A DNA stretch of 64,000 bases from Blastocatellia bacterium (GTDB lineage Bacteria; Acidobacteriota; Blastocatellia; RBC074): NCBI GenBank assembly GCA_016789725.1, contig JAEUQN010000007.1, forward strand, positions 1 through 64,000, in the 5' to 3' direction. The notes below the pieces were generated by a model. The model saw only the letters and a program-made list of their open reading frames with translations, made no database searches and was not told where the DNA came from. A program made the position numbers and the translations under genes. Shown piece by piece: positions 1 through 64,000 of this stretch. Within the stretch, counting starts at the first letter, position 1. Each line of letters begins with the position of its first letter.

Positions 1-48
1 CGCTACGACGAAACCGACGCCGCGCGAGAACAGATGAAGCTCTTCTGA
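1..48 (+). CDS. 3' end of an unidentified gene
   Basis: Frame 1 is open from the window edge to a TGA at 46-48 and encodes 15 residues ending in EQMKLF. Too little is present to name the protein. The 23-bp inverted repeat starts 7 bases after the stop, and the next gene starts 90 bases downstream on the same strand. It could be the tail of another TPR or kinase protein, but that is only a guess. Confidence 0.5.
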   Translation, partial: RYDETDAAREQMKLF

Positions 49-55
49 GCGTGGT

Positions 56-121
56 GTAGCGCGATTTGCTAAATCGCGCGTTGCCCCAAAGTAAGCCCCG
101 CGATTTAGCAAATCGCGCTAC
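56..121. repeat. Perfect 23-bp inverted repeat, REP-like
   Basis: The arms at 56-78 and 99-121 are exact reverse complements, separated by 20 bases. Each arm is itself nearly palindromic (GCGATTT-GCT-AAATCGC), so the element can form a cruciform or two hairpins. It fills the gap between the partial gene and the kinase start at 139. There is no T-tract, so a REP-type element is more likely than an intrinsic terminator. Confidence 0.8.
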
Positions 122-138
122 GCAAGACCACTTCAACT

Positions 139-3108
139 ATGGCGATCACGACCGGAACGCAGTTCGGACAGTACGCAGTCACCGCACCGCTGGGCAAAGG
201 CGGGATGGGAGAAGTGTATTTGGCCGAAGACGCTCGGCTCAAACGCAAAGTGGCGCTCAAGCTGTTGCCCGCTGAGTTCACTCAGAATTCCGAACGGCTG
301 CGCCGCTTCGAGCAGGAAGCGCAAGCGACCTCCGCGCTCAATCATCCCAATATCATCACGATTCACGAAATCGGCGCGCACAACGGCACGCATTACATCG
401 CTACGGAATTCATCGCCGGGCGAACGTTGCGCGATCACTTGCGACAACCATTGCCGCTGGATGAATCGCTGAACATCGCGCTGCAAATGGCGAACGCGCT
501 CGCCGCTGCACACGACGCCGGGATCATTCACCGCGACATCAAGCCCGAAAATGTGATGGTGCGCAGTGACGGCATTGTGAAGGTGCTGGATTTCGGCCTG
601 GCAAAACTCACAGAACGACACGGCGACGTGGCGATGGGGCGACAGGGCGAAGAAGCAGATACTTGGCTCGCCGAGTCGTCCCGTCCCCCTGTCGCCGCGT
701 CGCACTCCACCACGCCTGGCACAGTGATGGGAACCGCGAGTTACATGTCACCCGAACAAGCGCGCGGCGAGAAAGTAGATGCACGTTCTGACCTGTTTAG
801 TTTGGGCATCGTGCTGTACGAAATGATCGCCGGGCGGCAACCATTTTCCGGCGTGAATATGTTGGATGTAATCGGCGCGATCTTGCATCAGGAACCAGCG
901 CCGTTGCCAGCACAAAACGAAGCCGCGTCTGCGGAGTTGCAACGCATCGTTACGAAGGCGTTGCACAAAGACCGTGCCGCGCGCTACCAAACCGCGCAGG
1001 AACTCGCGCACGACTTGAAGGAGTTGAAAGACGAATTGGCGTATCAAGCCCGGGCCGCGCTGGGTACGCACGCGCCCCGCGTGCCATTGGCGAGCGTGAG
1101 CGAAGCCAACAGCTTGGTGAGCGAATCTGCTGAAGTTGAAGCGACCTCCTTGCCAGCGCAGCGCGCTTCGGTTCCCTCGCTCGCAGCACGCGAGGCGCGT
1201 GCGTACCCAAGTTCCCGTCGTTTGCTTTTCTCTCTTCTCGCGGTGGCGGCGATAGCTCTCGCAGTGGCGGCGTTTTTCTACTTCAAACGCCAACCTGCGT
1301 TGACCGACAAAGACACGATTCTGCTCACGGATTTCGAGAACAAGACGGGCGATGCGGTGTTTGATGGCACACTCAAACAGGCGCTGGCCGTGCATCTGGG
1401 GCAATCGCCGTTTCTGAATTTGTTTGCGGACGAGCGCGTGCGCGAGACGTTGCGCTTGATGAATCGCTCTCCCGACGAACGTCTCACGCCCGCCGTAGGC
1501 CGCGAAATCTGCCAGCGACAAGGATTGAAAGCAATGTTGACCGGTACGATAGCAAGTCTGGGACGCAATTACGTCATCAACCTCGAAGCCATCAACGGGC
1601 AAACGGGCGACGTGCTGGCGCGCGAACAAACCGAAGCCGAAGGCAAGGAACAGGTGCTGCGGACGCTGGGCGAAGCTGCGACGCGCTTGCGCGAGAAGCT
1701 GGGCGAATCGCTCGGCTCGATTCAGAAGTACGATGCGCCGCTGGCACAGACTACGACCTCATCGCTGGAGGCGCTCAAGGCTTTCTCCCAGGCACTTGAG
1801 CAGAATCGAAAAGGCCGTTTCGATGAGGCGGTTGCGGCGGGCAAACGCACCATCGAACTTGATCCCAAATTTGCCCTTGCCTACAGCCAACTGGCAATCA
1901 ACTACATTAACATTGGGCAACAAACACTGTCGGAGGAAGCGGCACAAAAGGCCTTTGCGTTGCGGGAGCGGGTCAGCGAGCGCGAGAAACTGGATATTAC
2001 GTATCGCTACTACTTATTAGTCACGGGGGAATTACCTAAAGCGATAGAGACGCTGGAATTGATTAAGCAAACATATCCGCGCGATGATTCACCATACTTT
2101 AGTTTAGGTAATCGCTACGACAGCATTGGCCGGTTCGAGAAGGCGGTCGAAGAACAGCGTGAACGCTTACGTCTGAACCCAAACGAAGGCAATGCACTTG
2201 TCTCTCTAACAGCTACTTTAATCCGCCTCAGTCGCTATGCAGAAGCCAAGGCCACGGCGGAACAAGCGATTGCGCTGAAATTTGACACCCCCGGCCTGCG
2301 CGGTTCCATGTATCTCAACGCCTTTATCAACGGAGATACCCCCGCAATGCAGCAACAGATAGACTGGGCGAACGCGAGGCCGGGGGAATATGCCCAGCTT
2401 ATCTGGCAAGCTCGGACGGCAGTATTTGGTGGTCAATGGCAAAAAGGGCGGGAATTTTCCAACCGTGCGGCGGAACTGGCTGATCAACGCGATTTGCAGG
2501 AAGTGGTTGGGGAGATCGTTTCATCGAACGCCGAGTGGGCCGCTAACCTGGGGCTTTGCCAAAAGAGTCGAACGGAATTGGCACGCATCGCTGCCTTACC
2601 TCACCCGCCACTTTCTTACCTTCGCGCAGGCATAGCGATGGCGCTGTGTGGCACGGCGGCACAGGCAAACACGCTCGCCAACGAAGCCGTTAAGCGGTAT
2701 CCCAAAGACACGCAGATCAACGAAATCTACCAACCCTTAATTCGCGCTGCGATTGAACTGCAACGCGGCAATCGCACGCAGGCGATTCAACTCCTCGAAC
2801 CCGCGCGACGCTATGAAAGCGTGAGCTTCTTTTATCAAAACTATCTGCGCGGTCAGGCGTACTTGGGCGAACGCAATGGCGCAGCGGCGGTCAGCGAATT
2901 TCAAAAGATTCTCGATCATCGCGGCTGGTCGCCTGCCTCGCCGCTTTATCCGCTCGCGCATCTCGGACTGGCGCGCGCGGCACTGTTGCAAGGCGACACG
3001 GCCAAAGCGCGCAAATCGTATCAGGCGTTCTTCGCCTTGTGGAAAGACGCCGATGCGGATTTGCCCGTGTTGATCGCGGCAAAGAAGGAATACGAAAAGC
3101 TGAAATAG
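139..3108 (+). CDS. Membrane Ser/Thr protein kinase with C-terminal TPR domain (PknB type)
   Basis: Predicted Hanks-type kinase of 989 aa, cytoplasmic N-terminal domain anchored by one membrane helix. Visible are the glycine-rich loop GKGGMGEV (about residues 19-26), the invariant lysine in VALKLL, the catalytic loop HRDIKPEN (about 130-137), DFGLAKL, and the APE-like segment [11 protein letters not shown] linker of about 308-358 precedes a hydrophobic helix at about 360-380 followed by FKRQ. The rest holds a domain beginning [12 protein letters not shown], common in acidobacterial kinases, and then TPR-like helical repeats to the C-terminus. The linker is largely encoded by an inverted repeat (1060-1209), suggesting an in-frame repeat insertion. 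Partner and signal are unknown. The kinase assignment is secure; the substrate is not. Confidence 0.93.
1060..1209. repeat. Inverted repeat inside the kinase gene
   Basis: The 24-bp arm at 1061-1084 and the arm at 1186-1209 are reverse complements with one mismatch. The 26-mer at 1060-1085 also occurs exactly, in reverse complement, at 58595-58620 inside the second kinase gene. The element encodes the kinase-to-membrane linker (about residues 308-357) without breaking the frame, which fits a repeat-family insertion tolerated in a disordered linker. Confidence 0.75.
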
Positions 3109-3149
3109 CGTATCGCAACTCAAATGAATGGAAAGGGAAAGTTTCAGAT

Positions 3150-3434
3150 ATGTCAGATTCTAGTTTTATCTCCGCTCATCCAAGCGAAGAATTAGCGCGG
3201 CTCCATTATTATTCCATCAAAAAAAATCAGCCTGACGGAGATGTGGAGTTTATCATTACGGTTTATGAATACGCCGAGCGTAACAAACAGTTCATGAAGT
3301 TTTATGCGTGTGCGGATAAGGCGGTCAATCAAAAAAGCGCGGCGTTTATCCCTTTTGGTTGGGGCGAGACTTTGACTATCGCGCTGAATCAATGCGTGAA
3401 AGAAATCCGCCGTCATCCGTACGAGGCAGAATAG
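3150..3434 (+). CDS. Small hypothetical protein, 94 aa
   Basis: No family was recognised. The start at 3150 (MSDSSFISAHPSEE) is preferred because it follows the kinase stop at 3108 and has a purine-rich stretch GGAAAGGG shortly upstream; a longer reading from 3039 would overlap the kinase by 70 bases. The product is soluble, with no signal peptide or membrane segment, and has a hydrophobic beta-like core (DVEFIITVYEYAE) and a central KFYACADK segment. It could be a small regulatory or accessory protein of the kinase locus, but nothing in the sequence shows that. Confidence 0.6.
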   Translation: MSDSSFISAHPSEELARLHYYSIKKNQPDGDVEFIITVYEYAERNKQFMKFYACADKAVNQKSAAFIPFGWGETLTIALNQCVKEIRRHPYEAE

Positions 3435-3484
3435 GAACGACGCCTTGTTATCTCATCAATTGAGGCTCAGGCACCTAAGTCAAT

Positions 3485-4540
3485 ATGCACAACTCACAAT
3501 TTTTACGGCTGCTCGTATTTCTATTGGTCTGGTCCTCGACGGTTTTCGCGCAGGAAACATCCGCGCAAAAATATCTCATCTCGGTCGAACGCATTTGGGA
3601 TCGCGCGCCGCACAGCGCGTTCACCGATTTGGTCGAATTCAATGGCAAGTTGTATTGCACCTTCCGCGAAGGTTCGGGGCATGTGCCGGGCAAAGAAGGC
3701 ACGAACGGAACCATTCGCATCATTGCTTCGGATGACGGACAAAACTGGCGTTCGGTGGCGCTGCTCACCGAAGAACACGTAGACCTGCGCGATCCGAAAC
3801 TGTCGGTGACACCGGATGGACGCTTGATGGCGTTGGTTGGCGGCTCGTATTACGAAGGCGAAAAGCTCGGCGTGCGACACACACGCGTTTCGTTTTCCGA
3901 TAAAACCGGCACGCGTTTCAGCGTTCCCAAACCAATTGTGGTGGAGGCCAAAATCAGAACCGACGCCGATTGGTTGTGGCGCGTGACCTGGCATCGCGGG
4001 ACAGGTTACGGCGTGATCTATCAATCCGGCGAAGACGAGTTCAAAGCGCATCTGGTCTCAACGCGCGACGGTCTCAACTATCAACTTGTGACTACGTTCG
4101 ACATCGCGGGACGCCCGAATGAAACGACGCTGCGCTTCAATGCCGATGGTGAAATGATCGCGTGGGTGCGGCGCGAACGCGGGACGCAAAATGGCTTCAT
4201 CGGCACCAGTCGCGCGCCGTACAAGGATTGGGCGTGGAAAGAACAGAACGTGCGTTTGGGTGGACCGAATTTTGTCGTGTTGTCGAATGGCAAATGGATT
4301 GGCACGACGCGCGGATATTTGCCGGATCGCAAAGCCAACACGTATGCCGCGTGGTTGGATCAGGATGGTACTTTGATGCCTATTGTTCCCTTTCCCAGCG
4401 GTGGCGACACGAGCTATGCGGGAATGATTGTGCGGGGCGATAAATTGTTGGTGTCGTATTACGCAAGCCACGAAGGGAAGTCGGCGATTTATCTGGCGAC
4501 GATGAATTTGCAAGCCTTAATGAAATCAGGTAAGGAATGA
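3485..4540 (+). CDS. Secreted sialidase-like six-bladed propeller protein
   Basis: 351 aa. The N-terminus [18 protein letters not shown]... ending FAQ is a signal peptide of about 22 residues. The mature protein reads as a sialidase/neuraminidase-type beta-propeller: an FREG motif near residue 60, an Asp-box-like SDDGQNW near 82, and repeated strand-turn patterns such as [13 protein letters not shown] and VRRERG. Family members cleave terminal sialic acid or related sugars from glycans outside the cytoplasm; the actual sugar here is not evident. Its stop overlaps the start of the sialate O-acetylesterase gene (ATGA at 4537-4540), so the two are probably translationally coupled and act on the same acetylated glycan. 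Confidence 0.8.
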
Positions 4541-6033
4541 AAACACCTATGAAAAAACTACTCATCTCCCTCAATTTGTTTTTCCTGTTGTCGGTGTCGC
4601 TATCCGCGACCGTGAAGCCGCACGCGCTTTTTACGGAGGGCATGGTGCTGCAACGCGAGATCGCTGTTCCGATTTGGGGAACGGCGGACAGCGGCGAAAA
4701 AGTTACGGTCGAATTCAACGGGCAAACGGTTTCGACGACCGCTGCCGATGGCAAATGGATCGTCCGGCTGAAGCCGCTCAAAGCGGGCGGACCATTCACG
4801 CTGAAGATCAACGATCTGCAATTGAATAACGTGCTGGTCGGTGAAGTTTGGATTTGCAGTGGGCAATCCAACATGCAATGGAGCGTCAAGCAAAGCAACA
4901 ATGCGGACGCCGAAATTGCCAATGCGAAATACCCGATGATTCGTTTGTTTACTGTGCCGCTCACCGAAATCAACACGCCGCAAACCGACATCAAATCCAG
5001 TTGGCAGGAATGCACGCCCGCCAACATCCCGAACTTTTCCGCCATCGGTTATTTCTTTGGGCGTGACCTGCACCAGAATCTGAATGTACCGATTGGGCTG
5101 ATTGACAACGCGGTTGGCGGCTCTCCGGCAGAATCGTGGATGCAAGCAGAACTCTTGAACAACGATGCGGAATACAAACAATTTCACGCGGCTTATCCGC
5201 AGGCGATGGATCGTTACAATCAAGCTGTTGCGAAACACAAAGAAGTCGTAGAGAAAGCGAGGGCTGAAGGCAAGCGTCCGCCGAATGCGCCCGGTCGTCT
5301 GTGGCTGCCTTCGGGGTTATACAACGGCATGCTTGCGCCGCTCGTTCCGTATGCGATCAAAGGCGTGATCTGGTATCAGGGCGAATCGAATGCGGGCCGC
5401 GCCTATCAATATCGCCGCCTGTTTCCGACGATGATTAAGAATTGGCGCGAGCGATGGGGGCAGGGAGATTTTCCGTTCCTGTTCGTTCAACTGGCGGCGT
5501 TTGGCCCGAACGCACCAAAGATTGGCGACAGCGATTGGGCGGAGTTGCGCGAGGCGCAGACTTTGACACTAACCGCATCGCCTCAAACCGGAATGGCCCT
5601 GGCGATTGATGTCGGCACGTATGACGACATTCACCCGAAAGCCAAACAACCTGTTGGTGCTCGCCTGGCATTAGTGGCGCGCGCGGTTGCTTACAAACAA
5701 AAGCTCGTGTTTTCCGGTCCCGTGTACGCTTCGATGAAAGTGAACGGCGACAAAATCGCGCTGAAATTCAATCACACGGGCGGCGGGTTGCAAGCGAAAG
5801 ACGGCGAGCTGAAAGGCTTTCTGATCGCCGGCGAAGACAAAGTCTGGCGCGAAGCCAAGGCCGAAATCAAAGGCAAGCAAGTCATCGTTTCCAGCCCTGA
5901 CGTAGCGAAGCCCGTTGCCGTTCGCTATGCGTGGGCGAAGTATCCGACTGTGAATTTTTATAACAAAGAGGGCCTGCCCGCGAATCCGTTTCGGACGGAC
6001 GATTGGGACATGGTGACGAAGCCCAAGCCGTAA
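4537..6033 (+). CDS. Sialate O-acetylesterase (secreted SGNH-type esterase)
   Basis: 498 aa with a signal peptide ([20 protein letters not shown], after an extra M-K-T-P). The start at 4537 overlaps the upstream stop; 4549 is an alternative that begins directly at MKKL. Nucleophile motif GQSNMQ lies at about residues 107-112, WYQGESN near 280, and the Asp-x-x-His-like DIHPK near 363, the expected layout for sialate O-acetylesterases. Such enzymes remove O-acetyl groups from sialic acid or plant glycans so that glycosidases can act. Paired with the sialidase-like gene and followed by an ABC sugar importer, it probably supplies sugar for uptake. The family is clear; the natural acetyl-sugar is not. 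Confidence 0.88.
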
Positions 6034-6048
6034 CAAATTCTCATTTTC

Positions 6049-6130
6049 CGTTTGTCATTTGTCATTTGTCATTAGGCTGCGAGCTGTCAAGAACGATGAG
6101 AAATCAAAAATGGAAAATGGGAAATGAACT
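6049..6130. repeat. Short direct and inverted repeats in the gap
   Basis: The gap holds consecutive GTCATTT units (about 6054-6073) and, further right, GGAAAATGGGAAATGA, roughly complementary to the CATTTTCC at its left. The same vocabulary occurs as a clean inverted repeat at 24640-24740. This is one of several such palindromic spacers in the window. Confidence 0.5.
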
Positions 6131-6142
6131 TGGCAATCTTCA

Positions 6143-7648
6143 ATGACAGAAAGCCTCCTACTGCAAGCAAACTACATCACGAAATCTTACGCGGGCGTGC
6201 AGGCCTTGAAGTCCGCTTCGTTTGAACTGCGTGCGGGCGAAGTTCACGCGTTGATTGGCGAAAACGGCGCGGGCAAATCTACGCTGATCAAAATCATCAC
6301 GGGCGCGGTGGAAGCCGATGGTGGCGAACTGTTTCTCAACGATCAGCGCATCACGGCGAATTCACCGCAATATTCGCACTCGCTTGGCATCGCCGCGATT
6401 TATCAGCAGCCTGCGTTATTTCCTGAATTGACGGTTGCGGAAAACATCGCGTTCGGTTTGGAGCGACACGGTTTGTGGAGTCGCATTGATTGGCGCAAAC
6501 GTCGTCAGCGTGCCGAAAGCTTGTTGGCACAGGTTGGCGCGAAGATCAGCCCTGACGCGCTGGCGGGCGACCTCTCGATGCCGGAACAGCAACTCGTCGA
6601 AATCGCCCGCGCCTTGGGAGCCGAGGCAAAAGTGCTGATTTTAGATGAGCCGACGGCTTCGCTTTCCGAAGAAGACACCAACAATTTGTTTCGCGTGATT
6701 CGGGAACTGCGCGCGCGCGGCGTCGGCATGATTTACATTTCGCATCGGTTGGAAGAATTGCCGCTGATTGCGGATCGCGTGACTGTGCTGCGCGATGGCA
6801 ACACGATTGAGACGCGCGCCATGAACGAAGTGGATCGGCAGGAGTTGATTCGCCTGATGGTCGGGCGCGAGTTGTCGGCGGTTTTTCCCAAACGCGAAGT
6901 GCCGATTGGCGAAGTTGTGCTGGAGTTGCGCAACGTCGGCAGTCAGGCGGCAGGCGTGCGGGATGTCAGCTTGACGGTACGCGCGGGAGAGATTGTCGGA
7001 CTCGCCGGATTAGTGGGGGCGGGTCGAACAGAACTGGCGCGTACACTGTTTGGGTTGACGCCTGCGGATGAAGGCGAGATTTGGCTGAACGGCGAACGCC
7101 TCACCATCAATAGCCCAACCCAGGCGATTCAACACGGCATCGCGTATGTTCCCGAAGACCGGCGTCGTCACGGCGTCGTGCTGGATTTGCCGATCAGTCA
7201 TAACATCACGCTGGCGACGCTGAATCGCCTGGCGAAGTTCGGCGCGCTGGATTTCGAGCGCGAACGCGAATTGAGCGTCGAATACGTCAATCGTTTTGCC
7301 GTCAAAACGCCGACGACTTTTGCGCCCGTCGCTACGTTGTCGGGCGGTAATCAACAGAAAGTGGCCTTGAGCCGTTGGTTGGCGACGGAACCGCGCGTCT
7401 TGATTTTGGACGAACCGACGCAAGGCATTGATGTCGGCGCGAAATCCGAAATTCACACGTTGATGTGTGATTTGGCGGAGCGCGGCCTGGCAATTCTGAT
7501 GATTTCGTCGGAACTGCCCGAAGTGCTGGGAATGAGTGACCGCATCGCTGTAATGCACGCAGGCACGATTGTTGGCGTGTTATCGCGTGGCAACGCGACA
7601 CAGCAGAATGTGTTGTCATTGGCGCTGGGGCACGGCGCGAATGCATGA
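6143..7648 (+). CDS. Sugar ABC transporter ATP-binding protein (RbsA/RhaT type, tandem ATPase)
   Basis: 501 aa with two fused nucleotide-binding domains. The first has Walker A GENGAGKST (about 39-47), a signature region DLSMPEQQ and Walker B LILDEPTAS followed by ISHR. The second has the degenerate Walker A GLVGAGRTE and canonical LSGGNQQK and LILDEPTQG, the asymmetric pattern of ribose/rhamnose/autoinducer-2 importers. It energises the two permeases encoded downstream. A small repeat-filled gap (7647-7805) separates it from the first permease. The imported sugar cannot be read from the ATPase; rhamnose- or ribose-like monosaccharides are the best guess. Confidence 0.93.
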   Translation: MTESLLLQANYITKSYAGVQALKSASFELRAGEVHALIGENGAGKSTLIKIITGAVEADGGELFLNDQRITANSPQYSHSLGIAAIYQQPALFPELTVAENIAFGLERHGLWSRIDWRKRRQRAESLLAQVGAKISPDALAGDLSMPEQQLVEIARALGAEAKVLILDEPTASLSEEDTNNLFRVIRELRARGVGMIYISHRLEELPLIADRVTVLRDGNTIETRAMNEVDRQELIRLMVGRELSAVFPKREVPIGEVVLELRNVGSQAAGVRDVSLTVRAGEIVGLAGLVGAGRTELARTLFGLTPADEGEIWLNGERLTINSPTQAIQHGIAYVPEDRRRHGVVLDLPISHNITLATLNRLAKFGALDFERERELSVEYVNRFAVKTPTTFAPVATLSGGNQQKVALSRWLATEPRVLILDEPTQGIDVGAKSEIHTLMCDLAERGLAILMISSELPEVLGMSDRIAVMHAGTIVGVLSRGNATQQNVLSLALGHGANA

Positions 7649-7805
7649 AATCAAAAGGCAAAGTGCAAAAGGCAAAAGTTTATTCGGAAGCAAAGCCATT
7701 GTTTTTTAGATTTTCAAAAGCTACTCAAATCGCCGAAGGTAAAATTAAAAGAAAATAAGTGCCGACCTTTTGAGATTTGCCTTTTGCAATTTGCCTTTTG
7801 ATTTC
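7647..7805. repeat. 30-bp inverted repeat between transporter genes
   Basis: The arms 7647-7676 and 7776-7805 are reverse complements with one mismatch. Each arm contains two copies of an AAAAGGCAAA-like unit. The left arm overlaps the last codon region of the ATPase gene and the right arm ends 9 bases before the permease ATG at 7815. In RNA it could form a hairpin that affects expression of the downstream genes relative to the ATPase. Confidence 0.8.
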
Positions 7806-7814
7806 TCCAGTTTT

Positions 7815-8825
7815 ATGCCCAATTCATTTTTCTCCAACTTCAATCTCGCTCGTCATCAGCGCGAACTCGCTGCGTTGATCGCGTACGTCGCGTTGCTCGT
7901 CTTCGTCGGCATCGTTGCGCCATCGTTTTTCAATGCGGGGAACTGGCGTGATTTGGCGGTAGCGAATGCACCGGTGCTGATTGTGGCGATTGGCATGACG
8001 CTCGTGATTGTGGCCGGACAGATTGATATTTCGGTCGGCGCGCAATTCGCTGTATGCAGCATGTTGGCGGGCGCGCTCGCAAAAACCGGAATCCCCATGC
8101 CGCTATTGTTGTTGCTCGTGCCGCTGATTGGCGCGGCGTTTGGCGCGGTGAATGGCGTGTTTGTTGCGTTGCTGCGAATGCCTGCGATTGTGGTGACGCT
8201 GGCGACGATGGTCGTGTGGCGCGATGCGTTGCGCTGGATTACCGAAGGAACGTGGGTGCAGGGAATGCCCGCGAATTTTCAATGGTTCGGCCTGGGGCAG
8301 ACAATGGGACAGGTGTTGATTGTGGCGTTCGCGTTTGCAGTGCTGGTCGCCTTTTATTGGGCGCTTGGAAATTTGGGCGCGGGCCGAGCCGTCTATGCCG
8401 TTGGTTCAGAACCGGAAGCCGCGCGGTTAGCAGGCATCAATCCGCCGCGCGTGGTGTTGGCGGTGTTTATGCTGATGGGCGCGTTGACCGGTTTGGCGGC
8501 GCTCTTGAATTCGATCCGATTTATCTCCATTCCCAGCAATTCGGGATTAGGGTTAGAGATGAAAGCGATTGCTGCCGTCGTGGTCGGAGGTACAGTGATT
8601 TCCGGCGGGCGCGGCACCTTGATTGGCACCTTGATTGGTACGGCATTGCTCGGCACCATCGGCACTGCGCTCACGTTTGCGGGCATCAATCCATTTTGGG
8701 AAAAGGCTATTCAAGGTGCGATTATTTTGGCGGCGCTGGCTTCGGATGTGGTGTTGAGCCGAATTCGGAATTCAGAATTCGCAACGGGGAGTAAAGGCAC
8801 TCTGCAAATCGGGGGGGCGAAGTAA
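7815..8825 (+). CDS. Sugar ABC transporter permease (RbsC type)
   Basis: 336 aa, polytopic membrane protein. The start at 7815 (MPNSFFSNFN) is chosen because the in-frame TTG at 7770 would add 15 residues encoded by an arm of the inverted repeat. Diagnostic are the GQIDISVGAQ segment near residue 73 (family motif GGIDLSVG), alternating hydrophobic helices throughout, and GLGLEMKAIAAVVVGGT near 245 with the downstream glycine-rich GGRGTLIGT. It forms the membrane pore with the fused permease encoded 3 bases downstream (8829). Confidence 0.92.
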   Translation: MPNSFFSNFNLARHQRELAALIAYVALLVFVGIVAPSFFNAGNWRDLAVANAPVLIVAIGMTLVIVAGQIDISVGAQFAVCSMLAGALAKTGIPMPLLLLLVPLIGAAFGAVNGVFVALLRMPAIVVTLATMVVWRDALRWITEGTWVQGMPANFQWFGLGQTMGQVLIVAFAFAVLVAFYWALGNLGAGRAVYAVGSEPEAARLAGINPPRVVLAVFMLMGALTGLAALLNSIRFISIPSNSGLGLEMKAIAAVVVGGTVISGGRGTLIGTLIGTALLGTIGTALTFAGINPFWEKAIQGAIILAALASDVVLSRIRNSEFATGSKGTLQIGGAK

Positions 8826-8828
8826 ACG

Positions 8829-10907
8829 ATGACTGCTCGCGCTCTGCAATCTATCCCGCCAATCCACGCGCGATTGTTTCCGAATCAGGAATGGACGTTG
8901 CTGGTGGTGTTGCTGGTGGAATGTGCGCTGTTCAGCGTGACGGGCAACAACTTTCTGACGACCAATAACGGCTTTGAGATTGTACGCCTGAGCGTGGAAA
9001 TTGGGTTGCTGGCATTGGCGTTGACGCCGGTCATTATCACGGGCGGCATTGATTTGTCGGTCGGTTCGATGATTGGTTTGTCGGCAGTCGTGCTGGGTGG
9101 TTTGTGGCACGACGCGCATTGGCCTTTGCCCGTTGCTGCCTTGGCGACGCTCGCGTTAGGCTCACTCGGCGGCGGATTGAATGCGTGGTTGATTGCGCGC
9201 TTGAACCTGCCTCCGCTGATCGTCACGCTCGGCACGTTTTCGCTGTATCGCGGATTGGCGGAAGGCTTGACGCGCGGACTCGAAACCTATCGTGGCTTCC
9301 CGTCGGAGTTTTTATTTTGGGGGCAAGGCTATTTGGGCGGCATTGTGCCACCGCAATTGTTTGTGTTGCTTGCGGCGATCATCGGCATTTGGTGGTGGCT
9401 GCATCGCAGTATTTACGGGCGCAGTTTGTATGCCATCGGTCTTTCTGCTGAAGGTGCGCGTTATGCGGGCATTTCTGTCGCACGGCGATTGATGTGGGTC
9501 TATGTGCTGTCCGGTTTGATTGCGAGTTTGGCTGCGATCATTTATGTCGCGCATTTAGGACAAGCCAAATCCGATGCTGGAACAGGCTATGAACTGATGG
9601 CAATTACGGCGGTCGTCTTGGGCGGCACTTCGATTTATGGCGGACGCGGAACGGTGCTCGGAACGGTGCTGGGATTGTTCGCCGTCGTGATTTTGCAAAA
9701 TGGATTGCGGTTGAGCGGGCAGCCTGCCGAACTGGCGGGGATTCTGACGGGCGTGTTGTTGCTGACGACCATTCTGATTGATCGTTACGCGCATCGCCGC
9801 CGCACAGTACCGACAGAAGTACATTCATCAACTGAGGACTTTGAAGTGAAAAATGCACATGTGGCTATTCTGAGCGCGGTCATTCTTGCTGCCGCGTTGA
9901 TCGTCGCGGGCAGCAATTGGTTGCTGGTTCGTTCGCTACAACAAAACACTGGCAACGTTCCGACGGCGGCCAATAACAATGCTGTGACGCCGACGACCAA
10001 TCGCAAATTGACGATTGCCGTGATGCCGAAAGCGAAGGGCGATCCGTACTTCGCCAGTTGTCGGCAAGGGGCGGAAGAGGCCGCGAAAGAACTTGGCATC
10101 GAATTGTTGTGGGACGGCCCGACAGAAGTTGATGCCGCAAAACAAAACGAAGTTGTCGAAGCCTGGATCACGCGCGGCGTGGATGTCATTGCCGTTGCCG
10201 TGAGCAACAAAGAAGCTATCGCAACCGTCTTGCGAAAGGCGCGTCAGAAAGGCATCAAAGTATTGACGTGGGATGCCGACGCCGAAAAAGATGCACGCGA
10301 TTTTCTGGTCAATCAGGCGACACCACAAGGCATCGGCTACACGCTTGTAGACGAAGCGGCACGCATTATGAATGGCGCAGGTGAATTTGCGATCATCACA
10401 GGCAGCCTGAGCGCGGACAATCAAAACGAGTGGATCAAGCATATCAAAGCGCGCGTGGCTGAGAAGTTTCCGAACTTGAAACTGGTGGGCGTGCAGCCCA
10501 GCGATGATGACCGCGACCGCGCGTTTACCGAAGCGCAAAACATCATGAAAACGCATCCGAACGTGAAGCTGATTATGGCGATTTCCGCGCCCGCCGTGCC
10601 GGGAGCCGCCGAAGCCGTGAAGCAATCAGGGCGCAAAGATATCAAAGCGATGGGGCTGTCATTGCCGAACCTCTGCAAGCCCTATGTTCACGATGATGTG
10701 GTTCCCAGCGTGATTTTGTGGAATACGATTGATCTCGGCTATTTGGTGGTGCATTCAGCGAAGGCGGTGAGCGAAGGCACGCTGAAACCCGGCGCACAGG
10801 AATTGATGGCCGGGCGTAAAGGCAAAGTCGTGGTAAAAGGCGATGAAATCATTCTCGGCCCGCCATTCGTTTTCAATAAAGGCAATATTGATCAGTATAA
10901 TTTTTAG
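8829..10907 (+). CDS. Fused sugar ABC permease and tethered substrate-binding protein
   Basis: 692 aa, about twice the length of an RbsC-type permease. Residues 1-335 are a complete permease (GGIDLSVGSM near 78, YELMAITAVVLGGTSIYG near 255). A basic cytoplasmic stretch (DRYAHRRRT) is followed by an extra hydrophobic helix at about 343-365, and then a periplasmic-binding-protein domain of peripla_BP_4 type from about 392 (LTIAVMPKAKGDPYF...) to the end. The solute receptor is therefore covalently tied to the transporter rather than being a free lipoprotein or periplasmic protein. No separate binding-protein gene is seen in the cluster. The fusion is read in one uninterrupted frame. Confidence 0.92.
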   Translation: MTARALQSIPPIHARLFPNQEWTLLVVLLVECALFSVTGNNFLTTNNGFEIVRLSVEIGLLALALTPVIITGGIDLSVGSMIGLSAVVLGGLWHDAHWPLPVAALATLALGSLGGGLNAWLIARLNLPPLIVTLGTFSLYRGLAEGLTRGLETYRGFPSEFLFWGQGYLGGIVPPQLFVLLAAIIGIWWWLHRSIYGRSLYAIGLSAEGARYAGISVARRLMWVYVLSGLIASLAAIIYVAHLGQAKSDAGTGYELMAITAVVLGGTSIYGGRGTVLGTVLGLFAVVILQNGLRLSGQPAELAGILTGVLLLTTILIDRYAHRRRTVPTEVHSSTEDFEVKNAHVAILSAVILAAALIVAGSNWLLVRSLQQNTGNVPTAANNNAVTPTTNRKLTIAVMPKAKGDPYFASCRQGAEEAAKELGIELLWDGPTEVDAAKQNEVVEAWITRGVDVIAVAVSNKEAIATVLRKARQKGIKVLTWDADAEKDARDFLVNQATPQGIGYTLVDEAARIMNGAGEFAIITGSLSADNQNEWIKHIKARVAEKFPNLKLVGVQPSDDDRDRAFTEAQNIMKTHPNVKLIMAISAPAVPGAAEAVKQSGRKDIKAMGLSLPNLCKPYVHDDVVPSVILWNTIDLGYLVVHSAKAVSEGTLKPGAQELMAGRKGKVVVKGDEIILGPPFVFNKGNIDQYNF

Positions 10908-10917
10908 TTTGGGTTGT

Positions 10918-10983
10918 TCAGAGTTCACGCTTCAGCGTGCGTTTTACTCTTACGCTCCAGACGCGCTGAAGCGTGAACTCTGA
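10918..10983. repeat. 20-bp perfect inverted repeat between convergent genes
   Basis: The arms 10918-10937 and 10964-10983 are exact reverse complements (core CGCTTCAGCG). It sits in the 82-base gap between two convergent stop codons and may serve as a transcription barrier, though it lacks T-tracts. Related copies are at 55591-55659 (intergenic) and 60357-60419 (inside the large kinase gene). Confidence 0.8.
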
Positions 10984-10989
10984 GCTGGA

Positions 10990-12090
10990 TTACCGATTCA
11001 GGATCAGCACACCCCACGGACTTCCCGTCAATTTCAATTTCTTCGTGACAGTTTTCGTTGCGACATCTACAACCGATACATCATTCGATGGCCCGTTGGC
11101 GGTGAATAACGTCTTGCCATCGGGGGAGATGCCAATGCCCCACGGACGAGTGCCAACTTCAAATGACGCCGTAGTTTGGTTCGTTGCAGCATCTACGACA
11201 AAAACTTTCTTGCCGCGCCCTGTGCTGATGTAAAGCGTTTTCGTGTCGGGTGCCAGGACCAATCCCATTGGCTTGATTTCGCCTGCCGCGCCGAGTTGGA
11301 TGTCCTGCAACTTGACGTTCTTTTCGGTATCGAGCACTGCAATCGTGCCATCGTTTTCGGCATTGACGTACGCGCGTTTGCCATCGGGCAGAAACTCAAC
11401 ATTGCGTGGGCGGCGTCCGACTTTGATCGTTTTGATGAGTTTGCGCGCGGCGACATCAATGACTTCCACCGTTCCTTCTTCCTCAGAAGTAGCATAGATG
11501 TATTTACCATTGGGCGCGAGCGTGACGCCTTCGGGTTCGCCGCCGACCTTGACCGTGTGCGTGACTTTGCCTGCGGGAACATCCACGAAGCTCACGCCAG
11601 AAATATCTTCGTTAGAAACAAAAATCGTATTGCCGTCCTGACTGATCGCAAAGTTCTCCGGGTCAGAACCTGCCTGAATCACGCGCACGAGTTTGTTTTG
11701 TGCGACGTCAAACACGCCAATGCCGTCGGCGCTTTTGTCGGCGGGCGGCAACGTGCTTTCGTCCACGCCAGGCGGCGCAAGCGGCGAACCGCTCAAGGCG
11801 ACGTAAATCAATTTGCCGTCGGGGCTGGCGTGAATGCCGCGCGGACGTTTGCCGAGCGGAATGGTGCCGACGACTTCGTGCGTCGTGCCGTCAATGATGC
11901 TCAAATCACCCGACGTTTCATTGGTGATGAAAACGCGATAGCCCGATTTCCATTCGGGAATAGCTGCGGGCGAAGCTGCCGTTGGGGCTTTGGAGGCGGT
12001 CTCGGTTGTGGCGGGCGGGGTCGTTGTCGAGCAGCTTGTGGCGATCAACACAACACAGCTTGCGGCCAATAAAAATAGGGGCTTACGCAT
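10990..12090 (-). CDS. YVTN-family beta-propeller lipoprotein
   Basis: 366 aa. The start at 12090 (MRKPLFLLAASCVVL) gives a lipoprotein signal with lipobox-like ATSC; a longer reading to 12498 would overlap the upstream gene. The mature part is built of about seven repeats of the YVTN type (VFITNETSGDLSIIDG, IFVSNEDISGVSFVDV, IYATSEEEGTVEVIDV, LFTANGPSNDVSVVDV), predicting a seven-bladed propeller in the periplasm. Such proteins often accompany c-type cytochromes and copper proteins, and here the two genes before it in the transcription direction encode a cupredoxin-like lipoprotein and a di-heme peroxidase. A binding or scaffold role is inferred; no catalytic residue is evident. Confidence 0.85.
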   Translation of the reverse strand: MRKPLFLLAASCVVLIATSCSTTTPPATTETASKAPTAASPAAIPEWKSGYRVFITNETSGDLSIIDGTTHEVVGTIPLGKRPRGIHASPDGKLIYVALSGSPLAPPGVDESTLPPADKSADGIGVFDVAQNKLVRVIQAGSDPENFAISQDGNTIFVSNEDISGVSFVDVPAGKVTHTVKVGGEPEGVTLAPNGKYIYATSEEEGTVEVIDVAARKLIKTIKVGRRPRNVEFLPDGKRAYVNAENDGTIAVLDTEKNVKLQDIQLGAAGEIKPMGLVLAPDTKTLYISTGRGKKVFVVDAATNQTTASFEVGTRPWGIGISPDGKTLFTANGPSNDVSVVDVATKTVTKKLKLTGSPWGVLILNR

Positions 12091-12095
12091 GGAAA

Positions 12096-12869
12096 TTATT
12101 CTCCTTTGTATTTGAAAATGAGTTCGCTTTTGCCTGAGGGGGCGAGCGTGATTTGTTGCTCCTGCCTGCCCAGCTCTTCCTGCCAGGTTTCGATGGTGTA
12201 ATTGCCGGGCGGAACGTTGCGAAGTTGGAACGTGCCATCTGCGCCGGTTACGGCAAAGTATGGATGTGCGACCACGCCGACCCACGCGTGCATCCAGCCG
12301 TGAATATTGCATTTCACGCGAATCATGACTTCTGGTTGTGAGAATTTGCGCGTCAACGCTTCTGCGCCCGGTTCCTGGCTTTGATTCCATTCGCGGTTGA
12401 CTTGCGCCAGCGGGTGAATGTTGTGCGTGACGGGATCGGAGTTTGTGACCTTGAGGGTTTGTCCGACCTGAACGCCCAGCACGCGCGGGCCGAACCAACA
12501 GCCCTTTTGGTCAATCACGACGGGATCGGCGGGGGACGCGAATTTTTTATCTTCCAAGCCTTGCTTGATGTAGACGAATACATTGGCCAGCGTGCCGTTG
12601 CTGTTGACGGCCAGGACCTCATCGGCAACCGCGCTGGAATGGAGCTTGGCGCATTGCGGATCGGATTCCATGGCTACAGTTTTGCGCGGAGGTTTCTTGC
12701 CTGCAAACTCGACTCGACCTGTGATCGTGCCTGCGGTTGCTGCGTCAGGCTGAAAGGCAATGGGGGCGGGTGTGGATTGCGGTTGCGGTTGCGTCTTTGA
12801 ACACGACGCCAGCAACATTGCGCCCGCACACAGCAGCAGCAGCGTTGTGTGATGAATCGTTTTCCTCAT
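12096..12869 (-). CDS. Cupredoxin-like lipoprotein with carboxypeptidase-regulatory-like domain
   Basis: 257 aa. A lipoprotein signal (LLLLCAGAMLLASCS) precedes a proline/glutamine-rich linker and a region GTITGRVEFAGKKPPR. The central part resembles a copper-binding cupredoxin: VTNSDPVTHNIHP supplies a His and C187-N-I-H with a following Met/His (GWMHAW) supplies the remaining type-1 copper ligands. The C-terminal piece GTFQLRNVPPGNYTIE is the beta-sandwich pattern of carboxypeptidase-regulatory domains. It probably shuttles electrons in the periplasm to or from the adjacent di-heme peroxidase. Only 5 bases separate it from the propeller gene, consistent with an operon. Confidence 0.8.
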   Translation of the reverse strand: MRKTIHHTTLLLLCAGAMLLASCSKTQPQPQSTPAPIAFQPDAATAGTITGRVEFAGKKPPRKTVAMESDPQCAKLHSSAVADEVLAVNSNGTLANVFVYIKQGLEDKKFASPADPVVIDQKGCWFGPRVLGVQVGQTLKVTNSDPVTHNIHPLAQVNREWNQSQEPGAEALTRKFSQPEVMIRVKCNIHGWMHAWVGVVAHPYFAVTGADGTFQLRNVPPGNYTIETWQEELGRQEQQITLAPSGKSELIFKYKGE

Positions 12870-12896
12870 ATCTCAATGTTTATCTCAATGTTTATT
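12870..12896. repeat. 13-bp tandem duplication
   Basis: TATCTCAATGTTT is repeated twice in the 15-base gap between the peroxidase and cupredoxin genes and overlaps the peroxidase stop. It looks like a small slipped duplication. Confidence 0.7.
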
Positions 12897-13949
12897 CGGC
12901 GGCTCTGCGTTCGCAGGCAGTTCACCTGTGAGCGATTCCAGAAATGCAATCAACTCGGCGCGCTCCTGTGCCGACAATTTGATGGGCTTGATTTCCTTAT
13001 CGAGTTGCGGATTGGAACTGCCACCGCCGATATAAAAATCAAGCACCTCGGTCAACGTCTTCAAGCTGCCGTCGTGCATATACGGCGCGGTTTTGGCGAC
13101 GTTGCGGAGGCTTGGTGTGCGAAATGCGCCGCGATCTGCTTCGACCTTGGTTTGTGCAAAACGACCAGCGTCTTTTAGATCACCATTCGCGTCCATTCCT
13201 GTGCCAAGGTTGTGAAACAGATGATCCGTGAATAACGCTGACTTCTCGCCCATGACGTGACACGTCACGCAATTGCCGCGATTTTTATCTGTGAACACGG
13301 CCAGCCCGCGAATCGCTGCTGCCGAAAGCGCAGTTTTGTCGCCACCATATTGATAACGATCAAACGGTGAATTGCCGCTGAGCAATGTGCGCTCGAAACT
13401 GGCAATGGCTTTTTGAATTTTGTCCATCGTGATCGGGCCTGGCCCAAAGACTTTCACAAAGTCGTCTCTGTAGGACTGATTCGCGCTGAGTTTGGTTACG
13501 CAAACCTCATGCGGCAAATCCATTTCTATCGGGTTGGCAATGGGCATTCCGGCTTGTTGCTCAAGGCTGGCTGCGCGTCCATCCCAAAACTGCGTCAGGT
13601 TGTAGGCTGCATTCAGTGTCGTCGGCGTATTGCGCGTTCCTTGTTGTGCGCGCACGCCGCTGGCGACTTTCAGGCCGTCGGCAAAGCGAATATAGGGGCT
13701 GTGGCAATTGCCGCAGGAAAGGGTATTGTCGCTGGACAATTGCTTTTCGTGATAGAGCCTGCGACCGAGCGCAATGGCATCGGCAGTGGGCGGGTTATCC
13801 GCTGGAGTCGGAATCGGCGGCAAACCTAACGGAGCTGGAATCGCAATGGCTGAGCCAATGGGACGGGCAGGGGACTCGGCGTTCTTTGGCCGACTGCACG
13901 CGAAAATCAAACCAGCCATCAGCAGAATGAAGAAGATTCGCTTTGACAT
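12885..13949 (-). CDS. Di-heme cytochrome c peroxidase (MauG/CcpA family) lipoprotein
   Basis: 354 aa from the start at 13949 (MSKRIFFILLMAG); ATG at 13958 is an in-frame alternative and neither has a strong ribosome site. A lipobox-like IFAC follows the signal helix. Two heme c motifs are seen, C79-G-N-C-H83 and C227-V-T-C-H231, with RNTPTTLNAAY and FRTPSLRNVAKTAPYMHDG, signatures of the cytochrome c peroxidase/MauG family. Members reduce peroxide or oxidise protein-bound cofactors in the periplasm. It heads a three-gene minus-strand unit with the cupredoxin-like and propeller lipoproteins, which are plausible electron donor and scaffold. Confidence 0.92.
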   Translation of the reverse strand: MSKRIFFILLMAGLIFACSRPKNAESPARPIGSAIAIPAPLGLPPIPTPADNPPTADAIALGRRLYHEKQLSSDNTLSCGNCHSPYIRFADGLKVASGVRAQQGTRNTPTTLNAAYNLTQFWDGRAASLEQQAGMPIANPIEMDLPHEVCVTKLSANQSYRDDFVKVFGPGPITMDKIQKAIASFERTLLSGNSPFDRYQYGGDKTALSAAAIRGLAVFTDKNRGNCVTCHVMGEKSALFTDHLFHNLGTGMDANGDLKDAGRFAQTKVEADRGAFRTPSLRNVAKTAPYMHDGSLKTLTEVLDFYIGGGSSNPQLDKEIKPIKLSAQERAELIAFLESLTGELPANAEPPNKH

Positions 13950-13994
13950 AAGAAGCATTACGTTTTTCTGAACAGCGAGCCACAATTGTCGCAT

Positions 13995-14477
13995 TTCCCC
14001 GATACTTTACCAACCTGCTCAACCTTTCCTCTGACAACTTCTCGAAAGGCCTGAGGCAATGGATTACGAGTTTATCGGTTGTTCAGGTCTGAGATGTGGA
14101 AAACAGTTCTGTATCGCGGAATTTTAGGAGTAGCGGATTAGTTGCGTGATAGAGGGTAAACCGTTCTATTCGCTTGCTTGTAGTTCCGAGATTCGGAATG
14201 CTCGGTCTCTAAAGAATTTTTCATTCACACGGTTGAGCTTGCCGTTTTACACTTTTCGTTCCCTATCGCAATCGGAGTAAAAGAACCTCATCAGGAAAAT
14301 CGGAATCGCTACCGCAGTTGGGATATTTTCACTGAGCGGTGGTTGTTTTCTAATGAGTTTCTTGGTAGTTTCGTTTTCCATTTCTTATCGGGCTTTTTAT
14401 ACTGCATTCCATTCAACTTGATACGATCTTGCTGACAGTGGCGAGCGCCGCTGTATGATCAAAGGGGAGTCTTCCAC
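13995..14477. other. 483-base divergent intergenic region
   Basis: Region between the minus-strand redox unit and the plus-strand propeller unit. It is AT-richer than its neighbours and must hold promoters for both directions. No credible ORF, RNA gene or strong palindrome was seen. A GGGGAG sequence at about 14463-14468 is the probable ribosome site for the next gene. Confidence 0.5.
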
Positions 14478-16091
14478 GTGGAATATCGTATGTTTATGAA
14501 AGTTTTGGGCATCTTATCATTACTGGTCGGGCTGAGTTCGGGACTGCTGGCACAGGGCAGCAAAGTTGCGGATTGGCTGACCGACGGCGGCGACATTGAG
14601 CGCACCGCGTGGCAACGCAATGAAACAATTCTGACCACCGCAAATGTCAAAAACATGAAACTGCTGTGGAAGACGAAGCTCGATAACGAGCCTCGTCAAA
14701 TGCACAACCTGTTGCCAGTGCTGATTGCCGGGCGTGTGAATACGGCCAATGGCCCCAAGCAGATCGTTCTGGCTACCGGGGTCACCGACAATTTATACGG
14801 GCTGGATGCGGACACGGGTGAATTGCTTTGGAAGCATCATTTCCAAACGGATTGGACCCCTCCCCCCGGTGGCGGTCGTGGCGCAGGCATTTTGTGTCCC
14901 GGTGGAATCACCGCAACGCCAGTGATCGGGCCAGGCAAAGCCCCCGGCGAATACATCGTGTACGCTGCGGCGTGGGATGGCACGCTGCGCCGCGTGAATC
15001 TGGCGGATGGCAAAGAGATCGCTCCGCCTGCGAAATTTATGCCGCCGAACGGCAAACCGTATGCGCTGAACCTGCGCAATAATGTGATCTATGTTCACAC
15101 GGCGCAGGGCTGTGGTGGCAATCCCAATATGGTGTACATCTACGATCTGGCAACGGATAAAGTCGGTTCGTGGGGACCGGCAGGTGGCGGCATGTGGGGA
15201 CGGACTGGTGGCGCAATTGACAGCAAAGGTGTGATGTACACCGGGACGGGCGATGGTCCGTGGAATCCTGAAAATGGCGTTTTCGGCAACGGCATCATTG
15301 GCGTGCGGCAGAACCCGGAAACGAAAGCGGGCGAGTTGATGGATTATTATGGCCCCAGCAATGCCGAATGGTTATGGAAGCGCGATTTGGATATGCAGGT
15401 CACGCCCGCCATTTTCAAATACAAAGACAAAGAGTTAATGGTGGACGCCGGCAAGGAATGCGTGGTGTACCTGATGGATACAGATTCCATTGGTGGCGAC
15501 GATCACCGGACGCCACTGCATCGCACACCGCTGATTTGCAATGAAGAAGTGAACTTCGCGTCGGCAGGCATCTGGGGGTCAATGGCTACCTGGGAAGACG
15601 CAAAAGGAACGCGTTGGGTGCTGACTCCGTTTTGGGGGCCGAAGCATTCCAAGTTCACAGCACCGATTCAACACGGTCCCGTCAAGATGGGCGCGATTGC
15701 CGCTTTCAAGGTGGAAGACAAGGCTGGCAAATACACGCTGACGCCCGCCTGGATTTCCCGCGATATGAACCGCGCTGAACCGCCCGTCATCGCCAACGGA
15801 ATCATTTTTGCCTACGGTAGCGGTGAAGATACCGATCAAGCGAAATTTGACATCGGTCTGGCCTATAACCACGAGGCGAAGAATCGCATCGCCGGTTCGA
15901 CGAAAGCCGTCTTGTATGCACTGGATGCGCAGACCGGCAAAGAGCTTTGGAACAGCGGCGATCAGATCGCTTCGTGGAGCCACTGGGGCGGACTATCCAT
16001 CGCCAATGGCAAGGTGTACATCAACACGTTTGATGGGTATCAATATTGCTTTGGGATCAAGAACGGCGCGGACAAGGTAGTGCAAAAGTAA
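14478..16091 (+). CDS. Secreted PQQ-type beta-propeller protein, first of two paralogs
   Basis: 537 aa. The GTG at 14478 lies at good distance from GGGGAG; ATG at 14490 or 14496 are close alternatives. The signal peptide ([20 protein letters not shown]) is followed by repeated propeller blades typical of PQQ enzymes ([34 protein letters not shown]). A QGCGG motif occurs near residue 210, matching the next gene. There is no CxxCH, so any electron transfer would need a separate cytochrome; one is encoded two genes downstream. The dehydrogenase function is inferred from fold resemblance; the substrate is unknown. Confidence 0.8.
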
Positions 16092-16151
16092 CGCCGGAGG
16101 AGCTAATAATTTATGACCTTGTTTGTGACAAGTGCGAGGGGAGTTTCCGCC

Positions 16152-17726
16152 ATGAAAAGATTTGTTGTTGCGTTGGTTGCCTGCTTAGGATTCGCTTTGA
16201 CTGCATATGCACAGGGCCGCGACTGGATGACGGACAGCGCCGATGCGCAACGTTCAGCCTGGATTCGATCTGACTCGAAAATTAACAAAGACACCATGTC
16301 GAAACCGGGGTTTGAGTTTCTTTGGAAACTTAAGCTGAACAATCCGCCTCGGCAATTAAATGGGCTGACGCCGCCTGCGACGTTGGAGCGATTGATTGGC
16401 TATCGTGGCTTTCGCATGTTGGGTTTTGTGGCCGGCAGTTCGGGCAAGCTTTTTACCATTGATACTGATCTGGGGCGGATGGAATGGGAAAGGCAATTGT
16501 CGGCGAAAGGTACGAGCGTGGGAACGTTGAATTGCCCCGGTGGTATCACAACGGGTGTCGTACGACCGGTGCTGGCGGCAATCCCGCCCGCGCCAACAGG
16601 TGGCGGTAGTGGTCGTCAAACGCCGGCCAAGAGCGGCGTTGGGACGCCTGGACAAGGCGCTGTTACCTTAGCTGATGTTCGCCCGCAGGGAAATTTCAAT
16701 ATGAACGCGATGATGCCGCAAAGCACGCGCGTCAATCCCGCCAACCCACCGGGTGGTCAATTTGGGGCGGGACCATTTTTAGTGTATGCCCTGGCTGGCG
16801 ATGGCAAACTCTACGCGTTGCATTTGTCGAATGGGGCTGATTTTGAGCCGCCCACCAACTTCCTGCCTGCGAACGCCAACGCCAATGGGTTGATTATCGT
16901 GGATCAGGTGGCGTATGTCGTCACCGAACAAGGGTGCGGCGGCGCAGCCAATGGCGTATGGGCATTGGACTTGATTACCAAGCAAGTCAAAACCTTCAAG
17001 GCCAATGTCGTCGGTTCTGCCGGCATTGCATTTGGCGGCGATGGCAACATTTATGTGACCACGGGCAGCGGCGGCGACCAGCCAAATTCGCTGGTGGCGC
17101 TTGATGCCAAATCGTTGGCGGTGAAAGCTTCGTTTTCGGCGGGTGCGCAGTCATTTGCCTCCTCGCCTGTGGTCTTCGCTCACAAAAGCAAAACGATGAT
17201 TGCGGCCACCACGAAAGACGGGCGCGTGCATCTGTTCGATAGCACGAATCTGAATGCTCCGCTGGCTTCCTCCCCTGCGATGAACGCAACGGACCTGGCA
17301 GCAGGCGCGCTGGCGAGTTGGCAGGACCTCAGCGGTACGCGCTGGATTCTGGTTCCGACAAACGGTTCAGTCGTGGCGTGGAAAGTCGTCGAGCAGGGAA
17401 GCAGCGTGTCGTTGCAAACGGGTTGGACTTCACGTGACTTGATTTCCCCGCTGCCGCCCACGATTATTAATGGCGTGGCTTTTGTGACGTCGAGTGGTGA
17501 GTTTCGCGCGAAGGACAGTAAGTTGACGCCAGCTCAACGCGCGGCGCGTTCAGGCAAAGCCGTGATTTATGCGTTGGACGCGACCACTGGCAAAGAGTTG
17601 TGGAATAGTGGCACGACCATCACCTCATTCGCACGCGGTGGCGCGCTTTCGGGCGGGATGGGGCAGCTTTATCTGACCACCTACGATGGCACGATTTACA
17701 CGTTTGGATTTCCGATGGAACACTGA
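16152..17726 (+). CDS. Secreted PQQ-type beta-propeller protein, second paralog
   Basis: 524 aa from 16152 ([21 protein letters not shown]), a clean signal peptide with GGGGAG upstream; ATG at 16113 with GGAGGAG is an alternative that would add 13 residues before the signal. Propeller blades include [16 protein letters not shown] and [16 protein letters not shown], and an EQGCGG motif parallels QGCGG of the upstream paralog. A Pro/Gly-rich insertion (about residues 140-205, [12 protein letters not shown]...) separates early blades. It probably forms a functional pair with the preceding gene, 60 bases upstream, and with the cytochrome that follows. Confidence 0.78.
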
Positions 17727-17795
17727 TGAATACATCAATCGGCAACAGGCAAAAGCGAGGATTGGCTGATTGATTCTTGAGCAAAGCGGTATCGT

Positions 17796-18320
17796 ATGAA
17801 GCAACGTATTTCTTCAATCCCTGTTTCGCGTTTATTGCGTGGAATATTACTAACGCTGGCGGTCGCATTCTTTCTAAGTACGGCTCTCAGTACGGCCTGG
17901 ATGCAAGCTCCTGCGACCGCGCAGGAGGAGACGGGCAAGGCCGAATTACGCAAACTTTGTGTGGGTTGTCACGAATTGGAAAAAGCGTATTCGATCAAAC
18001 AGGACCGGGACGGATGGCAACGCACGATGGAAAAGATGGTGGCCTTCGGGATGAAAAGCTCTGAAGCGGATTACAAGACGGTTCTGGATTTTCTGGTTAA
18101 AAATTACGCCGCCGACGAGGTTCCCAAAGTCAAAGTGAACAAGGCGACCGCGATTGAATTGGAAAGCGGTTTGTCGCTGAAACGCTCGCAAGCCAAGGCC
18201 GTCATTGAATACCGCACGAAAAACGGCCCGTTCAAATCCATCGCTGATCTGAAAAAAGTTCCCGGCATCGAAGCGGAAAAAATCGAAGCGGGGAAAGATC
18301 GCTTATCATTTGAAGAATGA
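17796..18320 (+). CDS. Secreted mono-heme cytochrome c fused to a helix-hairpin-helix domain
   Basis: 174 aa. A signal peptide or anchor (about 14-42) precedes one heme c motif, C55-V-G-C-H59, in a small cytochrome-like domain with [21 protein letters not shown]. Residues about 110-172 form a ComEA-type helix-hairpin-helix domain ([15 protein letters not shown]...[16 protein letters not shown]). The combination suggests an electron acceptor for the adjacent PQQ-type propellers whose HhH part is used for binding rather than DNA uptake. The stop overlaps the next start (ATGA at 18317), implying coupling with the SGNH-like gene. Confidence 0.85.
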
Positions 18321-19075
18321 AACCTGCTGTATTCACAATTGTATTGGGCCTGATTGTGCTGGTGAGCCTTGGCTGGTCGCAGCCGAAATCCGATTGCGCT
18401 TCAACCCTCACCGCCCTTGAGCAACAAATTACCGCGCAGAAAAATATGCTGTGGGATTGGGCTGGGCTGATCCGTTATGGCAGCGAAAATACGGAGATTG
18501 CAAAACCCAAAGCGGACGAAAATCGGGTCGTCTTTTTGGGCGATGAGATTACCGAAAACTGGGGGCAGGGTCGTACACCTTTCTTTTCCGACAAGCCATA
18601 TTTGAATCGCGGGATTACCGGGCAAACCTCGCCGCAATTGCTTGTGCGGTTTCGGCAGGACGTGATCAAGCTCAAACCCAAAGTTGTCGTGGTTCAAGTC
18701 GGGCTGAATGACATCGCCAGTATTTATAGCCCGATTACGCAAGGTATGTTCGCTGAAAACATTATGTCCATTGTCGAGCTGGCGAAGGCGAACAATATCC
18801 GCGTCGTGCTGGCTTCGCTCACGCCGATTTGCGATTGCTATAAAAAACAATCATCGTTACGCCCCTTCGGCAAAATTATTGGGATGAACGGTTGGCTCAA
18901 GGACTATGCTGCCGAAAGCGGTTCGGTCTATCTGGATTACTATTCTGCGCTGGCAGAAGGTCGCAATTTGAAAAAAGAATTTACGGACGATGGATTGCTT
19001 TTGACTGACGCGGGCTACGCTGTGATGAGACCGTTAGCAGAGCAGGCCATTGCTCAGGCCTTGAGCAAGCCGTAA
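18317..19075 (+). CDS. Secreted SGNH/GDSL-hydrolase fold protein, probably catalytically inactive
   Basis: 252 aa with signal peptide [22 protein letters not shown]. Fold motifs are recognisable: block I reads [10 protein letters not shown] instead of FLGDSITxxW, so the nucleophile Ser is Glu77; block III GLND keeps the oxyanion Asn; block V reads D225-G-L-L-L-T-D, where the usual D-x-x-H has Leu228 in place of His. Two of three catalytic residues are thus absent, while the Asp and the core remain. It is translationally coupled to the cytochrome/HhH gene. A binding or structural role is inferred; a divergent catalytic mechanism cannot be excluded. Confidence 0.82.
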
Positions 19076-19082
19076 TCGTTTT

Positions 19083-19187
19083 GTACCGTAGACGGTCAAA
19101 GCTACGGCGTTTCTGATTTGGACAGTCCTTTCTTATCACCAAAGTTATTCCCTGAAATCAACCGCAGACTCCCACAGTCTACGGTAC
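19083..19187. repeat. 11-bp inverted repeat spanning the gap
   Basis: GTACCGTAGAC at 19083-19093 and GTCTACGGTAC at 19177-19187 are exact reverse complements bracketing the intergenic space. The right arm ends 19 bases before the next ATG at 19207. Another family of palindromic spacer. Confidence 0.7.
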
Positions 19188-19206
19188 ATTGGAGATCGAA
19201 TTTCTT

Positions 19207-20424
19207 ATGTTGAATCTATCGCAAGTGCAAGACGCAATTGATGCGAGTGCCGGTATTTTTCGGCTCGAACCATGCTGGGTGCCGCGTTCGTTTTTAATTC
19301 CAGGCCGACGGCTGAAACTGCATCCTGACGATCTCTACGCCTTTGGCGGACATCGCGGAGGTATTGATGAACGCTGGTTTTCTTCGACCACAAAAGCTGC
19401 GAACGGCGAACATACGACTGAGTTTGAAGGCTTGAGTTTTGTTCGTCCCGACAGCGGCAAAAGCTTTTTGCTGAAAGACGCCATTGAAGTCGCAGGCGAT
19501 CAGATTCTGGGGCAGGAAGTGATGGAATCCGTTGGCGGATGGGGAATGCTTTGCAAGTTCTTCGACAACATGGGACCGATTCCGCACCACATGCACCAGA
19601 TGAATGAACACGCCGAGAAAGTCGGACAGAAAGGCAAACCCGAAGCGTATTACTTCCCGCCGCAATATAACTCTGTCGTGAACGCTTTCCCGCACACGTA
19701 CATGGGACTTGAACCCGGCACGACGAAAGAAGACGTGTTTCGGTGTCTGGAAAACTGGAATAAAGGCGACAACGGCATCCTGAATCACTCGCGCGCCTAT
19801 CGCCTGGAACCCGGCACTGGCTGGCAAGTTCACGCTGGCATCTTGCACGCGCCCGGCTCGCTTGTGACCTACGAACCGCAAGTCAACAGCGACGTGTTCG
19901 GCATGTTCCAATCCGAAGTCGAAGGCCGCGTGGTGGATTGGAGCCTGCTCACGAAAGACGTGCCGCCCGAAAATCATTACGATTTTGAATACCTGATCGG
20001 GATGTTGGATTGGGACGCGAACGTGAACCCTGAATTCGCCAGGACGAACAAAATCTTTCCGAAACCAGTGAAGCTAGTTGAAGAAATGGAAGCTGAAGGC
20101 TACCGCGAACTGTGGATCACCTACGGCACGCCATTTTATTCGGCGAAGGAATTGACCGTGTTGCCAAAGCAGTCTGTTGTTATCAAAGACGCCGCCGCGT
20201 ACGGCATGATTTTGACCGAAGGCTACGGCACGATTGGCAAACACGCGGCTTCGACGCCTGCCATGATTCGCTTCGGCCAAATGACGCAGGATGAATTTTT
20301 CGTGACGGTAGATGTCGCGCGCGAAGGCGTTCGCATCACAAACCTGAGCGACACTGATCCGCTCGTGATGCTGAAACATTTCGGCCCCGGCAATCCAGAC
20401 GCTGCACCATTAGTAAAAGAGTAA
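19207..20424 (+). CDS. Cupin sugar isomerase, mannose-6-phosphate-isomerase-like
   Basis: 405 aa, cytoplasmic. The start at 19207 (MLNLSQVQDA) is used; TTG at 19189 is possible but adds residues encoded next to a repeat. A metal site of class I phosphomannose isomerase type is seen: PHHMHQMNEHAE near residues 124-135 and HAGILHAPGS near 211-220. The C-terminal half is a second cupin-like module. Homologous proteins isomerise aldose/ketose phosphates. Only an inverted repeat separates it from the TIM-barrel isomerase gene, suggesting both serve one sugar pathway. The substrate is not determinable. Confidence 0.72.
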   Translation: MLNLSQVQDAIDASAGIFRLEPCWVPRSFLIPGRRLKLHPDDLYAFGGHRGGIDERWFSSTTKAANGEHTTEFEGLSFVRPDSGKSFLLKDAIEVAGDQILGQEVMESVGGWGMLCKFFDNMGPIPHHMHQMNEHAEKVGQKGKPEAYYFPPQYNSVVNAFPHTYMGLEPGTTKEDVFRCLENWNKGDNGILNHSRAYRLEPGTGWQVHAGILHAPGSLVTYEPQVNSDVFGMFQSEVEGRVVDWSLLTKDVPPENHYDFEYLIGMLDWDANVNPEFARTNKIFPKPVKLVEEMEAEGYRELWITYGTPFYSAKELTVLPKQSVVIKDAAAYGMILTEGYGTIGKHAASTPAMIRFGQMTQDEFFVTVDVAREGVRITNLSDTDPLVMLKHFGPGNPDAAPLVKE

Positions 20425-20430
20425 GAAATA

Positions 20431-20546
20431 AACCATGGGGAACACGGGGAGCACGGGGAGAGACTTTGAACAGGCAATAATCATCCTTGCAACAAAGCGC
20501 CTCTCTCACACTTGATGGCCCCGTGCTCCCCGTGTTCCCCGTGGTT
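20431..20546. repeat. 28-bp inverted repeat built of CACGGGGA units
   Basis: The arms 20431-20458 and 20519-20546 are reverse complements with one mismatch. Each arm consists of direct repeats of ACACGGGGA/GCACGGGGA. It fills the gap between two sugar genes without interrupting them. Confidence 0.85.
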
Positions 20547-20567
20547 GAATAAATCTCAAGGAGTCCC

Positions 20568-21608
20568 ATGAACCAATACCCCAAAATCCATAACGCAACC
20601 TGGCCCGGACTCGTCGGCAAAGGTGGCCCCGACGCAGAACCGATTATTGAATTTGAAAAGATGCTCGATATGACCGCCGCTGCCGAAGTCAACGGGCAAC
20701 GCTTCGACGGCGTAGACATCTTCTTGTCATTGCCACACACCGACATTGATTCGACTGACGATCAATTGAAAGAACTCACCGATCAAGTCGCTTCGCGCGG
20801 GCTTGTGATTGGCTCGCTCGTCGCTCCCGTATGGGGGCCGACAGGCGGCGGCTCGGCGATGGGTTCGGAAGAAGAGCGCAACGCTTTCCTGACGCAAATC
20901 CGCAAGTCATGCGAAGTTGCAAACAAGCTCAATAATCTCGGCATTCGTCACTACGGCGTTGTCCGCATTGATTCATCGTGCAGCCCCAGCGATTGGTCAG
21001 CCGATCCCGCAGGCAACACCAAGAAGATTGCCGACACGTTCCGCGAAGCCTGCAACATTGCCGAAGACTACGGCGAAGTGCTTGCGGCAGAGGGGGAAAT
21101 CTGCTGGGGCGGGATGCACAGTTGGAAATATTTGCAGGAACTCCTAGAACAAGTAGATCGCCCGAACACGCTCGGCATTCAAGCCGATATGGCGCACACA
21201 ATGCTGTTCACGATGGGCTACAACGCGCCGGAACATCGCTTGTTGCCGGACAATTATGATTGGGCGGACAAAGAAGTGCTTTACGAAGCGTTAGGCAAAA
21301 TGACGACCGCGTTGCGCCCGTGGGTGAAAGACTTCCACGTCGCACAGAACGACGCGACCGTGAAAGGCTCCGGCTCACACGACAAGACGGGCCGCCATTG
21401 TCTGCCGAACGATCCGAACGGCAAGATGGACATCGTACGCGCCGCTGGCTTGTGGTTGCGCGATGCGGACGGCAACGTGACCAAGAGCGTGCAGCATATC
21501 AATTGGGACGGTTGCATGTTCTCGAACGAAACGATGACCGATCCTGCAACGTGGAACAGCATTCTGGCCACGATGATCGCAGTGCGCGATGCCCACGGAT
21601 GGAATTAG
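20568..21608 (+). CDS. TIM-barrel sugar phosphate isomerase/epimerase
   Basis: 346 aa, AP-endonuclease-2-like (xylose-isomerase-like) TIM barrel. Metal-ligand candidates at strand ends are visible: LAAEGEICWGG (Glu), GIQADMAHT (Asp, His), and KDFHVAQND (His). An SD-like AAGGAG precedes the ATG (20560-20565). No signal peptide, so it acts in the cytoplasm. With the cupin isomerase upstream and the Gfo/Idh/MocA oxidoreductase beyond the restriction cassette it forms a sugar-acid or inositol-like catabolic set, a combination frequent in acidobacteria. Exact substrate unknown. Confidence 0.83.
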   Translation: MNQYPKIHNATWPGLVGKGGPDAEPIIEFEKMLDMTAAAEVNGQRFDGVDIFLSLPHTDIDSTDDQLKELTDQVASRGLVIGSLVAPVWGPTGGGSAMGSEEERNAFLTQIRKSCEVANKLNNLGIRHYGVVRIDSSCSPSDWSADPAGNTKKIADTFREACNIAEDYGEVLAAEGEICWGGMHSWKYLQELLEQVDRPNTLGIQADMAHTMLFTMGYNAPEHRLLPDNYDWADKEVLYEALGKMTTALRPWVKDFHVAQNDATVKGSGSHDKTGRHCLPNDPNGKMDIVRAAGLWLRDADGNVTKSVQHINWDGCMFSNETMTDPATWNSILATMIAVRDAHGWN

Positions 21609-21623
21609 AAATGGTGAGGGCAA

Positions 21624-22262
21624 ATGACCTTGCAAGCTTTTGACCGCAATAAGCACCTATACAAAAATGCTGAATTTGCTGAACTCGTCAAAGACGCTGT
21701 CAGGTTCTTTAATGGTACGCCGGTACACGAACTACCTCCGCCAGAATCATTTCTGGGAACAGGTGTTTATGCTTTGTACTACATTGGCAATAACCCAATG
21801 TATGTGCGTTACGCCGAACTAAATCGCCTTGCATACAGTTCTCCAATTTACGTGGGGAAAGCTGTTCCAAAAGGATGGAGGCAGGCTCGCGTTTCGGCCC
21901 GCGACACAACGCAGTCGCGCGAACTTTTTAATCGCTTGCGCGAGCACAGCAGAAGTCTTTCAGTCGCCGCTGACCTGGCACTTAAGGAGTTCGCTTGCCG
22001 TTTCGTGATCTTTGAGGAAGATAGTTCCGATATGATTGGTACGGTAGAAGCTGCGATGATCAAATTAAGCCAGCCGCTTTGGAACACGGCTGTTGATGGC
22101 TTTGGCAATCACGATCCAGGTAGTGGGCGTTACGAGCAAGCAAAATCCGACTGGGATATTCTTCATCCAGGAAGAGTTTGGGCTGAGAGATGTAAAGGTG
22201 AAGGGACACAAAGGTCTATCATTCTTGCTACGATCAAACGCCACTTGGAAAAATTAGGATAG
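21624..22262 (+). CDS. GIY-YIG type II restriction endonuclease, Eco29kI family
   Basis: 212 aa, close to the length of Eco29kI. GIY-YIG landmarks are G47-V-Y49, I-Y76-V-G, R104-L-R-E-H108, E142 and N154 (PLWN), the same spacing and even numbering as the catalytic residues I recall for Eco29kI (Tyr49, Tyr76, Arg104, His108, Glu142, Asn154). That enzyme cuts CCGCGG; specificity here is inferred only. The ATG lies 16 bases after the sugar isomerase stop and the gene ends 6 bases before the methyltransferase ATG. Codon use is more AT-rich than in neighbours, a sign of transfer. Confidence 0.9.
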   Translation: MTLQAFDRNKHLYKNAEFAELVKDAVRFFNGTPVHELPPPESFLGTGVYALYYIGNNPMYVRYAELNRLAYSSPIYVGKAVPKGWRQARVSARDTTQSRELFNRLREHSRSLSVAADLALKEFACRFVIFEEDSSDMIGTVEAAMIKLSQPLWNTAVDGFGNHDPGSGRYEQAKSDWDILHPGRVWAERCKGEGTQRSIILATIKRHLEKLG

Positions 22263-22268
22263 CTATTG

Positions 22269-23459
22269 ATGAAATCTCTTGAGTTATTTTCTGGTGCGGG
22301 TGGATTAGCAAAAGGGCTAGAGTTAGCAGGATTTGAGCACACCGCTTTTGTTGAAATAAACAAAGATGCTTGTGCCTCGCTTGCCGAAAACTTTGGCACC
22401 GATAGAGTTTTTCAAGGTGATGTCAAAGACTTTAATTTAGGAGGTCTTGAAAATATTGATGTAATTGCAGGCGGGCCACCCTGTCAGCCTTTTTCACTTG
22501 GAGGTAAACACAAGGCGTATCAGGACAGTCGAGATATGTTCCCTTACGCCATTCGAGCAATTGAACAGCTTTCGCCGAAGGCATTCGTATTTGAAAATGT
22601 AAAAGGATTACTTCGCCCTTCATTTGCCGATTACTTTGAATACATATTGCTCCGACTAAGTTACGCCGATGTTGGCATGGGCAGAGACACCGACTGGCGC
22701 GGTCACCTGCAATCGTTGAGAACGCTAAACAGACATCGATCAACGGAAAAACGATATGACGTGAAATTCCAGTTAGTGAATGCCGCTGATTACGGCGTTC
22801 CGCAAACACGGGAACGCGTTGTTATCGTTGGAGTTCGAACCGATCTTTCTTTGTCATGGTCTTTTCCAGAAATAACCCATTCAGAAGATAGATTACTGTG
22901 GGATATGTATATAACAGGTGAATATTGGGACCGACATTGCGTTCCGTTGGTTACACGCCCATCTTTCGATGAGATTACCAAAGAAAAGGTCATACGGCTG
23001 AAAGAACGATACGGTTGGTTTGAGCCGGATTTATTGGCGTGGCGGACAATACGAGATGTTTTACACGATTTGCCCGATCCTAAATCTGACCATTGCATTA
23101 TTGATCATGTATTTCGAGATGGCGCTCGACCCTATCCTGGTCATACCGGAAGTGATTTTGATTGGCCATCGAAAACGATTAAAGCAGGTGGACATGGAGT
23201 TCCCGGAGGAGAAAATATGATTCGATTTTTCGATGGCAATGTTCGCTATTTCACCGTGTTTGAAGCCAAGCGAATACAAACCTTCCCTGATGATTTTGTA
23301 ATCAAAGGGGCGTGGGGGGAAGCCATGCGCCAAATCGGCAATGCTGTTCCTGTTTTACTAGCAGAAAAGATAGGGCGTGAACTGGTTAGCAAGCTGAAGT
23401 GCACTAACAATTCATACCAGCGAATTTCAAATGGAACCTTTGAATTCGCACATTTGTAG
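22269..23459 (+). CDS. DNA (cytosine-5) methyltransferase of a type II R-M system
   Basis: 396 aa. Start ATG at 22269 (the TTG at 22266 would add one residue). Motif I ELFSGAGGLAKGLE binds AdoMet, motif IV GGPPCQPFS carries the catalytic Cys72, motif VI is ENVKGL, motif VIII QTRERVVIVG, and IX/X RIQTFPDDF and IGNAVPVLLAEKIG, with a target-recognition region of about 200-320 between them. It protects host DNA from the nuclease encoded immediately upstream. AT-rich base composition matches the nuclease and differs from the flanking metabolic genes, so both probably arrived together. Confidence 0.94.
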   Translation: MKSLELFSGAGGLAKGLELAGFEHTAFVEINKDACASLAENFGTDRVFQGDVKDFNLGGLENIDVIAGGPPCQPFSLGGKHKAYQDSRDMFPYAIRAIEQLSPKAFVFENVKGLLRPSFADYFEYILLRLSYADVGMGRDTDWRGHLQSLRTLNRHRSTEKRYDVKFQLVNAADYGVPQTRERVVIVGVRTDLSLSWSFPEITHSEDRLLWDMYITGEYWDRHCVPLVTRPSFDEITKEKVIRLKERYGWFEPDLLAWRTIRDVLHDLPDPKSDHCIIDHVFRDGARPYPGHTGSDFDWPSKTIKAGGHGVPGGENMIRFFDGNVRYFTVFEAKRIQTFPDDFVIKGAWGEAMRQIGNAVPVLLAEKIGRELVSKLKCTNNSYQRISNGTFEFAHL

Positions 23460-23480
23460 CCAAAGGTACAAAGGCAATTT

Positions 23481-24629
23481 ATGAGCAAAAAACAACTCAA
23501 CATCGGATTAGTCGGTTACGGCTTCATGGGGCGCACGCATTCCAACGCCTTCCTGCAGGCCGGACGTTTCTTTGATCTGCCCTGTCAGCCGGTGCTGAAA
23601 GCAGTGTGCGCTCGCAATCCTGAGCGTGTACAGGCGTTCGCGAACAACTGGGGTTACGAATCTGCTGAAACCGATTGGCGCAAGCTGATTGAGCGTGATG
23701 ACATTGATCTGATTGACATCGCCAGCCCGAACGATACGCACGCCGAAATCGCGATTGCTGCCGCACAGGCAGGCAAAATGGTGATGTGCGAAAAGCCGCT
23801 CGGTCGCACAGCGGAAGAAGCGCGCACAATGGTCGAAGCCGTTGAACGCGCAGGCGTGCCGAACTCCGTTTGGTACAACTATCGTCGCGTTCCGGCTGTG
23901 ACGATGCTCAAGCAGATGCTGGATGATGGCCGCTTCGGTCGCATCTTCCACTACCGTGCGAAGTTTTTGCAGGACTGGACGATTTCACAGGACTTGCCGC
24001 AGGGTGGCGAAGGCTTGTGGCGGCTTGATGTTTCCGTTGCGGGCAGCGGCGTCACGGGCGATTTGCTGGCGCACAACATTGACACGGCGATGTGGCTGAA
24101 TGGCCCGATTACCGAAGTCGTCGCAATGACCGAGACCTTCATCAAAGAACGCAAACACAATCTGACCGGCGAAGTCGCGCCCGTTGGCATTGACGATGCC
24201 AGTTCGTTCCTCTGCCGCTTTGCCAATGGTTCGCTCGCGATGTTTGAAGCGACGCGGTATGCGCGCGGACACAAGGCGCTCTACACGCTGGAAATCAACG
24301 GCGAACATTGCTCGGCATTTTGGGATTTGCACGATTTGCATCGGCTGCAATACTTCGATCACCGCGACGAAAGCATTGTGCGTGGCTGGCGCAACGTTCA
24401 CATCACCGACGGCGATCAGCCGTATATGAAACATTGGTGGGTGCCCGGTTTGCAGATCGGATATGAACATACCTTCACGCATCAGTTCGCTGATTTTGTA
24501 ACAGCCGTAGGTGAAGGCAAACCGTGTCCGCCGACGTTCCGCGATGGCTTGGCGACAGATTTGGTTTGTGATGCGGTGCTGAAGTCAGCGCAAACGCGAC
24601 AATGGGAAGCGGTCGGCTCTGCTGAATAA
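23481..24629 (+). CDS. Gfo/Idh/MocA-family NAD(P)-dependent oxidoreductase
   Basis: 382 aa, cytoplasmic. The Rossmann nucleotide motif [12 protein letters not shown] is at about residues 9-20, the family's EKPLG at 104-108 carries the catalytic Lys, and [10 protein letters not shown] near 194-203 supplies the His/Asp region. Members oxidise or epimerise sugars, inositols and sugar acids. It follows the R-M cassette and shares orientation with the isomerases at 19.2-21.6 kb, so the original operon was probably isomerase-isomerase-oxidoreductase before the cassette entered. Confidence 0.9.
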
Positions 24630-24639
24630 CGAAACTCAC

Positions 24640-24740
24640 TCATTTTCCATTTTCCATTTTTCGTTTGTCATTTGCCATTGTATGCAGACGCGCTTCTGGA
24701 AATGACATATGAAAGATGACAAGTGGAAAATGGAAAATGA
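24640..24740. repeat. 17-bp inverted repeat, CATTTTCC type
   Basis: The arms 24640-24656 and 24724-24740 are exact reverse complements, each containing two ATTTTCC units. Similar words occur at 6049-6130. The right arm ends 4 bases before the GGAGG ribosome site of the next gene. Confidence 0.8.
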
Positions 24741-24754
24741 AACGGAGGACTCCA

Positions 24755-25546
24755 ATGAAAAAACTCACGATCATCACTGCTGCTCTGCTCGCAGCGACAC
24801 TCTTGGCTTTTGCCGTCATCGCCCAACAAACTCCGCCGCCACAAGGTGGACAACCAGGACAAGGACGCCCGCCCGGTGGCGGAATGCGCACTGGCATTGA
24901 GGCGCTCGCCGTAGAGGATCGCACCGGGTTTGAATCGCTCTTTGATGGCAAGACCTTAAAAGGCTGGGATGGTGATCCGCAATTTTGGCGCGCTGAAGCT
25001 GAAACCATTATTGGCGAAAGCACAGCGGAAAAGCCGGTCAGGGTCAACACGTTTTTGATCTATCGCGGCAGCCAGCCCGGCGACTTTGAATTAAAAGTAG
25101 ACCTCAAAATGAACTCGACCAACACGGGCATTCAATACCGTAGCATCGAGTTACCCGAAGTGGGCAAGTGGATACTCAAGGGCTATCAGGCCGATATGGA
25201 TTTCAATAATCAGTTCACCGGGCTTTTGTATGAAGAACGTGGACGGCAATTTCTGGCTCCGCGTGGGCAAATGGTGCATATCGGACCGGGCAACAAAAAA
25301 CGTGTAATCGCCAATTTGCGGAACCCAGATGATCTCAAAGCGACGATCAAGGTGAACGACTGGAACACCTATCACATCATCGCGCGTGGCAATCGGCTCA
25401 CGCACATCATCAACGGTCATCTGTTTTCCGAAGCGATTGACGACGATCCGGCGGGACGTTCGATGGGCGGTCTGCTTGGCTTCCAAATACACACCGGCCC
25501 GCCGATGAAACTCGAATTGCGCAACATCTACCTCAAGAATTTGTAA
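24755..25546 (+). CDS. Secreted DUF1080 protein (3-keto-disaccharide hydrolase-like)
   Basis: 263 aa from ATG 24755, preceded by GGAGG at 24744-24748; the upstream in-frame start at 24716 lies inside a repeat arm. Signal peptide [21 protein letters not shown], then a Pro/Gly/Gln-rich linker ([17 protein letters not shown]), then the DUF1080 concanavalin-like fold with its typical entry [20 protein letters not shown], the mid motif NTGIQYRS, and the end [25 protein letters not shown]. Family members cleave 3-keto-glycosides and often sit beside Gfo/Idh/MocA oxidoreductases and TIM-barrel isomerases, as here. Confidence 0.9.
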
Positions 25547-25683
25547 TCGCAAGTGGACCGAAAATTTTTCGCGCTCTGTTATTCATCTCGATAACAGAGC
25601 GCTTTTCTTTATGGTCGTCACTTGGCAAAGCGGAGAGCGCACCGGATAATAACGCGCCAGCCATTGCGAGGAAGAAATCGAAA

Positions 25684-27150
25684 ATGAGGAATATCTCAAT
25701 GTCGTTATTGCGTGTATTACTTGGTACGTTGTGCCTGTATTGGATTGTGTCTATTGGCGTGTTTGCCCAACGTGTGGAGTTTGATCTGGTGATTGCCAAT
25801 GGCCGCGTGGTTGATCCCGACTCCAAGCTGGATGCCGTTCGCCACGTTGGCATACGTGGCAAAAGTATCGCGGCGATTTCAGCGTCCCCGCTCAAAGGCA
25901 AGCGCAGTGTTGATGCGAAAGGTCAGGTTGTCACCGCCGGTTTTATTGATCTGCATTCGCACGGGCAGGATGATGAGAACTATCGCTTCAAGGCAATGGA
26001 TGGTGTGACAACTGCGTTGGAAATGGAAGTCGGCGCATCGCCCGTTTCCCAATGGTATGCCGAACGCGAAGGCAAATCGCTTATTAATTTTGGCGCGACC
26101 GTTGGGCATATCCCCGCGCGCATGGCATTGCTTGGTGACACGGGAACATGGTTGCCACGCGACAAGGCGATCACCGCGCAACTCAACGGTGAGCAGAAAT
26201 CACAGTTACTTCAGACCTTGCAGCAAGGCTTGAATGAGGGTGCCATCGGCGTCGGCTTTGGCCTTGCTTACGTGTACGGCGCAACGCGCGAAGAGATTTT
26301 TGATGCCTTCAAGGTTGCCGCCAAAAACAATGTCACGTGTTTTGTTCACGCCCGCTCACACGGCGCGATTGATCCCGGCAGTGCGCTCGAAGCAATGCAG
26401 GAAGTGATTGCCAATGCCGCAGGCACAGGGGCTTCGTTGCACATTGTTCACGTGACCAGCACTGGCCTGAGCCAGACGCCTGCTTGTCTGGAACTCATCA
26501 AAGGCGCACGGCAACGCGGTTTGGATGTGACGACAGAAGCTTATCCGTACATTGCGGGAATGACGGGATTGGAAACGGCGATCTTCAGCGACGGCTGGCA
26601 GCAGAAGCTGAATATCACGTACAAAGATTTGCAGTGGGTGGCGACCGGTGAACGATTGACGGCGGAAAGCTTTGCGCGCTATCGCCAACAGGGGGGACTG
26701 GTCGTGATTTTTTCAATCCCCGAAGCCGCCGCGAATCTGGCGGTGACTGATCCTGACATTATGATTGCCAGCGACGGTTTGCTGACGAATGGCAAAGGGC
26801 ATCCGCGCGGCGCGGGGTCGTATGCACGTGTGCTGGGCTATTACGTACGCGAGCAGAAAACGCTTTCGCTGATGGATGCGCTGCGCAAGATTTCGTTGCT
26901 GCCCGCACAAAGATTGGAAAAAGCCGTGCCGATGATGCGCAACAAAGGCCGCCTCAAAGTGGGGGCAGATGCTGATGTTGTGGTGTTCGATCCCGCGCGT
27001 GTGATTGACAAAGCGACGTTTGAAAACCCTGCGCAATATTCTGCGGGCATTACGCAAGTTTTCGTCAATGGCGTTGCGGTGGTGCAGGATGGCAAGCTGG
27101 TTGAAGGTGTAAAACCCGGCGTGGCAATTCGTCGTGCCGTATCAAAGTAG
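25684..27150 (+). CDS. Secreted amidohydrolase, N-acyl-D-amino-acid deacylase-like
   Basis: 488 aa with a signal peptide (LLRVLLGTLCLYWIVSIGVFAQ). The amidohydrolase barrel shows the metal motif FIDLHSHGQDD near residues 89-99, further ligands in CFVHARSHGA and HIVHVTSTG, and the late Asp in IASDGLLTNGKGHPRGAGSY. The C-terminal KGRLKVGADADVVVFDP is the composite beta-domain of D-aminoacylases and dihydroorotase-like enzymes. It probably frees D-amino acids from N-acyl derivatives in the periplasm. The next gene on the same strand encodes a D-threonine-aldolase-like enzyme, a natural partner. Confidence 0.87.
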   Translation: MRNISMSLLRVLLGTLCLYWIVSIGVFAQRVEFDLVIANGRVVDPDSKLDAVRHVGIRGKSIAAISASPLKGKRSVDAKGQVVTAGFIDLHSHGQDDENYRFKAMDGVTTALEMEVGASPVSQWYAEREGKSLINFGATVGHIPARMALLGDTGTWLPRDKAITAQLNGEQKSQLLQTLQQGLNEGAIGVGFGLAYVYGATREEIFDAFKVAAKNNVTCFVHARSHGAIDPGSALEAMQEVIANAAGTGASLHIVHVTSTGLSQTPACLELIKGARQRGLDVTTEAYPYIAGMTGLETAIFSDGWQQKLNITYKDLQWVATGERLTAESFARYRQQGGLVVIFSIPEAAANLAVTDPDIMIASDGLLTNGKGHPRGAGSYARVLGYYVREQKTLSLMDALRKISLLPAQRLEKAVPMMRNKGRLKVGADADVVVFDPARVIDKATFENPAQYSAGITQVFVNGVAVVQDGKLVEGVKPGVAIRRAVSK

Positions 27151-27156
27151 ATGTTG

Positions 27157-27306
27157 TTTCTCCACGAAGTTACACGAAGCAGCACGAAGGAGGGACAGGG
27201 GGATGGAGTGAAAGAGCGAAAGGAGGGACAGCGAACGTGCGCTCTGTCCCTCTTTCTCTCCTTCGCCCCTTCTTCGTGAATCTTCGTGTGGCTTTGTGGA
27301 GGAGAA
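27157..27306. repeat. Long imperfect inverted repeat with CACGAAG and GAGGGACAG units
   Basis: The left side TTCTCCACGAAG...ACACGAAG is matched on the right by CTTCGTG...CTTCGTGTGG...GGAGGAGAA, and the inner GAGGGACAG units pair with CTGTCCCTC. It bridges the gap between the deacylase and aldolase-like genes. Confidence 0.7.
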
Positions 27307-27326
27307 ATTCTTTCTAAAGAGGTCGT

Positions 27327-28568
27327 ATGAAAACATCGCGTCGCAAATTATTGCAACAAAGTTTGAGCTTGCCTGCGTTGGCTGCTGCACCGGAATTGAT
27401 CTTGCCGAAGTCACCTGCGGGCTACACGCAGAAAGAAAGGGAAGGGCGTGTGAAAGAAGGGAAGCCGTTGACCAAAAGCGATCTTATTACCCCGTGTTTA
27501 CTGCTTGATCTTGATGCCTTTGAAGCGAACGTCAACAAGATGGCGGCGCATTGCAAAGCGTCGAACATCAGCCTGCGCCCGCACGGCAAATCGCACAAAT
27601 GCGTTGAGATTGCGAAGCGGCAAATCAAAGCGGGTGCCGTGGGCTTGAGTGTGGCTACGATCCGCGAAGCACAGGCGATGGCGGCGGCAGGCATCACCGG
27701 AATGCTCATCACGTCGGAATTGATCGGGCGTCCGAAGATCGAACGATTGATGCAAGTGGTACGCAAAGCGCCGGACACGATGACGGTGGTGGATAACCTG
27801 ACGCACGCGCAGGAACTCAACGATGCCGCAGCCGCTGCGAAACTGAAGCTACATGTGCTGATTGATGTTGACCCCGGTGGCAAGCGTACGGGCATTGCGA
27901 GCGGCGCGCCGACGATTGCCTTTGCGGAAAAGCTGATGAAGATGCCGCATCTGAAATTGCGCGGCTTTCATTGCTATTCGGGCAGCAGCGCCCACGTTGC
28001 CGGATTTGAAGCACGGCGACAACATTCACTGAACGCGATGACGCCTGCGCTGGAAACCTTCGCGCAACTCAAACAGCGCGGCTTACCCCTGGAGATTCTG
28101 AGCGGCGGCAGTACCGGCACCTACAACATTGATCCGGCCTTCAAAGGGATGACCGAATTGCAATGCGGCTCGTACGTGTTTATGGATGTCGAGTATCAAC
28201 TGATCGGCGGGCAACGCGACGACAAGTTCTACGACGATTTTGCTTCATCCTTGACGGTGATGGCAACCGTCATCAGCCGCAATCATCCTGATCGTGCGAC
28301 GACGGATGCAGGCATCAAATCCTTTGCGACGGATCGCAAATTCGGCCCGAATCTGAAAGACCTGACCGGCGCGCGCGTCTTTATCAGCAGCGACGAACAC
28401 GGCACGGTGATGCTCGATCATCCAAGCCGCGAAGTGAAGCTCGGCGACCGCCTTGAATTCATCATTCCGCATTGCGACCCGAATGTGAATTTGTATGATC
28501 GAATGTACTGCGTGCGCGGCGAGAAGGTTGTGGACGTGTGGCGCATCGTCGGTCGGCACGGCGATTGA
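27327..28568 (+). CDS. PLP-dependent D-threonine aldolase / D-serine dehydratase-like (DSD1 family)
   Basis: 413 aa. The N-terminus MKTSRRKLLQQSLSLPALAAAP is a twin-arginine-like signal, which predicts export of a folded cofactor enzyme. Fold type III (alanine-racemase-like) is shown by LRPHGKSHKC with the PLP lysine K88. The C-terminal beta domain has SSDEHGTVML and FIIPHCDPNVNLYDRMYCV, the His/Cys metal site of D-threonine aldolases and DSD1 enzymes. It cleaves or dehydrates D-hydroxy-amino acids and probably uses products of the upstream deacylase. A terminator hairpin follows 8 bases after the stop. Confidence 0.9.
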   Translation: MKTSRRKLLQQSLSLPALAAAPELILPKSPAGYTQKEREGRVKEGKPLTKSDLITPCLLLDLDAFEANVNKMAAHCKASNISLRPHGKSHKCVEIAKRQIKAGAVGLSVATIREAQAMAAAGITGMLITSELIGRPKIERLMQVVRKAPDTMTVVDNLTHAQELNDAAAAAKLKLHVLIDVDPGGKRTGIASGAPTIAFAEKLMKMPHLKLRGFHCYSGSSAHVAGFEARRQHSLNAMTPALETFAQLKQRGLPLEILSGGSTGTYNIDPAFKGMTELQCGSYVFMDVEYQLIGGQRDDKFYDDFASSLTVMATVISRNHPDRATTDAGIKSFATDRKFGPNLKDLTGARVFISSDEHGTVMLDHPSREVKLGDRLEFIIPHCDPNVNLYDRMYCVRGEKVVDVWRIVGRHGD

Positions 28569-28575
28569 AAATACA

Positions 28576-28608
28576 AAAGCCAGGCCGTGTGACCTGGCTT
28601 TGTTTTTT
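28576..28608. terminator. Bidirectional intrinsic terminator
   Basis: Stem AAAGCCAGG (28576-28584) pairs with CCTGGCTTT (28593-28601) around an 8-base loop and is followed by TGTTTTTT on the plus strand. It ends the aldolase-like gene and, read from the minus strand, can also end protease copy 1, whose stop is at 28627. Confidence 0.8.
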
Positions 28609-28626
28609 GAAGATTGCGATGCAGCT

Positions 28627-30735
28627 TTATGGTTGCATACATGCTGTGTTATCGCCAAGAAACGCCGATAGGCTGCGGAGCGTGCCGTTTGCCCGTGTTG
28701 TACTGTCACCCAGAATCGTGCCGTCACCCAGAATTACGCCATCCCCAAGGATAATGCCGTCGCCCAGAATTGTGCCATCGCCTAACACCTGCCCCTGGGC
28801 CAACAACGCCGCATCCGCGAAGATGACGCCATCGCCTAACACCTGTCCGTTGGTGGTGATATTGAATGCGCCTGTCTTGAGCACGACACCGCTTGAAGTC
28901 ATACTCGCAACTTTGCTGAACACGCCGTTGCCGCAGATTGTCGCATCACCGAGGATCTGTCCTGTGCCATAAACGCTTTGCCATTGCGTCATCAATTCTG
29001 TACCCGATAAAAAGCCCCAATTGGTGATGACGCCGCGCCCCCAGTTAAAGGTTTGCCCGGCAATCGTGCTTTGTTGTGTTGGCAAGGCGGCAGTCAATAA
29101 GGCGGTGCCAACGGTTGTCGGTAACGTGGTTTTGACCAACCGCGCCAATCGAACCGCGCCGTCCACATTGAGCAGTCCTGCGCCCTGTTCCATCATATTG
29201 GCATTGGCCAGCGGTTGCGCCGTGTACATCAAAATCGCTTTGATTAAATTGGGTGTCAAGGCTGGATTGGCCTGTAGCATCAAGGCTGCTGTACCCGCTA
29301 CCACGGGCGTCGCCATTGAAGTACCGCTTAAATACATCACGCGGTCTTCAAGTTTGTTAGTAATGTTTGCCGACAGGGCCGGGTAATCCAGCGTTAACCT
29401 GTTTCTCTTATCTACAGCCTCATCGGGATTGTTGGAGCGTGCGCCCACGAGTTTATTGCCGGGCGCGACCAAATCCGGCTTGATTAAATTGTCGTATTTG
29501 CGGACGCCATTGATCGTGACATAGCCGCGCGTCGGGCCGCGAGAGCTATAACTCGCCATCGTATCGTCTGCGCGGGCATCGGTGCCGAACGTGTTCGCTG
29601 CGCCCACCGTGATGACCGAAGGCTCAATGCCGGGCGAATGAATGCCACCATAAATCTTTTGTCCGGCGGAATTTTTGCCATCATTACCAGCCGCCGCGAC
29701 AACGACGATTCCGGCATTGACGGCGCGTCGGGCTGCCAGACACAGTGGATCGTTGGCGTAACTGTCTTTGGCAATCGTGCCCAGGCTCAGATTGATGACG
29801 CGGAGGTTGTACGTCGCTTTGTTGGTGATACACCAATCAAGGGCCGCAATGACGTTGCTAACTATGCCTTGCCCATTGTCGTTGAGGACTTTGACCGCGA
29901 GAAGATTCGCGCCTGGCGCAATGCCCGTATAGGTTCCTGTTTTCAGCCCCTTGCCACCTGCTGCCAGCGACGCCACGTGGGAGCCGTGTCCAAAACGATC
30001 TTTGATGGCATCTTGCCCGGTGTAATCCTGCTTGCCGACCACGCCGGGATGACCGTTTGAAGCCCAGGTCAGCTTGTGAGAATCGTCTATGCCGCTATCA
30101 AGAATGGCAATGCCGATGCCTTTGCCGTCCAGGATTGTTTTCCCCGCAAGACTGCGAATGAGGGCCGTCCCCGTCGTGTTTTCAAGATGCCCCATCGCGG
30201 TCACGAGACGGTTGGGGCTGACGTAGGCGATGCTTCTTTCCGCTGCCAGATGGCGAATTGCCGTGCGTGGTGCTTCAATGGTCAATAAGCCCATTTTACC
30301 GTGCGATTGGCGTACTTGACCGCCGAGCCGCGCGAGTTTTTCTTGCCAGACAACTTGCGGGATCGAACTGTCTACCTGAACAATGAAACTCTGTTTTTCT
30401 TCTGCCAAGGTCTCAGAAGACGGCAACAATAAGCCGCCAAGTCGTGTGCGTTGCGGTGCGTCTTCGCCGTCTTCCTGCGCGCGTTGCGTCGCCCGTGTGC
30501 GGCGATTCTGGCGCACTTGCGCGAGCGTTTTGCCCTGCAACGCCTGCCGTTGTTCTTCGTCATCATCGGCCAGTAAGATTTCGAGATCAGGCGCGAGCTT
30601 GGAAGGTTTCAAGGCCTGCTGTTGCGTCCGTACTTCTTTTAGGGATTGCGCCTGCACGGGTACGAAGGTGTGCCAGGGACACGCGAGCAGAACTCCCAAG
30701 GTGGATGCGGCAATTTTTCTGGTGATGGACTTCAT
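28627..30735 (-). CDS. Secreted subtilisin-like protease (S8), copy 1, LGDG repeat tail
   Basis: 702 aa. A signal peptide (about 1-30) and a prodomain with a charged LLADDDEEQRQ segment and an I9-like inhibitor region (QSFIVQVDSS...AYVSPNR) precede the catalytic domain. The triad is D213 (AILDSGID), H250 (FGHGSHVAS) and S473 (SGTSMATPV), with AAAGNDG providing the oxyanion Asn. After WGRGVITNWGFLSG come an isolated QILGDAT unit, a QVLGDG unit, and then five tandem hexapeptides ending LGDG/LGDS (about 650-678), closing with GDNTACMQP. It is the last copy in transcription order. Probably self-processing and extracellular or surface-bound; the substrate is unknown. Confidence 0.93.
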   Translation of the reverse strand: MKSITRKIAASTLGVLLACPWHTFVPVQAQSLKEVRTQQQALKPSKLAPDLEILLADDDEEQRQALQGKTLAQVRQNRRTRATQRAQEDGEDAPQRTRLGGLLLPSSETLAEEKQSFIVQVDSSIPQVVWQEKLARLGGQVRQSHGKMGLLTIEAPRTAIRHLAAERSIAYVSPNRLVTAMGHLENTTGTALIRSLAGKTILDGKGIGIAILDSGIDDSHKLTWASNGHPGVVGKQDYTGQDAIKDRFGHGSHVASLAAGGKGLKTGTYTGIAPGANLLAVKVLNDNGQGIVSNVIAALDWCITNKATYNLRVINLSLGTIAKDSYANDPLCLAARRAVNAGIVVVAAAGNDGKNSAGQKIYGGIHSPGIEPSVITVGAANTFGTDARADDTMASYSSRGPTRGYVTINGVRKYDNLIKPDLVAPGNKLVGARSNNPDEAVDKRNRLTLDYPALSANITNKLEDRVMYLSGTSMATPVVAGTAALMLQANPALTPNLIKAILMYTAQPLANANMMEQGAGLLNVDGAVRLARLVKTTLPTTVGTALLTAALPTQQSTIAGQTFNWGRGVITNWGFLSGTELMTQWQSVYGTGQILGDATICGNGVFSKVASMTSSGVVLKTGAFNITTNGQVLGDGVIFADAALLAQGQVLGDGTILGDGIILGDGVILGDGTILGDSTTRANGTLRSLSAFLGDNTACMQP
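28709..28790 (-). repeat. 18-bp repeats encoding five LGDG hexapeptides (copy 1)
   Basis: Degenerate 18-base period; on the plus strand each unit reads like CCATCGCCCAGAATTxxG. Translated in the protease frame it gives QVLGDG, TILGDG, IILGDG, VILGDG, TILGDS. Confidence 0.9.
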
Positions 30736-30806
30736 AAGCTCTTTCGGTAGTAGTTACAGATACTCAGTTTTTGGACAACGCCCATTGAAACGAAATCTTT
30801 TGTGCC

Positions 30807-30850
30807 GAGTATGATGACTTTCTGATAACCGCCGTGAAAATTGGAAGAGG
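30807..30850 (-). promoter_or_regulatory. Conserved upstream block of protease copy 1
   Basis: Plus-strand view: GAGTATGATGACTTTCTG (30807-30824), then 14 bases, then AATTGG. This is a diverged copy: the third box is altered, but the 14-base spacing is kept. It lies about 70-115 bases upstream of the start at 30735. Confidence 0.6.
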
Positions 30851-30891
30851 AGTCGCAATCGCCCTGTCGTCGGGAAAACAGGAAGTGGAGA

Positions 30892-30942
30892 GGCGGGAAT
30901 CTCTGTGCCTGATCCCCGCCAACATACTGGCCAACATACTGG
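30892..30942. repeat. Stem-loop and 12-bp tandem repeat after protease copy 2
   Basis: GGCGGGA (30892-30898) can pair with TCCCCGCC (30913-30920). Directly after come two copies of CCAACATACTGG. It lies just beyond the stop of copy 2 (30946), but it lacks a T-tract, so a terminator role is weak. Confidence 0.4.
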
Positions 30943-30945
30943 TGG

Positions 30946-33063
30946 TTACGGTGCAGGCTGCATACACGCTGTTTCATCCCCCGCGAATATTGAAGCGGCC
31001 CTGATGCGCGTGTCGGACAACAGCATGCCATCCGAGAGCAGCATGCCATCAGACATCAACATGCCATCGGCTAAGGCGATACCATCGGATAACAACATGC
31101 CATCGGATAACAACATGCCATCCGCGAGCGCAATGCCATCCGCCAAGGCGATCCCTCGGCTGTGGATATGTGCCACGCCGGGATAGAGCGCAGTCCCTGC
31201 GGATAATTTATTCGGGATGATGCCAAAGATTTCATCGCTCACTCCGGTCGCATCCGCTAGTGTGCGGCCTTGCCCATACACGCTTTGCCATTGCGTCATC
31301 AAGCTAGTACCGTACAAAAAGCCCCAGTTCGTAATCACGCCTTGCGACCAACTCACGGTTTCTCCGGCAATCGTGCTGTTTGGTTGGGGCAGCGAATTGG
31401 TGAGCAATGACGCGCCAGTCGTGGTGGGCAGCGTGGATTTGACGAGCCTCGCCATCCGCACGGCACCATCTACGTTCAGCAATCCTGCGCCTTGCTCCAG
31501 CATATTGAAGCCTTTAATCGGTTGGGCCGAGTACATCAAAATCGCCTTGACCAAATTCGGCGTCAATTTGGAATTGACCTGTAGCATCAACGCGGCGGCT
31601 CCGGCCACCACGGGCGCAGCCATCGAAGTGCCGCTCAAATACATTGCGCCGCGCGCGTAATCTTTTTTCGTCGTTTCACTGCTGGCTTCCAGTTTCAGAT
31701 TTTGATTGAGCAAATAATTGCGCCACCAGACGTATTCATTCTCGGCTCCGGTGAAGACCTTGCTGGCGGATTTGGCACCAATCAGTTTATTGCCAGGAGC
31801 GACCAAGTCAGGTTTGATCAGGTTGTCATGTTTGCGGACGCCATCCACCAGAACGTAGCCGCGTGTGGGGCCGCGTGAGCTGTAAGACGTGACCACATCA
31901 TCCGACCGCATATTGGTGCCGAAGGTATTGGCCGCACCAACGGTAATCACGGACGGCTCAATGCCCGGCGAATTGATGCCGCCATAAATCTTATTGCCGT
32001 ACATATCCTTGCCGTTATTACCAGCGGACGTCACGACGACCAGGCCCGCATCAACCGCGCGCCGGGCGGCCAGACACAGCGGATCGTTTTGATAACTGTC
32101 CGTTGCCCGTGTTCCCAGGCTCAGATTGATGACGCGAATGTTCTGCTCTGCTTTGTTGGCAATGCACCAATCAATCGCGCGGATCACCGTACTGGCGGTA
32201 CCTTGCCCGTAATCATCCAGTACTTGCAAACTAATCAAATTGGCTTTGTACGCTACGCCTGTGTATGCGTTGTTGGCCCAGGAACTCGACCCCAGCGCCA
32301 GCGAAGCGACGTGCGAGCCGTGTCCGAATTCATCCATCGGGCGTGTGTCGCTATTGACGAAATCCTGCCGATAATGTGTTCGCCCATCATAAAACGAGTA
32401 ATGGTTGTCCACGACGCCACTGTCAATAATGGCGATTCCTACGCCGCGACCGTCTACGGTGGGCGAGTTATTCAGCAACCCACGAACTTGATAGGCTCCT
32501 GTCGTCGAGGTTATATGCCCCGTTGCAAACACGCGGCGATCCGGGCTGACATACGCGATTTCGCCCTGTGCCGCCAGGTGCCGAATCGCAGAGCGCGGAG
32601 CTTCAATAGTGAGCAAGCGGCTTCGATCATTTTGCTGTGTAATAAATCCGCCTAATGAGGCGAGCTTTTCCTGCCACACCACACTTGGCGTAGAGCCGTT
32701 GGTTTGGACAATGAAACTTTGTTTTTCCTCGGCCAACACTTCAGATGAGGGCAGCAGGGCATTGCTGATGCGCGTGCGCTGGGGCGTCTCTTCGCCGTCT
32801 TCCTGCGCGCGCCGGGCTGCACGCTTGCGGCGCTCCTGACGTGCTTGCGCGAGCGTTTTGCCTTGTAACTTCTGGCGTTGTTCTTCGTCGTCATCGGCGA
32901 GCAAGACTTCGAGATCGGGCGCGAGCTTGGAAGGCTTCGAGGCCTGTTTGGCGGGGCGTGTTTCTTGGAGGGATTGCGCCTGCGCGGGCAGGAATGTGTG
33001 CCACGGGCAACTGAGCAGGCAACCGAGGGTGAAGGCAGTAATTTTCTTGGTCGTGGATTTCAT
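30946..33063 (-). CDS. Secreted subtilisin-like protease (S8), copy 2, LADG/LSDG repeat tail
   Basis: 705 aa. Signal peptide (MKSTTKKITAFTLGCLLSCPW), charged prodomain with LLADDDEEQRQK, I9-like region (QSFIVQTNGSTPSVVWQEKL). Triad D214 (AIIDSGVVD), H248 (FGHGSHVAS), S480 (SGTSMAAPV); oxyanion Asn in TSAGNNGKD. The tail has an isolated RTLADAT unit followed by eight tandem hexapeptides mixing IALADG with MLLSDG/MLMSDG and ending MLLSDT, then AGDETACMQPAP. Among LADG-type copies it alone lacks the Thr-rich basic extension. A clear intrinsic terminator was not found beyond its stop. Confidence 0.93.
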   Translation of the reverse strand: MKSTTKKITAFTLGCLLSCPWHTFLPAQAQSLQETRPAKQASKPSKLAPDLEVLLADDDEEQRQKLQGKTLAQARQERRKRAARRAQEDGEETPQRTRISNALLPSSEVLAEEKQSFIVQTNGSTPSVVWQEKLASLGGFITQQNDRSRLLTIEAPRSAIRHLAAQGEIAYVSPDRRVFATGHITSTTGAYQVRGLLNNSPTVDGRGVGIAIIDSGVVDNHYSFYDGRTHYRQDFVNSDTRPMDEFGHGSHVASLALGSSSWANNAYTGVAYKANLISLQVLDDYGQGTASTVIRAIDWCIANKAEQNIRVINLSLGTRATDSYQNDPLCLAARRAVDAGLVVVTSAGNNGKDMYGNKIYGGINSPGIEPSVITVGAANTFGTNMRSDDVVTSYSSRGPTRGYVLVDGVRKHDNLIKPDLVAPGNKLIGAKSASKVFTGAENEYVWWRNYLLNQNLKLEASSETTKKDYARGAMYLSGTSMAAPVVAGAAALMLQVNSKLTPNLVKAILMYSAQPIKGFNMLEQGAGLLNVDGAVRMARLVKSTLPTTTGASLLTNSLPQPNSTIAGETVSWSQGVITNWGFLYGTSLMTQWQSVYGQGRTLADATGVSDEIFGIIPNKLSAGTALYPGVAHIHSRGIALADGIALADGMLLSDGMLLSDGIALADGMLMSDGMLLSDGMLLSDTRIRAASIFAGDETACMQPAP
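31010..31155 (-). repeat. 18-bp repeats encoding eight LADG/LSDG hexapeptides (copy 2)
   Basis: Eight 18-base units, plus-strand consensus near GCCATCGGATAACAACAT. Translation alternates IALADG and MLLSDG. Confidence 0.9.
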
Positions 33064-33132
33064 AAGCTTTTTCAGTCGTCAGTCAATCGAATCTTTTTTG
33101 ACAGTGAAGATTAAAGCCAAAAGGATTGTACA

Positions 33133-33186
33133 AAGTATGATGAGTTTCTGCTTTGTGCCGAAACAATTGGAAAACGCGGGGAATTA
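33133..33186 (-). promoter_or_regulatory. Conserved three-box block upstream of protease copy 2
   Basis: Plus-strand view: AAGTATGATGAGTTTCTG (33133-33150), a 14-base spacer, AATTGGAAA, then GGGAATTACA. On the transcribed strand the order is TGTAATTCCC, TTTCCAATTGTT, CAGAAACTCATCATACTT, followed by an untranslated leader of about 70 bases. The same boxes with the same spacing precede the other copies. No sigma-70 pair of normal spacing fits well, so an operator or alternative-sigma promoter is equally possible. Confidence 0.65.
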
Positions 33187-33233
33187 CAAGTAAGCACCGG
33201 AACGTTTAGCAACAGGTTTGTCATGGGTCAGGG

Positions 33234-33271
33234 AACAAACAAAAAGGCAGAGGATGTCAGCCCTCTGCCTT
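33234..33271 (-). terminator. Intrinsic terminator of protease copy 3
   Basis: Stem AAGGCAGAGG (33244-33253) with CCTCTGCCTT (33262-33271); on the minus strand the stem is followed by TTTTTGTTTGTT. It lies 24 bases after the stop of copy 3. The same hairpin follows copies 5 and 6. Confidence 0.85.
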
Positions 33272-33294
33272 GAAAGTCCTAACGGTGGATGTAC

Positions 33295-35415
33295 TCATTG
33301 TGCTGGTTTCATGCAGGCGGTGTTGTCGCCCAGCATTGCGGTCCCGCTAGTGGATTTTAAATTTGAATCGGCGCGTGTGGTGCCGTCACCCAAAATGGTG
33401 CCATCGCCCAGGATCACTCCATCACCTAAGATCACTCCATCCCCTAAGATCACTCCATCACCCAGCACCTGACCGCTGGCAAACAACACATTGGTGCTAT
33501 CGCCCAGAATCAAACCGCTACTCTTGATTGTGTAAGCCCCGGCTTTTAGTGTGGCACCGGAGGTGTTGCCGGAGACGAGGCTCAGCGTGCTGTTGGCGTA
33601 GGTCGTGGCATCGCCGAGTACTTGTCCCGTGCCATACACACTCTGCCATTTAGTCATCAGATTACTGCCGAACAGGAAGCCAAAATTGGTGATGACGCCC
33701 TGGCTCCATTTGATCGTTTCCCCGTAAATTGTACTGGTCTGTAAGGCCGGAAGCGCCGCTGTCAACAAGGCTGTGCCGTTGGTCGTGGGCAGCGTGGTTT
33801 TGACGAGTCGCGCCAGCCGCACGGCTCCGTCAATATTGAGTTGACCTGCGCCCTGTTCCAGCATATTGACGCCCGCGAGCGGTTGGGCGGAATACATCAA
33901 AATGGCTTTGACCAAACTGGGTGTCAGCTTCGGATTGGTTTCCAAGAGGAGCGCTGCTGCCGAAGCGACAACGGGGGCGGCCATCGAAGTGCCGCTCAGG
34001 TACATGACTTTTTCCGTGTCGAGCGTTCCGTCGCCCGTCCGCAGACTGGGATTATTGCGCGCCAGCAGGTTTTCCGTGCCGTTATAGTATGCCGATGCGC
34101 CAATCAGTTTATTGCCGGGCGCAACCAAATCAGGTTTGATGAGGTTGTCGTACTTCCGAACGCCACCGACGACAGCGTAACTGCGGGTCGGGCCACGCGA
34201 ACTGTAGGAGGCGACGGTGTCGTCAGAGCGATAGTTCGTGCCGAACGTATTGGCGGCCCCGACTGTGATGACCGAAGGGTCGTTGCCGGGGGAGTTGATC
34301 GCTCCATAAATTTTTCTGCCGCTGGAATCCTTGCCATTGTTGCCCGCCGAAGCCACGACGACAATGCCCGCATTGACCGCACGGCGCGCGGCCAGACAGA
34401 GCGGATCTGTTTTATAGCTGTCTTTGGCGATGGTGCCGAGGCTCAGGTTGATGACGCGAATGTTGTTCCCGTTTAGGACCCATTGTTTGTTGGTGATGCA
34501 CCAATCAATCGCTGCGATCACGCTGCTGGCTGTCCCTTTCCCTGTGCCATCAAGCACCCGCAAGCTAAACACACTGGCCCCACCTACCGCACCGGCATAG
34601 GCACCGTTTTTCAAATCATATTCTCCTGCGACCAGCGAAGCCACGTGCGTTCCATGCCCATACGGATCGCCGCTGATATTTTGCCCGGTGAAATCAACAC
34701 TTTTGACTTTCGTTCCCCACCCGGCCCATTGCATCAGGCGATGGGTGGCATCCACGCCGCTGTCAATCACGGCGACACTAATGCCAGAGCCGCTTAACCA
34801 GGTGTTGGTGTTGGTGTCGCCTTTATCACTGATGCCCGCGTTCCAATATCCTGTGGTTTCGACCACATGGCCGAAGGCGGCGATGGCCCGATCCGGGGAG
34901 ACATACGACACGCTGGATTCTGCGGCTAAGTGCCGAATTACATTGCGCGGCGCTTCAATCGTGACCAGTCCCATTTCGTTATGGGTCTGGCGCACACGCC
35001 CACCGAAACGGGCGAGTTTTTCCTGCCACACAACAGTTGGCGTGGAGCTGTCCACTTGCACGATGAAGCTCTGTTTTTCTTCTGAGAGGACTTCGGAGGA
35101 AGGTAGCAAGACACCGTTAAGGCGTTGCCGCTGGGGCGTCTCTTCGCCGTCTTGCTGGGCGCGCTGGATCACGCGTGTGCGGCGTTCCTGCCGTATTTGC
35201 GCCAGCGTTTTGCCCTGCAAGGCCTGGCGCTGTTCTTCGTCATCATCGGCCAGCAAGACTTCGAGATCGGGCGCGAGCTTGGCGGGTTTCGTTGCTTGTT
35301 TTTGAGTTCGTAACTCTTTCAGGGATTGTGCCCGCACCGGTACAAATGCGTGCCAGGGGCAACTGAGTAGAATCCCTAAGGTGAGAGCAGAGATTTTTTT
35401 AGTAGTGGACTTCAT
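33295..35415 (-). CDS. Secreted subtilisin-like protease (S8), copy 3, LGDG repeat tail
   Basis: 706 aa. Signal peptide MKSTTKKISALTLGILLSCPW, then the charged prodomain and I9-like region. Triad D218 (AVIDSGVD), H254 (YGHGTHVAS), S477 (SGTSMAAPV); oxyanion Asn in ASAGNNGKD. After WSQGVITNFGFLFG come an isolated QVLGDAT unit, an LILGDS unit and spacer, then five tandem hexapeptides (QVLGDG, three VILGDG, TILGDG), then LGDNTACMKPAQ. Its last codons and downstream sequence are almost identical to those of copy 6, indicating recent duplication or conversion of the 3' end. Confidence 0.93.
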   Translation of the reverse strand: MKSTTKKISALTLGILLSCPWHAFVPVRAQSLKELRTQKQATKPAKLAPDLEVLLADDDEEQRQALQGKTLAQIRQERRTRVIQRAQQDGEETPQRQRLNGVLLPSSEVLSEEKQSFIVQVDSSTPTVVWQEKLARFGGRVRQTHNEMGLVTIEAPRNVIRHLAAESSVSYVSPDRAIAAFGHVVETTGYWNAGISDKGDTNTNTWLSGSGISVAVIDSGVDATHRLMQWAGWGTKVKSVDFTGQNISGDPYGHGTHVASLVAGEYDLKNGAYAGAVGGASVFSLRVLDGTGKGTASSVIAAIDWCITNKQWVLNGNNIRVINLSLGTIAKDSYKTDPLCLAARRAVNAGIVVVASAGNNGKDSSGRKIYGAINSPGNDPSVITVGAANTFGTNYRSDDTVASYSSRGPTRSYAVVGGVRKYDNLIKPDLVAPGNKLIGASAYYNGTENLLARNNPSLRTGDGTLDTEKVMYLSGTSMAAPVVASAAALLLETNPKLTPSLVKAILMYSAQPLAGVNMLEQGAGQLNIDGAVRLARLVKTTLPTTNGTALLTAALPALQTSTIYGETIKWSQGVITNFGFLFGSNLMTKWQSVYGTGQVLGDATTYANSTLSLVSGNTSGATLKAGAYTIKSSGLILGDSTNVLFASGQVLGDGVILGDGVILGDGVILGDGTILGDGTTRADSNLKSTSGTAMLGDNTACMKPAQ
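33380..33470 (-). repeat. 18-bp repeats encoding five LGDG hexapeptides (copy 3)
   Basis: Units read ATCACTCCATCACCTAAG on the plus strand; three are almost perfect copies, the most homogeneous of the LGDG arrays. Confidence 0.9.
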
Positions 35416-35485
35416 ATGCTTTTTCGGTAGTCAGTCAATTCAATCGTGATCGAACAAGGGAGATTAAAGCCAAATTTGTTGTACA

Positions 35486-35539
35486 AAGTATGATGACTTT
35501 CTGTTTTGTGGTGTAACAACTGGAAAGAGCAGGGAATTA
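35486..35539 (-). promoter_or_regulatory. Conserved three-box block upstream of protease copy 3
   Basis: Boxes on the plus strand: AAGTATGATGACTTTCTG (35486-35503), 14-base spacer, AACTGGAAA, GGGAATTACA. Same arrangement as before copy 2. Confidence 0.65.
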
Positions 35540-35545
35540 CACTTG

Positions 35546-35580
35546 CCACAAAAAAGCCGGGCGCTTGAATCCCGGCTTTT
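35546..35580 (-). terminator. Intrinsic terminator of protease copy 4
   Basis: Stem AAAAGCCGGG (35552-35561) with CCCGGCTTTT (35571-35580); the minus-strand exit reads TTTTTTGTGG. A different hairpin from the GGCAGAGG type; it is shared with copy 7, the other protease with a basic Thr-rich tail. Confidence 0.85.
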
Positions 35581-35599
35581 GCTTGGCGACACCACCGCG

Positions 35600-37792
35600 T
35601 TATCTCTTATAGCGAGTCGAGGTGGTTGTACTTGAGGTGGTCGTCGTTGTGGGCGCGCTGCTCGTCGTTGAAGTGGTGGTTGTTGAAGATGGGGCTGTGC
35701 TGGGGAGCATGCTGGGGGTATCGTCGCCCAAAAACGCTGTTCCCGCTTTCGCTGTTCCATCCGCGAATGCAGTGCCATCGGCCAGCAACATCCCATCGGC
35801 CAGCAACATCCCATCGGCGAGCGCGATGCCATCGGCTAAAGCAATGCCGTCTGCGAGTGCGATGCCATCCGCGAGTGCAATGCCATCCGCCAGCGCAATA
35901 CCGCTCGTCGTAATACTGACGGCACCGGAATAAAATTTAACATCACTGGATAGTTTTCCCGTGGCCTTAACTACGGCTCCATTCGCAAAGATCGTCGCAT
36001 CGGCCAGTGCTATGCCCGTCCCATAAATGCTTTGCCATTTCCTCAGCAACACGTCGCCATACAAGAATCCCCAATTCGTAATAACACCTTTTCCCCACTT
36101 GACGGTTTGTCCCGCAATCGCGCTTTCCTGGGTTGGCAGGGAGGCGGTCAACAAGGTAGAACCCGTTGCGGTTGGCAGTGTTGTTTTCACCAGGGCCGCA
36201 ACGCGTACCGCCCCGTCCACATTGAGTAAGCCCGCGCCCTGCTCGAACATATTGAAGCCCTTGAGCGGTTGTGCGGTATACATCAAAATCGCTTTCACCA
36301 GGTTGGGCGTTAAGTTGGGATTGACTTGCAACAGCAGTGCGGCTGTGCCTGTGACGGCTGGCGCAGACATCGAAGTCCCGCTCAAATACATCAACCGTAG
36401 CCCGTTAATATCTAATGGGGTCGCCATCAGCGAAGGAAAGGTGAGGACCAGATTATTGCGGGTGGCATAACCCTCCCCTTTGCCCTTTGATGATGCCCCA
36501 ATCAATCTGTTGCCGGGGGCGACCAAATCGGGCTTGATCAAATTGTCATATTTTTTGACCCCTTTGCTATCGGTCGTAAAACCGCGCGTCGGGCCGCGTG
36601 AGCTGTAGGAGGTAATGACATCATCGCTGCGTGCATCCGTGCCGAAGGTATTCGCCGCGCCGACCGTGATGACACTTGGGTCAATGCCCGGCGAATGAAT
36701 TCCGCCATAGATTTTCGTTCCATTGGCATTCTTACCATCGTTCCCGGCTGCGGCAACAACCACAATTCCAGCATCAACTGCCCGACGAGCGGCGAGGCAG
36801 AGCGGATCATTTTTATAGCTGTCTTTGGCATTCGCCCCCAGGCTCAGGTTGATGACCCGCAGGTTATAATCTTTCTTGTGACTGATGCACCAGTTCAGTG
36901 CCGCGATGACGCTACTGACGCTGCCGCGCCCGTTATCGTCCAGCACGCGCAGATTGTAGAGGCTTGCGCCTGGGGCAATGCCTTGATAATAGCCGGAACC
37001 AAGATTGATCCCGCCTATCGCGAGCGAGGCCACGAAGCTGCCGTGTCCAAAGTAATCCTGGTCCGGCGCAAGATCGTTGATGAAGGTTTCTTTTTCAATG
37101 ACGCCCGGATGCCCCGTTACCTGGTTCAAGAGCGCGTGGTTGGTATCTATGCCGCTATCAATAATAGCGACGCCAACCCCCGTGCCATCATATTTGGTTG
37201 TGGCAGAAAGGTTACGGATTTGCGCCGCCCCAGTGGTCGCTTCCAGATGACCATTGGATTGCACCGGACGATCCGGGCTGACATAAGTGACAGCTCCCTG
37301 CGCGGCCAAGTGGCGGATCATGCTGCGGGGCGCTTCAATCGTAAGCAATCCCGCTTGATCGTGCTGTTGTCGAATGCGTCCGCCCAAGGAGGCGAGCTTT
37401 TCCTGCCACACGACACTTGGTGTGGAGCCGTTGGTTTGGACAATGAAACTTTGTTTTTCTTCGGCCAACACTTCGGATGACGGCAGCAAGACATTGCCAA
37501 TGCGCGTGCGCTGGGGCGTCTCTTCGCCGTCTTCCTGCGCGCGTTGCGTCGCTCGCGTGCGTCGTTCCTGCCGTATTTGCGCCAGCGTTTTGCCTTGTAG
37601 CTTCTGGCGTTGCTCTTCGTCGTCATCGGCCAGTAAGACTTCGAGATCAGGCGCGAGCTTGGAAGGTTTCAAGGCCTGTTGTTGGGTCCGTACTTCTTTC
37701 AGGGATTGCGCCTGCGCGGGCAGGCATTGCCAGGGGCAACTGAGGAACAGACCCAGGGTGAGAGCGGTAATTTTCTTGGTCGTGGATTTCAT
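35600..37792 (-). CDS. Secreted subtilisin-like protease (S8), copy 4, LADG repeats and Thr-rich basic tail
   Basis: 730 aa, the longest copy. The signal peptide and prodomain are nearly the same as in copies 5 and 6. Triad D212 (AIIDSGID), H250 in the variant motif FGHGSFVAS (Phe replaces the usual second His, which is not catalytic), S474 (SGTSMSAPA). The tail has an isolated IALADAT unit, then eight tandem hexapeptides (five IALADG, two MLLADG, one TAFADG), then GDDTPSMLP, where the Cys conserved in the other six copies is Ser. About 30 residues rich in Thr and Ser follow and end in RYKR. The tail might anchor or be glycosylated; this is inferred from composition only. Confidence 0.93.
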   Translation of the reverse strand: MKSTTKKITALTLGLFLSCPWQCLPAQAQSLKEVRTQQQALKPSKLAPDLEVLLADDDEEQRQKLQGKTLAQIRQERRTRATQRAQEDGEETPQRTRIGNVLLPSSEVLAEEKQSFIVQTNGSTPSVVWQEKLASLGGRIRQQHDQAGLLTIEAPRSMIRHLAAQGAVTYVSPDRPVQSNGHLEATTGAAQIRNLSATTKYDGTGVGVAIIDSGIDTNHALLNQVTGHPGVIEKETFINDLAPDQDYFGHGSFVASLAIGGINLGSGYYQGIAPGASLYNLRVLDDNGRGSVSSVIAALNWCISHKKDYNLRVINLSLGANAKDSYKNDPLCLAARRAVDAGIVVVAAAGNDGKNANGTKIYGGIHSPGIDPSVITVGAANTFGTDARSDDVITSYSSRGPTRGFTTDSKGVKKYDNLIKPDLVAPGNRLIGASSKGKGEGYATRNNLVLTFPSLMATPLDINGLRLMYLSGTSMSAPAVTGTAALLLQVNPNLTPNLVKAILMYTAQPLKGFNMFEQGAGLLNVDGAVRVAALVKTTLPTATGSTLLTASLPTQESAIAGQTVKWGKGVITNWGFLYGDVLLRKWQSIYGTGIALADATIFANGAVVKATGKLSSDVKFYSGAVSITTSGIALADGIALADGIALADGIALADGIALADGMLLADGMLLADGTAFADGTAKAGTAFLGDDTPSMLPSTAPSSTTTTSTTSSAPTTTTTSSTTTSTRYKR
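35751..35902 (-). repeat. 18-bp repeats encoding eight LADG hexapeptides (copy 4)
   Basis: Plus-strand units such as GCGAGTGCGATGCCATCC and CAGCAACATCCCATCGGC repeat with an exact 18-base period. Confidence 0.9.
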
Positions 37793-37862
37793 ATGCTTTT
37801 TCGGTCGTCAGTCAATTCAATCGTGATCGAACAAGAGAGATTAAAGTCAAAGTTGTTGTGCA

Positions 37863-37916
37863 AAGTATGATGAGTTTCTGCTTTATGTCGTAACAATTGG
37901 AAAACGTGGGGAATTA
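37863..37916 (-). promoter_or_regulatory. Conserved three-box block upstream of protease copy 4
   Basis: AAGTATGATGAGTTTCTG (37863-37880), 14-base spacer, AATTGGAAA, GGGAATTACA on the plus strand. Confidence 0.65.
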
Positions 37917-37963
37917 CAAGTACGCACCGTAACCTTTAGCAACAGGTTTGTCATGGGTCAGGG

Positions 37964-38001
37964 AACAAACAAAAAGGCAGAGGATGTCAGCCCTCTGCCT
38001 T
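37964..38001 (-). terminator. Intrinsic terminator of protease copy 5
   Basis: Stem AAGGCAGAGG (37974-37983) with CCTCTGCCTT (37992-38001), then a minus-strand T-rich run. It lies 24 bases after the stop of copy 5. Confidence 0.85.
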
Positions 38002-38024
38002 GAAAATGATCGTTGTTGATAAAC

Positions 38025-40145
38025 TTACGGTGCAGGCGGCATACAAGCCGTGTTGTCGCCCAGCACGACGCTATCAGATTTCAGAGAAGTATCAGCGCGC
38101 GTGCTGCCATCGCCGAGAATCGTGCCGTCGCCAAGAATTATTCCGTCCCCAAGGATGATGCCATCGCCGAGAATGATGCCATCGCCCAGGATGATCCCGC
38201 TCACAAACACCGTGTTGAGGGCATCCCCGAGGATGATCCCGCTGCCGTTGATTTGCAGCGCGCCGGACTTGAAATTCACGCCGCTCGAAGTCTTGCCCGC
38301 CACCTTGCTGAACGTGCCATTGAGGATGCCTGTCGCATCCCCCAGAATCTGACCAGAACCGTACACCGGCTGCCAGTATTTCACCAGATCACTGCCGTAC
38401 AAGATGCCCCAGTTCGTGACGACGCCTTGCCCCCACTTACAGCTTTGCCCGGCAATCGTACTGGCCTGGGTGCTGGGGAGTGAAGACTTCAGCAACGACG
38501 ACCCGTTAGTGCTGGGGAGAGTGGTTTTGACCAGCTTCGCCAACTGCACTGCGCCAGCGGCATTCATCAACCCGGCTCCCTGCTCCAGCGAGTTGAAGCC
38601 TTTGAGTGGTTGGGCGGAATACATCAGGATCGCTTTGACCAGACTCGGCGTCAGATTGGGATTCGCCTCTAACATCAGGGCGGCTGTCCCGGCGACGAGC
38701 GGCGCAGACATCGAAGTCCCGCTCAGATACATCAACTTTGTCGTGGTGGTTGAGGACGTTCCTATTTTCAACTGCGGAAATAAGCTGGCCAGGAAATTCG
38801 CTAACCCATTATTGTCCGATTGCGCGCCAATCAATTTGTTGCCCGGCGCAATCAAATCCGGTTTGATGAGGTTGTCATAGTGCCGGACGCCGTTGGCATC
38901 GGTGGAATAGCCCCGCGTTGGGCCGCGCGAACTGAACGTGGCGACCGCATCATCCGACCGTTGATTAGTGCCAAACGTATTGGCCGCGCCGACCGTAATC
39001 ACTGAGGGATCAATACCGGGCGAGTGAATCGCGCCGTAGATTTTGTTGCCATTTGTATCCTTACCCTCGTTGCCCGCTGCGGCGACAACCACGATGCCCG
39101 CATTGTGGGCGCGGCGCGCGGCCAGACAGAGCGGGTCATTTTTATAACTGTCCTTGGCGATTGCGCCCAGACTTAAATTGAGGACGCGGATTTTGTAGGT
39201 CGTCTTGTTGGCAATGCACCAATCAATCGCGGCAATCAACTGGCTGGTCGCGCCGATGCCTTGTGCATTCAAGACCCGCGCATTGATCAATTTGGCACCA
39301 GGCGCGATGCCTTTATAAGCGCCGCTGCTCACGCGATCACTGGCCGCTGCCATCGAAGCCACGTGCGTGCCGTGCCCGTATTTGTCGCTCGTGATGTTTT
39401 CGCCCGTAAAATCTTTACTCACGCTCACCGATGAAGTCGAGGAGCTGCTTTTGAGCAACTCGTGTTTGGTGTCAATGCCGCTGTCGAGAATGGCAATGCC
39501 GATACCGCTGCCATTCAATGAACTGCCCTCGTCATCATCGTCATCATCGTCACCGCTACTGCCACGCGCCACATCTGCGCCCGTGGCGCTTTCGGTGTGG
39601 CTACTGAACGAGACGACGGGGCGATCCGGGCTAACGTACGTGACGTTGCCCTGGGCGGCCAATTGGCGAATCGCGGTGCGGGGTGCTTCAATCGTAGCCA
39701 GCCCCAGCCCGTTATGCTTTTGCGCGATGCGTCCGCCCAGTAGCGCGAGCTTTTCCTGTAGGACAACATCGGGTGTCGAACCCGTGAACTGCACGATAAA
39801 ACTTTGTTTCTCTTCTGCGGCGACGACTGCTGAGGGCAGCAACAATCCGCTAATGCGGGCGCGTTGCGGCTCTGCCTCGCCGTCGGTTTGGGCGCGTTGG
39901 GCTGCGCGTCTGTGCCGTGCCTGCCGTGCCTGGGCGAGCGTTTTGCCCTGCAATGCCTGCCGCTGTTCTTCATCATCATCGGCGAGCAACATTTCGAGAT
40001 CAGGCGCGAGCTTGGAAGGTTTCAAGGCCTGTTGTTGGGTCCGTACTTCTTTCAGGGATTGCGCCTGCGCGGGCAGGCATTGCCAGGGGCAACTGAGGAA
40101 CAGACCCAGGGTGAGAGCAGTAATTTTCTTGGTCGTGGATTCCAT
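38025..40145 (-). CDS. Secreted subtilisin-like protease (S8), copy 5, LGDG repeat tail
   Basis: 706 aa. Its signal peptide and first prodomain residues match copy 4 (TALTLGLFLSCPWQC). Before the catalytic Asp there is an acidic run of seven Asp plus Glu (GDDDDDDDEGSS) encoded by a GTCATCATC simple repeat at 39531-39552, unique to this copy. Triad D221 (AILDSGID), H258 (YGHGTHVAS), S478 (SGTSMSAPL). The tail has an isolated QILGDAT unit, an IILGDA unit and spacer, then five tandem hexapeptides (four IILGDG, one TILGDG) and LGDNTACMPPAP. The acidic run might bind calcium or be a cleavage linker; this is a guess. Confidence 0.93.
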   Translation of the reverse strand: MESTTKKITALTLGLFLSCPWQCLPAQAQSLKEVRTQQQALKPSKLAPDLEMLLADDDEEQRQALQGKTLAQARQARHRRAAQRAQTDGEAEPQRARISGLLLPSAVVAAEEKQSFIVQFTGSTPDVVLQEKLALLGGRIAQKHNGLGLATIEAPRTAIRQLAAQGNVTYVSPDRPVVSFSSHTESATGADVARGSSGDDDDDDDEGSSLNGSGIGIAILDSGIDTKHELLKSSSSTSSVSVSKDFTGENITSDKYGHGTHVASMAAASDRVSSGAYKGIAPGAKLINARVLNAQGIGATSQLIAAIDWCIANKTTYKIRVLNLSLGAIAKDSYKNDPLCLAARRAHNAGIVVVAAAGNEGKDTNGNKIYGAIHSPGIDPSVITVGAANTFGTNQRSDDAVATFSSRGPTRGYSTDANGVRHYDNLIKPDLIAPGNKLIGAQSDNNGLANFLASLFPQLKIGTSSTTTTKLMYLSGTSMSAPLVAGTAALMLEANPNLTPSLVKAILMYSAQPLKGFNSLEQGAGLMNAAGAVQLAKLVKTTLPSTNGSSLLKSSLPSTQASTIAGQSCKWGQGVVTNWGILYGSDLVKYWQPVYGSGQILGDATGILNGTFSKVAGKTSSGVNFKSGALQINGSGIILGDALNTVFVSGIILGDGIILGDGIILGDGIILGDGTILGDGSTRADTSLKSDSVVLGDNTACMPPAP
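38104..38200 (-). repeat. 18-bp repeats encoding five LGDG hexapeptides (copy 5)
   Basis: Plus-strand units such as GAGAATGATGCCATCGCC and AGGATGATGCCATCGCCG; translation gives IILGDG four times and TILGDG once. Confidence 0.9.
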
Positions 40146-40215
40146 ATGCTTTTTCGGTCGTCAGTCAATTCAATCGTGATCGGGCAGGGAAGATTAAAGC
40201 GAAAGTTGTTGTACA

Positions 40216-40269
40216 AAGTATGATGAGTTTCTGTTTTGTGCTGCAACAATTGGAAAACGCGGGGAATTA
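40216..40269 (-). promoter_or_regulatory. Conserved three-box block upstream of protease copy 5
   Basis: AAGTATGATGAGTTTCTG (40216-40233), 14-base spacer, AATTGGAAA, GGGAATTACA on the plus strand. Confidence 0.65.
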
Positions 40270-40316
40270 CAAGTAAGCACCGGAACCTTTAGCAACAGGT
40301 TTGTCATGGGTCAGGG

Positions 40317-40354
40317 AACAAACAAAAAGGCAGAGGATGTCAGCCCTCTGCCTT
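40317..40354 (-). terminator. Intrinsic terminator of protease copy 6
   Basis: Stem AAGGCAGAGG (40327-40336) with CCTCTGCCTT (40345-40354), and TTTTTGTTTGTT on the minus strand. It follows the stop of copy 6 by 24 bases. Confidence 0.85.
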
Positions 40355-40377
40355 GAAAATCCTAACGGTGGATGTAC

Positions 40378-42516
40378 TCATTGTGCTGGTTTCATACAGG
40401 CCGTATCGTCACCAACGTAGGCGGTAGCGATTCGTAAACTGGTATTGGCGCGCGTCGTGCCATCACCGAGAATGATGCCATCGCCGATGATGATGCCGTC
40501 GCCCAGAATAATGCCATCGCCCAGTATCTGACCGTCGCCCAGAATTTGCCCGCTGGCAAAAGTTGTATTGACACTATCGCCCAAAATAATGCCGCTGCCA
40601 TTGATGGTGAGCGCCCCGCTTTTCAAAGATGCGCTGCTGGTCGTTTTTCCCTTGACCTTGCTGAACGCGCCATTCGCATAAATCGTCGCATCGCCGAGAA
40701 TTTGCCCCGCACCGTACACCGCTTGCCAGGCGGTCATCAATCCGCTGCCCGACAGGAATCCATAGTTGGTGATGACGCCTTGTCCCCACTTGAAGCTTTG
40801 CCCGGCAATCGTGCTGGTTTGCGTTGGTAAAGAAGCACTCAGCAAAGATGTGCCAACCGTCGTCGGCAAAGTGGTTTTGACGAGCTTCGCCAAGCGAACC
40901 GCGCCGTCAATATTTAACGCGCCCGCACCTTGCTCCAGCATATTGAACCCTTTGATGGGTTGGGCCGAGTACATCAAAATCGCTTTGACTAAACTGGGTG
41001 TCAGATTAGGCCGAGCTTGCAGCACTAAAGCCGCCGCGCCCGCTACCACTGGGGCCGCCATCGAAGTACCGCTCAAATACATCAGCCCATCGTAACCCGT
41101 GACCCAGGGCTTAACGATCAATTGCGGGGCCACGCACACCGGACTGGCCGGTGATAACGGATCATTGGTGTAAGGCGACGCAACGCAACGCGTCAGGTTT
41201 GGATACGCCCCGATCAATTTGTTGCCCGGCGCGACCAAATCCGGCTTGATGAGGTTGTCATACTTGCGGACGTTATTCACGACCGTATAGCCGCGTGTCG
41301 GGCCGCGTGAACTGTAGCTTGCAATCGTATCGTCCGACCGCGCATCCGTGCCGAACGTATTGAGCGCACCAACGGTAATGACTGACGGATCAATGCCGGG
41401 CGAATTGATGCTGCCATACACTTTTCTCCCAGTGGCATCCTTGCCCTGATTGCCCGCTGAGGCGACCACGACGATACCCGCGTTCACTGCGCGCCGAGCA
41501 GCGAGGCAGAGCGGATCAGTCTTGTAGCTGTCTTTGGCCGCTGTTCCCAGACTCAGGTTGATGACGCGGATGTTATGCGCCGCTTTGTTGGTGATGCACC
41601 AATCAAGCGCCGCAATCACACTGCTGGCCGCGCCCGCACCGTTGTGATCCAGCACGCGCAAATTCAAAAGCGTGGCGTTAGGTGCAATGCCTGTGTATGC
41701 GCCGTCGTAAAAGTTGCTATTGCCTGCAATCAACGTGGCGACGTGTGTGCCGTGACTGTAAGCATCCATCGCCCCCCAATTATCGGTGACCTGACGAAAA
41801 TCCAAATTAACCTGCGGCCCCGGGTGGCCGTTGTAATTGATAATCAAATCGTGTAGCGGATGCATACCGCTATCAATCACGGCGATGCCGATGCCACGCC
41901 CATCTAACGATTGTGTGCCAGTGGAATCTTTTAGCGCGCGAATTTGCGCGGCTCCGGTCGTGGTTTCAACGTGGCCGGACGCGGCAATCGGACGATCCGG
42001 GGTGACATAGGTAATACCGCCTTCCGCCGCAAGCTGGCGAATCGCGGTGCGGGGGACTTCAATCGTTAACAGGCCGATTCCTGCGTGTGATTGATGAATC
42101 CTCCCGCCCAGTCGCGCAACTTTTTCCTGTAAGACAACCTGAGAGGTCATCCCATCAGTCTGGACGATGAAGCTTTGTTTTTCTTCCGGCAAGACTTCTG
42201 AAGAGGGTAGAAACGTATTGCCAATGCGTGTGCGTTGCGGCGTCTCTTCACCGTCTTCCTGCGCGCGTTGTGTCGCCCGCGTGCGTCGTTCCTGCCGTAT
42301 TTGCGCGAGCGTTTTGCCTTGCAGCTTCTGGCGTTGCTCTTCGTCGTCATCGGCCAGTAAGACTTCGAGATCGGGCGCCAGCTTGGAAGGTTTCAAGGCC
42401 TGTTGTTGGGTCCGTACTTCTTTCAGGGATTGTGCCTGCGTGGGCAGGAATTGCCAGGGGCAACTGAGTAGAATCCCGAGGGTGAGAGCAGAGATTTTTT
42501 TAGTCGTGGATTTCAT
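40378..42516 (-). CDS. Secreted subtilisin-like protease (S8), copy 6, LGDG repeat tail
   Basis: 712 aa. The prodomain is nearly identical to copy 4 (RQKLQGKTLAQIRQERRTRA). Triad D215 (AVIDSGMH), H255 in the variant YSHGTHVAT (Ser replaces the Gly before the catalytic His), S485 (SGTSMAAPV). Between the catalytic His and Ser regions it has an insertion with two Cys (LTRCVASPY...PVCVAPQ) not seen in the others, possibly a disulfide loop near the active site. The tail has an isolated QILGDAT unit, an IILGDS unit and spacer, five tandem hexapeptides (QILGDG twice, IILGDG, IIIGDG, IILGDG) and GDDTACMKPAQ. Confidence 0.93.
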   Translation of the reverse strand: MKSTTKKISALTLGILLSCPWQFLPTQAQSLKEVRTQQQALKPSKLAPDLEVLLADDDEEQRQKLQGKTLAQIRQERRTRATQRAQEDGEETPQRTRIGNTFLPSSEVLPEEKQSFIVQTDGMTSQVVLQEKVARLGGRIHQSHAGIGLLTIEVPRTAIRQLAAEGGITYVTPDRPIAASGHVETTTGAAQIRALKDSTGTQSLDGRGIGIAVIDSGMHPLHDLIINYNGHPGPQVNLDFRQVTDNWGAMDAYSHGTHVATLIAGNSNFYDGAYTGIAPNATLLNLRVLDHNGAGAASSVIAALDWCITNKAAHNIRVINLSLGTAAKDSYKTDPLCLAARRAVNAGIVVVASAGNQGKDATGRKVYGSINSPGIDPSVITVGALNTFGTDARSDDTIASYSSRGPTRGYTVVNNVRKYDNLIKPDLVAPGNKLIGAYPNLTRCVASPYTNDPLSPASPVCVAPQLIVKPWVTGYDGLMYLSGTSMAAPVVAGAAALVLQARPNLTPSLVKAILMYSAQPIKGFNMLEQGAGALNIDGAVRLAKLVKTTLPTTVGTSLLSASLPTQTSTIAGQSFKWGQGVITNYGFLSGSGLMTAWQAVYGAGQILGDATIYANGAFSKVKGKTTSSASLKSGALTINGSGIILGDSVNTTFASGQILGDGQILGDGIILGDGIIIGDGIILGDGTTRANTSLRIATAYVGDDTACMKPAQ
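40457..40552 (-). repeat. 18-bp repeats encoding five LGDG hexapeptides (copy 6)
   Basis: Plus-strand units GAATGATGCCATCGCCGA and similar, exact 18-base spacing. Confidence 0.9.
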
Positions 42517-42586
42517 ATGCTTTTTCGGTCGTCAGTCAATCGAATCTTTTTTTGACAGTGGAGATTAAAGCCAAAGCGGTTGTGCA

Positions 42587-42640
42587 AAGTATGATGAGTT
42601 TCTGCTTTGTGCTGCAACAATTGGAAAGAGCGAGGAATTA
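42587..42640 (-). promoter_or_regulatory. Conserved three-box block upstream of protease copy 6
   Basis: AAGTATGATGAGTTTCTG (42587-42604), 14-base spacer, AATTGGAAA, then GAGGAATTACA on the plus strand. Confidence 0.65.
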
Positions 42641-42648
42641 CAATTGCC

Positions 42649-42680
42649 ACAAAAAAGCCGGGCTGTTAGACCCGGCTTTT
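42649..42680 (-). terminator. Intrinsic terminator of protease copy 7
   Basis: Stem AAAAGCCGGG (42653-42662) with CCCGGCTTTT (42671-42680); the minus-strand exit is TTTTTTGTGG. Same type as after copy 4. Confidence 0.85.
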
Positions 42681-42699
42681 AGCAACCAACTGCACAAGC

Positions 42700-44850
42700 T
42701 TATTTCTTCTTGGCGCTGGTTGTCGTCGAGGTTGTCGTCGAGGTTGTCGTCGGAGGTATGTAGGGTTGCATACAAGGAGTTTCATCGCCCAGCCAAGTTG
42801 CCACGGCTTTCAGGGTTCCATCCGCTAAAGCAATGCCATCGGCCAGCGCAATGCCATCGGACATCAGCATCCCGTCGGCTAAGGCAATCCCGTCGGCTAA
42901 GGCAATGCCATCGGCCAATGCGATTCCGTCAGCTAAGGCAATGCCATCGGCTAAGGCGATGCCACTCGTGGTAATACTGACGGCACCGGAATAGAGGCTC
43001 ACATTGGCAGAGGTAAACCCGGTTGCGAGAGTAAAGGCTCCATTACTGAAAACCGTAGCATCCGCCAGCGCGACGCCCGTGCCGTAAATGCGCTGCCAGT
43101 TTGTTATCAATTCCCGACCCGTCAGGAAGCCCCAATTCGTAATGACGCCTTGTGACCAGACCACCGGTTTACCCGCAATGTTGCTTTCTGGGTTTGGCAT
43201 CGTCTGGGAAAGCAGGCTATCGCCTAATCCTGATGGCAAGGTTGGGCGCACCATCTGTGCAATGCGCACCGCCCCGTCAATATTGAGCAAACCTGCGCCT
43301 TGCTCAAACATATTGGCTCCTGCCAATGGTTGCGCGGTGTACATCAGAATCGCTTTGACGAGCGAAGGCGTGAGCGAGGGGCGCGCCTGTAACATCAGGG
43401 CGACTGCGCCTGTGACCAACGGTGCTGACATTGAAGTCCCGCTCATGTACATCAAGCGTTCCCCAAATGTTTCTTTCCCTTCGACCAGTAGTTCAGGATA
43501 GGCAGCCAGAATTGTATTGAACTCGTATTTATTACCTTCCGGGTCAGGCTTGGAAGACGCTGCGATCAGTTTGTTGCCCGGCGCTACCAGATCAGGCTTA
43601 ATCAGGTTGTCGTAATGTCTGACACCCTGTTCATCCTTGATATAGCCGCGTGTCGGGCCACGTGAGCTGTACGAAGTGATGGCATCATCGGTACGCTCAT
43701 CCGTCCCGAAAGTGTTCGCCGCACCGACCGTGATAACCGAAGGATCAATGCCCGGCGAATGAATCGTGCCGTAAATTTTATTGCCACGCTCATCTTTTCC
43801 ATCATTGCCCGCAGCGGCGACAACCACGATGCCTGCATCCACGGCACGACGCGCGGCCAGACAGAGCGGATCGTTGCGATAACTGTCTTTGGCCTGTGCG
43901 CCCAAACTCAGGTTGATGACGCGCAGGTTGAATCTTTGTCGGTTAGTGACGCACCAATCAAGTGCTTCAATCACTGCGCTAACACTGCCTTCGCCACGAT
44001 CATTCAGCGCCCGCAAGTTGTAGAGGCTCGCGCCCGGCGCAATGCCTTCGTAATAGCCGGACTTTAGCAATTCGCCATTGCCTGCGGCTAATGAAGCGAC
44101 GTGACTGCCATGCCCATATCTATCCGCATTCGCCGCCACCGCATCCCGCGTGAAGCTTACGCTTTGCACCACGCCAGGACCATTTGACGCACCATCCAGC
44201 AGTTTATGGTAATTATCGAGACCGCTGTCAATAATGGCGATGCCCACGCCTGCGCCGTTATACGTCGTTGGCAAGGCGAGCTTGCGCGCCTGATCTGCAC
44301 CTGTGGTGGTGGTCAGATGTCCGCTTGCACGTACCGGGCGATTCGGGCTGATGTAGCTCACTGCGCCTTGCGCCGCCAACTGTCGAATGGCGGAGCGCGG
44401 CACTTCGATCATGGCCAGTCCGCTGGTATTTAATTTCTGATTGACGCGACCGCCCAAGGCCGCCAACTTTTCCTGCCACACAACATCGGGCGTGGAGCCG
44501 CTGAGTTGCACAATGAAGCTTTGTTTTTCCTCTGGCGCAACTTCGTCAGAGGGAAGCGTGACGCCGTTTGCACGAATGCGACGGGCCTCTGATTGCTGCC
44601 CTGACGCGTCCGTCTTGCGTTGTTGCCGCGCGCGACGAATTTCGGCCAGCGTTTTGCCCTGTAACCGCAAGGCTTCATCCTGATCGTCCTGCGCCAGAAG
44701 TTCGACGAGGTCCGGCGATAATTTGGGCTTGGCGACTTTGCCGGGTTTGCGCAGTTGTCGGGTGGGTAACGTTGTTGCGCCGAAGATGGTGAGCGGTAAT
44801 CCAAGAAGAATCGTTAAGGTGAATGTAATTCCGTTTCTTAGGCTTTTCAT
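42700..44850 (-). CDS. Secreted subtilisin-like protease (S8), copy 7, LADG repeats and Thr-rich basic tail
   Basis: 716 aa, the first copy in transcription order and the most diverged. Its signal peptide (MKSLRNGITFTLTILLGLP) and prodomain (LVELLAQDDQDEALRLQG) differ from the other six. Triad D208 (AIIDSGLD), H247 (YGHGSHVAS), S473 (SGTSMSAPL); oxyanion Asn in AAAGNDGKD. The tail has an isolated VALADAT unit, eight tandem hexapeptides (five IALADG, MLMSDG, two IALADG), GDETPCMQP and then a Thr/Ser-rich extension ending SAKKK. It may represent the ancestral type from which the array expanded; this is inferred from divergence. Confidence 0.93.
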   Translation of the reverse strand: MKSLRNGITFTLTILLGLPLTIFGATTLPTRQLRKPGKVAKPKLSPDLVELLAQDDQDEALRLQGKTLAEIRRARQQRKTDASGQQSEARRIRANGVTLPSDEVAPEEKQSFIVQLSGSTPDVVWQEKLAALGGRVNQKLNTSGLAMIEVPRSAIRQLAAQGAVSYISPNRPVRASGHLTTTTGADQARKLALPTTYNGAGVGIAIIDSGLDNYHKLLDGASNGPGVVQSVSFTRDAVAANADRYGHGSHVASLAAGNGELLKSGYYEGIAPGASLYNLRALNDRGEGSVSAVIEALDWCVTNRQRFNLRVINLSLGAQAKDSYRNDPLCLAARRAVDAGIVVVAAAGNDGKDERGNKIYGTIHSPGIDPSVITVGAANTFGTDERTDDAITSYSSRGPTRGYIKDEQGVRHYDNLIKPDLVAPGNKLIAASSKPDPEGNKYEFNTILAAYPELLVEGKETFGERLMYMSGTSMSAPLVTGAVALMLQARPSLTPSLVKAILMYTAQPLAGANMFEQGAGLLNIDGAVRIAQMVRPTLPSGLGDSLLSQTMPNPESNIAGKPVVWSQGVITNWGFLTGRELITNWQRIYGTGVALADATVFSNGAFTLATGFTSANVSLYSGAVSITTSGIALADGIALADGIALADGIALADGIALADGMLMSDGIALADGIALADGTLKAVATWLGDETPCMQPYIPPTTTSTTTSTTTSAKKK
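42818..42963 (-). repeat. 18-bp repeats encoding eight LADG/LSDG hexapeptides (copy 7)
   Basis: Plus-strand units such as GCTAAGGCAATGCCATCG repeat with 18-base period; one unit (ACATCAGCATCCCGTCGG) gives MLMSDG. Confidence 0.9.
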
Positions 44851-44920
44851 ATGATCTCTTATGTTGATTCACGCACCCCTATAGGTGTTGACGTGCGGAT
44901 TAAACGCCGTAAGTGTGTGT

Positions 44921-44974
44921 GAATAATGACGAGTTTCTGACAGTTGCGATAACAATTGGAAAAAGGCGGGAATT
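44921..44974 (-). promoter_or_regulatory. Diverged three-box block upstream of protease copy 7
   Basis: GAATAATGACGAGTTTCTG (44921-44939), 14-base spacer, AATTGGAAA, then GGGAATTACA on the plus strand. Conservation of boxes and spacing here, where the surrounding DNA has diverged, is the best evidence that the block is functional. Confidence 0.65.
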
Positions 44975-45028
44975 ACACGTGCGGGGACACAGGCGAGCAG
45001 TAAGGTTGCAAGATTTCAAACAAACGTT

Positions 45029-45856
45029 TCACGCTTCACGCAATCGGATGATCGCGGTGTGACGAATGCGCGCAATGGGACGGGGTTCTTCGGCAAACAA
45101 TCCCAATTCCATCGTCACCATTTCGTGACCGCGTTTTTCAAAGGCGGCGGCGACCTGGCCGCGCAAAGAAAGGTGTTCGCCATCGCGCGGCATTGAGTAA
45201 TGTTGCACTTCGCTGCCCGTATGAATCCACGGCCCAAGCTGCACATTCGCTATCAGGAGTTCGTTCGCTTGCGCCAGATAAAACGCCGGATGACAGACGG
45301 GTTCCGCGCGGTAGAAGATTGGCAGCGTCACACGCATATTGAAGAGAAAATTTTCCTCCCCTTCCGCCCAACCGGCCCGCCACGCCAGCGATCCCATCCC
45401 CATTCCCACGGGCATATTCGCTAACGTTGCAACGGGGCGTTTTGCGGGCAACGGACGTTGCGGATACTTGGCTGTATACATCTCATCAGGGTTTATGTGT
45501 GGCAACGAAGCAGTGCCCACGGCGCGCAACTCTCCCGCCGCATCGCAAAGCTCCAGGCTGAGTGTCAGCGGTTCAATCGCCGTAACAGTAGGGCGCACAA
45601 ATACTTCTTCGCCGTGATACACTGGCTTCAGGAATTTGGCGGTCATCGCGCCGCGTTGCATCCACTGTGTGCCCAGCGCCTCCATGACCGGATGTGTCAG
45701 ATAGGCATACAGGCCGATGCCCGGCACCAGCCCGCCTTTGAAACCGAATTGCGCCGCCACTTCATCGCTGTGAATTTTGTTGTCGTGATCGGCGGCGTAG
45801 TTGTATCCGATGACCGGATATGTTGGGAGTTCCTGTCCGATTGTGAAGCTGTTCAT
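45029..45856 (-). CDS. MaoC-like hot-dog-fold protein (enoyl-CoA hydratase/dehydratase-like)
   Basis: 275 aa, cytoplasmic. The N-terminal half shows a hydratase-2-type motif: DHDNKIHSDEVAAQFGFKGG followed by LVPGIGLYAYLTHPV, with the Asp/His pair and the glycine-rich helix of MaoC domains. The second half (about 150-275) reads as another hot-dog domain. Such proteins hydrate enoyl-CoA or act as thioesterase-like enzymes; the substrate is not evident. It is a single gene, divergent from the GlcG-like gene at 45973 and separated from protease copy 7 by about 180 bases. Confidence 0.78.
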   Translation of the reverse strand: MNSFTIGQELPTYPVIGYNYAADHDNKIHSDEVAAQFGFKGGLVPGIGLYAYLTHPVMEALGTQWMQRGAMTAKFLKPVYHGEEVFVRPTVTAIEPLTLSLELCDAAGELRAVGTASLPHINPDEMYTAKYPQRPLPAKRPVATLANMPVGMGMGSLAWRAGWAEGEENFLFNMRVTLPIFYRAEPVCHPAFYLAQANELLIANVQLGPWIHTGSEVQHYSMPRDGEHLSLRGQVAAAFEKRGHEMVTMELGLFAEEPRPIARIRHTAIIRLREA

Positions 45857-45972
45857 AGCGGCACTTTATCACAACCCGCGAAACACAGGGGAGTCGCTTC
45901 GCGTTGCTGTTGGAGTTGTAGTAATCTACGTCGCGTCAACCTTCAACATAACTTTCGACCACAGGAGAAACA

Positions 45973-46461
45973 ATGAAATCACTGCGATTGTCACTGGCTT
46001 TGCTTATCGTCTTGCTACTCGCTCAATTCACCACCACCGCCCAAGATGCGCCGCCTTCGTACGGCCCCGCGATCACGCTCGAACAAGCCAAAAAAGTTGT
46101 GGCTGCTGCCGAAGCCGAAGCGCGCAAAAACAAATGGAATGTGGTCATCACGATTGTGGATTCCGCGACGAATCTCGTATTGCTCCAACGCATGGACGAC
46201 ACACAGCTTGGCAGCATCAAAATTTCGCAAAAGAAAGCGCACACGGCTGCGGCGTTGCGTCGCTCGACCAAAGTGTTTGAGGATCAGGTCGCAGCGGGCG
46301 GGATGGGATGGAAGATTTTGGGCAATGATGAAGTGATCCCGATTGAAGGCGGTTTGCCTCTCATCGTAAACGGCAAAATCATCGGCGCCATCGGCGTGTC
46401 CGGCGTGACCAGCCAGCAAGATGGCATCGTTGCCAAAGCTGGCGTGGACGCCTTGAAATAA
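45973..46461 (+). CDS. Secreted GlcG/HbpS-family (heme-binding-like) protein
   Basis: 162 aa. Signal peptide MKSLRLSLALLIVLLLAQFTTTAQ, with AGGAG ten bases upstream of the ATG. The mature part is a complete GlcG/HbpS domain: LEQAKKVVAAAEAEARKNKW, VTIVDSATNLVLLQRMDD, SQKKAHTAAALRRST, and the end GGLPLIVNGKIIGAIGVSG. Members bind heme or small ligands; this one is exported. It precedes the DUF1592 cytochrome gene by about 70 bases on the same strand and could be co-transcribed. Confidence 0.87.
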   Translation: MKSLRLSLALLIVLLLAQFTTTAQDAPPSYGPAITLEQAKKVVAAAEAEARKNKWNVVITIVDSATNLVLLQRMDDTQLGSIKISQKKAHTAAALRRSTKVFEDQVAAGGMGWKILGNDEVIPIEGGLPLIVNGKIIGAIGVSGVTSQQDGIVAKAGVDALK

Positions 46462-46530
46462 TTGCGTGTCACAGCTTCAACTTGAGTGTTGCACATTCCC
46501 TTGCAACGACTCCTTTGTTACTTTTTTGCT

Positions 46531-49245
46531 ATGCTTCAACGACTCAAATTCATCATCGTTTTAGGATTGGCAGGCGGCGTCGCGTGGGCAGCATACTTGC
46601 ATCCGCAAACCGCAGATGCCGACACGCGGCGTGCTGCCGCCAACCTCCCACCACAAGCACTTCTGCCAGCATTTCTAGAAGCCAATTGTTCGTCTTGCCA
46701 CAACAGCAAAACGAAGAAGGGCAATCTGGATGTGACCGCACTCAAATGGGAATTGAATGACGCGCAAACGTTCGCCGCGTGGGTCAAAATTCACGACCGT
46801 GTGCGTGATGGCGAGATGCCACCGAAAGCCGCGCCACAACCCGACGAAGCCGCGCGCGCCGCATTTTTGAAATCTCTGTCGGCTTCATTAACAACCGCCG
46901 AAGCCGCGCGCATTCGCCGTGAAGGTCGTGCGGTGTTGCGGCGAATGAATCGCTACGAATACGAAAACACGTTGCGCGATATACTCGGCGCGCCGTGGTT
47001 GCAGATCAAGGAACTGTTGCCTGAAGACGGCGAACGCTACCGCTTCAACAAATCCGGCGAAGCCCTTGGTGTCTCGCACGTGCAAATCAGTCGTTACCTT
47101 TCTGCTGCCGAATTTGCGCTGCGCGAAGTGATCGCACGTGCAGAAAAACAACCCGAAACCACGACCAAACGCTATTACGCCCGCGAACAGCGCGCCTTCA
47201 CCGCACATATCGAATTCTCGCAATTCAACACGCATACCGAACGCGCGACGTTCCCGCTCATCGGCAACGAAGCTGACGTTGCGATCCTTGAGAAAAAAGC
47301 GCCGATGACAGTTGGTGCAGCCGATCCGGCGAAACGCGAACTCGAAGGCATGGGCGTCGTCGCCAGTTCGTACGAACCGCTCGAAATCCGCTTCAATCAA
47401 TTCAAAGCGCCGCAGCCGGGCAAATACAAACTGCGCTTAATGGCGCATTCGTTTTGGGCGGGGCCGCAACCGGGCGATAAATGGTTTCATCCCAGCCGCA
47501 CCGAAGCTTTTCCCGGACGCACGCATGAGCCGATTACGCTGTACGCCGAAATCCCGCCGCGCCAAATGCGGTATCTGGCGAACGTAGACGTTTCGCCCGA
47601 AGCTTCTGTGCAGGAGGTCGAAGTTTATTTGCTGAAAGACGAAACGATTCGCCCTGACGCCGTGCGCCTGTTTCGTTCGCGTCCGCCGAACTGGCGCAAC
47701 CCGCTGGCAGAAAAAGACGGCCAACCCGGCGTCGCATTTCGTTGGCTCGAAGTCGTTGGCCCGTTGCAGGATGAATGGCCGACGAAAGGGCATAAATTGC
47801 TGTTCGGTGATTTGCCGATCCATTGCAAAGATGCGGTGGCCGGAATGCCGTTGCTGGATTTGGAAGACGAAGACACCGCCGATGCGCAAGCCGCCAAACG
47901 CGCGAAAAATCCGAATCAGAAATTGACGAAAGTTTGCGGCGTCAAATCCGCGCAACCGCACGCCGATGCCGAACGGTTACTTCGCAAATTTATTCAGCGT
48001 GCATATCGCCACTCGATAGCACAAGCCATCGAAGAGGATACACAACGCTTCCTGAAAATCTTCGATGCCGCGCATAAAAACAGCGGCAGCTTTACCGAAG
48101 CGATGATTACGGCCTATTCCGCCGTGCTCTGTTCGCCCGCGTTCACGACGCTCGAAGAAAAGCCGGGACGTTTGGACGATCAAGCCTTAGCTTCGCGCTT
48201 GTCTTATTTCCTCTGGAATTCTGAACCTGATGCGAATTTGCGTGACCTCGCGCAGCAAGGCGCATTGCGCAAGCCCGCCGTGTTGCGTGCGCAGGTAGAT
48301 CGTCTGCTCGCTGATCCGCGTTCACAACGGTTTGTCAGTGCTTTCCTTGATTACTGGCTCGATTTGCGCAAAGTGAACATTACGTCACCGGATGAGTTGC
48401 TGTATTGCGATTACTATTTGGACGATCATTTGGTCGAATCGTCTACGGCTGAGACGCGCGCCTTTTTGAGCGAACTCATTCGCGGCGATTTGCCTGCGCG
48501 TAATGTAATCGCCTCTGATTTCGTGACGATCAACGAACGACTGGCAAATCTCTACGGCCTGCCCGGCGTGCAAGGCTCACAGATTCGTCGCGTCGCGTTG
48601 CCGCCCGATTCGGTGCGCGGTGGATTGCTCACGCAAGCCAGCGTGCTCAAAGTCACGGCCAACGGGACGACGACTTCACCCGTCGTGCGCGGCGCGTGGA
48701 TGATGGAACGCATTCTCGGCAAACCCGTACCGCCGCCGCCGCCCGGCACGCCCGCCGTCGAACCGGACATTCGCGGTGCAACAACACTGCGGCAGCAACT
48801 CGAAAAACATCGCACCAACGCAAGCTGCAACGCCTGCCACGCCAAAATGGATCCGGCAGGATTTGCACTCGAAAACTTCGACGTCTTCGGCGGCTGGCGT
48901 GACAAATACCGCGCACTGGCCGAAGGCGAAAAAGCCCCCGGCGTTGGGAAAAACGGGCAGAAATTTGCGTTTCGTTACATTCAACCCGTAGACGCTTCCG
49001 GTTCGTTGCCTGATGGTCACAGCTTCAAAGACGTACGCGAATTGAAACGACTATTGCTGCAAGACGAACGTCAAATCGCGCGCAATCTAACGAACCAATT
49101 ACTCATCTTTGCGACTGGCGCGAGCGTGCAATTCAGCGACCGTCCGAAGGTCGAAGCGATTTTGGATCGCGCGGCGAGTAAGGGCTATGGCGTGAAGTCG
49201 CTGATGCAACTAATTATTGAGAGCGATTTATTTCGGAATAAGTAG
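46531..49245 (+). CDS. Large secreted cytochrome-type protein, DUF1587/1592/1588/1585 family
   Basis: 904 aa from ATG 46531 ([16 protein letters not shown], signal or anchor); a TTG at 46486 would add 15 residues without reason. One heme c motif, C53-S-S-C-H57, opens the protein as in planctomycete-type cytochromes. The domain order follows the known family: DUF1587 ([18 protein letters not shown]), DUF1595/DUF1592 ([22 protein letters not shown]), DUF1588 with a second CxxCH at C766-N-A-C-H770 ([18 protein letters not shown]), and DUF1585 at the end. It is usually encoded beside a DUF1552 protein, found here 2.4 kb downstream. Confidence 0.92.
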
Positions 49246-49302
49246 CTAATTTAAGGGGACGGGTTTCAACCTGCGCTAATAAGATATTGGGACCCTAATA
49301 AT

Positions 49303-50442
49303 ATGCGAGATACTGAACTAGCCATACTATCCAAACCATATCCTCAAACGGAAAAAGGAGAGGTTGATCGCCGTTTTCACTCATCTATTGGAGCGGATAT
49401 TCCAAGTGCGTCTAATTTAGCCAGAGAAATTCTTACTGATCTTGACACGACAAACTTTGGCGTTTCATGGTGGCGTGCGCTGCCAACAGAGGAAAGAATA
49501 TTAATTAGTGATTACTTGTATCAATGCGCAAATGGTATTGAACTGAACTTAGCAGAAGCAAAGCTTCATTATTGGGAATGGTTAGCTGCGAAAGAACGAT
49601 ATAATGGACGGATAGCAAACGCAATTTCAAGGGATGATCAAGGACAGCCTGGAAAGCTTCCTGCCTCCAGCGCACCTGTAGATGATTTGCCTACAAAATT
49701 GGAGAGGATGCATATTTGCGGCTTTTTTAGAGCTATTGGATCATCATTGGATTGTTTAGGAGCCACTATTATAGGTGTACTTGGCTTACCGGTTTCACTT
49801 CGGAGAAGTGACTTAAGAAAGGCTGAAAATGCATTAGCTAAAAGCATAGTTTTAGGTACTCAAGGCACTCAAATACAAACAGATTTCCAGCAATTTTTTG
49901 TTGATCTAAAAAATCATTGTGGGCCGAAAGACTGGCTTGAGTGGACAGATCAATATAGAAACATGTTCGTTCATCGTGGGCGGCGTGCATCGTACCAGCA
50001 GATAAAACCTAAAGAAAATCTCTTATTTGACGCAATGGGCATGGTTATTCCACGAGCTACATCAATTATGTACTTGGCCAAATATCCTGATAGATCAGAG
50101 ATAGAAGCCTTAATTAAGAGTAAAAATATTTTTTTGAATGAAGATGCCAGCATTACACTAGATGGCATTTTTCAAAGTTGCAGAGAGTTAGAAGAAAATA
50201 CCTGCAATAATCTTTTAAATACTTGGTTATTGCGACGAAGTGATCCTGCTCTAATTGAACAACCACTCTCTCAATGGGATGATAAGATTAGAAATAGTGA
50301 CTTTGTCGGCTATTCACCTAACGCTGAAGACATAGACGCTGATGGTTTAATTGCAAACCCCATTCTCCTCCGTCGTATTCGGGCAGCCTCTGTTGACGAT
50401 GATCACCGTGGACTGTGGGTTAATTCAAAATGGAACCAATAA
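49303..50442 (+). CDS. Hypothetical AT-rich protein with a HEPN-like RxxxxH motif
   Basis: 379 aa, no signal peptide, much lower GC than its neighbours. No named family was recognised with certainty. The segment WTDQYRNMFVHRGRR holds R219-x4-H224, the catalytic RxxxxH pattern of HEPN RNases, within an alpha-helical-looking region that starts at about 110 with RMHICGFFRAIGSSLDCLGA, reminiscent of HEPN helices with a preceding long helix. HEPN proteins are often toxins or defence effectors. The next ORF overlaps its end by 13 bases. Insertion of this gene separates the DUF1592 and DUF1552 partners, which supports horizontal arrival. A non-nuclease structural HEPN role remains possible. Confidence 0.62.
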   Translation: MRDTELAILSKPYPQTEKGEVDRRFHSSIGADIPSASNLAREILTDLDTTNFGVSWWRALPTEERILISDYLYQCANGIELNLAEAKLHYWEWLAAKERYNGRIANAISRDDQGQPGKLPASSAPVDDLPTKLERMHICGFFRAIGSSLDCLGATIIGVLGLPVSLRRSDLRKAENALAKSIVLGTQGTQIQTDFQQFFVDLKNHCGPKDWLEWTDQYRNMFVHRGRRASYQQIKPKENLLFDAMGMVIPRATSIMYLAKYPDRSEIEALIKSKNIFLNEDASITLDGIFQSCRELEENTCNNLLNTWLLRRSDPALIEQPLSQWDDKIRNSDFVGYSPNAEDIDADGLIANPILLRRIRAASVDDDHRGLWVNSKWNQ

Positions 50443-50642
50443 TCGGAAATCCCAATGAAGTGGCGGCAAAAGATAAAAGCACACCGGAGCAATTCGCGCT
50501 ACTTGCTTTAGCGGAGAAGCTCTCAAGCGTCATCACCGTTGAGTATCTGGAAGAAAGAGCGAAACGGGCAAAGCTGGAACGTTTTGAGCAATTGCTGGCG
50601 AAAGTGCCAGACGTAGAACCAGAAGAAAGCGACAAACTCTAA
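50430..50642 (+). CDS. Small hypothetical protein overlapping the HEPN-like gene
   Basis: 70 aa (MEPIIGNPNEVAAKDKSTPE...), starting 13 bases before the HEPN-like stop. It is charged and probably helical (LEERAKRAKLERFEQLLAKV), with no DNA-binding motif that I recognise. Overlap suggests translational coupling and, by analogy with toxin-antitoxin pairs, a possible antitoxin or partner. The evidence for a real protein is the clean frame and the tight link; a chance ORF cannot be excluded. Confidence 0.5.
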   Translation: MEPIIGNPNEVAAKDKSTPEQFALLALAEKLSSVITVEYLEERAKRAKLERFEQLLAKVPDVEPEESDKL

Positions 50643-50646
50643 TGAG

Positions 50647-51573
50647 ATGAAACATAACCTTTCCTACCTACAATCCAGACGCAGTTTTTTGCAACAAACT
50701 GGTTTATTTTCAACCTCCGCCTTGATGTTGCCATCCGCGTTACAGCGGAATGCCAGCAATAAGTTCAAGTTAGGGCTACAGCTTTTTACGATTCGGGAGG
50801 CGATGGCGAAAGACCTGCGCGGGACGTTCCAACGGATCGCGGCGATGGGCTATCAGGAAGTTGAGACCTCTGGGTTTAATTACGGCAATAACAAATATTA
50901 CTGGGGACTTGAGCCGAAAGATGCCAGCCGGTTGCTCAGCGATTGCGGCCTGACGACATCGTCAGGGCATTACGATCTGGACAAGTATTTCGGCAAGAGC
51001 CAGCAGGATGAATTGAAACGCTATACCGATCAGTGCATCGCGGGCGCGACGGCGCTCAAGCAAAGTTATATCGTCTGGCCGATCATCGCACCGCAATACC
51101 GCACGATGGACGAAATGAAACGATTGGCCGCCACGCTCAATACCACTGGCGAGCAAATCAAGCAGGGCGGCTTGCAACTTGCCTATCATAATTATGGTTG
51201 GGATTTTATGGAGCAGGGCGGCGTAATTCCCTACGACATTATTCTGAAAGAAACCGACCCGGCGCTGGTGAAAATGGAATTGGATCTGTACTGGTTTTCC
51301 TTCGGCTCGCGCATGAAGCCGCTGGACTGGTTCAAAAAACAACCGGGCCGCTTTGTCATTTGGCACATCAAGGATATGAATAAGCAAAACCGGGAACTGC
51401 ACGAGGTGGTGGGCGACGGGCAAATTGATTTCAAACCGATTTTCAAGGATGCCCAACTTTCCGGCGTCAAACACATGTTCGTCGAGCAAGGGAATAATTA
51501 CGTGCCGGATGCGATGAGTTGCGTGCAACGCAGCGCGGAGTACATGAAGAGATCGCTATTGAATAATTTATGA
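50647..51573 (+). CDS. Exported TIM-barrel sugar phosphate isomerase/epimerase-like protein
   Basis: 308 aa. The N-terminus has a twin-arginine-type signal (SRRSFLQQTGLFSTSALML). The xylose-isomerase-like barrel starts at FKLGLQLFTIREAM and shows QLAYHNYGWDF (His), VKMELDLYW (Glu/Asp), VIWHIKDMN (His, Asp) and HMFVEQGN (Glu), positions expected for the divalent-metal ligands. Export by the Tat route with bound metal is plausible. Such proteins are numerous in acidobacteria, and the sugar acted on is unknown. Confidence 0.85.
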   Translation: MKHNLSYLQSRRSFLQQTGLFSTSALMLPSALQRNASNKFKLGLQLFTIREAMAKDLRGTFQRIAAMGYQEVETSGFNYGNNKYYWGLEPKDASRLLSDCGLTTSSGHYDLDKYFGKSQQDELKRYTDQCIAGATALKQSYIVWPIIAPQYRTMDEMKRLAATLNTTGEQIKQGGLQLAYHNYGWDFMEQGGVIPYDIILKETDPALVKMELDLYWFSFGSRMKPLDWFKKQPGRFVIWHIKDMNKQNRELHEVVGDGQIDFKPIFKDAQLSGVKHMFVEQGNNYVPDAMSCVQRSAEYMKRSLLNNL

Positions 51574-51599
51574 CGGACGGGTTAATCTTAGGTGCAATC

Positions 51600-51634
51600 G
51601 TCCGGTTGTCTGCCAGTTGTCTGCCAGTTGTCTG
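51600..51634. repeat. 11-bp tandem repeat upstream of the DUF1552 gene
   Basis: GTTGTCTGCCA occurs twice in tandem, followed by a third partial GTTGTCTG, about 40-70 bases before the ATG at 51672. It could be a repeated operator or a slippage product. Confidence 0.6.
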
Positions 51635-51671
51635 AAAGTCACATTGTTACAAACGTCAGGAGCTTCAATCT

Positions 51672-52991
51672 ATGAAATCACTCAACATTTCAACGCAAAA
51701 TGCTCTTTCCCGTCGCAGCTTTTTACGCGGAACCGGTGTCGCACTTTCGCTGCCCTTGCTCGACGCGATGCTGCCGGCCTTTGCGCGTGCCGAAAGCAAA
51801 GCACAAGTGCCGCGCCGCTTCTTTGCGATTTGCAACAACCTCGGCGTGCTGCCATGGAAGTTCTTTCCGGCGGCGGACTCGAAAGGCTTTGGCTATCAGC
51901 TTTCGCCGTACCTCGAAGAACTCAAGGCGCATCGCGATCAGTTCACGGTCTTCAGCGGTGTCTGGCATCCTGACGTAGACGCGGGGCATCCGGCGGACAA
52001 TTGTTTCCTGACGGCTGCGCCGCACCCCAGCAGCGGTGGCTTTCGCAATACGATTTCGCTGGATCAATTCGCAGCGGAACACATTGGCAATCAGACGCGC
52101 TTTCCTTCGCTGACGCTCGGCGTCAACATTCAGCAAGGCCAGCACAGTTTGTCGTGGACGAGCGGCGGCGTGCTGATTCCTTCGGAAGAAAAGCCCTCCG
52201 AAATTTTCAAACGCATGTTCGTCACCGGCACCCCCGCCGAAGTGCAGGCGCAAGTTCGTCGTTTGGCCGTAGGACAAAGCGTGATGGATTCTGTCGCTGA
52301 CCAAACGCGCCGTTTGCAACGCGACCTCGGCGCGCGCGACCGTGAACGGCTCGATCAATATATGACCGGTGTGCGCGATCTGGAAAAACGGCTCGGTCAG
52401 GCCGCCGAATGGGAGCAGAAGCCCAAACCCATCGTCAGCGCACAAGCGCCTAGTGATACTGCTGCGCCGCGCGATTACTTCGAGAAGGTGCGATTGATGT
52501 ATGACCTCGCTGCGCTCGCATTTGAGACCGATTCGACGCGCCTCGTCGCCTTGATGCTCGACAGTGTGAATTCGCCTGCGATTACAATTGGCGACGAAGT
52601 GATGGCGGACAGCTACCACGCGATTTCGCATCACGGCAAGAAGCCGGAAAAATTGCGCCAGCACGAAGTTGCCGACCGGATGCAAATGCGTGCGCTCGAC
52701 AAATTGTTCACCGATTTGAAAGCGCGCCAGGAAGGCAACGACACGCTGTTGGATCGCACCATGATTTTGTATGGCACGAATATGGGCGATGCGAATACAC
52801 ACGTGACGACGAACCTTCCGACGCTGTTTGCGGGCGGTGGCTTCAAGCACGGGCAGCATCTGGCGTTTGATCGGGAGCGCAATTACCCGCTGCCGAATCT
52901 GTTTGTGAATGTGCTGCAACGGCTGGGCATTGAGGCGGACAAGTTCGCCACCAGCACAGGCACGATGCGCGGATTGGAAGTGAAAGGATAG
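51672..52991 (+). CDS. Tat-exported DUF1552 protein
   Basis: 439 aa. Twin-arginine signal [23 protein letters not shown]. The family hallmarks are [20 protein letters not shown] near the start, [24 protein letters not shown], and the alkaline-phosphatase-like late segment [15 protein letters not shown]...[19 protein letters not shown]1552 proteins accompany DUF1592-type cytochromes; their enzymatic role is not established. The partner here is the gene ending at 49245. Confidence 0.9.
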
Positions 52992-53064
52992 AAATCGCCA
53001 ATAGATTATTGCTTGATAGGCGCTGTTGTTTGGGGCAGCGCCTTTTGCTTTGCGGAGAACTCGT

Positions 53065-54321
53065 ATGAAAACTCTGTTCTTAGGTTTACTACTTGGAGCG
53101 TTTGTGTGCGCGCAATCGCCTGCGCCGTTTGTCCCAAATTACGACGAGGCCAAAGTCGGCACGTACACGCTGCCCGATCCGTTAACAATGAACGACGGCA
53201 GCAAAGTTACGACCGCTCAGCAATGGCGCAAACGTCGGGCAGAGTTGCTGCAATTGTTTGCGGAAAATGTGTATGGCCGCACGCCAACAACCAAATCCAA
53301 ATTGCGTTTTGAAGAGAAACTGCGCGATGCGAATGCGCTGAATGGCTTAGCGACGCGGCGCGAAATTACGGTTCACCTCACCGCCAAAGCCGACGGGCCA
53401 AAGATGAATTTGATGCTGTATGTGCCGAACAAACGAACGGGCCGCGTGCCTGCGTTTTTGGCGATGAATTATGGCGGCAATCATGCCGTTCACGCCGACC
53501 CCAAAATCACAATGGCAACGGCCTGGATGCGTGACAACAAAGACAACGGTATCGTGAATCATCGTGCGACCGAAAAATCGCGCGGCGTCGAAGCCCGTCG
53601 CTGGCCGATTGAAATGATTGTGCAGCGCGGTTATGGCGTCGCCACGTTTTATTACGGCGATTTGTTTCCCGATCACAACGACGGTCGGCCCAATTCGATC
53701 ATTCCGCACCTCACGAAAGATGAAGATTGGAACGCGATTGGCGCGTGGGCGTGGGGCTTCAGCCGCGCGTTGGACTACCTGGAACGCGACAAAGACATTG
53801 ACGCCAAGCGAGTCGCGGTGATGGGGCATTCGCGGCACGGCAAAGCGGCGTTGTGGGCGGGCGCACAGGACGAACGCTTTGCGATTGTAATCTCGAACGA
53901 CAGCGGCGAAAGCGGAGCCGCACTCGCGCGCCGCAATTTCGGCGAAACTGTCTGGCGCATCAACACCTCGTTTCCGCATTGGTTCAATGCCAAGTACAAA
54001 ACCTACAACGACCGCGTCAACGAATTGCCCGTAGATCAACACGAAATTCTCGCCTTGATTGCCCCACGTCCGCTCTATGTTGCCAGCGCTGTCGAAGATC
54101 AATGGGCCGATCCACGCGGTGAGTTTTTATCCGCGCTGGCGGCGTCACCCGTGTACAAATTGCTTGGCAAAGATGGGCTGAGTGCAATGCAGATGCCCGG
54201 CATTCATCAACCAGTATTCAGCACGATTGGCTACCACATTCGCGCGGGCATCCACGACGTGACGAACTACGATTGGGAGCAATTTCTAAATTTTGCAGAT
54301 CGTCATCTGCGACAAACATGA
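53065..54321 (+). CDS. Secreted CE15-like glucuronoyl esterase (alpha/beta hydrolase)
   Basis: 418 aa from ATG 53065, with GCGGAG upstream; the longer in-frame start at 53026 adds residues before a clean signal ([17 protein letters not shown]). The nucleophile S256 sits in [20 protein letters not shown], the form of CE15 glucuronoyl methylesterases, followed by [10 protein letters not shown] and the late His region [16 protein letters not shown]. These enzymes cleave ester links between 4-O-methyl-glucuronoyl groups and lignin or methyl, releasing acids. The stop overlaps ATG 54318 of the enolase-superfamily gene in the ATGA pattern, suggesting the released acid is used downstream. Confidence 0.85.
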
Positions 54322-54332
54322 AGAGGCGCATT

Positions 54333-55580
54333 ATGAATATTCCCCGCCGCGATTTTCTCAAAACCAGCGGAGCGTTTGGCGCGTTGGCTTTCAGCGCAAA
54401 AAACTCCAAGGCTCAAGCGACCGGTTTGGCCGCCAGGTTGGAAAAGGCGATGACCGAGCCTATCCTGCGCGCCGAACTCTTTCAGCAACCCGTCAAAATC
54501 GCATCGCTCGAATTGCTCAAAAACGGCAGCAGCTACCTCGTGCGCGCGCGTTCGAGCGATGGCGTCGAGGGCTTTTCTGAAGCCCACAGCAGCGTGATGG
54601 GTGCGGCGTACCCGATCCTTATCAAACGAGTCGCGCCGACCTTTATCGGCAAAGACGCGCGCGAATTGGAAGCCTTACAGCGCGAAGTGTATCTCGCAAA
54701 CTCGAATTACAAATGGCAGGGCTTGCCGTTTTGGGTGAGTGTGGCGGCGGTCGAAATTGCGATTCTGGATATGCTTGGCAAGACCGTAAAGAAGCCGCTC
54801 GGCGAGTTGTTCGGCCCCCTTGTGCATCGCAACATTCCCGTCTATCGTGCGACCGGTAATCGCGGCAATGCGCCGGAAGCGGAGATCGAATACCTGCAAA
54901 AAATCGTGGCTGAAACAGGCGCTGGCGCGATCAAGTTTCGGCTTGGCGCGCGGATGCATTACAACGAAGCTTCGACCAAACGCGATCACGCGCTCATCAA
55001 ACTGACGCGCAAAACCTTCGGCGACAACTTTACGATTTATGCCGATGGCAACGGTTCGTACGACGTGCCGATGGCGATTAAGATTGGGCGAATGATGGAG
55101 GAATACAAACTTGGCTTTTTTGAAGAACCCGTGCCGTTCGATCATTACGAAGAGACGAAACAGATTGCCGATGCGCTCACGATTCCCATTGCGCTCGGCG
55201 AAGAAGAAATGAGCTTGCGGCAATTTCGTTACATCATCGAACGCGACGTGGCGCAAGTGATTCAGCCCGACTTGATGTACTTCGGTGGCTTCATTCGTTC
55301 GCTCAAGGTCGCGCGAATGGCGGCGGTCGCAGGCAAAGATTGCACGTTGCACATGTCGGGCGGTGGCCTGGGCTATTTGTACGTCGCGCATTTTGCGTCC
55401 GTCGTACCGAATTGTGGCGCGCATCAGGAATACAAAGGCGAAGACGATACGTTGCCGGTAAGTTGCGATTCGTCATCACTGAAGAGTGAAAAGGGAAGGC
55501 TGAAAGTGCCGACGGGGCCGGGTTTGGGAATTATGATTGACCCGGATTTTGTGGCGAAGGCGAACGTTGTGACAGCATAA
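54333..55580 (+). CDS. Mandelate racemase/muconate-lactonising enzyme family protein (enolase superfamily)
   Basis: 415 aa from ATG 54333, which has AAGAGG six bases upstream; ATG 54318 overlaps the previous stop and is also plausible. Tat-like start NIPRRDFLKTSGAFGALAF. Enolase-superfamily residues: KFR near 201, metal ligands D238 (YADGNGS), Glu near 264 (FFEEP) and Glu near 290 (GEEEMS), and H340 in LHMSGGGLG as general base. Members dehydrate or epimerise acid sugars and similar hydroxy acids. Coupling with the CE15-like gene points to a uronic acid substrate, an inference from context. Confidence 0.88.
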   Translation: MNIPRRDFLKTSGAFGALAFSAKNSKAQATGLAARLEKAMTEPILRAELFQQPVKIASLELLKNGSSYLVRARSSDGVEGFSEAHSSVMGAAYPILIKRVAPTFIGKDARELEALQREVYLANSNYKWQGLPFWVSVAAVEIAILDMLGKTVKKPLGELFGPLVHRNIPVYRATGNRGNAPEAEIEYLQKIVAETGAGAIKFRLGARMHYNEASTKRDHALIKLTRKTFGDNFTIYADGNGSYDVPMAIKIGRMMEEYKLGFFEEPVPFDHYEETKQIADALTIPIALGEEEMSLRQFRYIIERDVAQVIQPDLMYFGGFIRSLKVARMAAVAGKDCTLHMSGGGLGYLYVAHFASVVPNCGAHQEYKGEDDTLPVSCDSSSLKSEKGRLKVPTGPGLGIMIDPDFVAKANVVTA

Positions 55581-55590
55581 AGTTGACCAC

Positions 55591-55659
55591 GTTCAGAGTT
55601 CACGCTTCAGCGTGCGAATCAATTCAATCTACCGACACGCTGAAGCGCGAAATCTGAAC
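55591..55659. repeat. 24-bp inverted repeat, CGCTTCAGCG family
   Basis: The arms 55591-55614 and 55636-55659 are reverse complements with two mismatches. Same family as 10918-10983. It lies between convergent genes, as at 10.9 kb. After it, CTAATCTGAACCT-like words repeat at about 55660-55690. Confidence 0.75.
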
Positions 55660-55686
55660 CTATATCGCTAATCTGAACCTGTATCG

Positions 55687-56436
55687 TTAATTTGTCTTAT
55701 TCAACTTCGTAACTGTCGCCTCCAGCCGTCCGGGTTCGTGACAGTTCATGCACAAGAGGCTGGAATTTTCTGCGGATTTCGGATCGGCTTTCCACTTCTT
55801 CGCCGTTGGTTCATACGGCGTCCCTGCCATCATCACCAGCATCTTATCCAGAAACTCATTGGCTTCCTGCGTGCGTCCCGTGCGCAGCGCCGACTGCGCC
55901 ACTCCGCCTAACACTTCGCCGCGAAAATGCACGGGGAACTTATCAATGTTTGCGCCCTGTTGTTTCCACAAGACCTGATACGCATTATAGGCACGTTCCC
56001 ACGCCGCCGCGCGAAGTTCTTTCGGCAAGCGATCTGCAAACAAACCAAGCGAACCGCCCGTGACCGCATTCACTCCGCCGTTTGTCGGCCCCAATTGTTT
56101 GGCCTCGTCAAAGAGCGCGAGTGTTTGTTTGTATTTTTGCTCAAACTCGGCGCGCTGATTTTTCTCTAGAGCCAGTGTTGCACGATATAACATCGCACCG
56201 CCCTTCCACGCCAGCAATTCAGCTTTGGCTTTCGGGCGTTTTTCCAGCAACACTTCGATGTTCTTCTCGCCTCTGGTCAAACGCTCCAGATCATTGACCA
56301 AAAAGCCTGCAAAGACATCTTCGCGCACCAGCGTGTGAATGGTGAGCCGCGTGTCGTCGAGCGGAATGTCCGAGGAATAAGCAACTGCGATAGTTGCTAA
56401 CAATGTGACCAGCGTCAGAATTTTGAGTGTTCGCAT
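55687..56436 (-). CDS. Exported mono-heme c-type protein with helical N-terminal domain
   Basis: 249 aa from 56436 (MRTLKILTLVTLLATIAVAYS), which has AGGAGA upstream; the longer frame to 56514 adds 26 residues with no signal. Most of the protein is helical, TPR-like (LLAWKGGAMLYRATLALEKN, KYKQTLALFDEAKQLG, ALRTGRTQEANEFLDKML), followed by one heme c motif near the C-terminus, C229-M-N-C-H233, in MNCHEPGRLEATV. It is probably a periplasmic electron-transfer or binding protein of unknown partner. The gene is alone and divergent from the large kinase. Confidence 0.82.
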   Translation of the reverse strand: MRTLKILTLVTLLATIAVAYSSDIPLDDTRLTIHTLVREDVFAGFLVNDLERLTRGEKNIEVLLEKRPKAKAELLAWKGGAMLYRATLALEKNQRAEFEQKYKQTLALFDEAKQLGPTNGGVNAVTGGSLGLFADRLPKELRAAAWERAYNAYQVLWKQQGANIDKFPVHFRGEVLGGVAQSALRTGRTQEANEFLDKMLVMMAGTPYEPTAKKWKADPKSAENSSLLCMNCHEPGRLEATVTKLNKTN

Positions 56437-56662
56437 GTTGGAGTCTCCTGTGTGAATGATGGAAATTTTCTTTCGTAACGATTGCGCCGTCTGCCCTGCC
56501 AATTCTATACGCAATCATAGCATCGTAGTTTCCAGGAACTGTCATACGTTGGAAAAAAATCTTGCCCGCGTGCGCTACCGGTTTAGGCAGCAGTGGGGAT
56601 TTCCTTTATGATGCTGTGGAATCATAGCCAGTACAAACTTCAAGCGTGGAAAGGAACTCATC

Positions 56663-59600
56663 ATGCAGCCTGGTCGTTGGCAGCAAATTCAGGATGTATA
56701 TCTGGACGCACTGAATGTCAGCGCCGAACGACGAGCGGCGTTTCTGGCGCAAACCTGTGCGGGTGATGAAGATTTGCGGCATGAAGTCGAATCATTGCTC
56801 AACGCCCACGAAGAGGTCGGAACCTTTTTGCAAGTACCTGCCGTGAAGGTCGCCGAAGAAGAACGACTGCGCCACGCTGACGCTGCGCCAACGCTGGTCT
56901 CGCCGCTCGGCCAACGCATCCATCAGTATCAAATTCTCGCGCGCCTCGGTGCTGGCGGAATGGGCGAAGTCTGGCTGGCCGAAGATACGCATCTGCATCG
57001 CAACGTCGCACTGAAAGTCTTGCCCGCACATCACACGAATGACCGCGAGCGTGTCCGTCGCTTCGAGCAGGAAGCCCGCGCCGCATCGGCCTTGAATCAT
57101 CCCAACATCATCACGATTCACGACCTTGGCGAATCCGACTCCGGCTGCTTTATCGTGATGGAACACGTCGCGGGGCGCACGCTGCGCGTATTGGCTGCCG
57201 AGCCGATGGCCCTGTCGGCTTTGTTGGATTGGAGCGGTCAAATTGCCAAAGCCTTGAGTGCCGCGCACGCTGCGAACATCATTCACCGCGACATCAAACC
57301 CGACAACATTATGGTGCGCAACGATGGCTACGTGAAGGTGTTGGATTTCGGCCTCGCCCGCCTGAATACGGCGCATGACGAAATGTCCAGCGCGATGACG
57401 ATGCCGGGGACGGTGATGGGGACGGTGAAGTATATGTCGCCAGAACAAACGCGCGGCGAGGTTGTGACAGCGGCTTCGGACATCTTCGCGTTCGGCATCG
57501 TGCTGTATGAATTGGCGACCGGGCAGCATCCGTTCAATGGCGCGACGATGTTTGCCGTAATGCAGGCGATCACGACCAGCACGCCCGTTGCTCCGTCGCA
57601 ATTGAAGCCAGAGTTACCCGCCGAGTTGAATGCGCTCCTGTTGCAGATGCTCGCCAAAGACGCCGCCGTACGACCATCGGCGATAGCTGTCGCCGCAAAG
57701 CTTGAAGAAATTGCGCGAGGCAGCGATAGCGCAACCAAACCAGCCACCAGCCACCAGCCACCGACCACCAATCGCCACACCGTCGGGCGCGAAAGGGAAC
57801 GCGCCGAATTGCAGGCCGCGTTTCTCTCCGGTCGCAGCAGCTTGTTGTGCATCGCAGGCGAACCCGGCATTGGCAAAACCACGCTCGTCGAAGATTGGCT
57901 GACCGAATTGGCTACGCAACATTCCTGCACCATCGCGCGTGGTCGCTGCTCCGAGCGACTGGCCGGAACCGAAGCCTATTTGCCATTGCTCGAAGCGTTG
58001 GAAAGCCTGCTGCGGCACAGTACCACGAGCGGTAGCGAGTCGGGTTCTTCTTGGGCCGCCACGATGAAACAACTTGCGCCGACGTGGTATGCGCAGGTTG
58101 TGCCGCTCAACAGTGAAAGTGAAGAATCTGCACGCCTGCTCGCTGAAGTCAAAGCCGCTTCGCAGGAACGGATGAAGCGCGAACTCGCGGCTTTCCTGAC
58201 CGCCGTAGCGACGCCGCAGCCGCTGGTGATTTTCTTTGACGATCTGCATTGGGCCGATGTCTCGACGATTGATCTGCTGAGTTTTCTGGCGGGCAAGTTC
58301 GATGTAATGCGCGTACTGATTGTCGTCACGTATCGGCCTTCGGATATGTTGCTGGCAAAACATCCGTTCCTGCAAATCAGGCCGGATTTGCAGGCGCGCG
58401 GGCTGTGCCGGGAATTGTTGTTGGAGTTTTTGACGGCGGCGGAAATTGCCGAATACCTCACGCTCGAATTTCCGCGCCACGCGTTTCCGCCCGACTTTGC
58501 CAAACTGATTCACGCGAAGACGGAAGGCAGCCCGTTGTTTATGGCGGATTTGGTGCGCTACCTGCGAGATCGCGGCGTGATCGCGGAAGAAACAGGCACG
58601 CGGGGCGCGTGCGTACCCAGGCTCGCGCAAGCCTTGCCCGACATCGAACGCGAGTTGCCGGAATCGGTGCGCGGGATGATCGAACGCAAGATTGGGCAAC
58701 TCAGCGAAGAGGATCGCAAGCTGCTCACCTGTGCGAGCGTGCAGGGCTATGAATTCGATTCGGCAGTCGTGGCGCAGGTGCTGAAGCTTGAAGCGGATGA
58801 AGTCGAGGAGCGGTTGGAAACGCTGGAGCGGGTGTTTGCGTTTGTGAAACTGACGAGTGAAGCGGAGTTTCCGAACGGCGAGCTGACGCTCAAATACCGC
58901 TTCATCCATGTGCTGTATCAGAACGCGCTCTATGCCTCGCTCCGAGCGACGCGCAAGGCTACGCTCAGCCGTGACGTGGCGCTGGCGTTGGAAGCTTGTT
59001 ACGGCGTACGCAGCGCGAGCGTGGCGAATGAACTGGCGTTGCTGTGGGAAGCGGCGCGGGACTATGCGCGTGCCAGCGATTCCTTTTTGCAGGCGGCGCG
59101 CAATGCGGCGCAGATCAATGCGCATCGCGAAGCGGCGCAGCTTGCCGAGCGCGGGCTGGGGGCTTTGCTCAAATTGCCGGAAACGCCAGAGCGTGACGGA
59201 CGAGAACTCGACCTGCAATTGACGCTGGGCTTCTCGTTGCAGTCCGTCCTGAGTTGGGCTGCGCCGAAGGCCGGAGTTGCCTTTAACCGGGCACGGCAAC
59301 TGTGTCAGCAGATGGGCGATGATCCCCGTCTCGTCGCTGCTCTAAGTGGCGTGACGATCTATCACCTTATGCGAGCCGAATTTGTAATCGTGAAGGGACT
59401 GTGTGAGCAGATGATGCAACTGGCGGAGCAAGCCCAGGACCCGGTGCTGTTGGTTATGGCATCTATGCATTGGGCCGCTGTCCACTTTTATCAAGGAGAA
59501 CTTGTCTCCGCCCATCAGCATGGGGAACGCGCGCTCGCCCTGGATCGCCGGGAATACCACGAGGCTTATTTTTCCTTCTTTAACGAGGACCTGGGAATTA

Positions 59601-61807
59601 TGGCGCGCCGCACGCATAGCTACTCTCTGTGGGCGCTTGGCTATCCGGACAGAGCCTTGGCACTGGCGCAGGAATCAATCACGCTGGCCGAGCAAACATC
59701 TCATCCCTTCAGTCTGGGTGGTGCTCATTTTACGACAGGGACGGTTCTTTACAATCTTCGGGATTGGCAGCCCAGCCAGCAAGAGTTTGAGAAAGTGATT
59801 GCGCTCGCTGAGGAGTACGCCCTGGGAGACTTTCTCAATTATGCCATTACCTGGAATGCCCTGACTCTGGCGTATCAGGAACCGACTGCAGCCGCGCTTG
59901 AGGGAGCGAAACAGGCGATTGCATCCCTGCGTGCCACAGGCGTAACGCTGGCGATGACCTCGGTTCTGGCAAGTCTGGGCGAAGTGTTCTGGCTGGCGGG
60001 CCGCTACACGGAAGGGCTGGAGACAATCGCAGAAGCGTTGACGCTGGTCGAACGCACCGGGGATCGTGTTTATGAAGCAGAATTCTGGCGCATCAAAGGT
60101 GAGTTGCTGCTGAGAGCCGTCGCTAGCAATGCACGCGCGGAGGCGGAAAGCTGTTATCGCAAGGCCATTGAGATCGCCCGGCAACAGAGCGCGAAGTCGT
60201 GGGAACTGCGCGCTGCCACGAGCCTCGCGCGTTTGTGGCAACGACAAGGCAAGCGTGAAGAAGCGCGGCAGATGCTGGCGGAAATTTATGGCTGGTTCAC
60301 CGAAGGCTTTGATATGGCGGACTTGCAGGATGCAAAGGCGTTGTTGGATGAATTGAGTTCAGAGTTCAGCCTTCAGGTTGCGGCTGTTCCGAGTGCAGAC
60401 ACGCTGAAGCGTGAACTCTCAACGCCAACCCCGTCCATCGCCGTGCTGCCCTTCGTCAACATCAGCAACGATCCTGACAACGAATACTTCTGCGATGGCT
60501 TAGCGGAAGAGTTGCTCAATGCGCTCTCGAAGATCGAAGCCTTGCACGTTGCCGCGCGCACGTCGTCGTTTTCCTTCAAAGGCAAAGAGACCGACATCCG
60601 CGAGATCGGGCAGAAGCTCAACGTCGGCGCAGTGCTGGAAGGCAGCGTGCGCAAATCGGGCCAGCGGCTGCGCATCACGGCGCAACTCATCAACATCGCG
60701 GACGGCTATCACCTCTGGTCGGAAAGATATGATCGCCAGATGCAGGACATCTTTGACATTCAGGATGAAATTTCGCTGGCGATTGTGGACGCGCTCAAAG
60801 TGAAGTTGCTGGGCGCGGAGAAGGCAGCCGTGACGAAGCGGTACACCGACAACCTTGAGGCGTATCAGCTTTACTTAAAAGGACGTTTCCATTACGGCAA
60901 ATGGACGGAAGAGGGCTTAAAGAAATCCATTGAGTTTTTCAATCAGGCCATCAGCCAGGAACCGAACTTCGCGCCAGCTTACGCCGGAGTGGTCAATGCT
61001 TATGTCTTTCTCTGGTTCTACGGTTTTACCCCGCCAGACGAAAGCATTCCCCTCATCAAGTCGGCAGCGGCCAAAGCCGTGGCGATTGATGGCGATTTAG
61101 CCGAAAGTCAGTTTGCGCTAACGCGGATGAAATTCTTATACGAATGGGACTGGAGCGGAGCAGCGCGCGGATTCCGACGCACGCTGGCGCTGAATCCCAA
61201 TTACGCGGAGGCGCACGAGCAGTACGCGATTTTTCTAGCGGTGATGGGACGCGCTGACGAAGCGATAGCGATGGGGCGTCGCGCACTGGAACTTGATCCG
61301 CTTTTTCTCAATACCAGTATTAGTGTTGGTTTTAGCTGCTGGATACTCGGTCAATACGAAAGCCTTCGAGAACATGGCGAAAAGCTGATCGAATTCGCGC
61401 CAGATTTCTTTGGCGGATATTGGCAAATCGGGATCGAATGCTGGGGAACAGGAAAGTACGAAGAGGCTATTGTCGCGTTACAAACGTCGGTCGCCTGCGG
61501 AGCCAATCCGATGGTTTCAGCATATCTGGGATACCTGTATGGATTGACAGGCAAGCAAACCGAAGCACAAAAAATTCTCGACCAATTGCAGGAGTTGAGC
61601 ACACAACGACACGCATTGCCTTTTGAACTAGGGATGGTCAATGTGGGACTGGGCGAACTGGATCGCGCGTTTGCATTGTTCGAACAGGCTTATGAACAGC
61701 GCGCGGGGATTCTGATTTATCTCAAATACATCTCCGCGATGATGCCGGGATTCAAGGACGAGCCGCGCCTGGCTGACCTGCTGCGGCGCATCGGCTTGCC
61801 AGCGTGA
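56663..61807 (+). CDS. Giant Ser/Thr kinase with AAA-type ATPase, TPR and TolB-like domains
   Basis: 1714 aa. Residues 1-60 are the helical leader common in acidobacterial kinases (GRWQQIQDVYLDAL). The kinase domain (about 92-350) shows GAGGMGEVW, the catalytic loop HRDIKPDN near 207-214, DFGLARL and KYMSPEQTRGE. Then come an AAA/NB-ARC-like ATPase with Walker A GEPGIGKTT near 399-407 and a Walker B-like IFFDDLHWAD, a long helical TPR region (about 780-1230), a TolB/FlgO-like module (IAVLPFVNISNDPDNEYFCDG, near 1255-1400) and further TPRs. No membrane helix is obvious, so it is probably cytoplasmic. Two repeat elements lie inside the frame (58595-58620, 60357-60419). Likely a large signalling hub; ligand and targets unknown. 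Confidence 0.92.
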   Translation: MQPGRWQQIQDVYLDALNVSAERRAAFLAQTCAGDEDLRHEVESLLNAHEEVGTFLQVPAVKVAEEERLRHADAAPTLVSPLGQRIHQYQILARLGAGGMGEVWLAEDTHLHRNVALKVLPAHHTNDRERVRRFEQEARAASALNHPNIITIHDLGESDSGCFIVMEHVAGRTLRVLAAEPMALSALLDWSGQIAKALSAAHAANIIHRDIKPDNIMVRNDGYVKVLDFGLARLNTAHDEMSSAMTMPGTVMGTVKYMSPEQTRGEVVTAASDIFAFGIVLYELATGQHPFNGATMFAVMQAITTSTPVAPSQLKPELPAELNALLLQMLAKDAAVRPSAIAVAAKLEEIARGSDSATKPATSHQPPTTNRHTVGRERERAELQAAFLSGRSSLLCIAGEPGIGKTTLVEDWLTELATQHSCTIARGRCSERLAGTEAYLPLLEALESLLRHSTTSGSESGSSWAATMKQLAPTWYAQVVPLNSESEESARLLAEVKAASQERMKRELAAFLTAVATPQPLVIFFDDLHWADVSTIDLLSFLAGKFDVMRVLIVVTYRPSDMLLAKHPFLQIRPDLQARGLCRELLLEFLTAAEIAEYLTLEFPRHAFPPDFAKLIHAKTEGSPLFMADLVRYLRDRGVIAEETGTRGACVPRLAQALPDIERELPESVRGMIERKIGQLSEEDRKLLTCASVQGYEFDSAVVAQVLKLEADEVEERLETLERVFAFVKLTSEAEFPNGELTLKYRFIHVLYQNALYASLRATRKATLSRDVALALEACYGVRSASVANELALLWEAARDYARASDSFLQAARNAAQINAHREAAQLAERGLGALLKLPETPERDGRELDLQLTLGFSLQSVLSWAAPKAGVAFNRARQLCQQMGDDPRLVAALSGVTIYHLMRAEFVIVKGLCEQMMQLAEQAQDPVLLVMASMHWAAVHFYQGELVSAHQHGERALALDRREYHEAYFSFFNEDLGIMARRTHSYSLWALGYPDRALALAQESITLAEQTSHPFSLGGAHFTTGTVLYNLRDWQPSQQEFEKVIALAEEYALGDFLNYAITWNALTLAYQEPTAAALEGAKQAIASLRATGVTLAMTSVLASLGEVFWLAGRYTEGLETIAEALTLVERTGDRVYEAEFWRIKGELLLRAVASNARAEAESCYRKAIEIARQQSAKSWELRAATSLARLWQRQGKREEARQMLAEIYGWFTEGFDMADLQDAKALLDELSSEFSLQVAAVPSADTLKRELSTPTPSIAVLPFVNISNDPDNEYFCDGLAEELLNALSKIEALHVAARTSSFSFKGKETDIREIGQKLNVGAVLEGSVRKSGQRLRITAQLINIADGYHLWSERYDRQMQDIFDIQDEISLAIVDALKVKLLGAEKAAVTKRYTDNLEAYQLYLKGRFHYGKWTEEGLKKSIEFFNQAISQEPNFAPAYAGVVNAYVFLWFYGFTPPDESIPLIKSAAAKAVAIDGDLAESQFALTRMKFLYEWDWSGAARGFRRTLALNPNYAEAHEQYAIFLAVMGRADEAIAMGRRALELDPLFLNTSISVGFSCWILGQYESLREHGEKLIEFAPDFFGGYWQIGIECWGTGKYEEAIVALQTSVACGANPMVSAYLGYLYGLTGKQTEAQKILDQLQELSTQRHALPFELGMVNVGLGELDRAFALFEQAYEQRAGILIYLKYISAMMPGFKDEPRLADLLRRIGLPA
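58595..58620. repeat. 26-bp match to the repeat in the first kinase
   Basis: Exact reverse complement of 1060-1085. It encodes about residues 645-653 (TRGACVPRL) in the segment after the ATPase domain. Only one arm is recognisable here, so it may be a decayed element. Confidence 0.75.
60357..60419. repeat. CGCTTCAGCG-family repeat inside the large kinase gene
   Basis: Left arm GTTCAGAGTTCAGCCTTCAG (60357-60376) and right arm CACGCTGAAGCGTGAACTCT (60400-60419) are partly complementary. The right arm shares an 18-base exact run with the intergenic element at 10964-10983. It encodes the linker at about residues 1232-1252 between TPRs and the TolB-like module and keeps the frame. Confidence 0.75.
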
Positions 61808-62345
61808 ACCAAGGAAGAAGGCGCGACACGTAGTAGCAGATTTATTTACTCAGGCATGTGGCGGAAAAGCAGCAAATAATGGTCGTTGAAAATTAAATCC
61901 GGCCATGCCCCGGAGGGGCGATTGAGAGTAGGCAGGTCGTTCACGGCCTGTCATGAAGTAGCCAGGAATGCGCGTCCCAGCGGGACGGTTGAGTTTATTC
62001 AATCGTCCCGCTGGGACGCGCCCACCTGACCGTTTGTCCAACAGGCCGTGAACGACCCGCCTACCATCCGCCGACCCGCTGGGTCGAAAACAAAACAGCT
62101 TCTTGCCGAAGTTCATTTTCAAAGACCATCATTTGCCACTACGTGAATCCGCTTAATGCAATGCCATTGCGCTCCCAAGGCTACGCGTTGCTGCTCGAAA
62201 AATGTTTTTATGAGGCCTGAACTTAAACCCAAATTAAGTTCAGCTTAACTTCCCGCTAACATCCTTTTGGTAGCCTCCCGCCTTGAAAAACCACCAACTA
62301 TACGTCAACTCGAAATTCATTTCGCCAGCAATGAAGGAGCCTGAA
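61808..62345. other. 538-base gap before the TonB-dependent receptor gene
   Basis: No ORF of substance. The left part holds the inverted-repeat element 61928-62064 and a small GACCCGCTGGGTC palindrome (62073-62085). The right part is AT-richer, with AATTAAGTTCAGCTTAACTT near 62232-62251, itself nearly palindromic, and probably carries the receptor promoter. A GAAGGAG ribosome site is at about 62332-62338. Confidence 0.55.
61928..62064. repeat. 137-bp nested inverted-repeat element
   Basis: Outer arms 61928-61951 and 62041-62064 pair with one mismatch; inner arms 61971-61987 and 62004-62020 (CGTCCCAGCGGGACG-like) pair perfectly. No transposase nearby. It resembles a non-autonomous palindromic element. 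Confidence 0.85.
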
Positions 62346-64000
62346 ATGTTCTCTCCCCGTCAATTTGTACTGCACGTTTTAATTCTTTGCGCGTTTGTCC
62401 TGAGCGCGTTGGCCCAATCTGAATCCGGCAGCTCGGCTATCGAAGGCACCATTAGAGATGCCAATGCGAACGCGGTGCCGGGCGCAATCATCACGGTGCG
62501 CAGTCTTGACACGGGCTACACGCGCACGCTGACGACCAATGAACGCGGGCAATTTGTGGCGAGTGTCATGCCAGTGGGAACCTATGTGATTGAAGTCAAG
62601 GCCAATGGGTTTGCCACCGCGCGGCGCGAAAATCTGCAACTCACGGTTGGCAATACTGAAACGCTCAATCTTTTGTTGTCGGTTGCTTCCGTTGCCGAAA
62701 CGATCACCGTCACAGCGGACAACTCCCAGCTTGACACTGAAGAAGGAGCAGCGGGTTCGACGGTCGAGCAGCGATCCGTGCGTGATTTGCCGATTCGCGG
62801 ACGTAACTTCACCGACTTCGTTCAAATGACGCCGGGCATCGTGCAGGAATCCGACCGCAAAGGTTTGGTGATCGCAGGGCAACGTTCGATCAATTCCAAC
62901 ATCGCGCTGGACGGGGCGGATTTCAATGACGCCTTGCAAGGCAATCAGCGCGGTGGCAACGATGCGATCTTCTCGTTTCCACAAACTGCCATTCGGGAAT
63001 TTCAAGTCGTGCGCTCCGGGGCTTCAGCAGAGGTCGGGCGCACCGGCGCAGGCTTTGTCAACGCCGTCACGAAATCCGGCACAAACGAATTTCACGGCGA
63101 GGGTTTGTACTTCAATCGCAATCGCAAACTGACGTCGGACGATGCCTTCGGCAACAAAGGCAACAACCAGCAAAATCAGTTCGGAGGCTCGCTGGGAGGG
63201 CCGTTGCGACGCGACAAGGCGTTTTTCTTTGTCGGCGCAGAACAGAACTTTCTGAATATTCCGTACTTCGTTCGCTTTGCCACGCCTGCCGCAAATTTGA
63301 CTGTGCCGACTGCGATTTCGGGTTTGCAGGGCGAACACAACAGCACGAATAATCCGACCGCTGTGTTCGCGCGCACCGACTTTATTTTGTCGCAGGAAAC
63401 CACGTTGAATGTGCAATACACCTACGCGCGATTTCGCGGCGAACAGTTCGGCGCGTTGGCCGATGGAACCACGCTCACAGACAATTTTGCGGCGACCAAT
63501 TATGAGGCCGCGAATGGCAGCCACGGCGTAAAAATCGGTGTGGTCACGGCCTTGGATGCGCGCACAGTGAATGAATTCCGCGCGCAAGTAGCAACAGATC
63601 GCCGCCGCGAAAATCCGAATACAACTGGGCCGGAAATTCGCGTAGACAATTACGGTAGGTTTGGTAATTCCAGCAGCCGTCCGCGTCGCTTTGAAACCGA
63701 ACGCTATCAGCTTTCCGACAATCTTTCGCTGAACCTGGGTGCGCATCGGTTGCGCGTGGGCACCGATTGGAATTTCAACGATTTCACGGCACAGCGGCAA
63801 TCGGATTATTTAGGGACGTGGCGCTTCAACAGCCTTGCGGATTACCTGAACGGCATCCCGCGTCGCTTGACGCAAACCGTCGTGACGATTCCCGAATTGA
63901 TCGTCGGCAAAGGCGATCAAACGGAACTCGCGTTTTTTGTGCAAGACCGGGTGAAGTTGGGTCAATCGTTGACGCTGACGGCGGGTTTGCGTTGGGAAGG
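62346..64000 (+). CDS. TonB-dependent receptor, Oar-like, with N-terminal carboxypeptidase-regulatory domain (3' truncated by window)
   Basis: The frame is open from ATG 62346 to the window end (551 codons). Signal peptide MFSPRQFVLHVLILCAFVLS...ALAQ; residues about 30-110 are a carboxypeptidase-regulatory-like domain (IEGTIRDANANAVPGAIITV, GTYVIEVKANGF). A plug domain follows (LPIRGRNFTDFVQMTPGI, ALDGADFNDALQG, GRTGAGFVNAVTKSGTNEFHGE) and the start of the outer-membrane barrel (GGSLGGPLRRDKAFFFVGAEQN). This is the acidobacterial Oar-like arrangement, used to import large nutrients or for adhesion. GAAGGAG is 7 bases upstream of the start. The C-terminal barrel lies outside the window. Confidence 0.93.
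   Translation, partial: MFSPRQFVLHVLILCAFVLSALAQSESGSSAIEGTIRDANANAVPGAIITVRSLDTGYTRTLTTNERGQFVASVMPVGTYVIEVKANGFATARRENLQLTVGNTETLNLLLSVASVAETITVTADNSQLDTEEGAAGSTVEQRSVRDLPIRGRNFTDFVQMTPGIVQESDRKGLVIAGQRSINSNIALDGADFNDALQGNQRGGNDAIFSFPQTAIREFQVVRSGASAEVGRTGAGFVNAVTKSGTNEFHGEGLYFNRNRKLTSDDAFGNKGNNQQNQFGGSLGGPLRRDKAFFFVGAEQNFLNIPYFVRFATPAANLTVPTAISGLQGEHNSTNNPTAVFARTDFILSQETTLNVQYTYARFRGEQFGALADGTTLTDNFAATNYEAANGSHGVKIGVVTALDARTVNEFRAQVATDRRRENPNTTGPEIRVDNYGRFGNSSSRPRRFETERYQLSDNLSLNLGAHRLRVGTDWNFNDFTAQRQSDYLGTWRFNSLADYLNGIPRRLTQTVVTIPELIVGKGDQTELAFFVQDRVKLGQSLTLTAGLRWE

Follow-up and report, generated by a model that had tools for sequence, protein, structure and literature searches.

A CUT2 sugar importer gene in Acidobacteriota that appears to encode both a permease-tethered receptor and, from a conserved internal start, a separate one

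The window analyzed here, a 64,000-nucleotide stretch of contig JAEUQN010000007.1 of a Blastocatellia bacterium (Acidobacteriota), encodes a sugar ABC importer of the CUT2 type in which a single gene is predicted to make two products: a fusion that tethers the receptor to a permease, and a separate 353 aa receptor initiated at an internal start codon of the same frame. Judging from sequence comparison, we put the probability of this reading, including the assignment of the cluster as an L-rhamnose importer, at about 0.8. We also consider it probable, with somewhat less confidence, that this is one member of a group of CUT2 importers in which one gene supplies both the tethered and the separate receptor via a conserved internal start. 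Such an arrangement would be ancestral to the fused clade (Acidobacteriota, Armatimonadota and MAGs labelled as Gemmatimonadota), would have been lost in one family, and would occur independently in a second CUT2 fusion.

The transporter cluster and the architecture of the fused gene

The genes of the cluster and the features of the fused gene are listed in Table 1. With its two-domain ATPase, its pair of BPD_transp_2 permeases and its Peripla_BP_4 receptor, the cluster has all components of the CUT2 type. In related loci, the ATPase gene is likewise found upstream of the fusion, and the gene order ATPase-permease 1-fusion is conserved.

Table 1. Features of the transporter cluster and of the fused permease-receptor gene (coordinates in the window).
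Feature	Coordinates	Strand	Evidence or remarks
Two-domain sugar ABC ATPase, 501 aa, RhaT/RbsA-like	6143..7648	+	Pfam ABC_tran x2; NCBIfam CUT2 ATPase models
Permease 1, unfused, 351 aa from TTG 7770	7770..8825	+	BPD_transp_2, E 1.5e-38; ATG 7815 is an alternative start
Fused permease 2 and receptor, full-length product, 692 aa	8829..10907	+	Frame, Pfam, NCBIfam; at least 77 distinct fused homologues
Permease domain, CUT2, aa 1-325	8829..9803	+	Pfam; AlphaFold2 helices
Internal Shine-Dalgarno core, GAGGA	9834..9838	+	7 nt before the internal start; hybrid energy -5.8 kcal/mol
Predicted internal start, GTG codon (aa 340 in the fusion)	9846..9848	+	ATG/GTG in 61/61 type A genes
Predicted separate receptor, 353 aa, including an N-terminal membrane signal	9846..10907	+	Sequence comparison
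Extra membrane helix, aa 342-374	9852..9950	+	Hydropathy, AlphaFold2; sequence conservation in type A but not type B
Flexible linker, aa 375-392	9951..10004	+	pLDDT <50 at 374-390
Sugar-binding domain, RhaS/LsrB type, aa 393-692	10005..10904	+	TIGR02637, phmmer, Foldseek

The last gene of the cluster (8829-10907, forward strand) runs from ATG to stop in one frame of 692 aa. The Pfam matches in its product are BPD_transp_2 (aa 50-313, E 1.9e-41) and Peripla_BP_4 (aa 396-650, E 5.3e-60). The AlphaFold2 model of the fusion (mean pLDDT 85) contains the permease helices, a helix at aa 342-374 and a binding-protein fold; the helix is flanked by low-confidence segments (330-341 and 374-390), and the hydropathy maximum of the entire fused protein (aa 343-361) lies within it. 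This extra helix is predicted to be the last (eleventh) membrane helix of the fusion and the N-terminal signal or anchor of the predicted separate product. The basic residues after helix 10 (DRYAHRRR), together with the added helix, suggest that the receptor is located on the periplasmic side.

Frame, Pfam, NCBIfam and AlphaFold2 agree with the earlier note on this DNA, which described one uninterrupted frame containing a permease, an added helix and a binding domain. The receptor is indeed carried by just one of the two permease genes, permease 1 being unfused. No other RhaS-like binding-protein gene is present in the cluster, nor does the window's genome contain a further receptor of the fusion's subfamily; the nearest one, encoded on contig C487 in the neighborhood of another transporter, is 31% identical. 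The same architecture recurs in acidobacterial genomes and related ones, of which at least 77 are distinct. An assembly error or a frameshift separating the parts is excluded because the intact fused frame recurs in dozens of independent genomes, including that of the cultured Pyrinomonas methylaliphatogenes K22 (L074).

Immediately upstream of the transporter genes (3485-6033), the window encodes a BNR-type exo-enzyme-like protein without a Pfam match and a SASA carbohydrate acetylesterase, which would fit the breakdown of an acetylated rhamnose-containing polysaccharide. Farther away, seven consecutive genes of 702-730 aa on the same strand (28627-44850, reverse) apparently form a tandem array of paralogues; all three of those tested encode subtilase-family (S8) proteases. 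Two large Ser/Thr protein kinases with TPR repeats are encoded at 139-3108 and 56663-61807, the latter additionally containing an AAA ATPase domain.

A conserved internal start at the junction

The fused genes, which after removal of duplicates number 61 of type A and 16 of type B, differ at the junction between permease and receptor. In type A, the junction follows the pattern acidic run-(M/V)-(K/R)-N-S-Q-hydrophobic stretch-SNW, which resembles the signal-peptide start of separate receptors (MKNSLL... in Opitutae). The codon in the M/V column is ATG or GTG in 49 of the 49 type A genes of the first set (35 GTG, 14 ATG), in all 20 genes fetched after the hypothesis had been formed (about 12 of them from new species), and in 61 of the 61 non-redundant type A genes; the sequences are related, so these counts overstate independence. 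Elsewhere, the share of GTG among valine codons is 0.40, and the next highest conserved V column reaches 0.78 (first set, 49 genes). When codon changes were counted on the tree, the start column showed no synonymous V changes, compared to 11-23 at 29 comparable V columns, and it switched between ATG and GTG at least five times. Chance conservation of valine is ruled out by these column controls and tree counts. Because synonymous V changes are absent, yet ATG and GTG replace each other, we read the M/V column as a start-codon pattern and not as a protein constraint.

The nucleotides upstream of this codon show a corresponding bias. A Shine-Dalgarno core (GGAG, GAGG or AGGA) is located 4-13 nt upstream in 52 of the 61 type A genes, compared to 103 of 2166 control in-frame ATG/GTG codons (4.8%); the remaining 9 of the 61 have no standard core. 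The hybrid energy at the site has a median of -9.1 and a mean of -7.9 kcal/mol (control mean, -2.7), and in 30 of 49 genes the site ranks first by energy among about 35 in-frame starts; that of the window itself is of medium strength. The codon for Glu(-4) is GAG in 39 of 44 genes, versus 51% elsewhere. No other 6-codon window of the gene is as strongly conserved at synonymous positions as codons -5 to 0 (rank 1 of 645, 49 homologues), and folding of the start region is weaker than in synonymous shuffles (mean z +0.86; 49 of 61 genes). The Shine-Dalgarno energy is stronger than the mean of synonymous shuffles in 41 of 49 genes, with a median per-gene p of 0.295, and the Glu-rich run favors Shine-Dalgarno-like codons anyway. 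Given that this shuffle test is only moderately supportive, we place the weight on the start-codon column, on the placement of the Shine-Dalgarno core relative to control starts, and on codon choice. Both the start codon and the Shine-Dalgarno sequence are conserved within the frame beyond what protein constraint would impose.

We propose that translation from position 8829 yields the full fusion, in which a single receptor would be tethered to one member of the permease pair, whereas the internal ribosome-binding site and the GTG at 9846 would give the separate receptor, beginning with the former signal sequence. The latter would be directed to the inner membrane, where it may be anchored or cleaved. 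The transporter would then combine one tethered receptor with a mobile, membrane-targeted pool serving the same transporter, and loss of the internal start would leave a strictly tethered version.

Fused genes without the internal start, and alternative readings

Type B, comprising family f16 and two further genes (L070 and L156), retains the fusion and the hydrophobic segment and has no conserved internal start. At a receptor identity of 0.7-0.9, the identity of the helix segment is 0.65-0.72 between type A genes but only 0.18-0.20 between f16 genes, a gap suggesting that the helix sequence is maintained chiefly in genes with the internal start. In the seven f16 genomes that were checked, a search at E <= 1e-15 found no second receptor of this subfamily, so the fusion can be sufficient there.

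These type B genes, along with a frame that is open across the junction without exception, are what could be expected if only the fusion were made, with one fixed receptor per complex, and if the ATG/GTG column and the Glu run were a relic of an old receptor start or a protein-level constraint. We consider this improbable for type A. A relic would drift to GTC, GTT or GTA, like every other V column, and GTG and GTC are indistinguishable to a protein-level constraint; moreover, the placement of the Shine-Dalgarno core, the low folding, and a helix conservation that is lost exactly where the start is lost all favor a working start. Alternatively, a free receptor could be released post-translationally, without a second start, if signal peptidase cut the fusion behind the added helix. 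By its position, this helix derives from a signal peptide, and there are small residues (VAGS/AAS) ahead of an almost invariant Asn; however, such cleavage would leave the nucleotide-level conservation of ATG/GTG and of the Shine-Dalgarno sequence unexplained, and the putative -1 residue is often Thr, which makes a poor signal-peptidase site. As a substitute for the internal start, signal-peptidase release therefore strikes us as very unlikely, although cleavage and the internal start could operate together.

With internal initiation as the preferred reading, the claim of one fixed receptor per complex made in the earlier note has to be divided. The tethering of a receptor to one permease stands, but the conserved internal Shine-Dalgarno sequence and ATG/GTG start argue against the fusion being the sole product; a strictly fixed-receptor design would apply mainly to family f16 and the two other genes that have no internal start, and not to type A.

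A second CUT2 fusion, found in another genome (L111:8147-10138, genome G003), consists of 663 aa and is about 31% identical to that of the window. By sequence, it is an independent, unrelated permease-receptor fusion of the CUT2 type. An internal ATG occurs at the same structural place and, in this one sequence, has the best Shine-Dalgarno site (-8.1 kcal/mol) of 50 in-frame starts. When fusions of this kind were sought in more genomes, just split or distant relatives were found.

Distribution and origin of the fusion

The fusion was detected in about 20 of 98 related genomes and in most of the 62 loci from the genome collection, and additional acidobacterial genomes carry it as well; the first set comprised 58 distinct fused frames. 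In Opitutae, in a planctomycete and in two acidobacterial loci (L081 and L123), permease and receptor are encoded by separate adjacent genes. In the tree of the permease and receptor sequences, the fused genes form one clade, with a support of 97 that, as a quick-search value on long branches, calls for caution; the split relatives fall outside this clade, and the fusion status requires a single change. In both split acidobacterial loci, the receptor ATG overlaps the permease stop codon (ATGA), and the receptor Shine-Dalgarno sequence lies inside the end of the permease gene (-11.2 kcal/mol in L081 and -7.9 kcal/mol in L123). This overlapping layout is likely to be the ancestral one.

We suggest a single origin of the fusion, in a pair of neighboring genes whose permease member already contained the ribosome site of the receptor at its end. 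In the fusion event, the stop codon would have been lost and the receptor start kept. Subsequently, the internal start would have been lost in one acidobacterial family and in two further genes, resulting in a pure fusion.

The fused genes of MAGs labelled as Gemmatimonadetes (L051, L052, L056 and L062) nest within the acidobacterial clade, which reflects either horizontal transfer or mislabelled bins. At L076 / L121, an otherwise fused gene contains a frameshift near aa 256-273, that is, in the permease part and not at the junction, possibly due to a sequencing error or because the gene is a pseudogene.

Predicted substrate

The gene context of the relatives and the host genome's own rhamnose genes indicate that the substrate is likely to be L-rhamnose. 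Fused loci are repeatedly found beside genes for L-rhamnose isomerase (RhaI), rhamnulokinase (RhaB), the RhaEW aldolase-dehydrogenase and rhamnose mutarotase (RhaM); further recurrent neighbors encode LutABC lactate oxidation, L-rhamnonate dehydratase, and GH106 and GH88 hydrolases. An operon-like cluster of RhaB, RhaI, RhaEW and a GH106-like gene is present in the window's genome on contig C599 (L109 4179-12878), apart from the transporter, so the linkage between transporter and pathway is indirect in this genome. Among the NCBIfam models, the one for RhaS (TIGR02637) is the best for the receptor, covering aa 396-691 (E 7.6e-72); its score of 242 bits is below the equivalog cut-off of 342 bits. 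The best solved relative found by phmmer is the rhamnose-binding protein of Kribbella (4kvf, E 7.2e-57), and the Foldseek search with the AlphaFold2 receptor fold gave LsrB and rhamnose-binding proteins as the best structural matches.

With LsrB structures as the top fold matches, the LsrD and LsrB models scoring well and no NCBIfam equivalog cut-off being reached, autoinducer-2 or another sugar has to be weighed as the substrate instead. We regard this as unlikely. The receptor scores 242 bits against the RhaS model versus 182 bits against that of LsrB, the fused loci repeatedly lie within complete rhamnose pathways, and the recurrent neighbors show no sign of lsrK, lsrF or lsrG; autoinducer-2 is disfavored by both the model scores and the neighboring genes.

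Comparison with known systems

The RhaEW route and the L-rhamnose ABC importer RhaSTPQ (RhaFGHJ) have been described in Rhizobium leguminosarum (PMC3870299). The predicted importer resembles RhaSTPQ in having a single two-domain ATPase, a pair of permeases and a binding protein of the RhaS type near rhamnose catabolic genes; unlike in RhaSTPQ, where the binding protein has a separate gene, the receptor here is fused to one permease, in a gene with a predicted internal start.

Fusion of receptor and permease is known from OpuA (OpuABC), the glycine-betaine importer of Lactococcus lactis (PMC11065425), and in the amino-acid importer GlnPQ receptor domains are covalently linked to the permease (PMC8025302). 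As in OpuA, the receptor domain is fused to the permease and would be held at the outer face of the membrane, and as in GlnPQ, the connection is a flexible linker. However, OpuA has a permease of another class and, with two identical fused subunits, two tethered receptors, whereas GlnPQ, which belongs to the amino-acid family and is not a sugar importer, carries two tandem receptors on each permease of a homodimer. The window's fusion shares with both the general design, a single polypeptide that comprises permease and receptor and in which a membrane helix would place the latter outside, but its permease is of the BPD_transp_2 family, whereas those of OpuA and GlnP are of the BPD_transp_1 kind. 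We know of no reported internal start in OpuA.

For the predicted dual output, the closest parallel comes from the Cas8 and Cas10 genes, in which an internal in-frame start yields Cas11 as a separate C-terminal subunit (PMC11899642). There, as predicted here, one gene gives rise to a large fused protein and to its C-terminal part. The products of those genes, however, are CRISPR effector subunits and not transporters, and their internal product has been shown experimentally, whereas ours is deduced from sequence. In the searchable open literature, which is a partial record, we found no CUT2 permease reported as fused to its receptor and no ABC importer reported to use internal initiation.

Implications

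Whether a receptor is tethered or drawn from a free pool is a standing question of ABC transport and has usually been studied across unrelated systems. In the present case, both receptor forms appear to be products of the same gene, and one acidobacterial family is naturally tethered-only. Replacing one codon by a synonymous one could abolish the separate form without altering the amino-acid sequence of the fusion, which would make the contribution of each form testable. Fused genes of this kind may also hide a second protein from annotation. If the proposed mechanism is true, it would represent a general way of combining receptor tethering with receptor excess.
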